Below are positions 1-64,000 of a DNA stretch of 64,000 nt, in pieces; positions within the stretch are counted from its first letter, which is position 1, and every line of letters starts with the position of its first letter. Under the pieces are notes generated by a model, which did not search any database, was not told the origin of the DNA, and saw only the letters and a program-made list of their open reading frames with translations. The DNA is from a virus. The DNA lies in IMG/VR virus record IMGVR_UViG_3300046820_000975, positions 47,925-111,924 of that record, one strand, 5' to 3'. The position numbers and the translations under genes are program-made.

Positions 1-1488
1 GTTGTTATTGGTACAGCGTTAGATAAAGATCCAACAAATGGTGTCGGTGGTCCTTGTTCTATCTTCTTTCATGAGGAAGCAGGTATTGCTCATCAAATGG
101 GTACAACACTAGAGTATTTGCTACCTGCCATGAAATCTGGTATGATCTATACAGGTATGTTTATTGCAGCAGGATCTGTGGGTGATTTGGAACAATGTGA
201 ACCTTTGAAAGATCTTATACTAAATCCTGACGCAAAAGATGTACTTAAAGTAAGTACAGATCTGTTAGATGATCAGGGTCAAATAGGAGAATGTGGATTG
301 TTTATACCTGAGCAATGGAGCATGTTACCATGTATAGACAACTTTGGTAACAGTCTTGTTGAGAAAGCAAAAGAATTAATTCTGGCAGAACGTATTGAGT
401 GGAAACAGAAACTAAGAGCTGATGAATATCAGTTACGTGTTTCTCAGAAACCTATGTATATCTCAGAAGCTTTCAGTTCAAGAAAAGCCAGTGTGTTTCC
501 TATGCACTTGGTAACCAAGCAGTTACGCAGAATTGAGGACAAAGAATACTTTACAGAACATCTTGAATTATCACGCGATGACGCAGGTAAAGTAGTAGCT
601 AAAGAATCACGTAAGCTACCTATCAGAGAGTTTCCTATATCTCCAAAGACACAAGACAAGGAGGGCGTGTTATGCGTTTACGAAAGACCTGCAAAAGATC
701 CTGCGTTTGGAACTTATTATGCAAGTATTGACCCTGTATCTGAAGGTAAAACAACAACATCAGATTCATTGTGTTCTATATATGTTTACAAAACTAGCTT
801 AGAAGTAACAAAGCATAAAGCTGATGGTACAATAGAACAGTCAATTGAAAGAGACAAAATTGTAGCTTCTTGGTGTGGACGTTTTGACGATCTTAATAAA
901 ACGCATGAACGTCTGGAAATGATTATTGAGTGGTATAATGCTTGGACAATTGTGGAAAATAACGTTTCTTTGTTTATCCAGTACATGATATCACGCAGAA
1001 AACAAAAGTATTTGGTACCAAAAAGCCAGATTATGTTCCTTAAAGAACTAGGTTCTAACTCCAATGTATACCAAGAGTATGGTTGGAGAAACGTAGGTAA
1101 CATCTTTAAAGGAAACTTGATATCTTATGCTGTGCAGTTTTTGGAAGAAGAGATACACCATGAAACTAAAACTGATGGGGAGATTGTTAAAACTACCTAT
1201 GGTATTGAGCGTATCCCAGATATCATGTTATTAAAAGAAATGCAAGCTTACAGAGATGGATTGAACGTGGATAGACTAGTAAGTTTTTGCGCATTGGTGG
1301 CATTTGCAAGGGTTCAAGAGTCAAACAGAGGATATTCACGTCGTGTTGAACGAGAAGACACCAGTAATTTGGATAACTTGTCTAAAAGAGGTATATTAAG
1401 TATGAACCCCCACCATAATAACAGAAGGGGGCAAACAACTGTTTCACCATACCACAAACCTCGCAATCCATTTAGAAACCTACGTTAG
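1..1488 (+). CDS. terL: Terminase large subunit (TerL), 5'-truncated
   Basis: The reading frame is open from base 1, so the gene starts upstream of the window and the first ATG at 97 is internal. TerL is the packaging motor: an N-terminal ATPase and a C-terminal RNase H-like nuclease that cuts concatemeric DNA. Seen here are the end of the ATPase, with a Walker B-like hydrophobic stretch followed by HEEAG at 61-84, and the nuclease. Likely metal-binding acids are the Asp in SIDPV (codon at 730), the Glu in VENN (codon at 955) and the Asp in RIPDI (codon at 1219). The portal gene follows after 25 bases, the usual packaging order. Walker A lies outside the window. Family assignment is by motif and context. 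Confidence 0.88.
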   Translation, partial: VVIGTALDKDPTNGVGGPCSIFFHEEAGIAHQMGTTLEYLLPAMKSGMIYTGMFIAAGSVGDLEQCEPLKDLILNPDAKDVLKVSTDLLDDQGQIGECGLFIPEQWSMLPCIDNFGNSLVEKAKELILAERIEWKQKLRADEYQLRVSQKPMYISEAFSSRKASVFPMHLVTKQLRRIEDKEYFTEHLELSRDDAGKVVAKESRKLPIREFPISPKTQDKEGVLCVYERPAKDPAFGTYYASIDPVSEGKTTTSDSLCSIYVYKTSLEVTKHKADGTIEQSIERDKIVASWCGRFDDLNKTHERLEMIIEWYNAWTIVENNVSLFIQYMISRRKQKYLVPKSQIMFLKELGSNSNVYQEYGWRNVGNIFKGNLISYAVQFLEEEIHHETKTDGEIVKTTYGIERIPDIMLLKEMQAYRDGLNVDRLVSFCALVAFARVQESNRGYSRRVEREDTSNLDNLSKRGILSMNPHHNNRRGQTTVSPYHKPRNPFRNLR

Positions 1489-1513
1489 GTAAATCACACA
1501 ATATTATAAGAAT

Positions 1514-4246
1514 ATGGCACTAGTATATAATGCAATGCAGTTAAAGAATGGGGCGAAAGCAGAGTACAACCGTATGGGTACTTTGACTCAACCTGTTCAA
1601 TTTTTGCCACGTGATGAAAAAAGTGATTCATGGGGTGGATGGAACATGGACTGGTTAGAGATGCAAGGTCTCAAACAGTTAAGACGTAATGCACGCAGAT
1701 TGTTAAAGAACTATAAATTAGCAAATGGTGTTATTGACAGAACTGACTACATTATTGAAGAAGATAATGAAATGGCAGATCTTATTGAAACCTTGACTAA
1801 AGAAGATCAAAGTGCGTTTGAATTAAAGTTTTTCCCAATTGTACCAAACGTATTAAATGTATTAACAGGAGAATTTGCTAAACGCAATGATCGCATTATT
1901 TATCGCGCTGTTGATGAAACGAGCTTCAATGAATTGTTGGAAGCAAAACGTACTATGTTGGAAGAATCGCTTGTTGCACTTGGTGAACAAAGGATGCAAG
2001 AAAACATTCAAAAGATGGGCCTTAATCCTCAAGATCAACAACAAGCACAACAGATTCAACAAATGATGTCTCCTGAGAGCATCAAGAGTTTACCAGAAAT
2101 TGAAGAGTTTTTTAAAAAGGACTATCGTTCTTTGGTAGAAGAATGGGCAACTCACCAACACAAAGTTGATGAGGAGCGCTTTTATATGAAAGAATTAGAG
2201 AATCTTGCATTCAGAGATATGCTTATTACAGATCGTGAGTTCTGGCATTTCAAGATGAATGAGGATGACTATGATATTGAGATTTGGAATCCAGTATTAA
2301 CATTCTACCACAAATCTCCTGATGCACGTTACATTTCACAATCTAACTGGGCAGGACGTATGGATCTTTTAACGTTATCTGACGTTATTGATAAGTATGG
2401 TTGGATGATGTCTGATGATCAGTTAAAGTCTTTGGAAGCTATTTATCCTGTAAAATCTGCAGGTTATATGATTCCAGGTGTACAGAATGATGGTAGTTAC
2501 TATGATCCTACACGTTCACATGAGTGGAACGTACAAGGACCATCATTAGGTATGCGTCAGTTCCTTAGCGCACGTGATACATTTGTTAATACAGGTGATG
2601 ATATTATCTTCCGCATTCTTAATGAATCAGAAGACTTGCAAGATTTAAGTAATTTGAATTTGCTACGTGTAACTACTTGTTATTGGAAGAGCCAACGTAT
2701 GGTTGGTCATCTAACTAAAGTAGATGAGGAAGGTATGTTGGAAGATATGATTGTAGATGAGAACTACAAAGTAACAGTTAAACCAATATATGACACGTCT
2801 GTGTTTAAAAAGAAATCACGTGAAACATTAGTTTCTGGTGAGCACATTGATTGGATCTGGATTAATGAAGTTTGGGGTGGTGTCAAAATTGGACCAAACA
2901 GACCAAGTTTCTATGGTAACGTTGATAACATGGGATTCTCTCCTATCTATTTAAATGTTAAACCAGTTAAGTTCCAGTTCAAAGGTGACTTTACTTTATA
3001 TGGTTGTAAGCTTCCAATTGAAGGTGCTGTATTCTCTGATCGTAATACAAAGAGTACATCATTAGTAGATAAGATGAAACCTTACCAGATTGGCTATAAT
3101 CTAGTTAATAACCAGATTGCTGATATCTTGGTAGATGAATTAGGTACTGTAATTGTACTTGATCAAAATGCATTACCACGTCACTCAATGGGTGAAGACT
3201 GGGGTAAGAACAATTTCTCAAAAGCATTTGTGGCAATGAAGAATTTCCAGATGCTTCCTTTAGATACTACAATTGCTAATACTGAAAGCGCTACTAACTT
3301 CCAACATTATCAAGTGTTGAACTTAGATCAAACTAATCGTTTGATGACACGTATTCAGTTATCTAACTACTTTAAGAGTCAGTGTTTTGAAGCTATTGGT
3401 GTTAATCCTCAACGTATGGGTACACCTATTTCACAGCAAACTGCTACTGGTGTAGAACAAGCAATGAACGCTTCTTACTCACAAACTGAGATGTACTTTG
3501 TACAACACTCAGAATACTTAATGCCACGTGTACACCAAATGCGTACAGACTTGGCACAGTACTATAACTCTAACAGACCATCTTTACGTTTACAATACGT
3601 AACTAGCTTGGATGAAAAAGTTAATTTCCAAATCAATGGTACTGAGTTACTTGCACGTGATTTAAATGTATTTGCTACAACACGTGTTAGTCAGCGTCAA
3701 GTTATGGAACAAATACGTCAACTTGCATTAAATAACAATACTGCAGGTGCTTCTATTTATGATTTGGGTAATATCATCAAAGCTGATTCATTAGCTGAGA
3801 TTACACATGTTATGAAGGGTATTGAAGAGAAGAATACAAATGCTAAGCAGCAAGAACAACAAGCAATGCAAGAGACTGAGAAAATGAAGCAAGAAGCAGA
3901 AAATCAACGTCAAGAAGCAATGCTTAAATTCCAAGCTGAACAAAAAGCATTGGATCGTGCAAATGATATCCAAGTTGCTGAAGTACGTTCTGCTGGTTAC
4001 ACTGCTATGCAAGACATGAACAAAGACAACCAATCAGATTATATTAACACACTTGAATACTTGGATAAGAAGCGCGCACGTGAAACAGATCAAGCTTTAT
4101 CACGTGACGCAGCTTTAACAAAACAAGCGTCTGAGCAACAAAAACTTGATTTGAAACGTCAAGAAATTGCATCACGCGAAAGAATTGCAGACAAGCAAGT
4201 TCAAGTTGCACGTGTGAACAAGAACAAGTACGACAAAAAAGATTAA
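1514..4246 (+). CDS. Portal protein
   Basis: This 910-residue protein is the likely dodecameric portal at the capsid vertex, through which DNA is packaged and ejected and on which the connector rings assemble. Support is position directly after TerL, the large size expected of crAss-like portals, and a mixed alpha/beta body followed from about residue 770 by a long Gln/Glu/Lys-rich coiled-coil tail. The N-terminal region has a tryptophan-rich patch (SWGGWNMDWLEMQG, about residues 37-50) ahead of basic helices. The ATG at 1514 has an A-rich, Shine-Dalgarno-poor upstream, as throughout this window. No other phage function fits this size and place. The assignment is inferred from synteny and general character, not from a catalytic motif. 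Confidence 0.82.
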   Translation: MALVYNAMQLKNGAKAEYNRMGTLTQPVQFLPRDEKSDSWGGWNMDWLEMQGLKQLRRNARRLLKNYKLANGVIDRTDYIIEEDNEMADLIETLTKEDQSAFELKFFPIVPNVLNVLTGEFAKRNDRIIYRAVDETSFNELLEAKRTMLEESLVALGEQRMQENIQKMGLNPQDQQQAQQIQQMMSPESIKSLPEIEEFFKKDYRSLVEEWATHQHKVDEERFYMKELENLAFRDMLITDREFWHFKMNEDDYDIEIWNPVLTFYHKSPDARYISQSNWAGRMDLLTLSDVIDKYGWMMSDDQLKSLEAIYPVKSAGYMIPGVQNDGSYYDPTRSHEWNVQGPSLGMRQFLSARDTFVNTGDDIIFRILNESEDLQDLSNLNLLRVTTCYWKSQRMVGHLTKVDEEGMLEDMIVDENYKVTVKPIYDTSVFKKKSRETLVSGEHIDWIWINEVWGGVKIGPNRPSFYGNVDNMGFSPIYLNVKPVKFQFKGDFTLYGCKLPIEGAVFSDRNTKSTSLVDKMKPYQIGYNLVNNQIADILVDELGTVIVLDQNALPRHSMGEDWGKNNFSKAFVAMKNFQMLPLDTTIANTESATNFQHYQVLNLDQTNRLMTRIQLSNYFKSQCFEAIGVNPQRMGTPISQQTATGVEQAMNASYSQTEMYFVQHSEYLMPRVHQMRTDLAQYYNSNRPSLRLQYVTSLDEKVNFQINGTELLARDLNVFATTRVSQRQVMEQIRQLALNNNTAGASIYDLGNIIKADSLAEITHVMKGIEEKNTNAKQQEQQAMQETEKMKQEAENQRQEAMLKFQAEQKALDRANDIQVAEVRSAGYTAMQDMNKDNQSDYINTLEYLDKKRARETDQALSRDAALTKQASEQQKLDLKRQEIASRERIADKQVQVARVNKNKYDKKD

Positions 4247-4294
4247 CAAGATAGCGTTATAGTGCATATTTAATACACTTTACCTTTCTAAAAT

Positions 4295-4341
4295 GTAAAT
4301 CTTTCAAGTTTATCTTGTAGATTGTATATGAAGATAAATTT
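4295..4341 (+). promoter_or_regulatory. Duplicated leader element A (promoter and/or 5'-UTR hairpin) before the scaffold gene
   Basis: An 18-bp box (GTAAATCTTTCAAGTTTA, 4295-4312) is followed after exactly 9 bp by TTGTATAT (4322-4329). The same arrangement with the same spacing recurs at 9868-9902. Here the second box lies in the loop of an inverted repeat: TTTATCTT (4309-4316) pairs with AAGATAAA (4331-4338), extendable to 11 pairs at 4306-4341 with one G-T. The scaffold ATG is 27 bases past the TTGTATAT box. It may be a phage-specific late promoter, an RNA leader, or both. The 109-bp gap holds nothing else recognisable. Confidence 0.55.
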
Positions 4342-4355
4342 AAACCAACTATCTT

Positions 4356-5597
4356 ATGAGTATTGAAAACAAAAACACTACAGTTGATAGTGTTACAATT
4401 GACAGCATTGATGACTTTTTACCTATGCCAGGTGCTGAATCAATAGTAACACCAGAAGGTGGTGAAGAAGAAAAACCAGGAATTTTTTCAGCTCCTGGAA
4501 AAACAGTTGACATGGGATTCCTTGAATCTGATAAAGATGATGAGGAAAAAGAACCAACAGCAACTGAGAAAAAAGCTGAAACAGCACAAGCATTAGCTGC
4601 TTTAGATTCAGAACTTGAAGCTGCTGCAGAAGATGAAGAAGCTGGAAAACCTGGACGTAAGCGCTTAGACAAAAGTGGTCTAGTAGATACATTCAGTAAA
4701 CTCATCGAAGAAGGAATGATTGTTCCTTTTGAAGATGAAAAACCTTTGGAAGAGTATTCTATTAAAGATTGGAAAGAGTTGCTTCAAGCAAATTTTGAAG
4801 AACGCGAAAGATCAATTAGAGAACAAACTCCAAAAGAGTTCTTTGAATCTTTACCTCAAGAGTTACAGTATGCAGCTGAGTATGTTGCACGCGGTGGACA
4901 AGACATGAAAGGTCTTTTCCAAGCTTTAGCTCAAGTAGAAGAAGTACGTAACTTAGATGTCAATGAACCTGGACATCAAGAAATCATTGTACGTCAATAC
5001 TTACAAGCAACTAACTATGGTAATGGAGATGCAGATCTTATTGAAGATCAAATTACTGAGTGGATGGAAATGGGTACACTAAGTAAAAAAGCACTTCAGT
5101 TTAAACCAAAGTTAGATCAAAAGCAAGAAGAAATTGTTCAATATAAACTTGCACAACAAGAAGCTTTCCGTCAACAACAAGAAGAACAAAAACGTGCCTA
5201 CATGGACAACATTTATCACACCTTGAAACCAGGTGATTTAAATGGTGTTAAGTTGGATGGCAAACGTCAGAAGTTCTTATGGGATGAATTAACTACTGTA
5301 AAGTATGCTTCAATGACAGGACGTCCAACTAACTTGTTGGGTAAATTGTTAGAAGAGCATCAGTTTGGTAAAACTCCTCGTTATGACTTGATTGCAGAAA
5401 CACTTTGGTTATTATCTGATCCAGATGATTATAAAGAAAACATTCGCAAGCAAGTTAAATCTGAAGTTACACAGGATACAGTACGTAAACTAAAAACTGA
5501 AGAAGCACGCAAAATTGCTAGTTCTAATAAAGACGAAGAGGATGAAAAGCCAATCTCACGTAAGATTCCACGTCCTGCAAACATTTTTAAACGTTAA
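4356..5597 (+). CDS. Putative scaffolding / capsid-assembly protein
   Basis: This 413-residue protein lies between portal and major capsid protein, the usual place of the scaffold. Its composition fits: an acidic, low-complexity N-terminal half (Glu/Asp/Ala-rich to about residue 100), long helical stretches with a Gln/Glu-rich coiled coil near residues 245-285, and a short basic C-terminus ending in KRIP-like lysine/arginine residues. Scaffolds nucleate the procapsid and leave or are cleaved before DNA fills the head. No protease domain or catalytic triad is visible in it. It has its own leader element at 4295-4341 and is followed 31 bases later by the capsid gene, so the two are probably cotranscribed. 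Function is inferred from position and composition. Confidence 0.6.
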   Translation: MSIENKNTTVDSVTIDSIDDFLPMPGAESIVTPEGGEEEKPGIFSAPGKTVDMGFLESDKDDEEKEPTATEKKAETAQALAALDSELEAAAEDEEAGKPGRKRLDKSGLVDTFSKLIEEGMIVPFEDEKPLEEYSIKDWKELLQANFEERERSIREQTPKEFFESLPQELQYAAEYVARGGQDMKGLFQALAQVEEVRNLDVNEPGHQEIIVRQYLQATNYGNGDADLIEDQITEWMEMGTLSKKALQFKPKLDQKQEEIVQYKLAQQEAFRQQQEEQKRAYMDNIYHTLKPGDLNGVKLDGKRQKFLWDELTTVKYASMTGRPTNLLGKLLEEHQFGKTPRYDLIAETLWLLSDPDDYKENIRKQVKSEVTQDTVRKLKTEEARKIASSNKDEEDEKPISRKIPRPANIFKR

Positions 5598-5628
5598 CCT
5601 TAAACAATAAACAAAATAAACAATTACT

Positions 5629-7275
5629 ATGTCAACACCTGTTTTAAACAACGGACTGTTCCTACGCGATACTAACTACAAGGTTAGTTCCCATGTGGAC
5701 AGCTACCACTTGGTGAACATGCTAAAGAACACTGAACCTATGGATTTAGGTCCAGTTGATCTTTGGGCAATGACCCAAAAGGTAGAAATGCCTCTTTATC
5801 AGATGGCATCATTTGGTGGTAAAAACACCATTTTAGTAGACAACGCTCGTGGCGAGTACAAATGGCAAACTCCTATCGTACAGGATTTACCTTACATCGT
5901 TGAAGACGTTGAACCTACAAACACTACACTTGGTATTGATGGTACTACCTTCAAAATCAAATTAAACAAGCGTGCTTTTGGTCACGGTGATATCATCACT
6001 TATGACAAGTACAAGGGATTGGAAATGTACATCGTTGCTGATGACATTCTTCCTGGCGCTGATGGATTTATCTACACTGTTCAGTTGGTTAACAACAACA
6101 GTACTGCTTCTTTGGATAAGAAGTATTTGAAACCTGGTACTAAGTTCTTCCGTAAAGGTTCTGCTCGTGGTGAATACGGTGAGCGTTTCTCTGACATTGG
6201 AGAATTGAACGCTGGTTTCCGTGAGTACTACAACTTTGTTGGTGGTGCTGAAGCTCACGTTCACTATTCAGTATCTTCTCGTGCAGAGTTGATGATGAAA
6301 GGTGGTTTGAATGCTGATGGTACAGTTCCTGTAACTGAGATCTGGCGTTCATTTGACTCAAATCTTGCTAACGATCCTTCATTGACTAACATTGATGCGA
6401 TGGTTAACAAAATGGGTAAAGACTACATCAAGAAAGCTTATGACAATGGTACATTGACTCGTACGTTCTTGACAAAGATGGAAGCTGCTCACTTGAGCAA
6501 AGTTGCTAATGACATCGAAACTTACTTAATGTGGGGACAAGGTGGAAAGATTAAGCAAGATGGTCCAGATGATATCCGCTTGTCAGTGGGTCTTTGGGGT
6601 CAATTGGATAACTCTTTCAAACGTGTTTACAATAAGTCTGGTTTCAGTCTTGAGTTGTTCCGTTCTGAGATCTTCAACTTCTACAATGGTAAGGTTGAAT
6701 TAAAAGGACCAGATCCTCAACGTCAGATCATTGTACAAACTGGTATGGCTGGTATGCGTTTGATCAACGAAGCAATCAAGAAGGAAGCTTTCACAGCTAA
6801 CTTAGGTGGTGGTCTTATCGCAAACATGGATAAATCAGGTGTTGGTGCTATTTCTGGTAACAACTCTATGGATTTGAACTTTGGTTTTGCGTTCACTAGC
6901 TACACAATTCCATTCTTAGCTAACGTTAAGTTTGTATTGAACCCAGCTTTTGATAACGTTCATACCAACGATATTGAGAATCCAATCATTGATGGATATC
7001 CATTAAGCTCTTACAACTTCATCGTGTTTGATATCACTGATAACACAAATGACAACATTTACTTGTTGAAATTGAAGTGGGATAGCGAAATGAGATGGTT
7101 CTACCAAAACGGTACTATGGATTACATGGGACGTACGCAAGGTTTCGCTTCTAGTGGAAACTTCAACGGATACCGCGTATTCATGACACAAACAATGCCT
7201 TCTATCTGGGTTAAAGATCCAACGAAAGTATTGAAGATCGTTATGCGTAACCCAATCACTGGTGGTTCATTCTAA
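5629..7275 (+). CDS. Major capsid protein (HK97-fold expected)
   Basis: This 548-residue protein should form the icosahedral shell. Evidence is its position after portal and scaffold, a length typical of crAss-like capsid proteins, an even composition without low complexity, and markedly more C-ending codons (for example ttc, aac, tac) than its neighbours, as expected for the most highly expressed late gene. The N-terminal region (residues 1-100) reads like the N-arm/E-loop part of this family, with the segment MPLYQMASFGGKN about residue 58. An intrinsic terminator lies 68 bases downstream, so a transcript ending here could give capsid-specific abundance. The start follows an A-rich leader (AAATAAACAATTACT) typical of Bacteroidota. 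Identification is by synteny and sequence character. Confidence 0.82.
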   Translation: MSTPVLNNGLFLRDTNYKVSSHVDSYHLVNMLKNTEPMDLGPVDLWAMTQKVEMPLYQMASFGGKNTILVDNARGEYKWQTPIVQDLPYIVEDVEPTNTTLGIDGTTFKIKLNKRAFGHGDIITYDKYKGLEMYIVADDILPGADGFIYTVQLVNNNSTASLDKKYLKPGTKFFRKGSARGEYGERFSDIGELNAGFREYYNFVGGAEAHVHYSVSSRAELMMKGGLNADGTVPVTEIWRSFDSNLANDPSLTNIDAMVNKMGKDYIKKAYDNGTLTRTFLTKMEAAHLSKVANDIETYLMWGQGGKIKQDGPDDIRLSVGLWGQLDNSFKRVYNKSGFSLELFRSEIFNFYNGKVELKGPDPQRQIIVQTGMAGMRLINEAIKKEAFTANLGGGLIANMDKSGVGAISGNNSMDLNFGFAFTSYTIPFLANVKFVLNPAFDNVHTNDIENPIIDGYPLSSYNFIVFDITDNTNDNIYLLKLKWDSEMRWFYQNGTMDYMGRTQGFASSGNFNGYRVFMTQTMPSIWVKDPTKVLKIVMRNPITGGSF

Positions 7276-7280
7276 CTAAT

Positions 7281-7323
7281 TGTGTATCTTTGGGGAGATA
7301 ATCTTCTCCCCATTGACTACACA
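7281..7323 (+). promoter_or_regulatory. Long hairpin immediately 3' of the capsid gene
   Basis: GGGGAGA (7292-7298) and TCTCCCC (7305-7311) form a perfect 7-bp stem around a 6-base loop. An outer stem TGTGTA (7281-7286) / TACACA (7318-7323) adds six pairs after an internal loop. No T-run follows, so this is not a classical terminator by itself; it could be a 3' stabiliser of the capsid mRNA or part of the structured region that continues to 7448. Confidence 0.55.
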
Positions 7324-7342
7324 TAACAATACTCCACCTCCC

Positions 7343-7366
7343 GTCAGTACTACTGACTTTTCTTTT
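7343..7366 (+). terminator. Intrinsic terminator after the capsid gene
   Basis: GTCAGT (7343-7348) and ACTGAC (7352-7357) form a perfect 6-bp stem with a 3-base loop, followed directly by TTTTCTTTTCT (7358-7368). The short stem suggests partial termination, which would set capsid expression above that of the downstream head genes. No clear promoter is visible between here and the next gene, so read-through is probably needed for that gene. Confidence 0.6.
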
Positions 7367-7367
7367 C

Positions 7368-7448
7368 TGCCTGGCGAAATCCAGGCAACTCCTGTAAGCA
7401 ACACCTTGACGTGGTTCAGGAGCTTAGGCGCAAGCTGACCAACGTTGC
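7368..7448 (+). promoter_or_regulatory. Structured 5' leader upstream of the 337-residue head gene
   Basis: Three further inverted repeats lie in 81 bases: TGCCTGG (7368-7374) / CCAGGCA (7381-7387) with a CGAAAT loop; CTCCTG (7389-7394) / CAGGAG (7417-7422); and AGCTT (7421-7425) / AAGCT (7432-7436). The last two share bases 7421-7422, so they cannot both form completely. GCAAC (7398-7402) / GTTGC (7444-7448) is a further alternative. The stretch is clearly more GC-rich than its surroundings and contains no ATG-initiated gene. It could be an untranslated leader, a riboregulator or a stable RNA released by processing. It matches no riboswitch class that I recognise. Confidence 0.5.
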
Positions 7449-7483
7449 AAAAATTTAAAAACCCACAAACCAACAATCTCCGT

Positions 7484-8497
7484 ATGGAAGTAACAATGAT
7501 TGAGAAGCACAATTCTCTAAAAAGAAATGCTAGTATTAGCATTCGCCCTTATGTAGACAATACCTATGCAAACATGGGATTGGAACGCTACAACATGACG
7601 CTCTTTGAAGGATGTTTTCACGAAGAACCACTTATGTGTCTTGAAAACAATGGTATCAGACGTTACGTTACAGGTCTTAATGAGTTCGCACCAGAACTTA
7701 AAGATTTGGATAATGATGAAAGAGAAGCTGCAATTAAGCAGATACGTATTACAGTTGCGCAATTAGAAAAAGAATTAGCGTCAAATGTGATTGATCCAAA
7801 TGATAATGAGTTTTGGAATAAAGTTAAATTGCTACGTCCTGACAATGCAGAATTCTGGGAAAAGATTGTTTTGCGTTTAGGTAATGATCCTGTGTTTTTG
7901 GATCCTGCTAAAGATCCTTATGATCTTATCAAGATGAAAGCAATTGAAGCAGGTGGATTTTCTATGATTGCGAAATCAATGGAAGAGGCACGCAGAATTA
8001 CTGGTTCTAAATTCTATTTAGATAAGTTTGAAGAAACTGCTCAAATTCGTACTGAAGTTAAGAAGTTGCGTAACAAAGCTCTTGCAGAATTGCAGAAGTT
8101 GTTTGATAAAAATCAAAACAAGTTATTCTACGTTTGTAAGATTGTTGATCCAAATTCAACACAGTATCGTAAAACTACACCATCAGATATCATGTATGAT
8201 AACATGGATAAATATATCAATGGTGAAGGAGTAGATAAGGATAAAAAGAAAACAGCACAACGTTTCTTAGATGTTGCAAATCTAGACATGGAAACATTAA
8301 AGATGCGCGCAATCGTAAAAGATGCAAACTTCTACAAGTTAATTGCAACACGTGGTGATGGTTTTATTTATCACATGAAGAGTGCTACAATGGTAGGTAA
8401 AAACCCATCAGATGTAGTAGAGTATTTGAAAAATCCACTTAATGAGGAGATCTTAATGGATCTTACAAAGAATGTGGAGAAAATGTGGAACCAATAA
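7484..8497 (+). CDS. Structural protein of unknown function downstream of the capsid gene
   Basis: I do not recognise this 337-residue protein by motif. The frame could open at a TTG at 7445, but that places 13 extra residues inside the end of the structured leader; ATG 7484 (reading MEVTMIEKH) is the better start, with ATG 7496 as an alternative. The protein is soluble, helix-rich and charged, with no signal peptide, membrane segment or cysteine cluster. Its position, between the capsid gene and a connector-like gene, suggests a head-completion or head-associated role. Its stop overlaps the first hairpin of the twin repeat at 8497-8556. Function is inferred from context alone. Confidence 0.7.
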   Translation: MEVTMIEKHNSLKRNASISIRPYVDNTYANMGLERYNMTLFEGCFHEEPLMCLENNGIRRYVTGLNEFAPELKDLDNDEREAAIKQIRITVAQLEKELASNVIDPNDNEFWNKVKLLRPDNAEFWEKIVLRLGNDPVFLDPAKDPYDLIKMKAIEAGGFSMIAKSMEEARRITGSKFYLDKFEETAQIRTEVKKLRNKALAELQKLFDKNQNKLFYVCKIVDPNSTQYRKTTPSDIMYDNMDKYINGEGVDKDKKKTAQRFLDVANLDMETLKMRAIVKDANFYKLIATRGDGFIYHMKSATMVGKNPSDVVEYLKNPLNEEILMDLTKNVEKMWNQ

Positions 8498-8556
8498 AAT
8501 TATACCTGAGCGGGTATAATTTGATTAGAAATACTTAAATTATACCCTAACGGGTA
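8497..8556 (+). repeat. Twin direct repeat AAATTATACC-N4-CGGGTA, 40 bp apart
   Basis: AAATTATACC-N4-CGGGTA occurs at 8497-8516 and again at 8537-8556, exactly 40 bp apart and identical outside the N4. Each copy can fold: the first as a perfect 10-bp stem (8497-8506 with 8513-8522, loop TGAGCG), the second as a 5-bp stem (TACCC 8543-8547 / GGGTA 8552-8556). The second ends 7 bases before the ATG at 8564 and could mask that start. Options are an operator, paired RNA hairpins for a translational repressor, or a weak terminator followed by an initiation control element. Confidence 0.6.
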
Positions 8557-8563
8557 CACGCAT

Positions 8564-9262
8564 ATGAACAACAACCTATTACAAATCAAGTTTAAAGAAC
8601 GCTTAAACAAATTAGCGTCTTTGGATTATGACAACATTGAATGTTGGCAGATTACTGAAGCTTTCAATAAAGCTCAGCTAGAATGGGTACGTCGTCAAGT
8701 TAATGGTATTAACCAGTCAAAAGCAGGTGATGAATCAACAGACATGAAGATTGATGATTTGCAAATACTTCTGAAATCAGATATATTGACAACTGCTAAA
8801 TACCCAACTTACAATGAGACTGAGTTTTTACCAGCTGATTATTTATACTTTAAACGTATAGGTGCAGAAGCAAAAACTGAATGTTGTCCTAATCGTGCAG
8901 TAATTGCTTATTTAGCTGCTGAAGCAGACGTAGACAATTTATTAGCTGATGTATTACGTGGTCCAAGTGCTGAATGGGGTGAAACATTTGCTACATTTAT
9001 AGGCAACAGAGTACGTATTTACACAAATGGTAAGTTTGATATTGAAAATGCTAAGTTAACTTATTATCGCAAACCACGTCCAATCAGCTTTTATGGTTGT
9101 ATGGATATTGCTACAAACACATTATCAGCAAATGTTGAGTGTGAATTTAAAGATGATATAGTTGAGTTAATTATTGATGATGCTGTAAGTATTATTGCTG
9201 GTGATATTGAAAGTTCTAACCAGTATTCACGTAACAAAACAAATTCAAATCTTAATACATAA
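8564..9262 (+). CDS. Connector / ring-type head-tail joining protein (putative)
   Basis: This 232-residue protein resembles the adaptor or ring proteins that sit under the portal in crAss-like podoviruses. The features behind this are a central FLPADYLYFKRIG segment (about residues 87-99), followed by a beta-rich region and a C-terminal helix with acidic residues (DDIVELIIDDAVSIIAGDIES, about residues 201-221). The LPADY-then-beta-then-helix plan recurs in the 375-residue protein at 17993-19120 (LPVDFY), supporting a shared connector family. It overlaps the ferritin start by one base (TAATG), so the two are probably translationally coupled. No enzyme motif is present. The exact ring position cannot be told from sequence. 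Confidence 0.55.
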   Translation: MNNNLLQIKFKERLNKLASLDYDNIECWQITEAFNKAQLEWVRRQVNGINQSKAGDESTDMKIDDLQILLKSDILTTAKYPTYNETEFLPADYLYFKRIGAEAKTECCPNRAVIAYLAAEADVDNLLADVLRGPSAEWGETFATFIGNRVRIYTNGKFDIENAKLTYYRKPRPISFYGCMDIATNTLSANVECEFKDDIVELIIDDAVSIIAGDIESSNQYSRNKTNSNLNT

Positions 9263-9858
9263 TGGAACAGTCAAGCAATGGCAATATGCTAAAACGTACA
9301 TTAGCGACTCCTGTTAAAAGCACTGCACCAACAGTTGCTCCTGGAGTTAAAGCACCATCAATAAAAGGTAAAAACATTTTATTATCTGATGAGTGCGTAT
9401 CTTATCTTAACTATCGCATTGAACAAGAAGAGTATTCTTCAAGAATATATCTTGCAATGTCTATGTGGTTAAACAACAATGGTTACACTAATGCTGCTGC
9501 ATTGTGGAAAAAATATTCAAATGAAGAATTAGCACATGCTGATTGGGCGCGTGAATATTTGTTAGCAATGGGTGTACAACCAATGACTCCAAGATTGGAT
9601 GCTCCAATTCAAGAGTTTTCTGGTTTACCACAAATCATCCATGATTCTTACGATCATGAGATTGTTGTAACTAAACAAGTTAAAGATCTAGCTACTGATG
9701 CTTTTAAGAAAGGTGATCACATGTTATATGAGTTAACCTTGAAATACTTGAAAGAACAAGTAGAAGAGCATGACAAAATGCAGAACTGGGTTGATCAATT
9801 AAATGCTTTTGGTACTGACAAAGTAGCATTACGTTTACTTGACAATGAAATGGGATAA
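9262..9858 (+). CDS. Non-haem ferritin with N-terminal extension
   Basis: This 198-residue protein is a ferritin of the bacterial FtnA type: a four-helix bundle that oxidises Fe(II) at a di-iron centre and stores ferric mineral in a 24-mer shell. Aligned by eye to E. coli FtnA, all ferroxidase positions are kept: Glu56 (in EEYSS), Glu89 and His92 (in NEELAH), Glu133 (in DHE), and Gln166 and Glu169 (in EQVEEH). The core covers about residues 40-198, near the usual FtnA length. Ahead of it is a 38-residue Ser/Thr/Pro/Lys-rich extension absent from FtnA, which could be a tether or packaging tag. It starts on the last base of the connector stop codon and is followed by leader element B, so it sits inside the virion transcription unit. 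Its presence in the virion is an inference. Confidence 0.9.
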   Translation: MEQSSNGNMLKRTLATPVKSTAPTVAPGVKAPSIKGKNILLSDECVSYLNYRIEQEEYSSRIYLAMSMWLNNNGYTNAAALWKKYSNEELAHADWAREYLLAMGVQPMTPRLDAPIQEFSGLPQIIHDSYDHEIVVTKQVKDLATDAFKKGDHMLYELTLKYLKEQVEEHDKMQNWVDQLNAFGTDKVALRLLDNEMG

Positions 9859-9867
9859 TAATTTTTA

Positions 9868-9919
9868 GTAAATCTTTGAAGTTTAAAAACAGAATTGTAT
9901 ATTATATATGAGTTCTGTT
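9868..9919 (+). promoter_or_regulatory. Duplicated leader element B before the S/T/A-rich structural gene
   Basis: GTAAATCTTTGAAGTTTA (9868-9885), nine bases, then TTGTATAT (9895-9902): the same architecture as at 4295-4329, with one change in the 18-mer and an identical second box. AACAGAA (9888-9894) and TTCTGTT (9913-9919) form a perfect 7-bp stem that again places TTGTATAT in the loop. The stem sequence differs from that at 4309-4338 but pairing is kept. The gene starts 42 bases downstream at 9962. Confidence 0.55.
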
Positions 9920-9961
9920 ACTCACAAAATATTTTTTTATAAACCCAAAATCTAAATTAAA

Positions 9962-11677
9962 ATGGCTTATTTTCCTCACGCGTACCAGAAGATGCTGGTA
10001 ACAAAAGATGGCACCGATGCTTCAGGCTTCATCGTAGGTGCAGGTACAGCTACATCTGCTTTGACTTATGGTCAGTTGGCACTTGTTAGCGCTACCACTA
10101 ACACAAGCTTGGCTTTGTCTTCAGGTACTTCTTACACAGGTTCACCATTGGTGTACTTGGCACAAGGTAGCTACCACTCAGTAGACAAAATTGGACCTTA
10201 TCATGGAGGTTACAAAGAAACTGTTAAATCTAAGGGTATCAATCCTAAGTATGTTAGCGCTTTCTACGTTACACAACCAACTAGTCCAGTGAACGAAGTA
10301 ATGAACATTAGTTACACTTACTCTAGTTCATGTCCAGTTGTTTGTAACAAAACGTATCGTTTGCGTCTTGACATCAAGGGTTCTCCTGCTCTTCGTTTCT
10401 TGACACACAATGCTTACTTTACATTGGATGCTAACTCTGGTTGTTGCGATTCTTCAAACAGTGCAATTGATCCAAATTATGTAATGTTACAATGGGCAGA
10501 ACGTATTGCTACTTACAACACTTTGAAAGACTTTGTAATGCCAATCGTTTGGAGTCGTGTTAAAGTATCTGGTACAGCTGCTACTGCTTCTGCTACTGCT
10601 GCTTCTGCATTGACTATGACTCGCGATGGTATCTATGCTGGTGATAAAGTTATCTTTACTCCAACTACTGCTACTTCAGCTACAAGTTCAACAATTGCTG
10701 GTAACACTTTCACAGTTGGTACTGCTACTAACACTGTATTCTCTGTAGGTCAAACTATCACAGGTACTGGTGTTGCTGCTGGAACTGTTATTACTGCATT
10801 AGTTTCTGGTGGTGGTGGAACAGGTTCTGTATTCACAGTTAACATTGCACAGACTGTTTCTTCAACAACTATTTCTTCTACATCTCCTGTTACTGCTTTT
10901 GTAAGTTCTTCTTACACAAATACAACTGGTTCTGGTGCTGTTGCTTTAGTTGCTGCTACTAACTTGTACACTCCAAGTGCTACAACAATTAGTGCATTTA
11001 CAACTACTACAATCACTCCTGCTGTTTACCACAAAGTAAACACTTCTTTGGTTAATGGTACTTATTTGTATGATGCTACTTTGAACCCTTCTGGTTACCA
11101 ACCAATCACTGGTTCTGCTGTTGCAACTGCAAATCCTGAATCATTTATGGAATTAGTAACTGCTTATGTTGAAACACAATTTGGTAATGCTTCTTTTTAC
11201 CCAACTGACCACTTTGAATTACAACCTTTAGAACTTTATGCTTCTATGTTAGACAGTGAAGGTAACGTTTGTGTTACTTCATGTTTTGTTCCTACAGAAA
11301 AACAACAAAGTTTGCAAGGTCGTGGTTTTGGTGAACCATTAGTTCGTGAATTGATTCTTGCTAAACGCTACCAACAAGAACCATTCCAATTGGATCCACG
11401 TTTACGTGAAGTATTGAACGATACTACATTGTCTTATGTTGATGCAGCTGGTAACATTGTTAACGGTGAGATTAGTCGTGCAGCTAAATACTATGTATAT
11501 AACATTTTACACAGTGTTCCTCGCAAAGCTAACCCAAGTGGTACAATGGATAGTGATCAATATCTTATCAAGATTGTTACTCCTGCTCGTAACACTGCGT
11601 TTGAGCAAGGTTTCATCAAGATGTTGAATGACTTTGGTAACTACGATTGCGGTACTGCTATCACAGTAACTGTTTAA
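9962..11677 (+). CDS. Abundant structural protein (candidate capsid auxiliary/decoration protein)
   Basis: This 571-residue protein is beta-rich and sits alone between leader element B and a strong terminator, so it is probably expressed separately at high level. Residues about 200-330 are a Thr/Ser/Ala/Gly-rich insertion. It contains a beta repeat resembling a module common in phage structural proteins (pattern VGQTITGTGVAAGTVI, about residues 260-275, then SGGGGTGSVFTV). N-terminal and C-terminal regions have ordinary composition, with a cysteine cluster (about residues 160-161, SGCCD) and a C-terminus ending in TAITVTV. High-copy status suggests a head decoration or auxiliary capsid role, but a tail component is possible. 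No enzymatic motif is visible. Confidence 0.65.
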   Translation: MAYFPHAYQKMLVTKDGTDASGFIVGAGTATSALTYGQLALVSATTNTSLALSSGTSYTGSPLVYLAQGSYHSVDKIGPYHGGYKETVKSKGINPKYVSAFYVTQPTSPVNEVMNISYTYSSSCPVVCNKTYRLRLDIKGSPALRFLTHNAYFTLDANSGCCDSSNSAIDPNYVMLQWAERIATYNTLKDFVMPIVWSRVKVSGTAATASATAASALTMTRDGIYAGDKVIFTPTTATSATSSTIAGNTFTVGTATNTVFSVGQTITGTGVAAGTVITALVSGGGGTGSVFTVNIAQTVSSTTISSTSPVTAFVSSSYTNTTGSGAVALVAATNLYTPSATTISAFTTTTITPAVYHKVNTSLVNGTYLYDATLNPSGYQPITGSAVATANPESFMELVTAYVETQFGNASFYPTDHFELQPLELYASMLDSEGNVCVTSCFVPTEKQQSLQGRGFGEPLVRELILAKRYQQEPFQLDPRLREVLNDTTLSYVDAAGNIVNGEISRAAKYYVYNILHSVPRKANPSGTMDSDQYLIKIVTPARNTAFEQGFIKMLNDFGNYDCGTAITVTV

Positions 11678-11696
11678 TCATAAACTTTAACAAATA

Positions 11697-11736
11697 AAAG
11701 GAGGAAGAGGAAACTCTCCTCCTTTTTTTGTTTTTG
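11697..11736 (+). terminator. Strong intrinsic terminator
   Basis: AAAGGAGG (11697-11704), one bulged A, AGAG (11706-11709), a GAAA loop, CTCT (11714-11717) and CCTCCTTT (11718-11725) make a 12-bp stem, followed by a T-tract (11726-11729) and more T-rich sequence. This is the best terminator in the window. It closes the transcript of the 9962-11677 gene. Confidence 0.85.
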
Positions 11737-11758
11737 TCTGTAATTTTTTGTATTTTTT
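11727..11758 (+). promoter_or_regulatory. Possible Bacteroidota-type promoter (weak)
   Basis: TTTG (11727-11730), a 20-base spacer, then TATTTTTT (11751-11758) matches the Bacteroidota pattern TTTG-N19-21-TAnnTTTG at all but the last base of the downstream box. The region is so T-rich that chance matches are likely. A promoter is expected somewhere here because a strong terminator lies directly upstream of the gene at 11783. Confidence 0.3.
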
Positions 11759-11782
11759 TAGTAGAGGATAATTTACATCAAA

Positions 11783-12340
11783 ATGGCACTTAAACATCAT
11801 TTAGCATTAGACATACCAGATACAGCATGTGATAACATATTGCGTATTGTAGACGCATCTGTTTATGCTACTGGATTAGACGTAGATTGTCCAAGATTGG
11901 ATATTACGCTACCTGGATTTACCATACCAGTTTATGTTACTACATTTGTTCCAGGTGAATCTATCAATTTAAATGCAATTGATTTAGGACTTATCCCTGT
12001 AAACTCACCAGAAATTATGAGTTTACCTGATGGTTTGTATACTATCAGATATAGTGTTTCACCTAATGATAAAGTATATGTAGAATACTATCACTTACGT
12101 GTAACAAAACTTTTGAATACATACTGGAAAGAAGTATGTAAAGTACAATTAGCTCCATGCGAACCTTCTGTTGAACAACATGAAAAGTTACATGACTTGC
12201 GTTATATCAAAATGTACATTGATGGAGCAAAAGCAAAAACTGAATACTGTCATTCACCTAAAGATGGTGTTAACATGTATCTTTATGCTAAAAATTTACT
12301 AAGTAAATTCCAATCAGGTTGTTGCATAACCTGTAAATAA
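11783..12340 (+). CDS. Small structural-module protein, unknown function
   Basis: This 185-residue protein is not recognised. The first 115 residues look like a beta-sandwich (alternating hydrophobic strands, for example GFTIPVYVTTFVPGE near residues 45-60, then a strand rich in Tyr and Val). The last 65 are helical and basic with a cysteine-rich end (GCCITCK). It opens a set of Cys-rich genes running to 15228. It could be a small virion appendage subunit or an adaptor for the fibre-like proteins that follow. There is no signal peptide or membrane segment. The start ATG at 11783 follows an A-rich leader. Confidence 0.6.
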   Translation: MALKHHLALDIPDTACDNILRIVDASVYATGLDVDCPRLDITLPGFTIPVYVTTFVPGESINLNAIDLGLIPVNSPEIMSLPDGLYTIRYSVSPNDKVYVEYYHLRVTKLLNTYWKEVCKVQLAPCEPSVEQHEKLHDLRYIKMYIDGAKAKTEYCHSPKDGVNMYLYAKNLLSKFQSGCCITCK

Positions 12341-12360
12341 TAACTCTAAAACCAACAAAT

Positions 12361-12516
12361 ATGAGTACTTGTCAAAATTGCAATGCAGCATTAACATGCG
12401 GATGTCAAATCAGAACAGCTTCAAATGGTAAAAATGTATGTAGTTCATGCATACAATCTTACGAAGCTCAAATTGCTCAAGCTAAATTAAATCAAACAAA
12501 CTTATCACAAGGATGA
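12361..12516 (+). CDS. 51-residue zinc-knuckle protein
   Basis: A complete short ORF: ATG at 12361 after an A-rich leader (AAACCAACAAAT), TGA at 12514-12516. The 51 residues contain C4-x2-C7, C13-x-C15 and C27-x2-C30, a spacing suited to binding zinc as a zinc ribbon or treble clef. The N-terminus begins MSTCQNCN and the C-terminal third is a Gln/Ala/Leu helix. The next gene starts inside its stop (ATGATG at 12513-12518), giving a 4-base coupled overlap that supports real translation. I recall similar tiny Cys-rich proteins near tail genes in other uncultured phages. Its role, perhaps nucleic-acid or protein binding during assembly, is unknown. Confidence 0.75.
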   Translation: MSTCQNCNAALTCGCQIRTASNGKNVCSSCIQSYEAQIAQAKLNQTNLSQG

Positions 12517-12746
12517 TGGAAACACCTATAGTTCATATTAACAGATTGTTTGCTGATACAGTTTTTCAAGAAGTGCGTAAAAAACGCTTTGGGTTAAAAA
12601 TTTGTAAAGCACATGTTGATATGGATCTTGCAGATGATTTAAGAAACATTTATACAAGACAATTAGAATTAATTGACTGTGGATGTAATCCAAATTTATC
12701 TTCTTGTGAAAGAGTAAAAGTTGAAGAACGCATTAATACATTATAA
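12513..12746 (+). CDS. 77-residue protein of unknown function
   Basis: This small, mostly helical protein starts with tandem ATGs at 12513 and 12516; either may be used. It overlaps the zinc-knuckle stop by 4 bases and the following start by 1 base (TAATG at 12744-12748), so it sits in a tightly coupled cassette. Cysteines near residues 31, 56, 58 and 64 (the last three in DCGCNPNLSSC) could bind metal together with the neighbouring Cys-rich proteins. The central region (DMDLADDLRNIYTRQLEL) reads as an amphipathic helix. No family is recognised. A chaperone or adaptor for the appendage proteins downstream is one possibility. Confidence 0.65.
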   Translation: MMETPIVHINRLFADTVFQEVRKKRFGLKICKAHVDMDLADDLRNIYTRQLELIDCGCNPNLSSCERVKVEERINTL

Positions 12747-14296
12747 TGGAACCAATAAATACATCAAATAAAGATACGCAAGCTTGTATACCAATCAGTT
12801 CTAACTGTGTGGTATGGCAAGGTCCAGATATCCCATGTATTAACTTATGTTCTGGTGATAATATAACTGAGGTTGTATATAAACTTGCAACAAAGTTGTG
12901 TGAAATGGCTGATCAAGTACTTGATATTACTGCACTTGATTTGACATGTTTAAACCCTAGCACAGGAGTTACAAACCAAACTCAACTTATTCAGTTATTA
13001 ATTAACAAAATTTGTGAAGCATTAAATTGCTGTAACAACAGTGGTGGTATTGTGCCTGGTACTAGTTTTTATGATTTACCAGTATGTTTACAATATACTG
13101 AGAATGATCAAGTAATAACACAATTACCTTTAGACGATTACTTAACGTATTTGGCTACTAATATCTGTGATATAATTACAGATATAAATAGTTTAACTAC
13201 ACGTGTTACAACATTGGAAATTGCTGTAGCTGAATTACAAGAAGCAACATATCCAACTGCAGACATATTCATTACTACACAGTGTGCAAGTGGTGGAACA
13301 CCAGGTGTTACAATGGAAATACAAACAGCGTTTGAAAATTTTGAAGAAAAATTTTGTCAATTGCTGGGTTTACTTGGTTCTACTTCTGCCATAGATACGT
13401 TTATTGATGTTGAATGTGCAGGTATTGATACTGCTCCACAGTTAGCTGATCCAGGTAGTTTAATGAATGCATTACCAGGATGGACAAGTTCTCCATCAAC
13501 TGTAATGCAAAATCTAACCAACCTATGGTTAGTTGTTTGCGATATGCGAGAAAAGGTTACTACTTGTTGTACAGGAACAATTCCTTGTTCTGCTGTACCT
13601 GTAAGTAATATTAATACAATTGTAGATGGAGTAAACAATACATTTACATGGACACCACCAGCATTAATTGTTGGCGCTCCTACACCTACATCATTATTAC
13701 TTGAAATATTTAGATACACATCTGGTTCTGTTGTAACTCCTAGTGTGTATAATCAAACTTTTGCAGGAACAGCTGTTACATCAGGATCAATAAATGTAAG
13801 TGGATTTGCAGCATCTTATGATGAGTTATTTTATGTAAAAATAACAGCAATCTATTCTTGCGGTCAAGCTGAAGCATTTAACATTTTACATTTAGTGAAT
13901 CCTTCTGTTGCTCCTTGTGTTCGTGTAACTGATAATGTTGTAACATCTTCAACTTCAATTACTTGTAGCGGATCTAACTATCCTGCAACACAACGTAACA
14001 TTATAGTTGAATTGCGTGATGTAAGTAATAACTTAGTTATCAATACTTCAAGTGCTGCAACTGTACGTGTAATGTTCAGCTTAGCTTATTCTGGTGGTTC
14101 AACAACTACAGAATATGTTGATGTAGTTCTTCCAGTTGGTGTATCAAGCGTAAACTATACTTACTATAGTGCTGGTACACAAACTCATTCAGGATCTTGT
14201 ACAGCATTTACAAGAACTTATCTTGGAGTTAACTCAGCAAGTTCTTCAATTGGTTCTCGTGCATTCTGCTCAGGCATAACTTATTATACTCCATAA
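12746..14296 (+). CDS. Appendage / fibre-like structural protein with fibronectin-like domain
   Basis: This 516-residue protein has an N-terminal module, about residues 14-60, with the pattern CVVWQGPDIPCINLC followed by a helix ending KLC. A related module recurs at the N-terminus of the next gene. Residues about 95-190 contain a likely short trimeric coiled coil (NSLTTRVTTLEIAVAELQ, near 145). Around residues 295-380 is a fibronectin type III-like beta domain with the typical core NNTFTWTPPA, and the C-terminal third is another Thr/Ser-rich beta region. The plan suits a trimeric virion fibre or whisker. The gene is coupled to its upstream neighbour by a 1-base overlap. Receptor specificity cannot be read from sequence. 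Confidence 0.6.
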   Translation: MEPINTSNKDTQACIPISSNCVVWQGPDIPCINLCSGDNITEVVYKLATKLCEMADQVLDITALDLTCLNPSTGVTNQTQLIQLLINKICEALNCCNNSGGIVPGTSFYDLPVCLQYTENDQVITQLPLDDYLTYLATNICDIITDINSLTTRVTTLEIAVAELQEATYPTADIFITTQCASGGTPGVTMEIQTAFENFEEKFCQLLGLLGSTSAIDTFIDVECAGIDTAPQLADPGSLMNALPGWTSSPSTVMQNLTNLWLVVCDMREKVTTCCTGTIPCSAVPVSNINTIVDGVNNTFTWTPPALIVGAPTPTSLLLEIFRYTSGSVVTPSVYNQTFAGTAVTSGSINVSGFAASYDELFYVKITAIYSCGQAEAFNILHLVNPSVAPCVRVTDNVVTSSTSITCSGSNYPATQRNIIVELRDVSNNLVINTSSAATVRVMFSLAYSGGSTTTEYVDVVLPVGVSSVNYTYYSAGTQTHSGSCTAFTRTYLGVNSASSSIGSRAFCSGITYYTP

Positions 14297-14316
14297 ACTG
14301 ATAAATATTTTTTGAG

Positions 14317-15228
14317 ATGTATCCAGAATTAAATAATAACTGCGGATGTCCAGATCCTACAGTACCAGCAGTAGAAATACCAGCACCTCCTGTATGTGAA
14401 GGTGAACCGTGTCCAGAAGTCATAAACACCACATGTGTTAGATATGATGGTCCTGCTATTGAATGTATTACTACTACAGTAAACATGACATTAAATGCTT
14501 TGATAATTGCAATTACAGATAAACTGTGTGCATTAGAAGCAGGTGGTAGTACAGGTGAAGGAGCTGTTACAGGCATTACATGGGGATGTGTTGTTGAACC
14601 AGAAACTACTTCAGTTTCTGATGCAGTACAAATGTTGGTTAATGCAATTAACAATACAATTATCAGATACAATGTAAATGATTTCACTGTAGTTGATGAT
14701 GATGATTGTTCTGCGCGCACATTAACAATTAAAAAAGGCGTTTGGACACAAATTGCAAACAATGATATCCTTTGGTATAATGGATTTAGTGCAGCTACTC
14801 CAATTTATTATTTGTTAGATGCAGATGGAGTGATCCATTTAAAAGGTACATTGAGCAAATCAACTGTAATGGTTATGTCTTCAGCTACTTATTCAAGTGG
14901 TGTAGGTATTAAAATTGCTGAATTACCAGGGTATTTATTACCAGTTGCTGAAAGAAATACTAATACTCCATCAGCAATAAATGATTTTCCAATTTTAACT
15001 GTACCTGGATTTAACAATACATGTATTTATTCTACAGCTGGTCCTGTTAATCCTAACTATGCTTTACAATGGACTTTATCATGCAGTAAAACTGTTAGTG
15101 GAAGTAACTACTATTTTGCTATTAACGCATATGTTCCTTATGGTGCAACTGTAAATGGTGGAGGTAATGTAAATGGTGCAACAAATGTTAGCATGTACTT
15201 ACATCCTGTAAAATACACAAGTTTATAA
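14317..15228 (+). CDS. Second appendage / fibre-like protein, paralogous N-terminus
   Basis: This 303-residue protein opens with a Pro/Cys-rich stretch and then repeats the previous gene's module: CVRYDGPAIECI (about residues 46-57) followed by a helix ending DKLC. The C-terminal half (about residues 145-303) looks like a beta-rich fibre-tip domain, with the pattern DGVIHLKGTLS, then ELPGYLLPVAERN, then a Gly/Asn-rich end. Such G-V-I-H-L-K-G and LPxGYxP patterns are frequent in distal fibre domains. It lies 21 bases after its paralog and is the last gene before the terminator at 15273. Two proteins with one attachment module could share a docking site on the virion. Confidence 0.6.
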   Translation: MYPELNNNCGCPDPTVPAVEIPAPPVCEGEPCPEVINTTCVRYDGPAIECITTTVNMTLNALIIAITDKLCALEAGGSTGEGAVTGITWGCVVEPETTSVSDAVQMLVNAINNTIIRYNVNDFTVVDDDDCSARTLTIKKGVWTQIANNDILWYNGFSAATPIYYLLDADGVIHLKGTLSKSTVMVMSSATYSSGVGIKIAELPGYLLPVAERNTNTPSAINDFPILTVPGFNNTCIYSTAGPVNPNYALQWTLSCSKTVSGSNYYFAINAYVPYGATVNGGGNVNGATNVSMYLHPVKYTSL

Positions 15229-15272
15229 AAGTAATCATTCGTCAGGTTTGTTGGTTTTTTCCTGAAAGATGA

Positions 15273-15305
15273 TGCCCCTAGGTAAAACTGGGGGCAACTT
15301 TTTTT
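15273..15305 (+). terminator. Intrinsic terminator ending the appendage cassette
   Basis: TGCCCC (15273-15278), T, AG pair with CT, G, GGGGCA (15288-15296) around a GTAAAA loop, giving nine pairs including one T-G, followed by AACTTTTTTT (T-run 15299-15305). A weaker inverted repeat, TCAGG (15242-15246) / CCTGA (15261-15265), precedes it with a T-run in its loop. Confidence 0.82.
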
Positions 15306-15311
15306 GCAGAA

Positions 15312-15343
15312 TTTGCTATTTGTATATAAAACCATTATATTTG
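15312..15343 (+). promoter_or_regulatory. Bacteroidota-type promoter
   Basis: TTTG (15312-15315), a 20-base spacer, then TATATTTG (15336-15343) is an exact match to the known Bacteroidota housekeeping pattern TTTG-N19-21-TAnnTTTG. It lies between a terminator and the ATG at 15373, where a promoter is required. It would use the host sigma-ABfr-type RNA polymerase. No obvious terminator appears from here to about 61 kb, so it may drive a very long transcript. Confidence 0.6.
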
Positions 15344-15372
15344 TTAGACTCATGTCTTAGAAAACCATTCTT

Positions 15373-16686
15373 ATGACCATTATATCAGCTGTTTACAACA
15401 GTCTTAAACGCAAAAAATCTGCAGAATCTGAAGCTAGCAGATTAGGAATCTCCCTCCCTCAGTACCTTAAAGTTAAAGATGCATTGTTAAAAGTTATCCA
15501 CAAGGTGGGTTCTAAAGTAGACAATGTTATAATTACTTTGGCTGAGCAAGAACTTAGCAAATCTTATTCTGTAAAAACAGAAAAAGAATTATTAAAAGCT
15601 CTCACAGAGAAATTACCTGAAACTGAATCTGCAAAGTACTTTGAAGTACATGAAGATCTTGAATCTGGTACAAGTAAAATTTCAGCAATTTCTTCTACTG
15701 AACCTAAAAGTGCAGAAGAGATTATTAAACTTCTTAAGATTGATACTTCTAAATGGAAGTTAAGTCAATACTGGAATAAAGAGAAATCTGATAAGTGGTT
15801 GGTATCTGCATTGGTAACTAAACGTCCAGAAGCAGAACAGATCCAAAGTACATTTTTGGATTTATTACAAAATTATGAATTAGCACAACCTGCTGCACCA
15901 GAATTTTACTATTTAAACTCAGGGGTATCAGAAGAAGTTTGTGCAGTAATCTCATTGCAAGATCTTCACTTTGGTAAAACTGGTAATGAAGATTTAGAAA
16001 TCCACGTAGAAAACGCTATAAAGTACCTTATTGGTAAAGCACATGTTAATTATACACTACAAAAAGTAGTTTTAGTTATTGGTGCTGACACCTTAAACAT
16101 GGATACTTTTAACGGTACAACTACAAAAGGAACTCCAGTTGAGAATTCAAGTACAGCTACTAATGCTTATTTACAAGCGTTTGATTCAATATCAAATGCT
16201 TTGTCTCACATATATAACTATACAGAAGAACTTGAAGTTGTATTTGTACCAGGTAACCATGATCGTTTGAGTTCTTTCCATTTACTTCACGCTTTAAAAC
16301 AAATGTTCCAAAATTGGGAACGTATGAAGTTTAGCATAGATTACGCTGAGCGTAAAGTACTTATGTATGGTAAAAATATGATTTGCTTTGAACATGGTGA
16401 TGTTTCTGCAAAGAACAACCCTTTAGTATTTGCAGTAGAATTCCCACAAGAATGGGGATCTTCTGTACACAGGATGCTTTATACTGGCCATTACCATGGA
16501 CGCAAAACAAAAGAGTATATTACTGAAAATGAGGAGAATGGATTTGTAAGTAGGATTATCCCTGCATTAACTAGCTCTGACTATTACCATTATCACAACA
16601 AATGGGTGGGTAATAAACGTGCAGCAATTTTGCACATTCATGACGCTAATAATGGATTGATAGGAGAATTTACTTATAGCGTGTAA
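15373..16686 (+). CDS. Calcineurin-like metallophosphoesterase
   Basis: This 437-residue enzyme has the full dimetal phosphoesterase signature: DLH (Asp197, His199), GAD (Asp239), GNHD (Asn295, His296, Asp297), a later His in FEHGD (His341), and GHYH (His373, His375). Such enzymes hydrolyse phosphomono- or diesters, including nucleic-acid ends (SbcD/Mre11 group), nucleotides or phosphoproteins. The N-terminal 185 residues lie outside the catalytic fold and are helical, with a possible helix-turn-helix near residues 20-35 (SRLGISLPQYLKVKDAL). It is the first gene after the host-type promoter, ahead of connector genes, so it may be virion-associated or act on DNA during packaging. Substrate is unknown. 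Confidence 0.85.
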   Translation: MTIISAVYNSLKRKKSAESEASRLGISLPQYLKVKDALLKVIHKVGSKVDNVIITLAEQELSKSYSVKTEKELLKALTEKLPETESAKYFEVHEDLESGTSKISAISSTEPKSAEEIIKLLKIDTSKWKLSQYWNKEKSDKWLVSALVTKRPEAEQIQSTFLDLLQNYELAQPAAPEFYYLNSGVSEEVCAVISLQDLHFGKTGNEDLEIHVENAIKYLIGKAHVNYTLQKVVLVIGADTLNMDTFNGTTTKGTPVENSSTATNAYLQAFDSISNALSHIYNYTEELEVVFVPGNHDRLSSFHLLHALKQMFQNWERMKFSIDYAERKVLMYGKNMICFEHGDVSAKNNPLVFAVEFPQEWGSSVHRMLYTGHYHGRKTKEYITENEENGFVSRIIPALTSSDYYHYHNKWVGNKRAAILHIHDANNGLIGEFTYSV

Positions 16687-16737
16687 GTTGTTTCATAATG
16701 TCCTCCTTTTTTTGTAATTTTTATATGTAGTGGTATA

Positions 16738-17319
16738 ATGAGAGAAGCTAGAAAACCAAACTTAAATGGTCCCAGATACAGAAAGCCAAGCAAGAATCTT
16801 TTAACAAAAGAATTCATTAAAAAGTTAAGAGAGAATGTTCCTGGTTGTAATGTGTTATCTGATGATCAAATTAAGGAAGTGATTTACAAGTTTAACACAA
16901 ATGTCTGGAAAACAGTCATTGAAGTTAGAGATGGTGTAGAATTACCAAACTTGTTAGGTCATGTGTTTATTGGAACTTGCCAACCAAAGAAATCTAAAAA
17001 TGTAGATTTCAAAGCAAGTGCAGATTATTTAAAAGTAATTCAGCACAGAAATTGGGAAAGTGACAATTATCTAGCAAAGATCTTTTATACTACTTATGGA
17101 ACTAGATATCGTTTTAAAAACAATGAGATCTGGGCATTTAATCCAGCACGTGCGTTTACAAGGATGGTAGGTAAAACTTACCCTCAGCTTTGGAAACAAT
17201 ATGTTGTGGTTGATCCAACAAGAAAAATTAGTAAGTTGTTTAAAAGCTATGATTATCAAATACAGCGAGTAGAACAAACTAAAGATACAATAGAAAATTA
17301 CAACGAATTTGACTTATGA
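16738..17319 (+). CDS. Putative HU/IHF-like DNA-binding protein
   Basis: This 193-residue protein has an N-terminal basic tail, then a segment (about residues 23-85) with the helix-helix-beta rhythm of HU/IHF: LTKEFIKKLRENV, a loop, IKEVIYKFNTNVWKTVI, then DGVELPNLLGHVFIGT. The V-x-LP-x-LG-x-F/V element is typical of that family. The remaining 110 residues form a basic, aromatic-rich extension. IHF-like genes have been reported in the structural modules of crAss-like phages, which fits, but the similarity is weak and by eye. It could instead be a tail-completion protein. It overlaps the next gene by 4 bases (ATGA), implying coupled expression with connector components. Confidence 0.5.
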   Translation: MREARKPNLNGPRYRKPSKNLLTKEFIKKLRENVPGCNVLSDDQIKEVIYKFNTNVWKTVIEVRDGVELPNLLGHVFIGTCQPKKSKNVDFKASADYLKVIQHRNWESDNYLAKIFYTTYGTRYRFKNNEIWAFNPARAFTRMVGKTYPQLWKQYVVVDPTRKISKLFKSYDYQIQRVEQTKDTIENYNEFDL

Positions 17320-17987
17320 TAACAATAGGTGAAGTTACTTCAAGATTACGTAATCAGTTTAAATCATCAAAATATGATGCATTTATGACTGATCGCTTTA
17401 TCTATTCTATGGTCATGAAGCATGCAAGAATGCTTATGCGTAGACAAGATAGTTTAAATAAGTTGATGAAGTTCAATTCAATATTCCAGTCACTTGACTT
17501 TATGGAATTAATTGATGTTGATAGAGCACAAGCTGGTTGTAGAGGTATTGTTACTGGTTGTTATTTTAAGCGTACAAAAACAAAACTTCCAGCATTAATG
17601 GAAGGTTATTGGGGACCATTATTACGTTCAGTTACATCAATAGATTTATCACAAGATGTGACTCCTACATATCCAAACAGCTTTGAACAAATGTCAAAGC
17701 AAAAAACATTCAAATACAATACAAGAAAGTATTATTGGTATCTTGATGGATACTTGTATTTTCCTAATTTAGATTGGGATGCTATTCGTATTGAAGGTGT
17801 GTTTGAAGGAGATGTAAGTAAATATAACTGTGACCCATCAGATCTATGTAAATTTGTACAAGATGAGGAAATCAGAGTTCCTGAGTTTCTTTTAGCTGAA
17901 GTTGAACAATTGGTTTCTAAAGATTTAAGTTTGTTGTTACAAATACCACAAGATACTGACTCTGATAACCGTCATATAAATCGCTAA
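17316..17987 (+). CDS. Head-tail connector / ring protein (crAss-like)
   Basis: This 223-residue protein reads like a conserved crAss-like structural protein that packs in the connector stack between portal and tail hub. Its N-terminal half is helical (VTSRLRNQF, then a basic segment HARMLMRRQDSLNKLMKFNSIFQ cut at about residues 33-55). The middle holds the pattern KLPALMEGYWGPLLRSVTS (about residues 91-109), and the end is acidic. There are no enzyme motifs, signal peptide or membrane span. It is coupled to the HU/IHF-like gene by ATGA overlap and precedes another connector-like protein by 5 bases. The assignment rests on remembered family character and synteny; the ring number is not assignable. 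Confidence 0.6.
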   Translation: MITIGEVTSRLRNQFKSSKYDAFMTDRFIYSMVMKHARMLMRRQDSLNKLMKFNSIFQSLDFMELIDVDRAQAGCRGIVTGCYFKRTKTKLPALMEGYWGPLLRSVTSIDLSQDVTPTYPNSFEQMSKQKTFKYNTRKYYWYLDGYLYFPNLDWDAIRIEGVFEGDVSKYNCDPSDLCKFVQDEEIRVPEFLLAEVEQLVSKDLSLLLQIPQDTDSDNRHINR

Positions 17988-17992
17988 TTCTC

Positions 17993-19120
17993 ATGTTAAC
18001 AGAACCTCAATACAGAACCTTTGATGAATTACTTGACAGTGTAAAGCTTGATTTAAAAAGCTTTGACTTAGAAGGTATGATTGATGCTCAGCAATTGATT
18101 AAAGTTGCTATGCGTGTCAATTATGAATTGGGATTGAGAATTAATCAGTCACGTGCTAAAGCTATTACTGTGTATAAAGGTAAAGCTAAGTTACCAGTTG
18201 ATTTTTATGTTTTAAACTTTGCTCTAATTTGTGAAGATACTACTTCATATAAAAGTGAAACTGAAGATAAAACATATACTGAAGGTATAACAGATGGTGT
18301 CTTGCAAGGTATTTATTTAGCACAACAATATTATTTGAATCATTCTGTTGGATCATATACTACTACATTAAATATTCCAAATGGTGTAACTACTATTACA
18401 CACAATCTTAATACTCATAATGTTATTGTTGAGGCATTTGCTCCTGATGGAACAATGCTTAGTTTTGAAGTACAAACCCCAACTGAAGATACAATTACAA
18501 TTACATCAACTGCTCCAACAACTCAGCTTGATATTAAAGTAGTTATTATTGGTGCACCTGAAACTCCTGCTACTACTGTTACTCAATTACAAGAAGCTGC
18601 GTGTCCTGCTGAATTAATTAATGATCCATTTATGCATATTCCAAAAGTGATTTATGTAACAAATGGTAAATTAATGCAAGCAAAACGTTTGGCTGCTATG
18701 CGTATTGAAAAGAGTAAAGATGTAAGCGCTGACTGTGTAAATTTACAAAGTACAGACTACAGAACTGCACACATTAAAAATGGTTTTTTAGTAACTAACT
18801 TTGACGAAGGTACAGTATATATTAACTACCAAAGTTTGATGGAAGATGACAATGGTAACTTAATGGTATTAGATCATCCTTTATGTAATGAGTTTTATGA
18901 ATATGCTATTAAACAACGCATATTTGAAAACTTGATGTTTGCTGGTGAAAATGTAGCAAACCATATACAGTTTGTTGAGCAAAGATTGAGAGCTGCTAGA
19001 AATAACGCATATTCATTTGTTAATACTCCTGACTTTAATGAGTTGAAGAAGAACTGGGAAATGAATCGTAAAGCTATGTACCATAGATACTACAACATGT
19101 TTAAAAGCAGCATTGTATGA
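17993..19120 (+). CDS. Connector / ring protein with inserted beta domain
   Basis: This 375-residue protein shares the LPVDFYVLNFAL plan with the 232-residue connector at 8564-9262 and ends with a helical part (NYQSLMEDDNGNLMVLDHP, about residues 276-294, then basic helices). Between them, about residues 110-190, is an inserted beta domain with the pattern VTTITHNLNTHNVIVEAFAP and TITITST. Such NLN-T/H-V beta modules are frequent in phage tail proteins and often bind neighbouring subunits. It likely forms part of the tail stack below the portal. The stop overlaps the next start by 4 bases (ATGA). Confidence 0.55.
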   Translation: MLTEPQYRTFDELLDSVKLDLKSFDLEGMIDAQQLIKVAMRVNYELGLRINQSRAKAITVYKGKAKLPVDFYVLNFALICEDTTSYKSETEDKTYTEGITDGVLQGIYLAQQYYLNHSVGSYTTTLNIPNGVTTITHNLNTHNVIVEAFAPDGTMLSFEVQTPTEDTITITSTAPTTQLDIKVVIIGAPETPATTVTQLQEAACPAELINDPFMHIPKVIYVTNGKLMQAKRLAAMRIEKSKDVSADCVNLQSTDYRTAHIKNGFLVTNFDEGTVYINYQSLMEDDNGNLMVLDHPLCNEFYEYAIKQRIFENLMFAGENVANHIQFVEQRLRAARNNAYSFVNTPDFNELKKNWEMNRKAMYHRYYNMFKSSIV

Positions 19121-19467
19121 TAACCAAAGGAAAAATCAAAATTTCAGTTTATGAAACTGAAGTGCAACTCATGGTTGTAGATTCAATGAGTGAATTGCAA
19201 GATTTGCTTATGAAAAAAGGTATTATGGTTCATGATGTAACTAATTGTGAAGGAATTACTTTAGGGTATAACAAAACGTATTTAGTTGTATTGGTTAAAG
19301 AACTTATTAGCCATAATCTAATTGCTCATGAATTGTTTCATTTAGCAACTATGGTTACAAAAGATATTGATATTGAGGATGAAGAATCTCAAGCGTGGTT
19401 GAATGGATACATAACAGAGCATGTGTACAAAATTTTGAACAAGAAAAATATAACAATCAAGTTATAA
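19117..19467 (+). CDS. Small HExxH zincin-like metallopeptidase
   Basis: This 116-residue protein has a HELFH motif (residues 71-75) in a hydrophobic helix, followed after about 13 residues by an acidic helix (DEESQAWLNGYI) whose Glu89/Glu90 could be the third zinc ligand. It is very short for a protease, essentially a minimal zincin core. The overlaps on both sides (4 bases with the connector, 1 base with the tail gene) imply fixed stoichiometry with tail components. Possible roles are processing of virion proteins during assembly, or a virion-borne peptidase. Two further HExxH domains occur in giant proteins downstream. Activity cannot be judged from sequence. Confidence 0.7.
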   Translation: MITKGKIKISVYETEVQLMVVDSMSELQDLLMKKGIMVHDVTNCEGITLGYNKTYLVVLVKELISHNLIAHELFHLATMVTKDIDIEDEESQAWLNGYITEHVYKILNKKNITIKL

Positions 19468-22400
19468 TGAGTGACGAATTACAAAACGCTGGCACCAATA
19501 AGACCAATACCTTTACAGAAGGTATGGTCAAAGATACTGCTGATATTTATTTATCAGACAAAGTATGGACACATGCTGTCAATGCTATCAACAATACGCA
19601 TGTTGGTGAGACAGGTACATTAAGTAATGAATCAGCTAACTTTAAAACTGAAGAAGCTCCTTATACAATTATTGGTGCTGTTCATAAAACAGATACAGAA
19701 TGGATATTGTTTTCAACAAATGATATGGATTCTGAGATTGGTATTTATGATGAGCGTACAAGCACTTATACTCAAGTTGTAAATGATAGGTGTTTGGGAT
19801 TCAAACGTTCAAATATTATTACTGGTGTTTGTAAAGAAAACTACGATTGTACACGTTCTGTATATTGGCAAGATGGATTAAATCCTGATAGAGTTTTAAA
19901 TTTAAGTAGAGTACCTTATAAAATAATTGGAGATAGTGATCCATCTGAATGTGTGACTCCTATTTATTCTGATGAACTTGATTGTGATGCTTTACGTTTA
20001 CATCCATTAGTTGATCAACCATGTGTTACTATAAGAAAAGGAACTGGTGCTGGACAATTAAATAATGGTAGTTATATAGCTGTTGTTGCATATTCTGAGA
20101 ATGGTGTAAGATTAACAGATTATTCTGCACCAAGTCAACCACAAGCTTTGTGGGAACATGTTGGTATTGGAGGATCTTTGGATGTTAAAATAACAAACTT
20201 AGATACAAATTTTCATGAATTTGAATTAGTAATTGTTGCTGTAATTAATCAACAAACAATTGCTAAACGTATTGGTTATTACAGTATTGACCAATCAGAA
20301 ATACATTTAGATATTTTTGGTCAAGACTTACCAACTGTTGATTTAGCTCAAATTCCACTTAAGCATATTGTATATGAAAAGAGTGATAAGATATTTGAGT
20401 TAGGTGGGTACATGATTCGTACAGGTGTAACAACACAACCACAATTCAATTATCAACCTTTAGCAAATAATATACGCGTTAATTGGCATAGTGTAGAATA
20501 TCCAAAAGATTACTACTGGCATGGTGGAAATATCACTGGTTACATGCGTGATGAAGTTTATTCATTCTTTATACGCTGGGTGTATAATACTGGTGCAAGA
20601 AGTGCATCATACCATATTCCTGGAAGACCTAAAAACGCAAATGATTCTATTGCAGTAGGATCAACACCAGATAAAATTTCAGCAAATGAAACAGAACGTT
20701 GGCAAGTATACGATACCTCAACAGCTGGACTGGCTACAAATACCATTACCAAAGATGGTGGTCTTATTGTAGATGGAGGTCAAATGGGGTATTGGGAGAG
20801 TACAGAAAGATATCCAAATGATAAACCAGAAATCTGGGGTTCATTGTGTGGAGAACCAATACGTCATCACAAAATGCCATCAAATGAAACAACTCACATT
20901 CATAAAGGTAATAACATTTATATCCTTGGTGTTGAGTTTGTTAACATACAGCATCCATTAGATGAGAATGCAAATCCAATAAAAGATATTGTTGGGTATG
21001 AAATTTTGCGTGGTTCACGTGAAGGAAATAGAACTATTGTAGCCAAAGGTGTTTTCAATAACATTGTTCAGTATGACATGAATGGTAATCCACCAGCTGG
21101 TATGAAAGGATGTCATCAAAACTATCCATACAATGATTTGAGACCAGATAAATTCTTGACTCAAAACTATGCTTCTTTAGATGAAGGTACATCTGACTAT
21201 GGTAGAATTAATGGAGAATCTGATATTGATATATTTAAAGATTATCTTTTTAGTTTTCATTCTCCTGAAACAAACTTTGTACGTCCATACTTAGGTGGTA
21301 ATCATGTTAAAATTTATAGAGAAGAACGTGGTTATTCAGTTGGTGCATTTGAAGTACCATACAAACATCCAAAGAACAAGTTTATAACTAACGCTGTATT
21401 TGGTATGTCTGCATTAGTGTCTGTAGGTATTGCAGCATTAAATGCGGTTGGTAGTTCTACTACATCTGGTGGCCAATATATAGCTGCAGCACCTTATGGA
21501 GCTGGTACTGTACTTACTTCAGAAGGTTCTCGTCAGTCTGGTATTGCATCTTCTATTCCTGATTTAGTAAACGCCAGTTTTTTACAATCGCTAGGTATTT
21601 CATCTGCGGGTGGTACATTTGCTACAGCTGCTGCAGTAGCTACTGTTGTATTATCTTCTACCTATTATTTAGGTCAAGCAATGGATCTTGTATTAGATAT
21701 CTTTTACAAGATGATTCCACATCGTGATTATATGTTACAGTATAATTCACACGCACATTACGATTCATCTGCAGCACTTTCAAATTCTGCAGTTCCAAGC
21801 GGTATTAAACCTATGTATCGTAGAAACATACCATCTGGTTTAGCTAAGTATATTGGTTCTGGTGTTCAAGATTTTAGTCCAACTTACAGAGTTAACAATG
21901 TTAATCGTAACAAATTTGTTATGGTTCAAACTGCAAGCTCAATTCCAACACCAGCATTTTCAGATACCACAAGACAACGTCTAAGTGATGTTAGAGCAAC
22001 TAACAAACCATTTGAAAATTTTAGTCAACCTACATCTACTTATTATGGTGCAATAAAAGTTGATTTTCAAAATCAATATGGTCAGTTAACAAGCATTGTA
22101 CAATTACCAACTGACAGTTGTGTATTGGCTACTACACCAAATGGATTAATGCGTTTTAGATCAGGTGTTATATTTGGTGGAGATGTATACATAAATCGCT
22201 ATACAGAAAAGAATCCTTATTACTTCTTCAATAGTTGGTTGCAAGGTGAACCAAATGGTACAGAGTTTAATTATCGTAACTATGTTAATGGTCCAGCACC
22301 AAGATACTGGATAGATACTAATAAGTATGATATTACTGACTTAAACATAACATTACAGAACTGGCATTTAAACTTTGTCACTCCTTCTGACTTCCATAGA

Positions 22401-24119
22401 TTAGATAACAAAGATGCATTTAGAGGTGTATTTAGTGTGCGTAACTCTTATGCTTATTTGTTTTATAATGGTGTACGTGACTTCTATACAGAAAGTGAAT
22501 TAAACTTAGCGTATAGAGATTATGGTGAACCTGATACAGAAAAGTTTTATGATGTTTATGGAGGATCATTTGCTGATCTTTCTACAATGTTTAGATCTGA
22601 CAAAATTACATCTGCAATACAATATAAATATGATTTATCACTTTCATCCAGCAAGTTATTCTCTAACTTTGCATCTTGGGGATCAATCTTACCACGTGAC
22701 TACGACCCTGAAATCTACAGCACATGTTTTGAGTATTACCCTAAACGAGCAATCTACTCTTTACAACATCAGTCAGGGTTAAAGCGTGATAACTGGAGAA
22801 ACTATTTACCACTCAACTACAAAGATTTCAGTGGTAAAATTTCCACAATCAAAGCCTTAAATGCTCAAGGTGCTATTATATTATTTGAAGATGCAGAACC
22901 AGTACAATTTGCTGGTGTTGACCAACTTCAAACTAAATCTGGTACTAAGTTTACAATTGGTGATGGTGGATTGTTCCAGCAAAATATGCAAAGTATTGTA
23001 AATGCTGATGATTCGTTAGAGTATGGCTCATGTACCTCATCAAGATCTGCAGTAAATACACCATTTGGTTTATTCTACATATCTCAAAAACTAGGTAAGA
23101 TCATGCACTACACTGGTGGTGGATTGGATGAAATTTCACGTAATGGTCTTAAGTACTGGTTTACAAACCACTTACCAAGTAAGTTGTTACAAGCTGCAGG
23201 TGATTATAAATTGTATGACAATCCAGTATTTGGTATTGGTTGTCAAGCAATGTATGACCAACAATTTGAATTAGTATACTTTACTAAGAAGGATTACATA
23301 CCATTACGCGATGATTTGTATTACAACGATCCTACAGGTATTCCTTATTACATGGTGGAAGGAATTAAAAACTATGTTCAATTCTCTAATAAAGAATTCT
23401 TTAAACCTTGTAGTTGGACAGTAAGTTATGATCCAAAATCTAAAGCTTGGGTTAGTTTTCACTCATGGGTTCCTGATTTATTTATACCAGCGTATAGTCA
23501 TTTCTTTACAACAAAAGACAATGGTATTTGGAAACACAATAGTATGTGGAACAAATACTGTGAATATTATGGTGTACAGTATCCTTGGGAAGTTGAATTA
23601 CCAGTAATAACACCTGGTGCAATAACAACTCTCAGAAGTGTAGAATATTGGATGGATGCATATAAATACACAAATGCTGGCCAAGATTATAAACATATTT
23701 TAGATTATAATTTTGACACTGCAATTATTCATAATTCTGAGCAAATATCTGGAATTTTAAAGTTAAATTTGAAATCTAAAAATAACCCAGGTCAACAGAT
23801 ACAATATCCATTGGTAGGGTTATATGGGACTGATATCTTAGTAAGTAAAGAAGAGAATAAATATCGCTTCAATACATTCTGGGATGTTACAAATAATAGA
23901 GGAGAGTTTAACTATAATGAGACACCAATGTGGATTACTAGCTGCAATGGTTACCAACGTACGATAAATCCTTCGTATATTAATTATAACAAGTCACCTT
24001 TTGAACGTAAAAAGTTTAGACATTATGGTAATAGAATTGTATTACGCAAAAATGGTGTGATGGATGTTAAAATGATACTTAAATTACATACAACTAAACT
24101 TCTTCAAAGTCCACGATAA
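19467..24119 (+). CDS. Giant tail muzzle / stabilisation-type protein
   Basis: The frame is open from 19395, but ATG 19467 overlaps the zincin stop by one base (TAATG) and is the likely start, giving 1550 residues. The N-terminal 350 residues have repeated beta strands with conserved Trp/Asn/Asp (for example SDKVWTHAVNAINN, then IGAVHKTDTEWILFSTND), as in the beta-propeller-like start of crAss-like stabilisation or muzzle proteins. These close the tail end. Two hydrophobic Ala/Gly/Ser-rich stretches (about residues 645-670 and 710-735) could be membrane-active or buried hinges. The rest is aromatic-rich beta structure. It comes directly after the connector genes, as expected for a distal tail protein. 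Identity is by length, plan and synteny. Confidence 0.65.
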   Translation: MSDELQNAGTNKTNTFTEGMVKDTADIYLSDKVWTHAVNAINNTHVGETGTLSNESANFKTEEAPYTIIGAVHKTDTEWILFSTNDMDSEIGIYDERTSTYTQVVNDRCLGFKRSNIITGVCKENYDCTRSVYWQDGLNPDRVLNLSRVPYKIIGDSDPSECVTPIYSDELDCDALRLHPLVDQPCVTIRKGTGAGQLNNGSYIAVVAYSENGVRLTDYSAPSQPQALWEHVGIGGSLDVKITNLDTNFHEFELVIVAVINQQTIAKRIGYYSIDQSEIHLDIFGQDLPTVDLAQIPLKHIVYEKSDKIFELGGYMIRTGVTTQPQFNYQPLANNIRVNWHSVEYPKDYYWHGGNITGYMRDEVYSFFIRWVYNTGARSASYHIPGRPKNANDSIAVGSTPDKISANETERWQVYDTSTAGLATNTITKDGGLIVDGGQMGYWESTERYPNDKPEIWGSLCGEPIRHHKMPSNETTHIHKGNNIYILGVEFVNIQHPLDENANPIKDIVGYEILRGSREGNRTIVAKGVFNNIVQYDMNGNPPAGMKGCHQNYPYNDLRPDKFLTQNYASLDEGTSDYGRINGESDIDIFKDYLFSFHSPETNFVRPYLGGNHVKIYREERGYSVGAFEVPYKHPKNKFITNAVFGMSALVSVGIAALNAVGSSTTSGGQYIAAAPYGAGTVLTSEGSRQSGIASSIPDLVNASFLQSLGISSAGGTFATAAAVATVVLSSTYYLGQAMDLVLDIFYKMIPHRDYMLQYNSHAHYDSSAALSNSAVPSGIKPMYRRNIPSGLAKYIGSGVQDFSPTYRVNNVNRNKFVMVQTASSIPTPAFSDTTRQRLSDVRATNKPFENFSQPTSTYYGAIKVDFQNQYGQLTSIVQLPTDSCVLATTPNGLMRFRSGVIFGGDVYINRYTEKNPYYFFNSWLQGEPNGTEFNYRNYVNGPAPRYWIDTNKYDITDLNITLQNWHLNFVTPSDFHRLDNKDAFRGVFSVRNSYAYLFYNGVRDFYTESELNLAYRDYGEPDTEKFYDVYGGSFADLSTMFRSDKITSAIQYKYDLSLSSSKLFSNFASWGSILPRDYDPEIYSTCFEYYPKRAIYSLQHQSGLKRDNWRNYLPLNYKDFSGKISTIKALNAQGAIILFEDAEPVQFAGVDQLQTKSGTKFTIGDGGLFQQNMQSIVNADDSLEYGSCTSSRSAVNTPFGLFYISQKLGKIMHYTGGGLDEISRNGLKYWFTNHLPSKLLQAAGDYKLYDNPVFGIGCQAMYDQQFELVYFTKKDYIPLRDDLYYNDPTGIPYYMVEGIKNYVQFSNKEFFKPCSWTVSYDPKSKAWVSFHSWVPDLFIPAYSHFFTTKDNGIWKHNSMWNKYCEYYGVQYPWEVELPVITPGAITTLRSVEYWMDAYKYTNAGQDYKHILDYNFDTAIIHNSEQISGILKLNLKSKNNPGQQIQYPLVGLYGTDILVSKEENKYRFNTFWDVTNNRGEFNYNETPMWITSCNGYQRTINPSYINYNKSPFERKKFRHYGNRIVLRKNGVMDVKMILKLHTTKLLQSPR

Positions 24120-26425
24120 TGGCACAAAATAGAGATATACTACTGAATTTTATCTTGTCTCAACGTCAGAGAATTGAGCCAGATCCTGCAAGACAAATGT
24201 TCCAGGTGGCTGGTACATCTGTGCGTCCAACAACAGCTAACAACATGATGCAGAGTGCTGTTGCAAACGTAGCTAAACAAAAACAAGCTCAAGCTCAAGC
24301 ACAAGCTCAGGCTGCAGCTGCGCAAGCAGCACATGAAGCTGAATTGGAAAGATTGCGTACTCAGTATGGTCAACAAGCAGCATCACGTATGACATCTGCT
24401 CAAGTAGCTCAAGCTAACAGAATGAGTCAACAAGCTGCTGCTGCACCACAAGCAACTGTAGCGCAAACTCAAACTCCTACAACAGTACAACAAATTCAAA
24501 ATTTTGCTACTCACCCATTGCAATCAATGACAGGTCGTGAGAATAATTTTGATATGTTGGCAGGTATTCCAGGTTATATAGCAACGGTAGCAGCTCCAAA
24601 TACTGCATACAATTTAACAGTTGGATTGCCTGATACTGCAGCAGATATTGCCAATGCAACAATTGGTGCTTCAGGAGAACTTTTAACTGGGCAACCTATT
24701 TCGCCAGAAACAAAACTTGCTGCATATAATACAGCTAATCGTTTATTAGATGCATCAGCAGTTTTACCTGTTGGTAAAGCTATTCAACCTGTAATGAAAG
24801 TATTTGGTCCTACAATGGAAGAAGTTGCAATGGCAGGAAAACATATATTACATTCAGGTGTAGGTCAAGTTGCAGAACAAGCTGCACACAAAGCTGCACA
24901 TAAGGCTGTTCACCATCAAGTTGAACATTTGGCTGACCATGGCGCAGATCAAAATGCCAATCAAACTCATCAATATACACAAAATATGAATAACTCATAT
25001 GAAAATCCATCACATGCTTATGGTGGTTTAATGAAATTTTTAGTAGGTGGAAGTAAAATTCATATTGATCCATCAAAGAAGGGAACGTTTACTGCTCAAG
25101 CTACTCGTATGAATATGGGTATCCAAGAAGCTGCTAGACATATTATGGCTAACAAAGAAGATTATTCACCTGAAATGGTTAAGAAAGCTGTGTTTGCACA
25201 TAACTTTGCAAAACAAATGGGTGGGTCATTAGAACAATATGGTTATGCAGGTGAAGTTTCTCCTAATGCACCTATTGATTTTAGTAACTATGTACCAGCT
25301 GCAAATAATACATATATAGATAGAAGTGGTGCAGGTCAACCTATGCAGATTGTTAATGGTGCACTTCAATATGTTCCACAACCACAAATCAAACCTGCTG
25401 CTACTCCTACAGTTAATGGTAGACAAATTACAGGATATACATATGATGGTACACCATTGTATAAACATGACATGGGTGGATTAGCTAAGTTTATAGCAAT
25501 GTATCCATTGCAAAAATTTGATATTGGTGGATATACTCCTGATGAACCAGGATTTGCTCCAAACATGTTTCCTGCAAGAACAACAAGATCAGTACATACA
25601 GATCCTGAAGTAGCTGCTCAAGCAGCTCGTCAACGTGTACAACAAACTACAGTACATGAACCAGCTAATGTTAATTGGTATGTTCCACAAGAAGGACAAT
25701 ATCCTCAAGCACAAATAAGTCAAGCTGGTTATCCTCAAGCTGTATATGCTCCTACTCAAAGATTTGCTCCTATAGGTAACATGCCTGCAGAAGCAATGTC
25801 TGATCAAGCTCAAATGATGAAATGGCTTGCTGCAAATCCAGGAGTATCTGGATTTACTGCTGCTTATCCTAATGGAGCACCTGCTCCAACACCTGGTAGT
25901 GTTACATATCCTATTACTGGAGGTGAAGATAAAGTAACGCCTTATAATGGAGGTGATTTACCTACAGTTGTTAAATCTGCGGTGCGTCCTTCAAAAGCTG
26001 ATCCATTTGGTAATGGTTTAACAAAAGATGATGTTAAGAAAGTTCAACGTGAACTTATTGCTTCTGGTATTTTGGAACCATCGGGTAAGAAATTTGCTAA
26101 TGGAGAAGATCGCGAAGTTGACGGCATGTGGGGTCCTAAAACTCAAGCAGCGTATGAAAAGTATATTGCTAAAAAGAATTTAGAAAGTATGGAACTTATG
26201 CCTGAAAGATGGAATACTCCTTCCATGGAACAATATGTACCAGGGCAAATTCCAACACAAGCTCCAGCTGAACCATCACCAATGCCTCAACGTTATGCAG
26301 GTATGGATATTCAACCACGTCGTACTGGTAGTGCTTTAAAAACTGAAAAGCGTGGCAAAGATGAAAAAGCTTATGGTGGATACAGTGGATATGGATTTGC
26401 TAAATGGTTAGATCAATTTAAATAA
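24119..26425 (+). CDS. Virion cargo-type protein with peptidoglycan-binding domain
   Basis: This 768-residue protein starts one base inside the tail gene's stop. Residues 50-130 are a Gln/Ala-rich coiled coil. Around residues 140-260 is a hydrophobic Ala/Gly-rich region, then low-complexity linkers. Residues about 631-680 match a peptidoglycan-binding domain: VKKVQRELIASGIL, then VDGMWGPKTQAAYEKY. This domain usually directs cell-wall binding. Three YGGL/MGGL-type motifs occur (YGGLMKF near 301, MGGLAKF near 455, KAYGGYSGYGF at the C-terminus). It is probably carried in the virion and acts on or in the cell wall during DNA entry. No lytic catalytic motif is visible, so the partner enzyme, if any, is elsewhere. 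Confidence 0.6.
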   Translation: MAQNRDILLNFILSQRQRIEPDPARQMFQVAGTSVRPTTANNMMQSAVANVAKQKQAQAQAQAQAAAAQAAHEAELERLRTQYGQQAASRMTSAQVAQANRMSQQAAAAPQATVAQTQTPTTVQQIQNFATHPLQSMTGRENNFDMLAGIPGYIATVAAPNTAYNLTVGLPDTAADIANATIGASGELLTGQPISPETKLAAYNTANRLLDASAVLPVGKAIQPVMKVFGPTMEEVAMAGKHILHSGVGQVAEQAAHKAAHKAVHHQVEHLADHGADQNANQTHQYTQNMNNSYENPSHAYGGLMKFLVGGSKIHIDPSKKGTFTAQATRMNMGIQEAARHIMANKEDYSPEMVKKAVFAHNFAKQMGGSLEQYGYAGEVSPNAPIDFSNYVPAANNTYIDRSGAGQPMQIVNGALQYVPQPQIKPAATPTVNGRQITGYTYDGTPLYKHDMGGLAKFIAMYPLQKFDIGGYTPDEPGFAPNMFPARTTRSVHTDPEVAAQAARQRVQQTTVHEPANVNWYVPQEGQYPQAQISQAGYPQAVYAPTQRFAPIGNMPAEAMSDQAQMMKWLAANPGVSGFTAAYPNGAPAPTPGSVTYPITGGEDKVTPYNGGDLPTVVKSAVRPSKADPFGNGLTKDDVKKVQRELIASGILEPSGKKFANGEDREVDGMWGPKTQAAYEKYIAKKNLESMELMPERWNTPSMEQYVPGQIPTQAPAEPSPMPQRYAGMDIQPRRTGSALKTEKRGKDEKAYGGYSGYGFAKWLDQFK

Positions 26426-26431
26426 ACCAAT

Positions 26432-29290
26432 ATGATAGACAGTTTTTTAAGAATTGCGGGTGTAAAAAGTGAAGCTGAATTTTACAAAAAATACCCAACA
26501 CAGGAATCTTTTTTTGAAGATCATCCTGAAGCTATTGAATTGTCTAAACATGAAATAGGAGGACAGTTTAGAATTAGAGATACTGAAACAAACCCTATGA
26601 TGTTAAAGGCTGCTGAAGGATTTCAAATGCCTGGTTATACACCACAAGAAGGTGATAACATTTATACACAAACATCACAACATACTCTTGCTGATTTAAA
26701 AAACAGTGATTGGAACAAAGGTCTTGCTACTATTAACAGCTTGGGTAACTATAACAATATGTTAGGTCAGTTACCTGACAAAGGTTTATTTGGTAAAATT
26801 AAAGCTGGCGCTGGTATTGCTGCTGGTGCTTCAGGTGCCATATTAGGATATGAAAAAATGTTCAATCCTAATAAAACAACTACAAACACTTTAGTTAATA
26901 CAAATACTGGTGAATTTGGTTCAGCTGAAGATGTTATTAAACAACGTGCTAAAACTGCTAAAGAAAAAGAAGTTAGTACTGCGTTAGGTGTACACCCTCC
27001 AATGGTTGCACAGAATAATGAATTTTCATTTCCTAATTTTGCACCTGGTACTCCTGAGTTTAATAACTTTGCAACAAATGGTTTTCAAGGTTTAGGAGCA
27101 AAAACATCTCCTACTAAACCTACAGTTGCTAGTGGTCCAACTAATACTGCTCCTGTTCAACCAACAACATCTACTGCACCAGGTTCAACCATGAAAGCTA
27201 CTGGTTCTGGTATGCAATCAATGTATAATCAAAATGAAATTGATCAACAGTTAGGTTTAACAACTAATCAGTATGGTGGATTAACCAAGTTTTTACCTGA
27301 TGAAGCATACACAGATGAATACCCAATGATGGCAAAAGGTGGGTATACTGTAACAAGAAGTCATGATCGTAAAGGTAAAACTCACAAAGTAACAGGACCT
27401 GATGGAACTGTTAAGTACTTTGGTGATTCTAAGTTAGGACAACATCCTAATGATCCTGCAAGAAAGAAAGCTTTTTATGCTAGACATAAACATAACTTAG
27501 AAAAAAATCCTTATTTCAGAGCATTTGCTAGAGCTACTTGGGAAGAAGGTGGTGAAGTTAATGAAATGAAACATGGTGGTGAAATGATACGTAGAGCAGA
27601 TGGTAGTTATTCACAAAGAGGATTATGGGATAATATTAGAGCCAATGCAGGTTCTGGTAAAAAGCCTAGCAAAGAGATGTTAGAACAAGAAGCAAAGATA
27701 AAAGCTGCTTATGGTGGATTAATGAGATTTGAAGAAGGAGGCGCAGGTAATACAAATCAACCTGTTACACAAACAAAACAAATATCAGGAACTACACAGG
27801 CTATACCTGGTCAACAAGCATCTTATAATGCAACTATTACTCCAGGTAATCAAAATACAGGAAATACTGTAAATGCTTTAAATACTTCTGCTACTGTTGG
27901 TAATAATAATTATTCAGTAACAGGTAATGCTAATGTTGCAAATGATAGATTAGCAGATTATGGTGTAAATGCAAATGTAAACAAAGGTAATTTTAGTGGA
28001 GGTGCTAGTTATAACACTACAACTCAACCAGGAAGTCCAGATAAATATACTGCAAATGCTGCTTATAATTCTCCATCAGGTTTAAACATAAATGGTTCTC
28101 TCAATGGAACAACTGCTACTGGTGTCAATGATGTAAATCTTGGAGCTTCTTACAATAAAAATAATGTACAAGCACAAGCACAATATACTAGAAATTTAAA
28201 TACACCTGGTGCTTATAATTATACAGGTTCTGTTGGATATGGTACACCTAAGATGAATATAACTGGTAATGTTAGTGGTAATAATAATGCACCAGTAAGT
28301 TCATATGGTGTAACAGCTGGATATTCACCAGCTCCTGGTGTAACAGCTACTGCAAATTATACACATAATGTAGGATCAAGTCCAGAACAACCAGCTAACT
28401 CTGCCAATGTTGGAATGCGTTATAATGTTCCAAGTTCTACACCAAGACAACAACCAAAAACATTTACAAATGCTGTACCTGCTCCTGATCCATTTTTGTC
28501 TTCAACACAACAACAAAAATTTGGAGGATTGATGAAATTTGTAAATGGTGGTGAACCTACGTTTAAACAATGGTTTGCAGAAAATGCAGGCAGACCTGAT
28601 GTAATGAGTAATGTTGGTAATTACCAAGCATTGCAACGTATGTTTTTAGATGAGAACCCTATGGCTCAAACAGCTCAGGGTGCATATGGTCCAACAAACA
28701 ATGGGATGTTCAGTAATGAACCTGCGCAATCAGCATTATCTGCACCAATGCAATCACAATATACTGGTAGAAATGCAGGTACACGTTCTGGTATGGCGTC
28801 TGTATATAATACTAATCAACAAACAGATTGGACAGATCCTGCAATAGCTGGTGCTAATACAGCAAATGTAGCACCAACAGCTAACCAATTAAAATTCCAA
28901 CAGTTTGCAAACAAGTCTATCAAACGTGGAGATGATTCAGGAACAATTGCTGCTAATAATGCATTGCAAGGTTTAGGTATGGCTAGCTCAGCTTTAGGTA
29001 CCATGGATAAAGAAGCAGAGTACAATAAAAGATTGCGTGAAATTGGTAATACAAATTTCTCTACACAACCTTCAAATCCAACAAATCCATTTGGTAATTA
29101 TACACTAAATGCTGGTCCTGCATCTAACTTTGGTTTAGTAGCAAACACTCCAATACAAGATATTGGTACTAGTGGAATTGCTGCAAAATATGGTGGATCT
29201 AAAATGTATAGAGAAGGTGGTACATATTTATTGTCACCTGAAGAAGTTCGTAACATTTTAGCTAATGGTGGTGAAGTAGAGTTCATATAA
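26432..29290 (+). CDS. Virion cargo-type protein with beta-barrel-like repeats
   Basis: This 952-residue protein begins 6 bases after its neighbour. Residues about 305-370 hold a compact basic module (KGKTHKVTGPDG, YFGDSKLGQH, then RKKAFYARH) resembling small phage/virus proteins of the DUF5754 kind. Residues about 485-670 are a Gly/Asn/Thr/Tyr-rich segment of alternating strands with short turns and long loops, patterned like an outer-membrane beta-barrel. YGGL-type motifs appear near residues 281, 428 and 697 and again close to the C-terminus (KYGGSKM). The C-terminal 25 residues are LSPEEVRNILANGGEVEFI-like. Probably a virion cargo or ejection protein. There is no signal peptide, so export by the normal route is unlikely. 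Confidence 0.55.
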   Translation: MIDSFLRIAGVKSEAEFYKKYPTQESFFEDHPEAIELSKHEIGGQFRIRDTETNPMMLKAAEGFQMPGYTPQEGDNIYTQTSQHTLADLKNSDWNKGLATINSLGNYNNMLGQLPDKGLFGKIKAGAGIAAGASGAILGYEKMFNPNKTTTNTLVNTNTGEFGSAEDVIKQRAKTAKEKEVSTALGVHPPMVAQNNEFSFPNFAPGTPEFNNFATNGFQGLGAKTSPTKPTVASGPTNTAPVQPTTSTAPGSTMKATGSGMQSMYNQNEIDQQLGLTTNQYGGLTKFLPDEAYTDEYPMMAKGGYTVTRSHDRKGKTHKVTGPDGTVKYFGDSKLGQHPNDPARKKAFYARHKHNLEKNPYFRAFARATWEEGGEVNEMKHGGEMIRRADGSYSQRGLWDNIRANAGSGKKPSKEMLEQEAKIKAAYGGLMRFEEGGAGNTNQPVTQTKQISGTTQAIPGQQASYNATITPGNQNTGNTVNALNTSATVGNNNYSVTGNANVANDRLADYGVNANVNKGNFSGGASYNTTTQPGSPDKYTANAAYNSPSGLNINGSLNGTTATGVNDVNLGASYNKNNVQAQAQYTRNLNTPGAYNYTGSVGYGTPKMNITGNVSGNNNAPVSSYGVTAGYSPAPGVTATANYTHNVGSSPEQPANSANVGMRYNVPSSTPRQQPKTFTNAVPAPDPFLSSTQQQKFGGLMKFVNGGEPTFKQWFAENAGRPDVMSNVGNYQALQRMFLDENPMAQTAQGAYGPTNNGMFSNEPAQSALSAPMQSQYTGRNAGTRSGMASVYNTNQQTDWTDPAIAGANTANVAPTANQLKFQQFANKSIKRGDDSGTIAANNALQGLGMASSALGTMDKEAEYNKRLREIGNTNFSTQPSNPTNPFGNYTLNAGPASNFGLVANTPIQDIGTSGIAAKYGGSKMYREGGTYLLSPEEVRNILANGGEVEFI
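27895..28440 (+). repeat. Beta-hairpin repeat segment inside the 952-residue protein
   Basis: Six irregular units of about 29-33 residues, each with an alternating-residue strand, a 3-4 residue turn (KGN, SPSG, KNN, TPK, PAPG), a second strand, and a longer loop rich in Pro/Asn/Gly/Thr. Strand ends are Tyr-rich (GASYN, NAAYN, AQYTRN, VGYG, ANYTHN, MRYN). The short-turn/long-loop alternation is the topology of outer-membrane beta-barrels, giving roughly 12 strands. No conserved C-terminal Phe signature is present. Confidence 0.45.
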
Positions 29291-29383
29291 GAAACTGCAC
29301 TTAATTTAGGAAAAGTCTAACTAATTTTGTACTTTTAAATGTAAGAGGTTTAGTGTGAGTTTCCTTTAAACTTCAAAAGTTTA
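29291..29383 (+). promoter_or_regulatory. Leader with long-range and start-codon inverted repeats
   Basis: This 92-bp gap is the longest within the giant-gene block. GAAACT-G-CACT (29291-29301) can pair with AGTG-TG-AGTTTC (29352-29363), ten pairs closing a large loop. TAACTAATTTTGTA within it contains TAATTTTG (29322-29329), a match to the Bacteroidota downstream promoter box, but no TTTG lies 19-21 bases upstream. TAAACTT (29367-29373) and AAGTTTA (29377-29383) form a perfect 7-bp repeat ending on the A of the start ATG, which resembles the inverse of the 18-bp box at 4295 and 9868. Confidence 0.4.
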
Positions 29384-32300
29384 TGCAAAGAATACGTATT
29401 AAAAAAGCTCCAAATAAAGGAGACCAACGCGACTACAGTCTTTATGACAGAACTAGTTTAAATCCAGGTGCACCAGATAATACTGAGCACATAGGAACTA
29501 CTATGGGTCCAGTAGATCGCGAAGATGCCAATGTAGAAGTTGAAAGAGGTGAAGTTGTTATTGGTGATACAAACCAAGATGGTTTTTTAGAACTATTTAC
29601 GTTCACTGGTAAACCTCACAGTAAAGGAGGTACTCCAGTTAATATACCACCAGGTTCATTTATTTATTCTAATACACGTAAACTGCGTATTAAAGATGCA
29701 GAATTATTGAAAAGTCAGTTTGGACTTTCAATGAAGAAAGGTGGATGGACTCCTGCTGAAATTGCAAATAAATTTCAAATTAATGAGTATGTATCTGATT
29801 TAAAAAATCCAGATACAGATAACCTTACAAAGCGTTCTTCAGACAGAATGCTTAAAAACAATTTGCAGAAGTTAGGTATTCTTGCGTTGATTCAAGAATC
29901 AATGAAAGGATTCCCTGATGGTATTCCTGCAATTGCTGAACCTGTTATGCAAGAGATGGGCGTAGATCCATCTATTATTACTGGACAACAACCACAAGAA
30001 CAAGCTCCGCAATTACAAGAAGCTCCTGAACAAGAAGTACAAGAGCAACCACAAGAAGCACCAGCTGAAGAATCTGGAGAAGGCATGCCATCTTTAGAAG
30101 AGTTTCAAGCTATGCAAGAACAAGGTATGCAAAAGTATGGTGGATTAACACAATATGCTGGTGGTGGGATGACAGTTCAGCAAGCGCAAGCTTTAAGTAA
30201 GAATTTGATTGCTAAATATCAAGATGCTTATAAAAGAAAAGATTATGCTGCATTAGCAACATTAGCACCACAGTTAAGACAAGCATCAAATCAGATTAAT
30301 CAATTTAATGATGCTGGTTGGTATTCATTAGGTATGATACCTGGAACAGATCAATCAGCATTTAATAGTTATACAAGTCAGTTAAGTCAAGCAGCAAATG
30401 ATATTGAAAGAAATATTATACCACAAAGTAATTTTGTTAGTACTATTGGTAATCAGCTTAAAACATTAACTGATCAATATCAAGCTGATTATAATAAGTT
30501 GAATTCAGGACAATTGACAAATTTGTCAACTGAAGATATGCAAAAGATAAAACAAATCTATGAGTTAAATAATAGATTTGCAGCTCATGCAGCTAATATT
30601 AAAGCTGGTGGTGCTGGTATGCCTGTATCTGAATTAGCTAGATTACAAAATCAGTTAGCAAAATATTCAGCTCCATCATCTACTGGTGATAATGGAATGT
30701 CTAGTACATTAGATAGCGCTGAAGTATTAAATGCAGAATCATCTGCACCAGCTTCTACAAATACATATACATCATCTCCATTTAAAAAAGGTGATGTTTA
30801 TAAATCTAAATGGGGTAGTTATGAGATTGTAAATCCAGCAGCTGATGCTGATGGAATGATTCAGCTTGTTAACAAACAAAATAATGCAAAGACTAAAGTT
30901 AAGTTAAGTACAATGCAACAAGCAATTGGTACTGGTTTAACTAAAGGTGGAGCTGATCTTATTAGTACTGCTCCTGCTGAAACTCCTGCACAACCACCAG
31001 CACAACCAAGAGTTGGTTCTACAACTACTCCAAGTCAAGGAACACAAACAACACCAGCAGCTTCATCTGGAAGATCATCACAAGGTCCTTCAAGTGCTAC
31101 TACTGGACCAATGTTCTCAGATGATATTTACAAGATGCGTTATGGTGGATATTTAAAACGATTTGATGGAGCTGGTACAAACAATGTTCCATTAAACACT
31201 AATGCTACTACACCTGCAACTGATGAAGAAAAGTTTGTTAGTGATGTTTCAGTTAATGGTCAAACGTATAAGAAATATAGCAAAGGTGATTTAGTAATTA
31301 TTAAAGATGCTAATGGTAGAACATTATCATCTAAGAATATTAAAACTGGTGAAAAGACAGACTACAGACCAGATGCAACAATTACATATAATGCTAAGAA
31401 TGAGCGTATTAACATTGATGCACCAGATCCATCTGTAGATTATAAAGCTAAAGATTGGAAAGGTAAATATTCAGCAAGCGCAGATGAGTTTGAAAAACTT
31501 ATAAATGATCCAGGAAATGAAGATTTGCGTAACTCTATTTATGAAGAGTTTAAAAAAATTGCACAAGATCATGCTGCAAGAACAGGAGATAAAAGCTTAT
31601 TAAACATTGATAAAGCTAATGCTATTCAAATGCTTATTAAAGGTAACAGAGATAATGCTACCATTAATAGTGTTTATGAAAAAAATCCTGAGTTATTAAA
31701 AAGTGGAGATTGGGATAAAACTCAACCTAATGATTACGTAGATGCAGCAGGTAATAAAGTAAGTGGTAAAAACCTTATTTATAATAGAGTTGCTAGCAAA
31801 CTTGGTATTACACCAATGGATGCTCTTGGAACTAAAGTTTTCCAAGGAATTTATCAAGCTTCTCAGAATGTTGCACGTCAACCACAATACGTTGAGAAAT
31901 TTACTAAAAGTGGATTTGACATTACACCAATTGGTCTTAGTGATCAAACACGTTTAAATCAACCAATTTCTCCTGTAGATGAAATCTATGGTAACACTAC
32001 TGTAGGTCAAATGTACAAGTTAAAACAAGATCCAGAAATACCAATTACTGTTCCTCCAGGAAAGAAAGTAAAATACTATTGCGTTAAACAAGCAAATGGT
32101 ATGGGTAATGTGGTATCTGTCACTTATAATGAAGGTGAACAACCTATTGCACCTGCAGGCGCAGGAGCAGGATTTGATGACAGATCTACTGCTGCTATGA
32201 ATTGTTCACAAGAACAACCTGGATTAGAGCAAGCACCAGTTAAATCTGGCCCATGGTGGTTACCTGATATTGTTAACTATACTGGTACATTAACAGATAA

Positions 32301-33087
32301 GATTAACAGATACGAACCTACGTTAGAGCAATTAAGCTCACGTACTCCAGGATATGTTTTATTAGATCCAACACGTCAATTGGCTGCTAACCAAAGTCAA
32401 ATGCAACAATACAACGACATGCTTTCAAATACGATGGCAGGTAATGTTGCAGCAGCTACTGCGTTAGGTGCTTCTGGTGAAGGATTTAATAATGCTGCTA
32501 ATGTATTAGCATCTGTTGAGGGACAAAACGTTGGTATTGTTAATAATGTTGCGGCAAGTAATGCGCAGATTCAAAATCAACAAGATATGTTGAATGCGCA
32601 AGCACGTCAGAATTATGTTGGTCAAATGGCAACATTAAATCAAAATCTTGACAATGCTGAGCAACAACGTAAGTGGAGACAAATAGCTGCATTTAACAAT
32701 GGTACTAATAACTGGTATCGTAAAAAACAAATGGAGCAAGTATTATTCCCTCAAGTATTTATCAATCCAATCTCTGGTGATGCAGAATTTTCTGGCAAAG
32801 GTAGAGATTATGCAGGATATGATGTATATTCGCCCGCGTATGCATCTAACACAAAAGCTAATACTTTTGATGTTCAAGGTACATATAACAAATATATCAA
32901 GGCTGGTAATACAGATGCACAAGCTAAATGGTTAACAGAAAAAGAACTTGAGTTAAATAAAACTTCAAGTTCTGGTTCAGATGCTAGTTCAAGACAAGCA
33001 TATATGAATGCTATTATGAACCAATCAGCTGGTCAAGCAATTGAGCGTTGGGGCGGTGCAATTACACCTTGGGATTTTGACGTTTAA
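29383..33087 (+). CDS. Large virion cargo-type protein, unknown function
   Basis: This 1234-residue protein starts with a basic tail (MQRIRIKKAPNKGDQRDY). A conserved-looking segment follows, about residues 75-135 (HSKGGTPVNIPPGSFIYSN, then KKGGWTPAEIANKF), of a type seen in minor structural proteins of Bacteroidota phages. Then come a Glu/Gln/Pro-rich stretch (about residues 200-240), helical regions, and linkers rich in Ser/Thr/Pro (near residues 530-580). The C-terminal 250 residues include a long Gln/Asn/Ala helix (about 990-1100). YGGL-type motifs are at about residues 251 (KYGGLTQY) and 586 (RYGGYLKRF), and WGGAITPW is at the C-terminus. No enzyme motif is seen. Injection with the genome is an inference from the surrounding block. 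Confidence 0.55.
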   Translation: MQRIRIKKAPNKGDQRDYSLYDRTSLNPGAPDNTEHIGTTMGPVDREDANVEVERGEVVIGDTNQDGFLELFTFTGKPHSKGGTPVNIPPGSFIYSNTRKLRIKDAELLKSQFGLSMKKGGWTPAEIANKFQINEYVSDLKNPDTDNLTKRSSDRMLKNNLQKLGILALIQESMKGFPDGIPAIAEPVMQEMGVDPSIITGQQPQEQAPQLQEAPEQEVQEQPQEAPAEESGEGMPSLEEFQAMQEQGMQKYGGLTQYAGGGMTVQQAQALSKNLIAKYQDAYKRKDYAALATLAPQLRQASNQINQFNDAGWYSLGMIPGTDQSAFNSYTSQLSQAANDIERNIIPQSNFVSTIGNQLKTLTDQYQADYNKLNSGQLTNLSTEDMQKIKQIYELNNRFAAHAANIKAGGAGMPVSELARLQNQLAKYSAPSSTGDNGMSSTLDSAEVLNAESSAPASTNTYTSSPFKKGDVYKSKWGSYEIVNPAADADGMIQLVNKQNNAKTKVKLSTMQQAIGTGLTKGGADLISTAPAETPAQPPAQPRVGSTTTPSQGTQTTPAASSGRSSQGPSSATTGPMFSDDIYKMRYGGYLKRFDGAGTNNVPLNTNATTPATDEEKFVSDVSVNGQTYKKYSKGDLVIIKDANGRTLSSKNIKTGEKTDYRPDATITYNAKNERINIDAPDPSVDYKAKDWKGKYSASADEFEKLINDPGNEDLRNSIYEEFKKIAQDHAARTGDKSLLNIDKANAIQMLIKGNRDNATINSVYEKNPELLKSGDWDKTQPNDYVDAAGNKVSGKNLIYNRVASKLGITPMDALGTKVFQGIYQASQNVARQPQYVEKFTKSGFDITPIGLSDQTRLNQPISPVDEIYGNTTVGQMYKLKQDPEIPITVPPGKKVKYYCVKQANGMGNVVSVTYNEGEQPIAPAGAGAGFDDRSTAAMNCSQEQPGLEQAPVKSGPWWLPDIVNYTGTLTDKINRYEPTLEQLSSRTPGYVLLDPTRQLAANQSQMQQYNDMLSNTMAGNVAAATALGASGEGFNNAANVLASVEGQNVGIVNNVAASNAQIQNQQDMLNAQARQNYVGQMATLNQNLDNAEQQRKWRQIAAFNNGTNNWYRKKQMEQVLFPQVFINPISGDAEFSGKGRDYAGYDVYSPAYASNTKANTFDVQGTYNKYIKAGNTDAQAKWLTEKELELNKTSSSGSDASSRQAYMNAIMNQSAGQAIERWGGAITPWDFDV

Positions 33088-33102
33088 AAAACATATTATA
33101 GA

Positions 33103-35787
33103 ATGGCTACGTTTACTAATCAAACAGACCAGTTTGGTCCATTGCAACTTTATAAACCTGATTACAGTTTTCTGACTCAGGTTTATGGAACACGTCAGGC
33201 TGAATATGATCGTGGTTTTAACACAGTTAAAAGTTTATATAATTCAGCACTTAACAGTCCTGTCACTAGTGAAGCTAATGAAGCTTTTCGTCAAGAAGCT
33301 TTTAAGAAAATTCAAAACTCACTTAAATCAGTTAGTGGAGTTGACTTATCAAATCCAACTAACATAACACGCGCACAAAACTTACTAAATCCGATTACAG
33401 ATGATGAAGAGTTAATGCGTGATATGTCAGTTACACGTTATAACGCAGATCAAGAACAACGCTTAAATGCTGTTAAAAATAGTTCAGATCCTGAAATACG
33501 TAAACAATACAATGAGTATAGCGCAAAAGCTATTCAATTATCTAAAGAAGATTTACGTACAGCAAAACGTGGTACTGGTGAAGTATCTAAAGTTAGACCA
33601 GGTGAGTTTATTCCACAAGAAGATATTGCTGAATACTTAAACAAAGCAGCAAAGGAACAAGGTATTAAAATTGCTTTTTCTGAAGCTGATGGTAAAGGTT
33701 ACATTATCAATACAGAAAATGGTACACGTGCTTACGGTGCGTTTACCAACTGGGCAAAAACTATGATGGGTAATCGCTTTGACCGTCAATTACAACAAAG
33801 AGGTTATGTAGAAAGTGAGAATATTATACGTAACACAATGGCAGAAAACAAAGTAGGACGTGATGTAGCTACACAAATGGTTTCTGACAAGTTATCAAAA
33901 GAACTTACTACACAATCTGCTACTGATGGAGTTGAAGCTGACAAGCAACTTAAAGAGTTGAATGACAACATCAATCTTTATAAAAAAGAATACCCTAATG
34001 GTGTACCTGAAACTAAACTAGCAGATTTTAAAAAGCTGGTTACACAACGTGATGAATACAAAAAACAATTAGAAGAAGCACGTACAGTAAACTACAATGT
34101 ACAAAATGATGGGGCAGCTTACGTTGCTGCAAACATTGCAGGTATTTTTACTAAAGAAGCTAAGAACTCAATTGCACATAACTGGGCAAAGACAAGAGCT
34201 GATGCAACTGCAAAGACTGAATTGAAAGATGATCAGGTTGTTTTAACTAAATGGAAAATAGCGTCTGATGAGCGTCAAACCTCTATGCGTATTGCATCTT
34301 CTGAGAAAATTGCACAAATGCATGAAGCTGGTACGCAAGCACGTTGGGAAAAAGATCATGAACTTAAAGTTGCTAAACTTAAAGCAGAAAACAAATTACC
34401 TAACGAAGATCGTATTGGTACATTTGCTACTACATCAGATACAAAAGGTGTTGACATATTAGGTCAAGCTAATAAAGAAACACAAGAAAGAATGTTTAAT
34501 ACAGTATTTTCAGCTGGTGATGGTATTGTAAACCAAGTACTTGATACTAAATATCAAGGTCAGCTTTACTCTGTTATGGCAAAAGTTAAGCAGATTGAAT
34601 CTGGCAATGATGTTAAATTAACAGCAGAAGAAAAGAATCTGATTGCTCAAGTTGGTAAGCAACTTAATGTTACTGTATATAACCCAACTAACTCAGCTAC
34701 AGCTCGTGCAGTAATTGATAACATTACTACTGGTATGGTTACTAAAGCACAAGGACGTATTAAGCAATACGCTAGTATGGGTAAAAGTAGCAAAGCTGGT
34801 CAATTAGCTACTGCTCTTAATGGTGTAATATCTGATATGCATACGTTAAATGAACAATATGATAATCAGAAAAGCAACTACAAAAAAGTAGCAGCTATTG
34901 TTACAGATGGTTCAGGTCATATTAAATCTGGATTTGAAGGAGCTAAGATAACTGGATACTTTAAAGATGGTACACCTATCATTGATGTAACTGGCATGTC
35001 TGTTGAAAAACGTGACTTTGTTAGTAAACAAGTTGATGATCAATACAATACACGTGCTGGTCAAGCAGGAGCAATTTATCAATTTAATGCACTTGATGCA
35101 AAAGATGTATTTGCTATTACTAACAGTAATGGTATGGTATCTGCTAAAGATCAAAATGGTAATGATGTGGATATGAGTACTTTACGTTCATTACCTGCAG
35201 ATCAATTAAAAGAAATGCTAGGTAAAACTGCACAGGTAGCTTATGATCCAGGTAACAAGAATGTAGTAGTAAAACTTAAGGTTGATCCTTCATCAGGTAT
35301 TGCTAAAACATTAAAACTTGATCGTACATCTGTTATTGATGTAACAATTCCTTATAAAGCTATTCAAGCTAATCCAGATGACTATGGACGTTTAGGTATG
35401 TACATAAACAAAAACACAGCTAATGTTACTTCATATAATAACAATTTTGCTAAATTTGTAAGTGAACCTACTGCTACAATTACTGCGCCATCTACGTATA
35501 CAAATGCGGGATTTGACTATTCTATATCTGGAACAAGAAACAGTAATGGTCAGTATGGTTTAAATATTAACTACGAATATACAAACCCTTCAACAGGTAA
35601 AACTGAAAGACACCATTCATTTAAGCCAATCAACAATCCTGGAGATCCTGCAGAATTTCTTGCTGCTCAAAGTATGATTACCAGTGTATTTGATTCTTAT
35701 ACATTGAATAGACAACAGTATGAAGATCAAGTAAATGGTAACGTAAGTACTTATGAATATTCAGATGATGATTTTGACTTAGATTAA
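33103..35787 (+). CDS. Helical virion cargo-type protein, unknown function
   Basis: This 894-residue protein starts 15 bases after the previous gene. Its N-terminus (about residues 8-45, FGPLQLYKPDYSFLTQVYGT then YDRGFNTVKSLYN) is a pattern I associate with large virion proteins of Bacteroidota phages. The middle is highly helical and charged, with likely coiled coils near residues 285-330 and 395-435. Residues about 600-790 are more beta-rich (KITGYFKDGTPIIDVTG), and the C-terminus is acidic (DDDFDLD). No catalytic motif or hydrophobic segment is visible. Length and place suggest one of the proteins ejected with the genome. The YGGL motif of the three preceding genes is absent. Confidence 0.55.
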   Translation: MATFTNQTDQFGPLQLYKPDYSFLTQVYGTRQAEYDRGFNTVKSLYNSALNSPVTSEANEAFRQEAFKKIQNSLKSVSGVDLSNPTNITRAQNLLNPITDDEELMRDMSVTRYNADQEQRLNAVKNSSDPEIRKQYNEYSAKAIQLSKEDLRTAKRGTGEVSKVRPGEFIPQEDIAEYLNKAAKEQGIKIAFSEADGKGYIINTENGTRAYGAFTNWAKTMMGNRFDRQLQQRGYVESENIIRNTMAENKVGRDVATQMVSDKLSKELTTQSATDGVEADKQLKELNDNINLYKKEYPNGVPETKLADFKKLVTQRDEYKKQLEEARTVNYNVQNDGAAYVAANIAGIFTKEAKNSIAHNWAKTRADATAKTELKDDQVVLTKWKIASDERQTSMRIASSEKIAQMHEAGTQARWEKDHELKVAKLKAENKLPNEDRIGTFATTSDTKGVDILGQANKETQERMFNTVFSAGDGIVNQVLDTKYQGQLYSVMAKVKQIESGNDVKLTAEEKNLIAQVGKQLNVTVYNPTNSATARAVIDNITTGMVTKAQGRIKQYASMGKSSKAGQLATALNGVISDMHTLNEQYDNQKSNYKKVAAIVTDGSGHIKSGFEGAKITGYFKDGTPIIDVTGMSVEKRDFVSKQVDDQYNTRAGQAGAIYQFNALDAKDVFAITNSNGMVSAKDQNGNDVDMSTLRSLPADQLKEMLGKTAQVAYDPGNKNVVVKLKVDPSSGIAKTLKLDRTSVIDVTIPYKAIQANPDDYGRLGMYINKNTANVTSYNNNFAKFVSEPTATITAPSTYTNAGFDYSISGTRNSNGQYGLNINYEYTNPSTGKTERHHSFKPINNPGDPAEFLAAQSMITSVFDSYTLNRQQYEDQVNGNVSTYEYSDDDFDLD

Positions 35788-35800
35788 ACTTAACAAAACA

Positions 35801-38800
35801 ATGGCTGATCAACTAGAACCATTAAGCATACAAGATGCAATAAAACAGGCTACAGCTCCAGCAGGTGCTCAACCTAAAACTAATGATTTTGCATCTTCAA
35901 TGAATGATGTATTCAATGATGCTAATGCAAAATTTACTGTACCAGAAGATGTACCTACTTCACCATTGCGTGCGGGTGGTCCTGGTGTACAATTTTATAA
36001 TGCAGATGATGCAGCCAAATATCAACTTCAATCAGATTTTGATGCGTGGGGTTTTAATCCAAACAATCCAGCAAACTATGATCGCATGGTTGCAAAAGAG
36101 GATTGGGGTTCAGCTATTAGTAAAGGTTGGGATGGTTTAAAAACAAACTTTGGAAATACATACGTTGGTAACTTTACTGGTTATGGACGTATGGTTGATG
36201 CTATTGCTCATCTAGATATGTCTAGACTTATGGATGATGAAAGCACCATGATTGATCAGGCATATGCACAAAAACAAATGGGTAACAAAAATTTTGTTTT
36301 TGTTAAACCAGAAGAAGAAGATGACATCTTTGGAAAAAAGTTTGTTGCTGAAAGTATGCAAAGTGCTGGATTTAGCCTCGGTACTGTTGCTGCATTTGGA
36401 ACTGAATTATTAGCAGATGCGTTAATTACAGCTGCAACTGCAGGTGGAGGTATTGAAACATTTGGCGCATCTATAGCTAAATTTGGTGCTAGACTTGGAA
36501 TGGAGACAGCTGGTAAAGCTATCGGTAAAGGTGTTAGTGCTGTTGGTAAAGTAGCTAAAGGATTTACAGAAGTTGAAAGTTTAGGCAAAGGTGCATTAAA
36601 TGCTGCAGATAAAGGACTTGATGTTGCAGGTAAATTAAAAGGTGCATTGACTAGTCCTACAATTAGAAAGGAAGTAATTAATGATACATTTGAAGCCATG
36701 ACTAAAACAATGGCACAACTTTCTAATCCTAGCAAAATTGGAGAATGGAGTATGAAAGCTCTTGAAAAAACTCCATTATTAGGTACTGGTGTAAAGTTTG
36801 GTAAAACCATTCGTGCTGCTGCAAAAGGAGGAGCAGGCGCTTCTGAATTAATTGGTATGGGTCTTGGTGCTACAAGACGCGTAATGCAAGAATATAACAT
36901 GGCTTCTACTGAAGCTAACATGGAAGCTGTATCATCTTATTCAGATACTCTGGATGATATGGTAAGACAATATAAAGCATCTAATGGTGGTGACACACCT
37001 TCAGAACTTGAATTTGCATCTATGAGAAATGATGCAATGAAATCTGCTGGTGCTAACTATAAGACAAACATGTCTGTTTTATTAGCAATGAACTCACTTC
37101 AATTTGGTAACGTGTTGAATAAGTATGGTTCTGCCAATAAGTTTATACGTGACTTTATGATGGAAGGTGCAGAAGATGTACTTGCTGTTGAAGGTAAACG
37201 TATATTAAAACAAGGTGCAAAAGAAGTAGTTAAAGAAGGAGTTGAACAAGCTGGTAAACAAGCAGCAAAAGAAGGTGTTAAAGAAGCTGTTGAGCAAGGT
37301 GTAAAACAATCATTTACAAAGTTATATGAAAAAGGTGCTTTAGGTACATTAGGTCTTGTGGGACAAATCTCAAGAGACTTTGGTAAGAAGGAAGCAGCAT
37401 ATCAATTAGGTAGATCTTTTGTAAGAAACTTTGCAAAGTTTGAAGCATTAGAAGGTTTGCAAGAAAATATACAAGAAGCTTCAGGTAAAGCATGGCGCGA
37501 TTATTATGCAGCAAAACATGACACAGCTGTTAAAACTATTTATGATACATTCTCTGATGCTATAGGTGATCAAATGAGCAAGCAAGGTTTTAGAACTTTC
37601 TTGTCAGGTGCACTTGGTGGTGTGTTGTCACATGGTCCATCAATGATAATAAACAAAACAATTGCTAAAGCTGCTGAAGGTGCTAATTCATTAAATTACA
37701 GAAATGATCCTTCTCAGAATCCAGCAACACAAGCTCAAAAAGCATTGAAAGAAAACATTGCAAATCTTAATGCAATGTTTGAACAAACTTCAAGTAGTAC
37801 TATTGATAAGTCATTATTTAACTTTGCCAACCAGATTCATGCTGGTAAAGAAATGACACAGGCTGCTGCTAAAAATCAGCAGTATGAGTTTACCAATGGT
37901 AGAGATAATGCTTTATTGTCTGCTGTAATTTCAGCTAAACAAACTGGTACAGTTGATGTTCTTGCACGTTCATTCCGTGAGATGGGTAATAATATGACTG
38001 CTGAACAATTTGAAAACAACTTTGGTATAAGCCTTAGTGATACAAAATATAATTCAGTTGAAGATTTTACTAATTCAATAGGAGATGATATTGAAAAATA
38101 TTCAGAATCAATTGATGATGTTAAACGTAATGTAGGTGATTTAGCTAATCCTAATCTATATAAAGTAGGTAGCAAAGAATATTATCTTGCAATACATAAA
38201 CGTAGAACGCAAGAAGAAGCTGTTAATATTATCTCTTACAATATGTTACGTGGAGAAATGACAGCTGAACGTGTTCAACAATTAGCACAAGAAGTAAGAG
38301 CTAATCCTGTATTGGCCCATTCTGCTGATTATGTAATGCGTGTATTACACAATGGTGAGAATTTAGATGCTGAAATTGGCAATGTTCAAAGTGAAGTTAC
38401 AATACTTAATGAACAACTTAAAGGTGAAGGATTAGATCCAAAACTTAAAGCTGATTTAGAAAAACAATTAGAACTCAAAAAAGAACATCTAGTTGATTTA
38501 AAAATATGGCAGAGTTACTTTGACAAATCAGCACGTAAAAGAACAGCTGGTAAAGAAAGCGCTGTTGAGTATACTAGTGGTAAATTTGTAGGTAAAGGTA
38601 AAAAGTCAACATTTGATGATCAGGGTAAACTTGTTCAAGAATTTGAACCTACATCAGAAGAACTAAATGATCCTGAAGTACTTGCAAGATTTAAAAAGCT
38701 ATTGGTTAATTTAAATAACCAAGCTGGTATTTCTGTACAAATGACTGATGCTCAAGCGCGTGAAGCATTATCAAAAGTTACTGATATTAGTCGCCTTAAC

Positions 38801-41800
38801 AATGATGCAAAAGAATACATGCAAAGCGTGGATGTGTTATACAATCCAGAAGCTTTTGAGTATGCTACATCAAGAATGTTAGATGGTGAAATCAAATTCA
38901 AAATTAATGCTACTTTAAAACAGTTGTCAGAAAGTACAGATAATTCAATTGCTATGATCATTCTTGGGTATCAGATAACTGATCCAAATGAACAAAGAGC
39001 AATTGCACAAGAAGTATTTGATGCTGTACAAAAGTCTAATGAGTATACTAAACTAATAGCACTTATAGTTGACCCTAATTTAGGGTATCAATCTGGTACT
39101 TACGCAAATGAATTATTTCAATCTTTATTCAAAAAGCTTACAGATAAAGTAAGAGAGATTTCAAATCGCTATGATAAGTCTGGCGCAACTGATATCTCAG
39201 ATACTGATTATGAAGCGTTTAAGAAAGATGGTACAGTACCTGAAGATGTAAAGCAGCGTATAGCTCAAATGCTTTATGATCGTAATCCTCTTACAGATAA
39301 GATGAAAGAGGTTTATGATAAACATAAAGAAGACATTGACAAAATGGTTGATGCTTTAGAAGAAGAGTTTAAGAGAAAGCGTGATGCAGCTCGTGGTCAA
39401 AAGATCTATGATAATTCTGCTAACTCGTATGAAGGTCAAGCATCAAAGCGATTATACGTCATGGAGAATGATCGTAGATTTGCAGAAGACATTGAGAAAT
39501 ATTATGAAACACGCGATGGTCAAGTAGGTAGCCTTAAAGAGATGGTTCAAAAGGCAATTGAAAATCCTTTAACACATCCTTATATTAAAGAAGGATTAAA
39601 GAAATTAGTTGATAAGATAGGTGATGATGCGCTAGTTAAATTTGATTCAAAACAAACTATTGCTCCAGGATACTATGATCCTAAAGAGCATCTTGTTGTA
39701 TTAGATCCAGAATTAGTAAACTCTGGTAATGTAAGTTTTGAAGCTGTTATGTTCCATGAATTAATACATTACTTTACTTCAAGAGAACTTAATAAAGATA
39801 CTGAGTTTACTCAGAAAATTGAGAAAATGTATGCTAATGCCAAAGTGTTTATGATGGCAAACAACATTAGTACCAATTACTATGGCATGTCTAACTTGGA
39901 TGAATTCCTTGCTGAAGCATTTACAAATCCAGAATTCCAAAGTCAGTTAAATAAAATTCCAGGTGATCAAGGTAAAACCATGTGGCAATCATTCTTGGAT
40001 GCATTAACTAAGTTTTTAAAAGAAGCTTTGAATGTTAATGTTACTCCATCAATGCTTACAGATGTAATGAAAGCTGTACAGGAGTTTATTGATGATCCAA
40101 CTTACAATGGTGCAGTAGAGTTCTTAAAAAACAAAGGACTAACTGATGCTGAGATACAAGAATTTTCACGTGCTGAAGTATTGTCTATTGCTGAACAAGA
40201 AGGATATAATAAAGATCAGAATCCTCCAGCTTCAGAAGATTCATTAAATAAACCTGAAGAAATTATTCCTGAATTACAACAAGCTGCAGAAGGTCTTACA
40301 GGACAAGAAACTGGTGCTGTTGCAGAAATAATCCCTCCTACAGATTCTGAAAACATGACTGCTGAAGAAATTGAAAGACAAGCAACTTCTTTAGCTGAAA
40401 ATGATGTAAAGGAAAATACAGAAGCTTTAGAAAGATTAACTGGTAAAGGTCAAGTTGGTAGTACTGTTACAGATGTAGCTTCAAATGAAATGTCTGGTGC
40501 TCCTGACATGAGTCAATTATTAGCTGGTAAATTAGGTGCAGGCGCAACTGTTAATGTACCTATCAAAAATGGTTTAGTACAAATTACTATTAATGATAAC
40601 AATGTATATAAGGAAGCTTATGTATTCAATGTTAAAGACGGTGTAATTGTTAAAGCTACACATGTCACTAGATTTAAAAACTCTACAGAACCTACAGCAG
40701 ATAAAAAGACACAGGTTGCTAATCCTATTGAAACTTATAATAATCTTGCGTCTAATCCAGCTTACAAAGTTGATGTGCGTGATGATGATAAAGTCAAAGA
40801 AACACCTGCACAACAAACAACTACTCCAGATATTCAAGCTAAAAAAGCTGAGATTGAAAAAAGAAGAGAACAAGAAATCAAAGAGAACGTTCAATTACTT
40901 GATGTAAATGATGTAAGAAGACCTAATGGTGCAATTGGTACACAAGGGTTTGATCCATCAACAATGAAAGATTTAGTAAAATTTATATCAGGTAAGATGG
41001 GATTTGCAATACCATCTGAATTACTTGATAAAAAGACTGATAAATTAAAACCTCTAATTGATTATATAATTGAAAATCAAGACATTAAAGCTAAAATACT
41101 TGATTATATTACAAGCAATCCATCAGAAATATCTGTCATGCCTGATGATTCTATTCAATTTTTGGATGGTAACCATAGAGCAAATTTATTAAACATCATT
41201 GGTTCTGCAGTTATTCCTGTTATAAATCAGACTTCAAAAAAACAAATTGATTCTAAATATGATGCAGAACTAGCTGCTTTAAATACTGAAAGTACTGGTG
41301 AAGCTGCTATAGCTTTAGATGAGAAAGTAAGTACAGCTCCTGTTGTAACTGGTAACATTGAAGTTAAAGGTACAGAAGAAACTGGGTTACAAGTAGTTGA
41401 TACTCAAACAAATACAACAGTTGCAAAAGATATTGAAAATTTAGATGAAGCTAACAAAATAGCACAATCATTTAACAACAGTGTATCTGATGTAGAAGTA
41501 GCAAAACAAATTCTAGATAAGTTGATGAATGGCAGTGCAACTCCTGAAGCTATTGTAGCATTCTGTGAATCAGCTAAAAACAGTTTGCGTTCATATAATA
41601 ATATGAATAAGACAGATCTTAAAACTTTAAGTGAGTATGCTAATACTCCTAAAGGTATGGAGTTGTTGACCAATCTAGCTAAAAAGAAATTGGGAATACA
41701 AGAAACAAAGAAGAAAACTGCAAAGGTTGAAAAGAAAGAAACTGCTGCACAACCTGATTTGTTTAACACTACTAACGAAACAACTAACAAAGATTTAACT

Positions 41801-41944
41801 TCTGAAAGTTTAAATACGCTTGCAAAATTAGTTATGGAAAAAGCTACAGAATTGCAACAAGATACCACAAAAAGTAGTAACTTAGTAGTGGATACTTCCT
41901 CTATTTTAGATATGATAAAGGACGTACATTCTTGTAACCAATAA
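35801..41944 (+). CDS. Giant virion protein with HExxH zincin and ParB-like fold
   Basis: This 2047-residue protein has a region near residues 185-260 of long Ala/Gly-rich hydrophobic helices, as in ejection proteins that insert in membranes. A repeated amphipathic segment of the type KEGVKEAVEQGVKQ lies near residues 468-505. A zincin domain has HELIH (His1319, Glu1320, His1323) and then DEFLAEAF (about 1367-1374), which supplies a possible Glu third ligand. Near residues 1700-1815 is a ParB/sulfiredoxin-like segment: LLDVNDVR, then DSIQFLDGNHRANLL (Asn1791, His1792, Arg1793) and IPVI. It is followed 24 bases later by the RNA polymerase giant. Probable roles are self- or partner processing in the virion and DNA or nucleotide handling after entry. 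Confidence 0.6.
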   Translation: MADQLEPLSIQDAIKQATAPAGAQPKTNDFASSMNDVFNDANAKFTVPEDVPTSPLRAGGPGVQFYNADDAAKYQLQSDFDAWGFNPNNPANYDRMVAKEDWGSAISKGWDGLKTNFGNTYVGNFTGYGRMVDAIAHLDMSRLMDDESTMIDQAYAQKQMGNKNFVFVKPEEEDDIFGKKFVAESMQSAGFSLGTVAAFGTELLADALITAATAGGGIETFGASIAKFGARLGMETAGKAIGKGVSAVGKVAKGFTEVESLGKGALNAADKGLDVAGKLKGALTSPTIRKEVINDTFEAMTKTMAQLSNPSKIGEWSMKALEKTPLLGTGVKFGKTIRAAAKGGAGASELIGMGLGATRRVMQEYNMASTEANMEAVSSYSDTLDDMVRQYKASNGGDTPSELEFASMRNDAMKSAGANYKTNMSVLLAMNSLQFGNVLNKYGSANKFIRDFMMEGAEDVLAVEGKRILKQGAKEVVKEGVEQAGKQAAKEGVKEAVEQGVKQSFTKLYEKGALGTLGLVGQISRDFGKKEAAYQLGRSFVRNFAKFEALEGLQENIQEASGKAWRDYYAAKHDTAVKTIYDTFSDAIGDQMSKQGFRTFLSGALGGVLSHGPSMIINKTIAKAAEGANSLNYRNDPSQNPATQAQKALKENIANLNAMFEQTSSSTIDKSLFNFANQIHAGKEMTQAAAKNQQYEFTNGRDNALLSAVISAKQTGTVDVLARSFREMGNNMTAEQFENNFGISLSDTKYNSVEDFTNSIGDDIEKYSESIDDVKRNVGDLANPNLYKVGSKEYYLAIHKRRTQEEAVNIISYNMLRGEMTAERVQQLAQEVRANPVLAHSADYVMRVLHNGENLDAEIGNVQSEVTILNEQLKGEGLDPKLKADLEKQLELKKEHLVDLKIWQSYFDKSARKRTAGKESAVEYTSGKFVGKGKKSTFDDQGKLVQEFEPTSEELNDPEVLARFKKLLVNLNNQAGISVQMTDAQAREALSKVTDISRLNNDAKEYMQSVDVLYNPEAFEYATSRMLDGEIKFKINATLKQLSESTDNSIAMIILGYQITDPNEQRAIAQEVFDAVQKSNEYTKLIALIVDPNLGYQSGTYANELFQSLFKKLTDKVREISNRYDKSGATDISDTDYEAFKKDGTVPEDVKQRIAQMLYDRNPLTDKMKEVYDKHKEDIDKMVDALEEEFKRKRDAARGQKIYDNSANSYEGQASKRLYVMENDRRFAEDIEKYYETRDGQVGSLKEMVQKAIENPLTHPYIKEGLKKLVDKIGDDALVKFDSKQTIAPGYYDPKEHLVVLDPELVNSGNVSFEAVMFHELIHYFTSRELNKDTEFTQKIEKMYANAKVFMMANNISTNYYGMSNLDEFLAEAFTNPEFQSQLNKIPGDQGKTMWQSFLDALTKFLKEALNVNVTPSMLTDVMKAVQEFIDDPTYNGAVEFLKNKGLTDAEIQEFSRAEVLSIAEQEGYNKDQNPPASEDSLNKPEEIIPELQQAAEGLTGQETGAVAEIIPPTDSENMTAEEIERQATSLAENDVKENTEALERLTGKGQVGSTVTDVASNEMSGAPDMSQLLAGKLGAGATVNVPIKNGLVQITINDNNVYKEAYVFNVKDGVIVKATHVTRFKNSTEPTADKKTQVANPIETYNNLASNPAYKVDVRDDDKVKETPAQQTTTPDIQAKKAEIEKRREQEIKENVQLLDVNDVRRPNGAIGTQGFDPSTMKDLVKFISGKMGFAIPSELLDKKTDKLKPLIDYIIENQDIKAKILDYITSNPSEISVMPDDSIQFLDGNHRANLLNIIGSAVIPVINQTSKKQIDSKYDAELAALNTESTGEAAIALDEKVSTAPVVTGNIEVKGTEETGLQVVDTQTNTTVAKDIENLDEANKIAQSFNNSVSDVEVAKQILDKLMNGSATPEAIVAFCESAKNSLRSYNNMNKTDLKTLSEYANTPKGMELLTNLAKKKLGIQETKKKTAKVEKKETAAQPDLFNTTNETTNKDLTSESLNTLAKLVMEKATELQQDTTKSSNLVVDTSSILDMIKDVHSCNQ

Positions 41945-41968
41945 TTGCAAATCTGAAAGCATTTTTCT

Positions 41969-44900
41969 ATGTCTTGTGAAACGCAGATAAGTAAGTACAC
42001 TCACATTGTACAAGCCTTATTAACTCAGAACTTTAATGTATATAAGAGTTTTGACAACGCTGTTAAGTTTATTCTTTCTTCAGACTTAACACCTGAAGTA
42101 AAGAAATTAACTATTCATAACTTTGCTTACATATATGAGCAGTTAGATAACATAGTAAAAGCAAGTCCAGAAGTTAAAACATCTTATCTTGATATTGAAA
42201 ATACAGATAAGGTAAAAGAAGCTGTGCATCTTTTAAATGATACTGACCTTTACATTAAAGCAATGGAAGGTATCTTTAAAATTAAAGCTACTTCTCCAGT
42301 AACAGTTGAAGATATTCAAAAAGGGATTGATGATTTAACAACCCTTAAATCAATCAATCGTGCTACTGATCTTGCTGGTCCAGAAGGCATCTTGGCAAAG
42401 ATTAAATCTTATGTTGAGAATACTGCATTTGAAGATTTGGGAATGCGTAATAGCTTTGTACAAAGTTCAATTGATGCTCTTATTTCTGCAATTAATTATT
42501 TTACAGAAAGTCCTGTATATAACAATGGTTTAATTACTTATGTAAGATCAGAATTAAGCAAGCTTTCTAAGACAAGTGAGTATGTTCCTATTTCAGCTAT
42601 TAAAGATCTTGCTGAGGTTAGTTTAAACAATATGATTGTAACACTTACTAACAAAGAAATGTTAGAAGGTTACCAGCAAGATGATAAAGTATTTGTGTTT
42701 CTTCCAGATGGTACTGTTGAAGAAATGGACAAACGTTATATTAAAAGTATCAAACCAGCTTTACCTACATACTCAAATGATATTGGTAATGGCTTGTCAT
42801 ATTTTACTAATGAGCAATTAGATTCTTCTTTAGAAATGCGTCCTTCTGCTAATGGATATGCAGAAAGAAATGCATTTAAAAGTCGTTTAGAATCAATGGC
42901 TAATCCACAAGGTCAAGTTTCTATTCATGCTGTTAGATTAGGTGCTGCTGATAGACGTGTTGAACGTATGCAACAGTTATCTAAATCTGATCCTAACTAT
43001 GTTCAGTTAGCAAATCGTACACATGAAACTTATGAAACTGAAAGTCAGATTAGTAAACTTAAATCTGGACCAAATGAAGTAATCTTATCTGTTGCACGTC
43101 CTACGTCAGAAGATCAAGATATTGCAATCACTGGTGTTCTTTCAGAAACAGGAGATATCTTTAACATTTATTCAACTGACAACTATACATTTGTGTATAG
43201 TAATAACAAGACTGTTAAGGTAGATTTTACCAATCCTGATCACAGAGCATTGGTTAAACAATTAGCTGTAAGATTAGTAGATAATAAAAAGATTGAATTG
43301 ACAGATGCAGACTTAGCTAAGTTGGCAGATGCTCAAAGTAAGTATAATGCTTTTAAGAAGGATGTAATTGAAACACATGGTGAAACTTTAAAATTAAATC
43401 CATCTGTTGATATCAGTGATATCTTTTACAAACACTATTCAATTTTACCTTCATCTAGAACAACCAAAAAGCAACCTACATTAGCTGAACAAATGGAAGC
43501 TGATGATCGTTACTCACGCTCATTAGAAATCTTTAAGCGTAATGCAGATGGAACTTATACTCCAACAGGTTCTAAAAAAATTCCTTTTGTATATACCAAA
43601 TGGAACAATAATAGTGCATCGCCATTTATGCTTAACAGCATGTTGGCATCTGATGAAGTAATTTTTTATGCTGGTTCTTATTATTCACATGATGAATATG
43701 CGCGTGATGTTTTAAAATTAAACGCACGTGAATTAGATAAATTAGCTCAAGCAACAAAAGGTACAGAAAACAGTACTGCACTTGTAATTAAATTTGATGC
43801 TAAAGGTAAAATGACAGTTGATAATCTGATGAGGATTAAGCCAATGGCTGAAGCTGAACATTTTGCTTTGTTCATGATTAACTTTGGCGAGGCTGTAACA
43901 AAATCAAATCCTAAAGAACGTGCTGAAGCTGTTAAAGATTTAAACTTTAACAAGTATACATTCAAATCACGTAGTTTAAGTACAGTACTTGGTGGTGGTA
44001 CTTTATATTTTAATATCACAACTGAAGGTTCTGGGTTTACTCCAAGCATATCATTAAAGTATACAGGTTCAAATCCTGATATGCTAAATATAAATGATAG
44101 CAGAAACAGTTTTTCTGTTCCTTTACCTTTAGGGTTGATATCTAAAATGCATGATACTTTCATGGGTAAAAATTCTGACTTATTAAAACAAGTTCAGAAT
44201 GAAAATGAAACATTAAAAGTATATGATTTAAGTACAAAAGAAGGACTTGAGTCTTTCTATATGGCATTACCAGTTCTTGCTTCAAACAATACATTAGGTG
44301 CAAAAGGACGTAGCTTAATGACAAAGATTGCTGAAGCTAATACTGTCTTTGCTAAAGGAGTTGCAACTAATTATTTTAATGAATTAAGAAAACGTGCTGA
44401 AGCTGAAAAAGCAGCAAGCACAGAAGAAGATACCTCTGGTGAGAAAATTGTAGGCAACGTTTTAGCAGTAATGCAAAAAATGATGAGTGGTCTACAAGTA
44501 GAAGCAATGCTTGCAGAAAGTGATGGTAATGGTAATTTCCATCCACAAGTTGAATTTACAAATGCTAATAGTAGTTCTTACAAATCAGCATTTATGACTG
44601 GTGGTAATAACTTTAGATTAGTTAGTGCGCCAACTGTAACTCAACCTGTTATTGTATCTAAAGGATCTGTATTACCATATTCTGGTAAACCAGTTGTTGA
44701 ACCTGCACCTGTTAATGTAACACGTTCAGAAAAACCTACAGCTACTCAAGAAGTACCTACAACTCAAATTAAAACTGAGGAAGCTAAGACAGAACCTAAA
44801 GCTCCAGTTAAAGTTGGTAATAAAACTTTTACAAACAAGAACAATCCTTTCTCTTTAGCTAGTACTAAAGAAGGTGTGAGTGCTTCTAGTGAAGCAGAAA

Positions 44901-47900
44901 TACAAAGTGCTGTGTCATTGATTAAATCAATCTTGCCACAGTTTGATATTAACCTAGAAGATATGTCAGATGTAGTTGATTTAACTGCAATTGATGGTAA
45001 TGTCTTAGGTATGTATAAAGACAAAGTTCTTTATTTAAATGAGAAATTGAAAGTTGCTGGTGTACTTTACCACGAAGCTTTCCATGGTGTATTTAGACAT
45101 TTAATGAAGTATGAAAACCGTCGCGCTTTATTAGATGCTGTTATTGGTAATGCACGTAACAAGAGTAAGTTTACAGAAAAAGCGTTACTTGAATTTGGAC
45201 GCAAACGTAACTTACAATTAAGTTTAAGTGAGTTAAGAGATTTAGCTGCAGAAGAAATCTTAGCTGATGGGTTCAAAGAATATTTAACTAAGAAAACATC
45301 TACAACAAAAAAGAGTTTATTGACTAAGTTCTTTGAACTTCTTAAGAAGGTTTTAAATATGTTTAGTTCATCTAGAAAATTGATTGAACAAACATACGAA
45401 GATATTGCTACTGGTCATTACAAGCATGTTGCTATTCAATCAGGTATGTATGATGGAAAAGCTGCTTATGAATTAGTAGAAGGTATAAATGAGTTATCAT
45501 TAGATAACCCTGCTAATCCTGAAGATGTTTCTTACAAATCTAAAAGTTTAACTGTTGACCAACAAAATCAAATGATTTATATGGTCACAAGACATATACT
45601 TAATGACAGTCGTTCTGTATCATTTGATGAAAAGTTTGATGCAGCAACTAAGTATATACGTGAAGAAGTTTACAATGTTGATGCTATTGCTAGTAAATGG
45701 CCAGGGATGGATGTTACTGCATTTAAAGCTAAATATGGTAACTTATATTCTCAATACCAGTTCATGTTAGGTGGACGTATGTTTGGTATGAATATCAATG
45801 ATATTAACTCAACAGGTCTAGAAGAGAATAACAATATCGTTTTAGAAAACACAATTACAAATAGTGAAGGTGAGTCCATTGATAACACAATGGGTCAGTT
45901 CTCTTACAATCAAGTTAAACAGATGGTAAGTGAACATATGAAGAACCTTAACAATGATGTTCTAGAAGATGAAAGTGCCAGTGTGTCAACTGTGATGGGT
46001 GAAATGAATGGTGACAATTCAGAATTAACTGGTGATGAAAATGCATCAGATACAAATGACGAAGTTTCATCTGATCAATATGATAAGAATTTCTATGAGA
46101 TAAACATCTTAGATTCTGCACCTACACAATTCCGCAAGTTTTTGTCAATGATTCAACGTGATGTATTTGATCCTGAGTTAGGATGTACAGTACCTCACAT
46201 GATTGATGCAAACTACATGATGCCTATGTTGCTTACGTTGTCTTCTGACAATGTTCCAGCAGACATCGTAGACAACTTATACGTGCGTGCAGAACAAATG
46301 CGCGACAATGGATACATTACTCATGCTGATGATGTCACTGCTGTTTATAATGCAATTAAAGAATTGCCACAGGGATCACACATGCGTAACATGATTATTG
46401 ATACTCTACATGCTACTCAGATCGGGTATTTGATGTTCAATGTAACATCACCTACTGTATATAAGACAACAGCTGAGGAAGAGTCAAACATGTTAAAAGA
46501 CAATAAACTTAAGGTTACTTTACAAGATCGTATGACTGCTAACACAGCGCGTGAGTATAAGAATGGCCTTGTGTCTTCTATGATTCTTGAGTACAAGAAA
46601 AATAACAATCCTAAAAATCGTGCTGCATATGATGAGAAGATGAAGGATTTAAGATACTTGTTAAGTGATATAACTAATACAAAAAACATTCTTGGTGAAA
46701 GTAATCCATCTGCACGTCTAGATGAGTTTACTAACGAGTTGCATAAAGGTTTAGTTAGCATTGGGTTAAGTATTCCAAAATCAATGTTGAAACTATCAAT
46801 CATTGGTATTGAAATGCAAAACAATAATCGCAAGGATATACTAAGCAGATTAAGTGAAAAGCAATTAACTGAATATAATCTTGATAGTAATTACATTCAA
46901 GAAAACTTACACTTGGAAAAATCATTCTTTGTAAGTCTTTCCTCTATTATTCAAGGTGTACTTGATACGCATGAGTCATTAGAAAAGTTATTGGATGACA
47001 AGTCATCAGCTCAATACATAATCACTTTTAATAACATTTTAAGACGTAGTTCTACTTACATGTCTAAGTATGATCCAACTGCGCCAAATACAATCATCAA
47101 AAACGCAAGTGGTAAAAACATCTATTCTTTTGTAAAGTATACTCCATTAATGACTATTGCACAAAGTGTACGTCGCAATGGTTTAAAAGCTACTTTGGAA
47201 AACGATCCATACTTTAAACGTTTCTTGAAAGACTTCATTGGAAACAATCCTATGTTGGGTGGAGTTATGACTGGAGCTACTGATGAGCAAACTAAAAAAG
47301 TAGAATTGTTTTTAAAGAACATGCAAACAGTATTGTTTGGTGGTGTTCAACAAGGCAATAATAAAATTGTAAAAGAAGGTCAAACATTTAAAGACATTGA
47401 AACTGGTTCATTAGCAATCTTGAACATTATGAGTTTCATGGATCGTCAGCGTGAATTTTCTACTGATATATCAGGAGGTACTACAGAGATTCAAACGTTC
47501 ATGCGTAGCTATGGTCAGTTAGAAGCTTCACAAACAAACTTTATGGTTACTGGTTTATATGATCAGTATGTAAACGATAAAGGTGTAGTTGATAAATCTA
47601 AAATTAGTAACGCTTTACTTGGAGTTATTAAACAAGAGTATGAGCGTATTAGAAAAGAGTATGCTAACCGTGAAGAAAACAAAAGAACTCATGGTACAAC
47701 TGATCTTGCAACTGGTGAAGTAGTAAACAATGTTATTAATAACTACAATGGTAAATTAGGTGAAGATCGCGTATCAATTGATACTGATTCTAATAGTTTA
47801 CGCGCATACACTTTTGGTAAGTTAGCTGATTTCTTTAATGATAAAGATGACGTAAAACAATCATTGATTCAAAGTGCAAAAGAAAACAAAGAGTTTTCTG

Positions 47901-50900
47901 AGAATGATTTAAAATCAATTCAAGAAGCACTTGGAACATATGCTGAAAACATGTTTAAAAAGCATGTTGACAATTTAGTACGCAAAGGTGTAGTTAAAGT
48001 TAATACCTACAGACAAGCAAAAACATTTGGTGTATCTGGTAAAGCTGAAACATTTTTTACTCAAGGTGCTGGTGGTAAAGTAAAAACTACTGAAGTATTT
48101 GAAATACCATTATTACCTGATACAATTAAGTTAGGATATACAGATAAAACATCTGTTGTTAATCAATACGGTTCTCCTGAAAATGCTACCAAGTTAGTTA
48201 ATGATGATGGTGATACAATTGGTTCTGCAATTATGCCTAACATGAAAGGTTTACTGCAAGATGCGTTCTATAATACCTGGATTAACTCATTGGTATTCAA
48301 TGATATCTTTGATGGTGATGCTGCAATGAATATCAAAAATGCAGTTGACATGGTAAAACGTAATAAGAAATGGTTAGCTTCTGGAAGTAATATGAAAGAA
48401 GGTTACCACACTGTTGCGTACCTTGATACCATTTTAGGATTCATTCACCCAGTACACAGTACACATGGACCATATCGTTCAGAACAAGAGATCATTGCTG
48501 ATCCTAAGTTGACTGAAGAAATGCGTGCTGAAATTTTAGAAGATTTTAAAAAAGCAGTAAGTGGTCTTAAAGTAAAAGATCCAATCACAGGTAAAGTAAC
48601 ATTTGACTGGGGTAATACCATGCAAAAAATGTTTGATGGTCAATCAGTTAGTTTATTGATGCATCAAATGGATATGTTTGATACATTAGGACGTATGTCT
48701 GAAGATGCAAAACAAATCTTAATTGCAAAACATTATCGTCCATTAACTGAAGGTGAAGAAAGAACATTGGAAGCAATGAAGATTGTTCTTAATCCTAAGA
48801 AAACAGTTACTGCAGCTCGTACAAGTTACCATAAGTTGAGTGAAAACTTAATTGATCGTAATGATGTCAGTGTTATTAAACCTTCAAAGATGATTGATGA
48901 AATAGGTAATCCTGTTTCAATGAGTACAATCTATGAGGAGTTAGGTAAATTGTGGAACTTAGTATATGATAATCGTAAGTACTATCAAGAAGCATTGATT
49001 GCAGGTAATCAAGAAGATGCTAAACAGCACATGAGTGACATACAAAATATTATGACACTTATTCATGATTACTATGAACCAATCAAACATCGCCAGGAAT
49101 TACATGATATGTTAAATTCTATGGAGTATCACCAGATTGATCAGATCATGGATACTGAAGCTTCTAAGTGTGCTACTAAACTTCCATTAAACCACAGTGC
49201 TGCTCAACGTGATTCTAAAGGTTATATCAATCTTCCAGTATCAAGTGTTAAAGTAGAAAACAACTTTAAATACTTACAGGTAGAAACATCTGGTGTTCAC
49301 GATACAGCTAAATACTCAGTTCAATCTAAAGTATTAATTCCTGCTGATATCCAGTCATTGGCTGAAATTATCAGTAACAATATGATAAATGAAACTGGTG
49401 AACGTTTAAGCAAAGAAGATGAAGAAAAAATTAATGCTATTAGTGAAAAGTTATTAGGTGATTATGAATCATCTATGTACGAGGTAATGAATGCAAGATT
49501 TGAGTATTTGAAAAACATCATGCGTGGTGTTGTTAATCCTGAAACTGGTGAGTTAGAAGACAAAGGATTTAACACTGGTAAGATCTTTAATCTTATTAGA
49601 GAAAGTATGTTGAGTCAACGTGCCCCATCTAACGTTGTTAAATTATTTGAAGTTAATCCAGATGGGACAACTAAGTACAATCCAAACTTACCAGAAATTC
49701 GCAAGGCTTTACAGTATTATTTCTTCTCACAATATTCAAAACATGTAACTGATGAAAAAGGAGCTGGTGGTAAATCAATCCACGTAAGTTCTGTTGGTTA
49801 CAATGTACTTGAACAAAACGGTAATGTAATTACTACAGAAGAATACAAAAAGAATCCTGCTGCATATCAAGATGCATTGGTACGCCAGTTAGGTGTATCA
49901 GTTGAAGAAGAAATGGTTGATGGACAAATGATAAAACACTACTATGTTGAGTGTATCATTCCTATGCCACGTTTTGCAAGTGAGCAACATAAAGAAGTAT
50001 TTAAAGAACATTTGATGAAGATGTTTGGAACGCGTATTCCTACAGAGGATAAACGTTCAATGGTATCTTTAAAAGTTGTTGACTTTGTTGATAGTACAAA
50101 TGCAAACGCTATTATTGTACCTCAATTTGTACACTTACTCGCAGGTTCTGACTTTGACGTAGATGCTTTATATCAAAGAATGAAAGCAGTTTATGCAGAT
50201 GCTGCAGGAACTTATCATGCTTATGGTAACTATAACTATTACAGATCAAATCAAGAAGGTCAATTTGTAGAATTTATAAACAGTATTGCTAGCAGATCTG
50301 AATTCTCAGGATTAATATCTGCAGAAATGGATAAGTTGCGTGAACAAGACAGCATACTTCCAACTGAAGACGTTAGTAAATTACTTGAGTATATTGGATT
50401 CTTTGATCACGCTGATCATCATCATCGTGACATGAGCCTTACTGAATTGAAACAACGTCATGAGCTTGTGAAAGACATGTTGAAGGATCTTAAAGAATCT
50501 GCTAAAGAATACAATAAAGATGCTTCAGAATACTTAGACGCAATTCTTCGTGGTGAGATTGATTTAGGACCAGCTGGTGCAGGGTTACTTGAAAAATTAC
50601 AAAGCGCGCATGAAGTAAGCAAAGACATTGACCAAGCTTTAAGAGAGCGTAACGAAATCAGTACTGATAAACGTATTGCTTATGCTGCGTTAAAGTTACA
50701 AGCAACAGTAAATGTACTAAGCAAATATGGTATTCCTACAAGTCTTGAAAGTTTTAATGAAGATGGAAAGTGGGGAGGCATGGTTGCAGAAAAATTCCAA
50801 AATAAAAACTTGGATGCTACATTAAACATTCTTTCTAATGAATTAGTGTTTGATAACTTATATATCAATGAGCGTTCTAGTGTTGAACGTTTTGAAGATA

Positions 50901-53900
50901 TCATGGAAGCATTTGGTATCAATATGGAAGATGTTGCTACAAATATGAACCATTACACATTGGACTTTGCATTATATGCAAAAGAGATCAATGAAATGAA
51001 CAAAGATGGTATTGGTATCACAGCAAACCTAAACAAATTCTTAGCATTATGTAGCTGGTTTAATTTAGAATTATCAAATCCAATTTGGAGTTTTAATTCT
51101 ACAAATACTGCAGGTGAATTTGAAAGTCAATTAAAAAATAAGTTTGGTGCAATCAATGAAGAAAAGGTACGTACCATTGCATTGATTGGTAACATCTTAG
51201 GTATGTTTGCAGATGGTGCTAAAAAACCTATTCCTGCAGCATTACAAATGAACGAGATAAATGCTAATACAATCTTATCTATGGTTGGTATTGGTTTATC
51301 TCCTGAGTTTGCAATAGCATTTAACTTTATACCTGAAGTTAGAAAAGCAGTTGATACTGTTAAATACAGTCAGAAAGCATTACAAGAAAATGTATCTGCA
51401 AATACTGTTTATTTAAACAATGCTTTAAAAGAACAGTTGCTAGATTTATATGGAAGACAAGATTTCTCTGGTAAAACTGTATTGCAAAGTTTACAACAAA
51501 AAGGTGTATTTACTGCTGATAATCCTAGTAGTTACAGAGTGAATCCTATTAATAAATCAAATATTGTTATTGATTTTGCAGCAAGACAATTTGCAAATGA
51601 AACTGGAGGATTAGATGCAATGATGTCTAATACATTACCACTTAGCCAAATTGGATTTAATGTTAAAACAAAAACAAGTGAATTAACTGAAGATGAACAA
51701 AAAGCAATATTGCTAACTTACTACTATGATCAAGTTTCACAATCATGGGATTTATTAAGAAGTGGTAGTATCACTAATTTGTTTAAACGTTTGAATCCTG
51801 ATTTTAATGCATTTGATAAATTAAAACAAAACGTTGATGGATTACTTTCTGGTGATCAAACAATATTTACACCAGATTCATTAAATCGTTTAAAACTTGG
51901 ATACCAAGTTTGGAATGTTTTACATTCTACATTAAATGATTTAGATAATCAAGCTTCTAAATTATTCTTAGAACGCAGTGATGTAATGCGCCCACTAATG
52001 AATTCTTTCAAGGGTATGTTCATGCGTCCTGAAACAATGGCTGACGTTTTAGTTGGAACAATTGGTATTCAACACGTTGTAAATACATTACCTGGTTCTA
52101 TTAAGAGTCCTAATCCAGAAATTCAAGCAATGCTTGATGATTTAGATAGTACTATCAAAAATTCTTTCACTACTGAATACTGGTTTACACATAACCTTGG
52201 TGATGACTTAAGCAAACTTCAACAGAAATATCCTGGTAATAAGTTCTTAGAAATCTTACGTGAAGATCGTGGCTCTGATGTTATTAAAGGTGTAACTGTT
52301 ACAGGAATGGAAGTAGATGTACCAATGCGTTTTATCAGAACAATTGGTGGTTATGAATCTAGTGACCAACGCGTCAAAGATATTCATGATGATGCTGCTG
52401 CATTAATGCAAAACACTGATTCACGTTTGTTTATGAGAAAGTTATATTTCCATGAGCTAGCGCGTACTGGTGCAGGTTATGCTAAGAACTCATTCATGCA
52501 ATTCTTACCTACAGAATTAAAGAAACCTTTATCAGATAGCATTGGTGAATTTGTAAGAATCTTTACTGAAAATAGTAATGATAGAGAAGGATTGTTAGAA
52601 AACTTAAAATCTTATTTAGGACCTGAAGCTACAAACGAACAAGTATATGATATGTTTAAAAACATAGCATTACAAATGGCGTATGCTGCATCAAGAGAAG
52701 TAGGTAATACAAAGATCAAAGGTGTATCTCCTATTTCTTACTTTATTGATAAATCAGGTATTGAAGGTTCTTACACTAGTGGTCTTTTAAGAAACATGGA
52801 GATTGTTAAGAATTCTAAAGGTAACACTGATCTTATGGCAATGAAAGAAAGTGCCATTAAGTTAGTTGCAAAAACTTTTGGGATTGATCCTTCAAAAGCT
52901 GCTAGTGCAAAAGCATTTACTCCTAATGTTAAAACTTTAGGTGATTCATTCGTACTAAACATGGATGCATATCAAGATGTTTATAATGCAACTGAGAAAG
53001 CACAATTATCTATTGGTTACAAATTAGGTTTACGTTACAAGAGTGGTACATATACATTCCCATTAATCATTCGTGTTGAAGGTGGTACGTATATTTTATC
53101 AGGAACTGATAAAGCATCAAGCTCAGATTTAGGCAAAAACATTTTTAATGCTATCACATATACAGAAGCTGACTATACAAAGATGCTAATGGAAGGTGAA
53201 GATATTCAGTTAGGAATTCCTTTAAGTGGTTCTAAAGCTAAATATGAATTAATACCAACTGAGTATGTCAATTCAAATCTTAATCCTGTAGGTTTCAGTA
53301 AAGAACAAGCTGATGTTTACAAAAACCTAATGCAAAGAAAAACAAAGATTGAATTATCTAAAAACAAAGCATTAATTGCTACAGGTGAAAAGCGTATTGC
53401 TGATGAAGATATTGCTACATTCAATGCATTGGTTAAAACTTTAAAACGTTTACCACAAGAGTTCTCTACACGTGAGTCACGTTTTACAGAGTTCTATAAT
53501 CCAACAACTGGTTACAGAGAGAAGGCACCTCAATCTTCTATTTGGTTTAAGAATGAAAATGATTTATATGACTTGGTAGATAAAGAAGAAGGTGAAGTTT
53601 ATATTAGCAACGTTAACTTGTCTACTGGACGCCAATACAAAATAGCAACTCCAGAAGAAATAGCTGCTGCTAAAATGAATGTAGCTTCTGAAACTACACC
53701 AGCAACTATAGAAATCTTTGATGGTATCACAGCTTCTAAAATGGCTGCTAAAGAAGGTAAAGGTATTTATGCTATGACTGTTAACCCAGGTGAAAAGATT
53801 CCAGGCCTTACTGAGAAAACTCACTTTGGAAATCCTTGGAGTGTTGGTAACAAGAACAAAGAATTCAGTACTGATACTAATGAGGAAGCAGTAGCTAACT

Positions 53901-55297
53901 ACAGATCTTGGTTGAAAGGTGAAGAGTTTACTGAAGTTGAACCTGAACGTAGAAACTGGATTGTTGGTATTATTAACTCTGGTAGATTAGACAACAAGAA
54001 GTTCATATACTTTAAATCTGGAATCTACTCTCATGCTGATGCATTGGTGGAAATGATTAATACCAGAGATAAAGAAGCTGTTCAACCAACAGCACCTTCT
54101 GGAAATAAAGTTGATGTTACTAAAGTAGCACCAACGTTAGATTTATTCATGGTAACAAAAACATTACCAGGAGGAGTTACTTTAAAATATTACACTAAAG
54201 ATTCTCAGACTGCTGCAAAGTTTGGCGATGAAGCTGTCAAAGTTAAATTCAATACTGCAAATGTATTAGATCGTAAGTCTGACTTGTTTAAGCAATTAGT
54301 TACTGAATACAACAATGCAACTGGAGCAAAAGTTGATATCAGTCCTGGTAAGTTAGAACAACAATATGGTTTGTTTGAATATTTGAAAGGACGTGGATTT
54401 ACTTCTATTACTGCAGGTAGTGCAATTGTAGAATTTGGCGCATCTTCTGTTAAGAAGATTGAAACTGAAGTAAAAGCAAATCCAGATGAATATACTAATC
54501 ATTCTGGAGGAGCAGTTGGTGCTGATAGCAAGTTTGATGAAATCGGTAAAGAGTTTGGTCAATTAAATCATCAACATTACTATTATGGTTCTAAAACACC
54601 ATTAGGTAATGTATTATTGACAGATTCACAATTGCAAGAAGGTATTGAGGAAATGAAAAAAGCTGCTAAAATTCTTAATAGATTTCCAGCTAAAAAAGAT
54701 ACTATAAACCTTTTAGCAAGAAACTGGTTCCAAGTTAAAAACAGTACTCAAATTATTGCAATAGCTCCTATCGATTCATCTATGAAATTTGTTGAAGGTG
54801 GAACAGGTTGGGCAGTTGCAATGGGTCAAGCTAATAATAAAGAGATTAATGTTTTTAATCTTAAAGATAATAACTGGTATAAATGGAACGGTACAACTTT
54901 TGTCAAATCATCAGTTCCAGTTTTAGCTAAAAATTTTGCTGGCATTGGTAGTAGACAAAATTATGGAGTAATGACACCTCAGTCTATTCAAGCTATCAGA
55001 GATGTTTATGAAAATACATTTGGTACATCTGCTAAATCATCCACTGAATCTACAACTGAAGCACCAGATAGTACAGATGCACTAGCTGCTATGATGAAAA
55101 ACATGGAGAAGATAATGACAGATAACCTTGATTTGTCAGATCCTAAAACTGTAGATTATTTGTATAACCTATCTAGTAAAACTAGAACTAAAGAGAATTT
55201 CCAAATGGAAGCTCAAAAATTAGTTGTAAATTTACGTAGTAATAATGCAAACATTTCTAACGAAGAAATTCTAGATAATATAAAAAATTGTTTCTAA
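41969..55297 (+). CDS. Virion RNA polymerase polyprotein with zincin and C-terminal DUF4326/SLOG cluster
   Basis: At 4442 residues this is the largest gene here. The polymerase core is marked by RIPTEDKRS (about residues 2689-2697) followed by SDFDVDALY, whose Asp2728, Asp2730 and Asp2732 fit the metal-binding DxDxD loop of crAss-like virion RNA polymerases (two-barrel type, as in phi14:2 gp66). That enzyme is injected to transcribe early genes. Upstream is a zincin: HEAFH (His1035-His1039) with EEILADGF (Glu1095/Glu1096). The C-terminal 520 residues carry a DUF4326-like domain (HFGNPWS, His3952), an ADP-ribosyltransferase-like segment (KYYTKDSQTAAKFG, about 4072) and a SLOG domain (SGGAVGAD 4179-4186, GGTGWAV 4277, AGIGSR 4324). 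It is about twice the length of phi14:2 gp66, so it may be cleaved. Confidence 0.8.
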   Translation: MSCETQISKYTHIVQALLTQNFNVYKSFDNAVKFILSSDLTPEVKKLTIHNFAYIYEQLDNIVKASPEVKTSYLDIENTDKVKEAVHLLNDTDLYIKAMEGIFKIKATSPVTVEDIQKGIDDLTTLKSINRATDLAGPEGILAKIKSYVENTAFEDLGMRNSFVQSSIDALISAINYFTESPVYNNGLITYVRSELSKLSKTSEYVPISAIKDLAEVSLNNMIVTLTNKEMLEGYQQDDKVFVFLPDGTVEEMDKRYIKSIKPALPTYSNDIGNGLSYFTNEQLDSSLEMRPSANGYAERNAFKSRLESMANPQGQVSIHAVRLGAADRRVERMQQLSKSDPNYVQLANRTHETYETESQISKLKSGPNEVILSVARPTSEDQDIAITGVLSETGDIFNIYSTDNYTFVYSNNKTVKVDFTNPDHRALVKQLAVRLVDNKKIELTDADLAKLADAQSKYNAFKKDVIETHGETLKLNPSVDISDIFYKHYSILPSSRTTKKQPTLAEQMEADDRYSRSLEIFKRNADGTYTPTGSKKIPFVYTKWNNNSASPFMLNSMLASDEVIFYAGSYYSHDEYARDVLKLNARELDKLAQATKGTENSTALVIKFDAKGKMTVDNLMRIKPMAEAEHFALFMINFGEAVTKSNPKERAEAVKDLNFNKYTFKSRSLSTVLGGGTLYFNITTEGSGFTPSISLKYTGSNPDMLNINDSRNSFSVPLPLGLISKMHDTFMGKNSDLLKQVQNENETLKVYDLSTKEGLESFYMALPVLASNNTLGAKGRSLMTKIAEANTVFAKGVATNYFNELRKRAEAEKAASTEEDTSGEKIVGNVLAVMQKMMSGLQVEAMLAESDGNGNFHPQVEFTNANSSSYKSAFMTGGNNFRLVSAPTVTQPVIVSKGSVLPYSGKPVVEPAPVNVTRSEKPTATQEVPTTQIKTEEAKTEPKAPVKVGNKTFTNKNNPFSLASTKEGVSASSEAEIQSAVSLIKSILPQFDINLEDMSDVVDLTAIDGNVLGMYKDKVLYLNEKLKVAGVLYHEAFHGVFRHLMKYENRRALLDAVIGNARNKSKFTEKALLEFGRKRNLQLSLSELRDLAAEEILADGFKEYLTKKTSTTKKSLLTKFFELLKKVLNMFSSSRKLIEQTYEDIATGHYKHVAIQSGMYDGKAAYELVEGINELSLDNPANPEDVSYKSKSLTVDQQNQMIYMVTRHILNDSRSVSFDEKFDAATKYIREEVYNVDAIASKWPGMDVTAFKAKYGNLYSQYQFMLGGRMFGMNINDINSTGLEENNNIVLENTITNSEGESIDNTMGQFSYNQVKQMVSEHMKNLNNDVLEDESASVSTVMGEMNGDNSELTGDENASDTNDEVSSDQYDKNFYEINILDSAPTQFRKFLSMIQRDVFDPELGCTVPHMIDANYMMPMLLTLSSDNVPADIVDNLYVRAEQMRDNGYITHADDVTAVYNAIKELPQGSHMRNMIIDTLHATQIGYLMFNVTSPTVYKTTAEEESNMLKDNKLKVTLQDRMTANTAREYKNGLVSSMILEYKKNNNPKNRAAYDEKMKDLRYLLSDITNTKNILGESNPSARLDEFTNELHKGLVSIGLSIPKSMLKLSIIGIEMQNNNRKDILSRLSEKQLTEYNLDSNYIQENLHLEKSFFVSLSSIIQGVLDTHESLEKLLDDKSSAQYIITFNNILRRSSTYMSKYDPTAPNTIIKNASGKNIYSFVKYTPLMTIAQSVRRNGLKATLENDPYFKRFLKDFIGNNPMLGGVMTGATDEQTKKVELFLKNMQTVLFGGVQQGNNKIVKEGQTFKDIETGSLAILNIMSFMDRQREFSTDISGGTTEIQTFMRSYGQLEASQTNFMVTGLYDQYVNDKGVVDKSKISNALLGVIKQEYERIRKEYANREENKRTHGTTDLATGEVVNNVINNYNGKLGEDRVSIDTDSNSLRAYTFGKLADFFNDKDDVKQSLIQSAKENKEFSENDLKSIQEALGTYAENMFKKHVDNLVRKGVVKVNTYRQAKTFGVSGKAETFFTQGAGGKVKTTEVFEIPLLPDTIKLGYTDKTSVVNQYGSPENATKLVNDDGDTIGSAIMPNMKGLLQDAFYNTWINSLVFNDIFDGDAAMNIKNAVDMVKRNKKWLASGSNMKEGYHTVAYLDTILGFIHPVHSTHGPYRSEQEIIADPKLTEEMRAEILEDFKKAVSGLKVKDPITGKVTFDWGNTMQKMFDGQSVSLLMHQMDMFDTLGRMSEDAKQILIAKHYRPLTEGEERTLEAMKIVLNPKKTVTAARTSYHKLSENLIDRNDVSVIKPSKMIDEIGNPVSMSTIYEELGKLWNLVYDNRKYYQEALIAGNQEDAKQHMSDIQNIMTLIHDYYEPIKHRQELHDMLNSMEYHQIDQIMDTEASKCATKLPLNHSAAQRDSKGYINLPVSSVKVENNFKYLQVETSGVHDTAKYSVQSKVLIPADIQSLAEIISNNMINETGERLSKEDEEKINAISEKLLGDYESSMYEVMNARFEYLKNIMRGVVNPETGELEDKGFNTGKIFNLIRESMLSQRAPSNVVKLFEVNPDGTTKYNPNLPEIRKALQYYFFSQYSKHVTDEKGAGGKSIHVSSVGYNVLEQNGNVITTEEYKKNPAAYQDALVRQLGVSVEEEMVDGQMIKHYYVECIIPMPRFASEQHKEVFKEHLMKMFGTRIPTEDKRSMVSLKVVDFVDSTNANAIIVPQFVHLLAGSDFDVDALYQRMKAVYADAAGTYHAYGNYNYYRSNQEGQFVEFINSIASRSEFSGLISAEMDKLREQDSILPTEDVSKLLEYIGFFDHADHHHRDMSLTELKQRHELVKDMLKDLKESAKEYNKDASEYLDAILRGEIDLGPAGAGLLEKLQSAHEVSKDIDQALRERNEISTDKRIAYAALKLQATVNVLSKYGIPTSLESFNEDGKWGGMVAEKFQNKNLDATLNILSNELVFDNLYINERSSVERFEDIMEAFGINMEDVATNMNHYTLDFALYAKEINEMNKDGIGITANLNKFLALCSWFNLELSNPIWSFNSTNTAGEFESQLKNKFGAINEEKVRTIALIGNILGMFADGAKKPIPAALQMNEINANTILSMVGIGLSPEFAIAFNFIPEVRKAVDTVKYSQKALQENVSANTVYLNNALKEQLLDLYGRQDFSGKTVLQSLQQKGVFTADNPSSYRVNPINKSNIVIDFAARQFANETGGLDAMMSNTLPLSQIGFNVKTKTSELTEDEQKAILLTYYYDQVSQSWDLLRSGSITNLFKRLNPDFNAFDKLKQNVDGLLSGDQTIFTPDSLNRLKLGYQVWNVLHSTLNDLDNQASKLFLERSDVMRPLMNSFKGMFMRPETMADVLVGTIGIQHVVNTLPGSIKSPNPEIQAMLDDLDSTIKNSFTTEYWFTHNLGDDLSKLQQKYPGNKFLEILREDRGSDVIKGVTVTGMEVDVPMRFIRTIGGYESSDQRVKDIHDDAAALMQNTDSRLFMRKLYFHELARTGAGYAKNSFMQFLPTELKKPLSDSIGEFVRIFTENSNDREGLLENLKSYLGPEATNEQVYDMFKNIALQMAYAASREVGNTKIKGVSPISYFIDKSGIEGSYTSGLLRNMEIVKNSKGNTDLMAMKESAIKLVAKTFGIDPSKAASAKAFTPNVKTLGDSFVLNMDAYQDVYNATEKAQLSIGYKLGLRYKSGTYTFPLIIRVEGGTYILSGTDKASSSDLGKNIFNAITYTEADYTKMLMEGEDIQLGIPLSGSKAKYELIPTEYVNSNLNPVGFSKEQADVYKNLMQRKTKIELSKNKALIATGEKRIADEDIATFNALVKTLKRLPQEFSTRESRFTEFYNPTTGYREKAPQSSIWFKNENDLYDLVDKEEGEVYISNVNLSTGRQYKIATPEEIAAAKMNVASETTPATIEIFDGITASKMAAKEGKGIYAMTVNPGEKIPGLTEKTHFGNPWSVGNKNKEFSTDTNEEAVANYRSWLKGEEFTEVEPERRNWIVGIINSGRLDNKKFIYFKSGIYSHADALVEMINTRDKEAVQPTAPSGNKVDVTKVAPTLDLFMVTKTLPGGVTLKYYTKDSQTAAKFGDEAVKVKFNTANVLDRKSDLFKQLVTEYNNATGAKVDISPGKLEQQYGLFEYLKGRGFTSITAGSAIVEFGASSVKKIETEVKANPDEYTNHSGGAVGADSKFDEIGKEFGQLNHQHYYYGSKTPLGNVLLTDSQLQEGIEEMKKAAKILNRFPAKKDTINLLARNWFQVKNSTQIIAIAPIDSSMKFVEGGTGWAVAMGQANNKEINVFNLKDNNWYKWNGTTFVKSSVPVLAKNFAGIGSRQNYGVMTPQSIQAIRDVYENTFGTSAKSSTESTTEAPDSTDALAAMMKNMEKIMTDNLDLSDPKTVDYLYNLSSKTRTKENFQMEAQKLVVNLRSNNANISNEEILDNIKNCF

Positions 55298-55298
55298 C

Positions 55299-58200
55299 AT
55301 GGCAAACTTTTGTCCATCTGGCCCAGAATGGTCAGCACTTGAAAAAGAATTAGGTAAAGGTGACGCAACAACTGCGTTACTTTTAAATGGTAATGCTGGC
55401 CTAAGTAATCCAATTCCATCTGTAGCTGAAGCAAAAGCTATATTACACAATCTAATGATTGATGATAAAGATGAGCAGATGGTTAAATCATCTGACTCAT
55501 ATAAGCTGGTAAAAGCAAAAGAGGAGTTGGCACGTTTGCAAAACGCAATGATCAGTGCTACGCCAGATCAACAACAAACACTTGAAGTTCTCAGAAAGAG
55601 TGCTGAGTCTCGCGTCTTGTTTCACAAAGGAAATATTGAACGTGTAGCTAAAGGAGAAGAACCAATTAAAACTTTATCTGTCAGTACGCTAATGGGATCT
55701 TCAGAATTTAATGGAGATCCTTCTAAGTATGAAGCATTTAAATTGTTTGGTACTTTTATGCACGAGGTTATTGAAAGAGCACAGATCTTAACTAACCTTG
55801 CAAACAAACCTAACGTAAACATTAATGATGTCTTTAACAGAGAGTTCTTTGATGAAGTATACGCTAAGTTTCAAAAGAGAAGTCAGTTTGAAATATCAGG
55901 ACTAACACCTGATACATTGTTTGTTTTATCTAAACAACTTATTGATCAGATCAGCCATTACAAAGCACAAGGTTGTGTAATATTACCAGAGGTAAGTATC
56001 AGTGGATATACTAACTATGCTAACATGGTAGTAGGAAGGATTGATATGATGGTCATTGATCCATTTGGTAAAATTAAAATCCTTGATTTTAAAACTAAAA
56101 AGTGTCACTCAATCATTGATGTGGACGCTTCAGGTAATCGTATAGTAAGTGCTGATAGAGTATACCTTGAACTTGCAGATGAATCAAAAGAGATTACTGC
56201 AAAACCAGGAACACACTCAAGCTTTGCAAAAGGTAAACGTTCTGCTTATGACTCATGGGCATTACAGCTACAGATCTATAACAATATGTTAGAAAGCGCA
56301 GGTTTATCTGTTGACAATCATTCTATCATTGGTCTTGTTTACCAAACTAATGATTCTCAAGAGTTTATGGGTGCATCAACATTAGTGTTTAATGATGATA
56401 ACTTTTATAACTATGCAGGTGTTGCTGTAGTACCAAACGGTGCAGGATATGTTAAAGTAGATCCAGCAGCTAAAAAGAAAAAGATTGATGGCTTACGTGC
56501 ATTAGTTGATGAGATTATTCCTACAGGTAAGGAGAAAGAAAAAGCAGCAGAGAAACAAGCAAAGCAAGATTTCATACCAACCAAAGCACAAAACGATAAG
56601 TTACGTGATAAAATTCAATCTGTATTAAATTCAGAATTAGCTGACCTTGGTAAACAAATCAATCTTCTTTCAAAGAATGATAAGAACAATCCTACCTTGG
56701 CTGTACTTAAACAGCACAGAGAAGCTTTGATGAAACTTAGAACACGTTTCCAAAACATGTCTGAAGAAGACAGACAGTACTCTTACAACTTCTCATTAAC
56801 CATGGACTTCGTTCTACAAGAGTTGGCAAACTTTGAGAAAGAGTCAATGGCTGATATGGAAAAGATACGTAGCACTGATACTGAAAACTTAACGCAGAAC
56901 AATGATACGTTAAAAGCAATGACTGCGCGTTTCCAAAAATCAAGAACTGCAGCTGCTATTGTTGATGCGTTAAGTGAGATTGTCAGTGAAGCAAGACGTA
57001 ATAAGTCTAACGGTATCACAGAAGGTAGTGAAGTATATGAGAAGATTGAAACATTACGTTCAATGATTGCAGGTGTTGAAGCTGATTTCAGAGAAGCAAG
57101 TATTAAATGCGCTATTAAAATTTTTAGATCTCCAGGTGAAGAGAATTTTAAAAGCGTAAAGAAAGATGTACAAAATGCATTAGCACCTAAGTTAGCATTA
57201 GCAAGAAAACAACTTGAAGATTTAAAAGCTGGTAAGTATGCTGGTGTATGGAATACAATCAAAGCTAAAACATTTAGTTTCTTAAGTAAAGATTATAAAG
57301 AGAAACTTGCACAAAAGATTGGACCTGATGGTGCTGGTATCTTAAACGCTATTGAATCTAAAGAGCGTGAAGTTATGAAGCTTGAAGCTTTAGTAAATCA
57401 TGGTATTGACTACAATGATGATTCTATGGCAGCTTACATAAATGGATTAACAGATCCTGCAGCTGTTGGATTATTTGTTGGTAACTCTAACATATATAAT
57501 CCTAGTGCAATCATGGGAGGAATTGGAGCTATGCTTGTAGATCCAGGTTCTCTTGTCGCAGGCGCATCAAGTTCTGAACTTGGTATATCTTCGTTTGTAT
57601 TATGCATGAAGAATGCAGAGGCACAAATGCGTAGAAACTTACAAGAAGATTTTCTTGCATTAGATTTTGATAAACGTATGGAAAAAATGCTAAAGCGTTT
57701 TTCAATTGAAGAATTGAATGATGCTATTAGCGAATGGCGTACTGTTTCTTACAGAGATAAAGATGGCAACTTACAAGAAAAGCAAGAGTTATATATTGTT
57801 AAACCTTACTCAGAACAGTATGAGAAAACTTATACTGAACACAATGATACCTTAAGAACTTACTCTAAAGAAATTAGTGAACTAGAAGAAAAAGTATATT
57901 CAAGTTTTGGTAAACCAGAACATGATGGGTTAAAAGCTGATTTGATTGCAAAGCGTTCTGAACGTGACATGTACAAAGCGCAACATATTCAATGGATGAT
58001 TGACAACTGTAGTCTTCCTTATAATGAGGACTTCTACAAGTTGCAGCAGATGTTACCAGAAGAGATACGTGAACCATTACAGAAATTGTATTTGGAAATG
58101 GAAATTCTTCAACATACATCAGGTGCTGAAAACAGATCATCTGTCATGGATGCTGATGACTTTGATCGTATGCAAGAGATTCAAGTTGAGATACGTAAAC

Positions 58201-61200
58201 TAAGAAACAAAGCAAAAGAACTTAATCCGCAGTACGCAGAGTACATGGATAAGTTTAATGAGTTGTACGATTATGAAGAAGATGAAGCTGCGTTTAAACG
58301 TGCACACGATGCTGCGTTAGCTAAATATTCTGGTACACCTCAGATGGAAGAATGGTTAAAACAAAATGAAATCATGGTTCCAACTGAAGAATGGTACGAG
58401 CGTCTTAATGAATTGTATGAAGAGCGTGCTGCTTTATATGGTGAAGATGCTGATAGCGAAGCTATCGCAGAGTTAATGGAACGTCGCAGAGAGATCTTGC
58501 GTCCTCATAAACCTAACGGTAAATTTACTTCTAAGTTTATGACTGCAGATGAAGTTTCTGAATTGGATTCTATCTATAATGCGTTAGATCAAATTTTTGC
58601 AGAAAAAGAAATATCTGGTAAAGGTAAAGTTTTAACTGGTGCATCTAAAGATAGAGCGCGTAGTATCAGAAACGAGATTAACAGATTAAGTCAAACAAAG
58701 ATCAGCAACACATACACTGAAACATTTAACTCAATGACTAATTTGTTAAATGCAAGAAAGTCTGAAGTACTTACAGCAGAAGCAAATGAAATCAAAGTAA
58801 AAGCTGCAGGTAGTGGTGCAACAGCAGAAGAGATTGCTAAAGCTGAACAAGAAAGAATTGCTGTAACTGAAGCATTCTCAAGATATGAAACTGAATACAA
58901 AGAGTGGTATAATAAAAACCACAATACAAAGTATGAATCTATTTTGACAGGATTTGATCCACATAACAAAGTAGTTAAGCAATTTAACTATGAGCGTGTA
59001 CCTTCTGTTGAAGCTGAAGCACAATACCTTAAACCAAAACATCCTAAGTTTACAAAACGTGTATTAAAAGAGTCAGCTAAGAATCCTAATTATCATCTTA
59101 GTGCAGACAATATTCCAATGCCTAAAGGTGTAAACAAAGATGCTAAAGGTCAGATTGATATTGATAATCGTACTGTTGATCCAAGAAACATCAACGCAAA
59201 GTACAATCAAATAATGGCTGATCCTGAACTTAGTGAGTTTTATACTGCACTAACTTCAATGCACTTTAATCTTCAAAAAAAGATTGAAGGTAATCCTGTT
59301 GGTTATAAAGTTCCTGGATACGCTGCGTCAACTGTAGAAAACATTGCGCGTAAAGGTATTATGGGATCTATTGATGCTGAAGTAAAGAAGTTCATTGATG
59401 CAAACTTAAACGTTCATGGTGAACAAGACTTAGCTGCAAACGTGTTTGGTGATGCTGGTCAAGTAATACGCATGGGTCACTCACACCAATTAAGCAAAGA
59501 CTTGCAAACGCAAGATGCTATTGGTGCTGTAATGAAATACGCATTAGAAGCACATCATAACATTGCAATGCAAGAAGTTGCACCAATGTCAGAAGCTTAC
59601 ATTCAGTTGTTAGAACTTAAAGCTGAAGATCTTAAAAAAGAAATTCAAAAAGGTAAGACTACCTATACAGATGACAAAGGCAACGTTATTGAAGTTGACA
59701 TGTCTAAACGTTTGAATGACTTGCAGAATGTTATTGAACAATGTAAGTTTGAACGTGATAAGTATATTTATGGTCAAACTGAATTCAGTAATTCAGAAGC
59801 AAGTAGAAAGATTAAGAAGTTTGTAAATGGCGTATTCAAATATACAAGCTTTATTCGTTTGAGCTTTGATATGGCAGCTCAAACAAAGAACTATTTCTCT
59901 GGTAACATCCAAGCATTTATTGCTGCAGGTGGTAGCAAATCAGATCACTACTCTATGCAAGACTTTGCATGGGCCAAAGGTAAGTTATATGGTTATGATG
60001 GATTCCTAGCTAATTACTTTAAAGACTGGGGTAAAGTTTCTGACATTAGTGAATCAACAATGCTTTATCGTATGTTGAATCCTGCACAGAAAGATTACTC
60101 ACATTATCTTGAAGACATTACTGCAGGACGTACCAGACGTATAGGAGCTAAGCTTCTTAACTTCCAGGAAATGGGATATATGTTACAGGAAAACGGTGAT
60201 ACAGAAATTGCTGTTACTGTGATGTATGCTGTTATGAAACACTACAAGTACGAGAAGATTAAGAAAGTTAATCCTGATGGATCAGTAGAATTTGAATTAG
60301 ATGATAATGGTAACCCAGTAATGGTAAGTGCAGCTGAAGCATATTACAAAGATGCAAAAGGAATGCTTGTACGCAGACCTGATGTTAACTATAAACAATC
60401 TGATGAAGATCGTTTGAGAAACATTATCTACTCAGAAATGCGTCGTACACAAGGTAACTATGCTAAAGCAGATATGACCAGATTTGAACGTGGTCCTATT
60501 GGTAAGTTTGTTTTCTTCTTCCGTAAGTACTTGATACCACAATTGTTAAATCGTTTTGGTTACATGCGTCCTAACTATGAAGCAGGTGAAGCAGCTATGG
60601 GATACTGGCGTGCTGTATATGATTGCTGGAAATTCTATGGTGCAGCAAACACTACAAAACACTTTATATTAGGTAACAAACTTGCTAAAAAGTTTGGTAG
60701 CAACGTTGACGTATATGATGTAATTGACCCTGCAACTGGAAAAACTGTTCAGATGAGTGGTGATTTCTATAGCAGAAAGATTGATCAATCAAGACGTGAT
60801 GCTATTGCAATGGCCATTGTATCTATGATGGGTATGATGCTAGTAGCAGCATTACGTGGACGTGATGATGATGAACCTATTGGTATGATTGAAGGTAATA
60901 TGATGCGTGTTCTCTGGGGTGTAAAGGGTGAAACCTTGGCAATGTTCCCACTAGGTGGTGGATCAGATGAGTATATCAGAAACTTCACAACCATCTCAGT
61001 TTATACACGTGAAGTACAAGCAGCTGGACGTTTTGCGTCACACGCCTGGACTCTGGGACGTGCTAAACTTATGGGATTGGATGAAATGCCTGACAGAGAT
61101 GAGGATCCATACAGCTATGAGATCTACAAAGGAGCTTATTACACACGTAAATCTGGCTCTTATGAGAAAGGGGAAGCTAAGATTGTAAAGGACTTTGTTG

Positions 61201-61277
61201 ACTTCTCAGGTATGCGTAACTTCAGAAACTTCTTCAGTCCAGAAGAAATGGTACAACAACAGAAAAGACAACAATAA
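55299..61277 (+). CDS. Giant virion protein with N-terminal PD-(D/E)XK nuclease
   Basis: This 1992-residue protein starts 1 base after the polymerase stop. Residues about 120-290 form a PD-(D/E)XK nuclease of the RecB/Cas4-like kind: GTFMHEVIE (His155), Glu231 in LPEVSIS, GRID (Asp249), and DFK (Asp263, Lys265). The Glu-Asp-Lys set is complete, so it could be active. Long coiled coils follow (about residues 390-700 and 860-1200), with hydrophobic Gly/Ala segments near 700-760 and a clear hydrophobic stretch close to the C-terminus (AMAIVSMMGMMLVAAL, about 1830-1845). It may be an ejected protein that cuts host DNA or trims the phage genome, or may help the polymerase enter. Being adjacent to the polymerase suggests joint delivery. 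Confidence 0.65.
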   Translation: MANFCPSGPEWSALEKELGKGDATTALLLNGNAGLSNPIPSVAEAKAILHNLMIDDKDEQMVKSSDSYKLVKAKEELARLQNAMISATPDQQQTLEVLRKSAESRVLFHKGNIERVAKGEEPIKTLSVSTLMGSSEFNGDPSKYEAFKLFGTFMHEVIERAQILTNLANKPNVNINDVFNREFFDEVYAKFQKRSQFEISGLTPDTLFVLSKQLIDQISHYKAQGCVILPEVSISGYTNYANMVVGRIDMMVIDPFGKIKILDFKTKKCHSIIDVDASGNRIVSADRVYLELADESKEITAKPGTHSSFAKGKRSAYDSWALQLQIYNNMLESAGLSVDNHSIIGLVYQTNDSQEFMGASTLVFNDDNFYNYAGVAVVPNGAGYVKVDPAAKKKKIDGLRALVDEIIPTGKEKEKAAEKQAKQDFIPTKAQNDKLRDKIQSVLNSELADLGKQINLLSKNDKNNPTLAVLKQHREALMKLRTRFQNMSEEDRQYSYNFSLTMDFVLQELANFEKESMADMEKIRSTDTENLTQNNDTLKAMTARFQKSRTAAAIVDALSEIVSEARRNKSNGITEGSEVYEKIETLRSMIAGVEADFREASIKCAIKIFRSPGEENFKSVKKDVQNALAPKLALARKQLEDLKAGKYAGVWNTIKAKTFSFLSKDYKEKLAQKIGPDGAGILNAIESKEREVMKLEALVNHGIDYNDDSMAAYINGLTDPAAVGLFVGNSNIYNPSAIMGGIGAMLVDPGSLVAGASSSELGISSFVLCMKNAEAQMRRNLQEDFLALDFDKRMEKMLKRFSIEELNDAISEWRTVSYRDKDGNLQEKQELYIVKPYSEQYEKTYTEHNDTLRTYSKEISELEEKVYSSFGKPEHDGLKADLIAKRSERDMYKAQHIQWMIDNCSLPYNEDFYKLQQMLPEEIREPLQKLYLEMEILQHTSGAENRSSVMDADDFDRMQEIQVEIRKLRNKAKELNPQYAEYMDKFNELYDYEEDEAAFKRAHDAALAKYSGTPQMEEWLKQNEIMVPTEEWYERLNELYEERAALYGEDADSEAIAELMERRREILRPHKPNGKFTSKFMTADEVSELDSIYNALDQIFAEKEISGKGKVLTGASKDRARSIRNEINRLSQTKISNTYTETFNSMTNLLNARKSEVLTAEANEIKVKAAGSGATAEEIAKAEQERIAVTEAFSRYETEYKEWYNKNHNTKYESILTGFDPHNKVVKQFNYERVPSVEAEAQYLKPKHPKFTKRVLKESAKNPNYHLSADNIPMPKGVNKDAKGQIDIDNRTVDPRNINAKYNQIMADPELSEFYTALTSMHFNLQKKIEGNPVGYKVPGYAASTVENIARKGIMGSIDAEVKKFIDANLNVHGEQDLAANVFGDAGQVIRMGHSHQLSKDLQTQDAIGAVMKYALEAHHNIAMQEVAPMSEAYIQLLELKAEDLKKEIQKGKTTYTDDKGNVIEVDMSKRLNDLQNVIEQCKFERDKYIYGQTEFSNSEASRKIKKFVNGVFKYTSFIRLSFDMAAQTKNYFSGNIQAFIAAGGSKSDHYSMQDFAWAKGKLYGYDGFLANYFKDWGKVSDISESTMLYRMLNPAQKDYSHYLEDITAGRTRRIGAKLLNFQEMGYMLQENGDTEIAVTVMYAVMKHYKYEKIKKVNPDGSVEFELDDNGNPVMVSAAEAYYKDAKGMLVRRPDVNYKQSDEDRLRNIIYSEMRRTQGNYAKADMTRFERGPIGKFVFFFRKYLIPQLLNRFGYMRPNYEAGEAAMGYWRAVYDCWKFYGAANTTKHFILGNKLAKKFGSNVDVYDVIDPATGKTVQMSGDFYSRKIDQSRRDAIAMAIVSMMGMMLVAALRGRDDDEPIGMIEGNMMRVLWGVKGETLAMFPLGGGSDEYIRNFTTISVYTREVQAAGRFASHAWTLGRAKLMGLDEMPDRDEDPYSYEIYKGAYYTRKSGSYEKGEAKIVKDFVDFSGMRNFRNFFSPEEMVQQQKRQQ

Positions 61278-61304
61278 TAGCTAAAAAATTGGTAAATTAT
61301 AATA

Positions 61305-61327
61305 AGGGGTAGCCAAAAACTACCCCT
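61305..61327 (+). promoter_or_regulatory. Hairpin close to the fibre gene start
   Basis: AGGGGTAG (61305-61312) and CTACCCCT (61320-61327) form a perfect 8-bp stem around CCAAAAA, 9 bases before the ATG at 61337. No T-run follows, so it is not an ordinary terminator. It could protect the mRNA end or control initiation. AAATTATA (61294-61301) precedes it, as at the twin repeat near 8497. Confidence 0.5.
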
Positions 61328-61336
61328 ACAATTAAC

Positions 61337-63502
61337 ATGGGTTCAAAGTTTATCGTTCCTTTAGAGCTACCAAACTATAACGCTACACCAACAAACACAG
61401 CTGACCCTAGCTTTGGATTGGTGTATCTTAAAGATGATTGGTTAAAACGCGCACTCAATCTTGGTATTGAACAAGATTTGGTATTGGAACACCCTTTGGA
61501 TAACTTTAGCGTTTTGGGTACTGGTAATACTGGTGCTATCACAAGTGCTGATACAGTTGAAGAAGCATTTGATAAACTTCAGCAAAGTCTTTATATAAAT
61601 TTAGTTGGTGACGTTACTGGTACTGCAGCATATAATGCAGGCAATCTTGAAATTGTCACAACTGTTGTAGGAGGAGGATCTTCCGTTCCATTAACTGCAA
61701 CAAAGTTTAATACAAATCATAATACAGCACTTGGTAACCCATACCTTATAGATGATATTGTCTATTATTCTGGACATATTTATAAAGCACTAGCAAACAA
61801 TGATGCAATTACTCCAGCAATAGGAGGTAATGCATACTGGTCAGATTTAGGTGCTGGTTTTCCGTACAGACAAAATGTTGTTGATTGGAATGCCACTTCT
61901 GGTGATTATCAGATTTTAAATAAACCTACTAGTCTAAGTAGTTTTACTAATGATCCTGGGTATTTAACCGTAGAATCTGATCCTGTGTTTACTGCATCTG
62001 ATGCATATGGTATTACAGCAACTGATATTTCTAATTGGAATGCTGCTTATGCTGCAATAGATACAGCTCACATACTTTCAGCTACTGTTTACGCAACTGA
62101 AGATATTCCGCGAGGACATGTTGTTAATGTAATAACTGGACATACAGTCAATCCTTCGTTAGGATTACCTGGGGTTGCTAATGCTGATAAAGCAACAGAA
62201 TCTTTATCTAACAATGTATTAGGTATTGTACCATTTACAATCAACAATAATGATACTGGTGAAGTTATCATGAAAGGTCCTGTTTACGGATTAGATACAC
62301 ATGGTGCAAGTCTTGGTGACTTTGCTTGGGTAGGAGCTTCTGGTGATTTAGTATATACAAGACCTTCAGCTCCAGAACATGCTGTTTATGTTGGTGTTGT
62401 TACAGTTGTTGATGCATCTAATGGATCTATCTTTGTAGATGTTCAAAATGGTTTTGAATTGTCAGAACTTCATGATGTATTGATATCAGGTACACCTAAT
62501 GATAAAGATGTTCTTTATTATGATGCTCCTAGTGGAACTTGGAAAAATGATTCTATTTCTGCTATTGGTGGTGGATCTACTGGTGGTGTTGCTCATGCAA
62601 CTGTTTCAGGAACAGATACATACACTGCAACAATTACAGGTGTTGCATCTTACGCTGATGGTGATGCTTATTTGATAAGATTTACAAACGGTAATACTAC
62701 AAGTGCTACGTTAAACATTAACAGTTTAGGTGCTATTGCATTATATAGAAACAATGATGGTCCATTAATTGGTGGTGATATAGTTGATGGTGCTGAAATG
62801 CTTTGTGTTTATAATTCTACAACAAATGCATTTCAATGTATTGGTACTGCACCAAATACATTATTAGCATACGTAACTAACGCAGAATCAACAACTATTA
62901 CAAAAGGTCAACCTGTTTATGTATATGGTGGTACTGGTGATAGAATTACTGTTAAGTTAGCTTACAATACTTCTGATGCAACTTCTGCTCAGACAATTGG
63001 TATTGTTCAATCTGCATCAATTGCAGCAAACCAAAAAGGTTTAATTGTAGTTCAAGGTCAGTTAGATAATTTAAGTTTGTTTCCAACTTCTACTTGGGCA
63101 GATGGTGATTTTATTTACTTAGGTGCAACTCCTGGATCTGTTACAAATGTAAAACCTTATGCTCCAAGTCATTTGGTTTACTTAGGTTATGTAACTACAG
63201 CAAGTAACGGTAGTGCAGGTAGAATGCATGTTAAAGTTCAGAATGGTTATGAGCTTGATGAATTGCATAATGTACAAGCAACAAGTCCTTCTAACAATGA
63301 TGTACTAGCTTATGAAACTGGTACACCTGGACAATGGAAAACTAAATCTATATCAACTGTACTAGGATATACTCCTGTCCCTGATACAAGAAATATTACT
63401 ATTAATGGGGAAACTCATAACTTAACTGCTGATGCAACCTTTACAGTTTCTGCAGGTAATACAGTCGGAATAAACTTAGCAAACTATTATAACTTCTTTT
63501 AA
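61337..63502 (+). CDS. Tail fibre / receptor-binding-type protein with duplicated module
   Basis: This 721-residue protein starts after the hairpin at 61305. The first 110 residues are a likely virion-attachment region (TSADTVEEAFDKLQQSL). Two copies of a module of about 165 residues lie at about 245-411 and 508-676. Each ends in the pattern VQNGFELSELHDV / VQNGYELDELHNV and then W-K-x-x-SIS. Between them, about residues 414-505, is a beta module common in phage fibres (SYADGDAYLIRFTNG, then TLNINSLGA). The C-terminus (NITINGETHNLTADATF) is also a frequent fibre-end pattern. Its place at the end of the module and repeated beta design suit host recognition. The receptor is not predictable. Confidence 0.65.
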   Translation: MGSKFIVPLELPNYNATPTNTADPSFGLVYLKDDWLKRALNLGIEQDLVLEHPLDNFSVLGTGNTGAITSADTVEEAFDKLQQSLYINLVGDVTGTAAYNAGNLEIVTTVVGGGSSVPLTATKFNTNHNTALGNPYLIDDIVYYSGHIYKALANNDAITPAIGGNAYWSDLGAGFPYRQNVVDWNATSGDYQILNKPTSLSSFTNDPGYLTVESDPVFTASDAYGITATDISNWNAAYAAIDTAHILSATVYATEDIPRGHVVNVITGHTVNPSLGLPGVANADKATESLSNNVLGIVPFTINNNDTGEVIMKGPVYGLDTHGASLGDFAWVGASGDLVYTRPSAPEHAVYVGVVTVVDASNGSIFVDVQNGFELSELHDVLISGTPNDKDVLYYDAPSGTWKNDSISAIGGGSTGGVAHATVSGTDTYTATITGVASYADGDAYLIRFTNGNTTSATLNINSLGAIALYRNNDGPLIGGDIVDGAEMLCVYNSTTNAFQCIGTAPNTLLAYVTNAESTTITKGQPVYVYGGTGDRITVKLAYNTSDATSAQTIGIVQSASIAANQKGLIVVQGQLDNLSLFPTSTWADGDFIYLGATPGSVTNVKPYAPSHLVYLGYVTTASNGSAGRMHVKVQNGYELDELHNVQATSPSNNDVLAYETGTPGQWKTKSISTVLGYTPVPDTRNITINGETHNLTADATFTVSAGNTVGINLANYYNFF
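62068..63365 (+). repeat. Two divergent copies of a fibre module
   Basis: Copy 1 is at about 62068-62568 and copy 2 at about 62860-63365, separated by a different beta module. Protein landmarks are shared (L-V-Y-x-G-x-V-T near the middle, VQNG-x-EL-x-ELH-x-V, then the W-K-x-x-SIS end), but the DNA is well diverged, so duplication is old or by recombination between fibres. Confidence 0.6.
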
Positions 63503-63528
63503 TTTTGTAAACCAAACAAATATTAACT

Positions 63529-63978
63529 ATGCCCGCAAATACAACTCCCGTCTTCGTCTTAACTCCCAATCGTGGTACCGATGGTAGTGGTAACTATGGT
63601 ACAAGATTGACTACAGCAAATGCTACACGTGACTTATCTACTACTACAAATGGTGGACTTATATTATCTGCAGGTGCCAATGGTACTCGTGTAGAATCAA
63701 TCACTTTTACACATAACGCAGCTTCTCAAACTCAGGCTTCTATTGCAGCAGTTGGACGTATATTTATATGTACATCTGCAGCAGCTGCAAACCCTAGAAT
63801 TCTTTCTGAAGTTGCTTTAGCAGCTGTAACTCCTTCTGCAACAGCAGTTGGTCAAACACAAACAATTACTTTTTCACCTCCTTTGTTTGTACCTTCTGGT
63901 GCTCATTTATGGGCAACTATCAGTGCTACACAAACTTCAGGAGCATATGATGTTACTGTTCAAGGTGGTGATTACTAA
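63529..63978 (+). CDS. Small beta-rich structural protein
   Basis: This 149-residue protein has a complete frame. It is Thr/Ala/Ser-rich and predicted beta throughout, with the pattern SITFTHNAA, RIFICTS and a C-terminus HLWATISATQTSG then VQGGDY. Many tailed phages have a short protein of this kind next to fibre genes, so a tail tip, fibre accessory or virion decoration role is plausible. It lies 26 bases after the fibre gene with the leader ATATTAACT before ATG, very similar to the leader of the next gene (TTATAACT), hinting at a series of similarly expressed small genes beyond the window. No motif reveals function. Confidence 0.55.
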   Translation: MPANTTPVFVLTPNRGTDGSGNYGTRLTTANATRDLSTTTNGGLILSAGANGTRVESITFTHNAASQTQASIAAVGRIFICTSAAAANPRILSEVALAAVTPSATAVGQTQTITFSPPLFVPSGAHLWATISATQTSGAYDVTVQGGDY

Positions 63979-63995
63979 TTTTTAAATTTATAACT

Positions 63996-64000
63996 ATGTC
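63996..64000 (+). CDS. Start of a further gene, cut by the window end
   Basis: ATG at 63996 follows TTTATAACT, the same type of A/T-rich start context as at 63529. Only five bases are visible, so nothing can be said about the product. Confidence 0.35.

Follow-up and report, generated by a model that had tools for sequence, protein, structure and literature searches.

The window analysed here is a 64-kb stretch, part of a virus record of 111,924 bases. Judged by its sequence markers the phage is crAss-like, since the capsid, portal and ring proteins of the Crassvirales are present. The features considered below are:

1514-4246, + strand: portal protein (phrog_6547, 1.4e-89)
5629-7275, + strand: crAss-like major capsid protein (PF23898 Crass_capsid, 1.8e-34)
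8490-8563, + strand: strong RNA hairpin between the preceding gene and the ring-ferritin pair (-22 kcal/mol, z -5.5)
8564-9262, + strand: tail ring protein of the crAss R3/R4 type (PF25710, 5.8e-6; phrog_29507, 1.2e-8; phrog_15924, 2e-9)
9262-9858, + strand: FtnA-type (bacterial non-heme) ferritin of 198 aa (PF00210 over residues 48-181, 2.8e-22)
9262-9375, + strand: 38-residue N-terminal extension of the ferritin, i.e. a tag and a low-complexity linker, disordered and of net charge +5 (from pLDDT, charge and tag statistics)
9289-9300, + strand: tag motif LKRT, residues 10-13, common to ring-slot DUF5856 (from motif counts)
9962-11677, + strand: fibre-like virion gene of 571 aa, closing the slot downstream (phrog_38233 tail fibre, 3e-5, over a partial stretch)

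The interval between the ring gene and the fibre-like gene is referred to as the ring slot. The ring gene, whose CrAss_Ring_3_4 match (5.8e-6) is slightly short of the curated cut-off, also matches virion PHROGs. Its stop codon overlaps the ferritin start codon by one base (TAATG), which indicates translational coupling. Around this pair of genes promoter-like matches occur at chance level only, and the flanks hold no clear signal besides the upstream hairpin, which could be a terminator or a processing site. In a second crAss-like lineage it is the homologue of the window's portal gene that lies next to the slot on its upstream side. A contig distinct from the window (L001) carries a copy 100% identical to this ferritin, with identical neighbours.

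The window also holds a large terminase ORF (97-1488; PHROG match 1.6e-47). It aligns solely with positions 315-732 of a 758-position profile, so that the N-terminal half lies outside the ORF (split gene, intron or frameshift). By size and position alone, two ORFs (4442 and 1992 aa) are candidate giant genes of the virion RNA-polymerase type.

Fold and ferroxidase centre of the ferritin

Ferritins are the textbook proteins of iron storage in cells. Among PDB sequences the window protein best matches the ferritin of V. cholerae (3qz3, 7e-22) and FtnA of E. coli (1eum, 5e-20). Its AlphaFold2 model (mean pLDDT 84.8, below 50 for residues 1-25) is a four-helix bundle (43-72, 76-102, 122-149 and 153-183) with a short fifth helix (187-197), and Foldseek superposes it on 3qz3 and 1eum with an rmsd of 0.9-1.0 Å over about 157 residues. 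At the ferroxidase centre E56, Y63, E89, H92, E133, E165, Q166, E168 and E169 are the residues found in EcFtnA and are invariant in 74 distinct phage homologs; the tenth position checked, E88, is E, G or D among them. The dN/dS between pairs of homologs is 0.02-0.18, i.e. the gene is under purifying selection, and on these values we rejected a pseudogene.

The protein matches the Ferritin and phrog_16594 profiles. It has no match to DUF5856/phrog_858, a family described below, and the profile search found no DUF5856 in G000; an encapsulin-type C-terminal targeting extension is also absent from the protein. The core is an ordinary FtnA-type ferritin, and the residues conserved in its sequence point to a catalytically competent enzyme of a phage-specific clade. 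The original prediction had described an intact 198-residue ferritin, with ligands E56, E89, H92, E133, Q166 and E169, coupled by one base to a connector gene. All these ligands align with EcFtnA, the model superposes on FtnA-type structures and the coupling is there, the upstream gene being a crAss-like tail-ring gene.

Ring and portal slots in crAss-like phages

Two scans of viral contigs placed the ferritin in about 100 loci/contigs. In lineage A 47 distinct ferritins occupy the ring slot, after the ring gene and before the fibre-like gene where the locus extends far enough. In lineage B, which is crAss-like as well but far more remote (about 24% identity in the portal), 16 distinct ferritins lie in the portal-scaffold-capsid part, referred to as the portal slot. 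Others follow a muzzle gene (L035, L036) or a virion structural protein of about 2,500 aa (L039, with L040 and L041 arranged similarly), lie 2.5-3 kb upstream of terL (L011, L018) or precede a head maturation protease (L037). Phage ferritins are almost always found within virion modules, and most of the other placements are in or near them too. The location in a virion operon, proposed from the window alone, is therefore kept across many phages. About 100 contigs with conserved neighbours also lead us to reject contamination or an insertion in a single assembly. In L037 the ferritin (8004-8501) overlaps a NUDIX/portal-like/ParB ORF, and this locus has no match to the window's crAss-like proteins.

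In the tree the phage ferritins form one clade (SH-aLRT 100) separate from 31 bacterial ferritins; its inner branches are moderately supported because the tree came from a quick search. A recent acquisition from the host is unsupported by this topology. The only clear cellular member of the clade is a chromosomal copy of Maribacter: in L103 (3013-3522) it lies in a chromosome contig of Maribacter orientalis and is possibly a phage remnant or a transfer to the host. One scan of genome contigs gave only two cellular relatives. A 5.5-kb scaffold binned as Tissierellales (L102 / L286), with a phage-clade ferritin 69% identical to that of the window, is probably a misbinned phage contig. Some matches labelled as Staphylococcus phage are weak, unannotated and possibly host DNA.

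The content of the slot was determined on loci chosen by capsid similarity, not by the presence of ferritin. Among 56 resolved ring slots DUF5856 alone occupies 51, ferritin alone three, both proteins one and neither one. Ferritin is the exception (4/56), i.e. an accessory gene, and thus not essential for particles. The usual ring-slot protein, of about 126-159 aa, is DUF5856/phrog_858; the order ring-DUF5856-fibre is found in 94 distinct loci, and the fibre-like gene comes next after the slot in these as well as in nearly all ring-slot ferritin loci reaching that far. Conversely, of 33 ferritin-bearing records searched two have a DUF5856 above threshold, directly beside the ferritin in both cases.

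The DUF5856 profile matches HP-NAP and other Dps of the PDB (4e-7). Its His, His, Asp and Glu align with ligands of the Dps centre and are invariant, while the fifth Dps ligand is not conserved. The DUF5856 model (pLDDT 89.9) has Dps as its top Foldseek match, a weak one (E 5e-3). Taken together, the phrog_858 assignment, the HP-NAP/Dps profile match and this weak structural match suggest that the slot is normally occupied by a Dps-like protein.

The portal slot of lineage B contains ferritin alone (L271), DUF5856 alone (L267, L278, L279), both (L266, L084, L002) or nothing (L273, L275, L277). Ferritin thus replaces the Dps-like protein in the slot or stands in tandem with it. L014 and L267 share about 99% identity on either side, and the ferritin is what distinguishes them; a duplication of roughly 30 bases of the DUF5856 start flanks its insertion. 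In L002, L090, L093 and L097 more unannotated ORFs (69-919 aa) lie between the portal and scaffold genes, beside the portal-slot ferritin; the portal slot may take other accessory genes.

As in lineage B, DUF5856 also directly follows the portal gene in two P22-like phages, here with a 1-base overlap (L265, Phage DSL-LC05, 7998-8360; L284, MW202483, 5998-6360). It is present in T4-like phages (rI.-1), and in phage P19250A it adjoins the holin gene; given these last two contexts, the family is not tied to virions.

The N-terminal tag common to two cores

The extension of the window ferritin is real: past codon 9 the ferritin core is reached before any further ATG, GTG or TTG, which limits a possible trimming to 8 residues. 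The extensions of ring-slot ferritins have 14-48 residues (median 35). After inspection of the sequences we picked a motif, hydrophobic-x-Arg-Pro/Thr/Asp and similar, most often LKR, within the first 22 residues; the exact frequencies are therefore descriptive. It is present in 41/47 ring-slot ferritins and in 90/98 ring-slot DUF5856, and in none of the 26 ferritins located elsewhere. Most other locus proteins have it in 0-4% of cases, p7445 in 14% and p15373 in both of its two sequences.

Ferritin tags are closer to the tags of DUF5856 in phages whose ring gene is most similar than to those in other phages (excess 4.28 versus 0.01 ± 0.76, 0/2000 permutations, a figure that relatedness among loci makes optimistic). 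Lineage B has tags of its own: MALDINK is carried by both proteins of L084 and by the DUF5856 of L278/L319, and MEVPK by the ferritin of L030/L034 and the DUF5856 of L323. None of 1000 random sets matches the similarity of portal-slot tags between the two cores (tags listed by hand). The N-terminal tag goes with the slot and the lineage rather than with the core: proteins encoded behind the ring gene have LKR(P/T), those behind the portal gene MALDIN or MEVPK. The extension, which the original prediction had offered as a possible targeting tag, does behave like one.

L133 and L331-L341 have in their ring slots a DUF5856 subfamily akin to the lineage B type, and there it bears the ring-slot tag TIKR(P). 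The portal-slot ferritins of L002/L013 and L084 fall inside the ring-slot clade, yet they carry the portal-slot tag MALDI(N/A), and a single clade of all portal-slot ferritins is rejected (p 0.015). The DNAs of L061 (ferritin) and L234 (DUF5856) are 95% identical from the ring gene through the first nine codons (MEKNRMLKR in L061); the cores differ after codon 9 and identity resumes 25-40 bases past the stops. The codons of the motif vary synonymously. Thus the core has been exchanged and the tag kept, although this retention could partly reflect where recombination broke. A tag acting as a nucleotide-level element is disfavoured by the synonymous variation and by the variants IPRP, LQRP and LKRP.

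Proposed function and comparison with known systems

We lean towards the following prediction, which we hold to be somewhat better than an even proposition: the ferritin is a modular, tag-addressed ferroxidase cage made in virion assembly, and it takes the place of the Dps-like protein. The data suggest that the phage directs an iron-handling cage to a particular site while its particles are being assembled. Ferritin and DUF5856 would both form cages (24-mer or 12-mer) with their N-termini outward, thus displaying many copies of the tag. The tag would attach the cage to a partner specific to the lineage, situated in the ring, portal or capsid region of the virion under assembly. The docked cage, cargo or transient passenger, would oxidise and sequester Fe(II) using O2 or H2O2; the removal of Fe(II) would limit Fenton damage to viral DNA or to the particle during packing or storage. 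We infer that the ferritin is in the particle. A ferritin 24-mer measures about 12 nm, too big for the tail channel, so its injection as a cage is unlikely. The virions of PhiCrAss001 hold large cargo in capsid and tail (PMC10172136), which makes a ferritin cargo plausible. The crassvirus phi14:2, with virion proteins annotated by MS, has neither ferritin nor DUF5856, and no Bacteroides phage, e.g. PhiCrAss001, is among the matches of the homologue search.

A more specific version seems to us possible, though on balance doubtful: crAss-like capsids would load a ferritin-superfamily cage via a short N-terminal address peptide, the viral equivalent of cargo loading by encapsulins, and recombination behind the tag would swap the core (Dps-like or true ferritin) between phages.

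The ferritin, or the Dps-like protein, might instead be a late cytosolic enzyme that manages iron and oxidants in the infected cell. The virion operon would then be merely a late transcription unit, and the tag would address a host or replication factor or tune translation. The Dps and catalase of 'Gratiaviridae' phages are read in this manner in PMC8008677, and both the accessory distribution of the ferritin and the DUF5856 located outside virion modules in other phages would fit. Against it, the recurrent placement, in contexts unrelated to one another, by ring, portal, muzzle or head-protease genes suggests a structural or assembly partner, as do lineage-specific tags common to two cores. 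We consider this explanation rather unlikely.

The basic extension might also let the cage bind DNA like Dps, coating or protecting the genome before packaging. The Dps of E. coli has a basic N-terminal tail with which it binds DNA, and the slot partner is itself Dps-like. Every ring-slot ferritin extension has a net positive charge (+1 to +6), that of the window included. However, the tails of DUF5856 have little basic charge (-2 to +3), the portal-slot tags, MALDIN for instance, are close to neutral, and the conserved element is a short motif, not a general charge. DNA binding by the tail thus appears improbable.

An iron-loaded virion part or a device of iron mimicry, in line with the tail iron cited in the original prediction, would suit a ferritin adjoining a tail ring gene, but it is very improbable: the slot protein is mostly Dps-like and is portal-linked in the other lineage, there is no sign of exposure at the tail tip, and a cage of the usual ferritin size exceeds the tail-barrel volume of PhiCrAss001 given in PMC10172136. 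That the slot usually holds a Dps-like DUF5856 with the same tag points to ferroxidase or DNA-protection chemistry, not to iron piracy.

Phage-encoded Dps is already known, as PMC8008677 reports, and Dps-type annotations exist in many T4-like phages. In the open-access literature we found no ferritin in crAss-like phages, no ferritin/DUF5856 slot, no shared tag and no mention of DUF5856; the papers naming both ferritin and crAss-like phages are gut-virome surveys, and PMC8008677 treats the Dps and catalase of another family. If the tag-addressed cage is real, a conserved ferritin in the crAss-like assembly cluster would tie the control of iron and oxidants to virion assembly. The natural swap of cores behind a constant tag would provide a testable address peptide, possibly useful for loading phage particles with proteins. 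The slot would also hint at what DUF5856 does; this protein of unknown role, widespread among phages, is portal-adjacent in P22-like phages too.

Compared with FtnA (E. coli 1eum, V. cholerae 3qz3) the window ferritin has the same fold and core length, all A/B/C-site residues checked, and about 29-31% identity over the fold alignment. Like FtnA it resembles the Pfam and PRK10304 profiles, in the latter case with a score under the equivalog cut-off. It differs from FtnA by its separate phage clade, its N-terminal tag and linker and its location in a virion operon.

The 'Gratiaviridae' gut phages likewise encode ferritin-superfamily enzymes tied to oxidative stress (Dps and Mn-catalase); these are different phages, and the accessible part of PMC8008677 describes no virion slot, tag or ferritin swap. 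PhiCrAss001 shows that the capsid and tail of crAss-like virions store cargo encoded by the virus, the known cargo being large ejection/RNA-polymerase proteins, with no ferritin or Dps mentioned in the accessible part of PMC10172136.

Dps / HP-NAP and phage DUF5856 (phrog_858; rI.-1 of T4-like phages) belong to the same superfamily as the window ferritin. DUF5856 has the genomic slot and the tags in common with it, and presumably a chemistry of the same kind. DUF5856 is shorter, has four helices and carries putative ligands of the Dps type, whereas the window protein is FtnA-type, and the two are kin at the superfamily level alone.

The closest analogy for the address itself is given by EncFtn and IMEF of encapsulins, ferritin-superfamily cargo directed by a short peptide to an HK97-fold shell. 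The targeting peptides of encapsulins are mostly C-terminal, with the consensus L(F)xV(I)xxL(I) (PMC11202242). In contrast, the tag of the window ferritin is N-terminal and has another motif, and its binding to a shell is putative.

Follow-up and report, generated by a model that had tools for sequence, protein, structure and literature searches.

A repeated aromatic-GG peptide at module joints and chain ends of gp45/C1-like cargo proteins in a crAss-like phage

Introduction

The capsid targeting sequence (CTS) of the internal proteins of phage T4 is N-terminal and is cleaved off by a prohead protease, and in double-glycine leader or processing sites a GG dipeptide follows hydrophobic residues. 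The T4 CTS directs its proteins into the scaffolding core (PMC3012670), and encapsulin cargo loading peptides occupy a pocket of the shell, as crystallography has shown (PMC7355545). In the crAss-like phage PhicrAss001, two segments of gp45 (C1; PDB 7QOG/7QOL/8CKB) have been modelled in virions, residues 214-245 on the R1/R2 wall of the tail barrel and residues 425-552 on the portal wing, and the model is continuous through the sequence AFGGWLNTQGG (PMC10172136). The same authors join the tail and capsid segments of gp45 as one chain, report that most of the cargo is without clear density and propose that Cargo 1 and Cargo 2 form a channel (PMC10172136).

Here we describe an aromatic-GG motif in three ORFs of an uncultured crAss-like phage, within a window of 64,000 nucleotides that is the whole stretch of DNA analysed; coordinates are positions in this window, and all features lie on its + strand. 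As with the T4 CTS, a short conserved sequence tags diverse proteins, here probably virion-bound ones, but the motif is repeated, mostly internal or C-terminal, and shows no sign of cleavage. It resembles the encapsulin peptides in its length of about 10 residues, in that part of its copies stand at N- or C-termini and in that the cargo is encoded beside the container genes; unlike them it also has copies within the chain, and the docking receptor is one that we infer. With double-glycine sites it shares a GG after hydrophobic residues, yet its GG varies, is not restricted to the N-terminus and comes with no evidence of cutting. A search of the non-subscription literature returned no mention of WLDKY with phage or of LPKAQ with crAss, and we found no earlier description of the motif.

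Results

The gene for the muzzle (gp44-like) protein, the anchor of the cargo block, lies at 19395-24119 (phrog_37948, E 2.5e-64; tblastn to the csAssE-Sib 'Muzzle protein'). The three motif-bearing ORFs, ORF 1 (24119-26425), ORF 2 (26432-29290) and ORF 3 (29383-33087), follow directly downstream of it and upstream of RNAP-associated genes, which is the place of gp45/C1 in PhicrAss001. They also share with gp45 a portal-bound domain, an IHI-like module and several aromatic-GG copies, one of which in gp45 starts the portal-bound segment; gp45, however, is a single 842-aa chain, whereas here two or three ORFs divide these features among them and the copies are more regular. PHROGs and Pfam gave no significant match for the three ORFs, phage records searched by tblastn with ORFs 2 and 3 gave none, and single-protein scans of IMG/VR returned a near-identical contig only, or nothing. 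For the proteins that phi4:1 and phi14:2 encode at this position, the annotation records detection in virions by MS/MS. The motif-bearing proteins are probably packed and injected by the phage. At 768, 952 and 1,234 aa they are not the giants that the initial annotation took them for; the real giants (2,047, 4,442 and 1,992 aa) lie further downstream and are without the motif. The motif is likewise absent from the RNAP-associated cargo ORFs and from the ORF at 33103-35787, and it is thus not a universal cargo tag.

All eight strings that had been listed initially were found in these ORFs, and two further copies close to C-termini had been overlooked, AYGGYSGYGFAKWLDQFK-COOH in ORF 1 (aa 752) and RWGGAITPWDFDV-COOH in ORF 3 (aa 1223). 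Across the 2,954 aa of the three ORFs a strict pattern, [YFMW]GG[LYMFI]x(1-3)[FYW], is present 8 times; across the 32,629 aa of the remaining ORFs of the phage it is present 0 times. In shuffled versions of the three ORFs its mean count was 0.116 and 8 copies were reached in 0 of 20,000 shuffles, which preserve composition alone and so test the order of residues and not glycine richness itself. The strict pattern was defined post hoc, after the motif had been noticed, but the finding is reproduced in relatives. The motif is statistically real, and chance low complexity is rejected as its origin by these counts. The second GG that was said usually to follow 3-15 residues on does so in 5 of the 8 copies, at 7-8 residues, while the remaining copies have it 18 or 22 residues on or have GAG only. 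The consensus is roughly [KR]-[YFMW]-GG-x(1-3)-[KRQ]-[YF]-xx-[GA]G, with the variants GGWLDKYxxGG and YGxxLPKAQxG.

ORF 1 is modular and is placed among the cargo genes by its position and by tblastn matches in crAss-like phages to aa 272-400. Its copy YGGLMKFLVGG (aa 301-311, 25019-25051; YGGLMKF in the original list) stands directly before the IHI module (IHIDPSKKGTFTAQ...AHNFAKQ, 25049-25228; 36 proteins at 36 loci in the set of relatives and references), which occurs also in gp45-like proteins. AYGGP(I/L)N directly precedes the IHI modules of cr128 and Dulem41, and AYGGPLEF stands at the aligned position in crAss001. A looser copy, MGGSLEQY (25217-25240), comes directly after the module. 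The listed MGGLAKF opens the copy MGGLAKF...LQKFDIGG (aa 452-471, 25472-25531), and the chain ends in YGGYSGYGFAKWLDQFK-COOH (aa 752-768, 26372-26422; the AYGGYSGYGFAKWLDQFK site), which may be compared with GGWLDKY-COOH in relatives.

ORF 2, also modular and at a cargo position, is mostly predicted to be disordered, its AF2 model having a mean pLDDT of 49 with values below 50 at 671 of 952 residues. The copy YGGLTKF (aa 281-287, 27272-27292) has pLDDT below 50 and is followed by module B (TVTRSHDRKGKTHK...ARATW, 27338-27547; mean pLDDT 68-94 per block), a stretch with 64-80% identity in relatives, and by module C (ADGSYSQRGLWDNIRAN...KIKA, 27581-27712). The copy YGGLMRFEEGG (aa 427-437, 27710-27742; listed as YGGLMRF) marks the C-end of module C, whose helix stops at aa 427, with pLDDT below 50 from aa 429. 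FGGLMKFVNGG (aa 697-707, 28520-28552; listed as FGGLMKF) borders a small helical module on the N-terminal side in the AF2 model and is comparable to FGGLAQFDPGG and FGGLNKFVNGG in two relatives (L018, L021). At YGGSKMYREGG (aa 920-930, 29189-29221; listed as KYGGSKM, aa 920) relatives have YGGMKKYRQGG or YGGTSSYKEGG, and the conserved C-terminal tag GGTYLLSPEEVRNILANGGEVEFI-COOH (29216-29287) resembles an ending, GGEYxxSxxEI...GGEVEFLD, of many relatives.

ORF 3 is gp45/C1-like. It has a portal-binding-like domain (aa 41-205, 29503-29997; pLDDT mostly above 94), of which aa 93-178 match gp45 481-546 in a profile comparison (E 3.4e-6, probability 88%), and by this homology ORF 3 holds the portal-bound domain of gp45 (residues 425-552). 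With the ORF 3 model as query, Foldseek against the PDB found nothing at E <= 0.001 and did not show gp45 among the matches listed, probably owing to the extensive disorder in this 640-aa multi-domain model. KGGTPVN (aa 82), inside the portal-like domain, has a GG that belongs to the fold and was not counted as a motif. The copy YGGLTQYAGGG (aa 252-262, 30136-30168; listed as KYGGLTQY, aa 252) is in the linker after this domain (pLDDT below 50 for aa 244-262), where many relatives have similar copies. Further on are YGGYLKRFDGAG (aa 587-598, 31141-31176; pLDDT below 50 for aa 559-612), listed as RYGGYLKRF (aa 587), and the C-terminal WGGAITPWDFDV-COOH (33049-33084; the RWGGAITPWDFDV site), with the counterparts YGGEFELPWEEI-COOH and YGGEMYLPWVELD-COOH in three relatives (L017, L045, L016).

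A motif search in the corresponding genes of 80 relatives showed that the motif recurs, as YGGxxKYxxGG, GGWLDKYxxGG and YGxxLPKAQxG, in 164 copies against 19.7 in shuffled sequences, at a density about 20-fold above that of upstream genes. In muzzle-containing relatives every GGWLDKY copy lies downstream of the muzzle gene by 1-4 genes, and none is at or upstream of it. Burial in folded domains, which would have spoken against the initial proposals, is not what was found: 4 copies are inside folded modules against 40.9 expected, and 42 are within 10 aa of a module edge against 20.9 expected. The placement near linkers and C-termini is borne out in the phage itself, where copies in ORFs 2 and 3 lie in AF2 low-confidence linkers or at module edges and ORFs 1 and 3 have C-terminal copies. 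In relatives 42 of 96 GGWLDKY copies are within 4 aa of the C-terminus, often at its extreme in GGWLDKY phages, while related copies elsewhere make up the N-terminus, directly behind the start codon (MNNWLDKYEQGG), and the rest are internal. The same motif accompanies differing modules, including histidine phosphatase and weak zincin-like domains. In gp45/C1-like cargo proteins the motif forms a short peptide that is repeated and position-independent and that stands where modules join and where chains end.

This placement is also what would be expected of a preferred inter-module linker, in which flexible glycines and helix-capping aromatics aid module shuffling and chain threading with no specific partner. 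This main rival, which we regard as possible but on the unlikely side, is favoured by the module-border position, by the predicted disorder, by the swapping of modules between ORFs and their reordering among relatives, and by variants that are coherent within an ORF only. A plain linker, however, needs neither an exact WLDKY or LPKAQ core nor copies that end the chain or directly follow the start codon. Nor does it need an identical peptide written in different synonymous codons: among 27 pairs of GGWLDKY copies that share an ORF, 0 are identical in DNA and the mean difference is 3.8 of 21 nt, in an exact-match scan that itself selects for peptide identity. Recent DNA-level copying of a repeat is rejected, as the copies differ at synonymous sites. 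Over all, 62 of 102 pairs within an ORF are of the same variant (0 of 5,000 shuffles), whereas between different ORFs of the same genome the agreement, 21 of 55 with 18.4 expected, is not significant. The latter count leads us to reject a dialect common to the whole genome and fitted to one receptor, and it does not favour one shared receptor.

The several copies per chain, their aromatic and glycine composition and their disordered context would also suit FG-repeat-like stickers, whose self-association would bind the chains of cargo to one another in the storage zones of capsid and tail, and the scarcity of clear cargo density in PhicrAss001 is in keeping with this. The precise WLDKY and LPKAQ cores and the terminal placement suggest instead a defined partner, and we consider stickers improbable.

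The initial annotation had also proposed a GG-type protease site, which would be cut in maturation or after ejection. The motifs are in accessible linkers, and zincin-like HExxH sequences are encoded at 19117-19467, 35801-41944 and 41969-55297. Ten further ORFs that were scanned, however, showed no protease family; several relatives have another residue in place of the second glycine (KYGNELPKAQDG, KYGAELPKAQEG; the YGNELPKAQ and YGAELPKAQ variants); and a cut at GGWLDKY-COOH would release only about five residues. Given the variable second glycine, the tags that end the chain, and a gp45 model that runs without a break across AFGGWLNTQGG and whose tail and capsid segments are bridged as one chain (PMC10172136), a protease site is very unlikely. 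We give as little credence to another of the initial suggestions, a membrane-interacting element, which would serve a trans-envelope channel of the cargo. The proposed channel of Cargo 1 and 2 and the weak amphipathicity of the motif speak for it, but the motif is short and charged (K/R/D), glycines break it up, and the predicted transmembrane helix of gp45 (136-158) lies elsewhere.

Discussion

A docking tag for packaging into the head had been suggested, and docking does fit best, since only cargo-position genes contain the motif, its copies stand outside folded modules, and in relatives' proteins they are often at the N- or C-termini; the head is too narrow a destination, which should be widened to the portal and tail lumen. 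We tentatively take the motif, at a little under an even chance, to be a docking peptide whose repeated copies keep cargo in place there. Its aromatic and hydrophobic side chains would dock into repeated sites on the lumen of portal, tail barrel or muzzle, and its glycines would act as hinges, so that a modular, partly disordered cargo chain may be loaded as the virion assembles, kept stretched out along the exit channel, and pulled free one site after another on ejection. Both modelled gp45 segments start at a motif (YGGPLE-F214 and A425-FGGWLNTQGG), a coincidence that is only modestly surprising with two segments and about 20 GG in gp45. Counting against docking are the variants, which agree within an ORF but not between the ORFs of a genome, and the RNAP-associated cargo ORFs and the ORF at 33103-35787, from which the motif is absent.

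A bolder form of the docking proposal, which we think rather doubtful, is that in each crAss-like cargo polypeptide several copies of the peptide fit equivalent pockets along the portal, the tail-barrel rings and the muzzle, so that the chain is stored pre-threaded; the unassigned 14-residue helical density present in six copies in the PhicrAss001 muzzle would then be one such peptide. The loading and ordering of injected proteins in tailed phages are poorly understood, and a motif that marks cargo across a large and abundant phage group suggests both residues to mutate and a peptide for the unassigned density. It also provides a sequence signature for cargo genes that ordinary homology searches overlook.

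Results

Matches to the portal (phrog_6547, E 1.4e-89), ring protein 1 (CrAss_Ring_1, E 1.6e-11) and muzzle protein (phrog_37948, E 2.5e-64; supported by a tblastn match to a csAssE-Sib protein annotated as muzzle), together with the major head protein, identify the source phage, by sequence, as crAss-like. Three ORFs (ORF 1, 24119-26425; ORF 2, 26432-29290; ORF 3, 29383-33087) lie between the muzzle gene and giant ORFs that occupy the place of the RNAP-associated genes; in PhicrAss001 and other Crassvirales the corresponding place is held by gp45 (cargo protein 1) and gp46, and gp45-like cargo is already known. ORF 1 shares an IHIDPSKKGTF module with gp45-like proteins, and profile comparison aligns ORF 3 residues 93-178 with gp45 481-546 (E 3.4e-6), inside the portal-bound domain. 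Regions of ORFs 1 and 2 are joined in one protein in L045 and L017, two of the nearest relatives (about 60% muzzle identity). Module B, a small folded unit of ORF 2 (27338-27547; residues 303-372), has counterparts at 64-80% identity in relatives, most of them with a muzzle no more than about 36-60% identical; in the relative L056, it and module C, another such unit, stand in the opposite order. Module B thus seems to have been exchanged between phages. Adjacent ORFs outside the window (G000:C1:30521-33801 (-)) encode a CobT-like VWA domain and a CbbQ/MoxR-like AAA ATPase.

The aromatic-Gly-Gly motif is real and confined to ORFs 1-3, which contain every string listed in the initial annotation. 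The strict pattern [YFMW]GG[LYMFI]x(1-3)[FYW], set post hoc, matches 8 times in their 2,954 residues and never in the 32,629 residues that the other ORFs of the 111,924-bp record encode; 20,000 shuffles per protein averaged 0.116 matches and never reached 8. The second Gly-Gly, also noted there, begins at a regular 7-8 residues on in five of the eight strings and departs from this spacing in the other three. The C-terminus of ORF 1 is AYGGYSGYGFAKWLDQFK. In the window the codon pair GGTGGA is used in 7/11 aromatic/Met-GG pairs vs 22/90 other GG pairs.

Because the strict pattern was defined post hoc, replication in other genomes is the stronger support. A search of IMG/VR using an alignment of muzzle proteins yielded 80 relatives with flanking sequence; in these, the first to third downstream ORFs hold 10.2, 13.8 and 10.1 GG per 1,000 residues, the upstream genes 5.5 and the muzzle 6.2. 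Downstream GG sites favour M/Y/F/H at -3, Q/K/A/R at -2 and Y/H/M at -1, a bias far weaker at upstream sites. Three variants, [KR]YGGxxxKYxxGG (that of the window), GGWLDKYxxGG and YGxxLPKAQxG, are taken to be one motif; pooled, they recur in 65/76 loci (164 copies vs 19.7 in shuffled sequence), about 20 times denser than in upstream genes. A separate scan, for stretches of DNA that encode GGWLDKY, returned at least 120 of them, with a rough estimate of a few tens by chance under uniform composition, mostly single and out of frame. Of 80 loci kept, 73 carry the peptide in frame within a long ORF and 54 have a muzzle-like ORF; where the muzzle is clear, all copies lie 1-4 genes downstream of it. 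The 27 within-ORF GGWLDKY pairs all differ in DNA (mean 3.8 of 21 bases), ruling out recent DNA-level duplication; since the scan itself enforces peptide identity, this difference alone is not proof of selection.

The copies sit in disorder or at module edges; burial in folded domains, which the initial annotation had named as refuting its reading, is rare. In AlphaFold2 models, ORF 3 copies 252-262 and 587-594 fall in stretches with pLDDT below 50, the former linking a confidently predicted portal-like domain (41-205) to the helical domain that follows. In ORF 2, whose model averages pLDDT 49 and was therefore read at its confident modules alone, the copies at 281, 427, 697 and 920 are either disordered or border small folded modules. 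Among relatives, 4 sites lie inside known modules vs 40.9 expected, and 42 within 10 residues of an edge vs 20.9. GGWLDKY copies lie within 4 residues of the C-terminus in 42/96 cases, and several proteins of this set begin MNNWLDKYxxGG or MKGWLDKYxxGG. A second conserved C-terminal tag, approximately GG-E-Y-x-[LM]-[ST]-x-[ED]-E-I-xx-I-x-x-G-G-[ED]-[VI]-E-[FY]-[LI]-D-COOH, terminates motif-bearing ORFs of numerous relatives (window 29216-29287; downstream ORFs in L016-L095).

Discussion

The PhicrAss001 virion structure accounts for just two parts of gp45: residues 214-245, lying against the tail-barrel wall (R1/R2), and residues 425-552, at the portal wing; six copies of an unassigned 14-residue helical segment lie at the muzzle (PMC10172136). 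Our sequence mapping places F214 as the final residue of YGGPLEF and A425 as the opening of AFGGWLNTQGG, so the motif stands at the start of both ordered, wall-bound segments; as gp45 has about 20 GG, this coincidence is no more than suggestive. The helical segment at the muzzle may be another such motif. The copy at the second segment is itself ordered and uncut. This intact copy argues against Gly-Gly proteolysis, one of the readings first proposed, as do the inconstancy of Gly-Gly and terminal tags whose cleavage would release almost nothing; with zincin-like HExxH sequences encoded nearby as its one pointer, it is very improbable. Membrane contact by the motif is equally improbable, and self-association, though less remote, is still improbable.

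We tentatively favour a repeated docking peptide, by which a cargo chain built of modules and in part disordered would be tethered along the inside wall of the exit channel. Overall, pairs of copies share a variant more often than by chance (62/102, reached in 0/5,000 shuffles), but pairs from different ORFs of one genome do not (21/55 vs 18.4 expected), so that a single shared receptor is not favoured. The main rival, a selected linker without a partner, seems rather unlikely.

No account of the motif turned up in the open-access papers searched. In its presumed way of working it resembles T4 capsid targeting sequences (PMC3012670) but lacks one of their defining features, and therefore is not classed with them; nor is it filed under encapsulin loading peptides (PMC7355545), to which it bears a similar likeness.

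HELFH, HELIH and HEAFH, all HExxH zincin-like, occur in three cargo-region ORFs (19117-19467, 35801-41944 and 41969-55297), the second with a weak Peptidase_M76 match. As a docking peptide, the motif would bind the channel wall through its repeated copies, and may serve loading of the cargo chain and its ordered release. GGWLDKY-bearing cargo ORFs of relatives (L126:9329-13450 (-); L111:1845-6434; L102:1260-4649 (-)) encode a histidine phosphatase domain (E 7.7e-21) or show weak similarity to Peptidase_M91/SprT-like domains, so these phages may inject varied enzymes.
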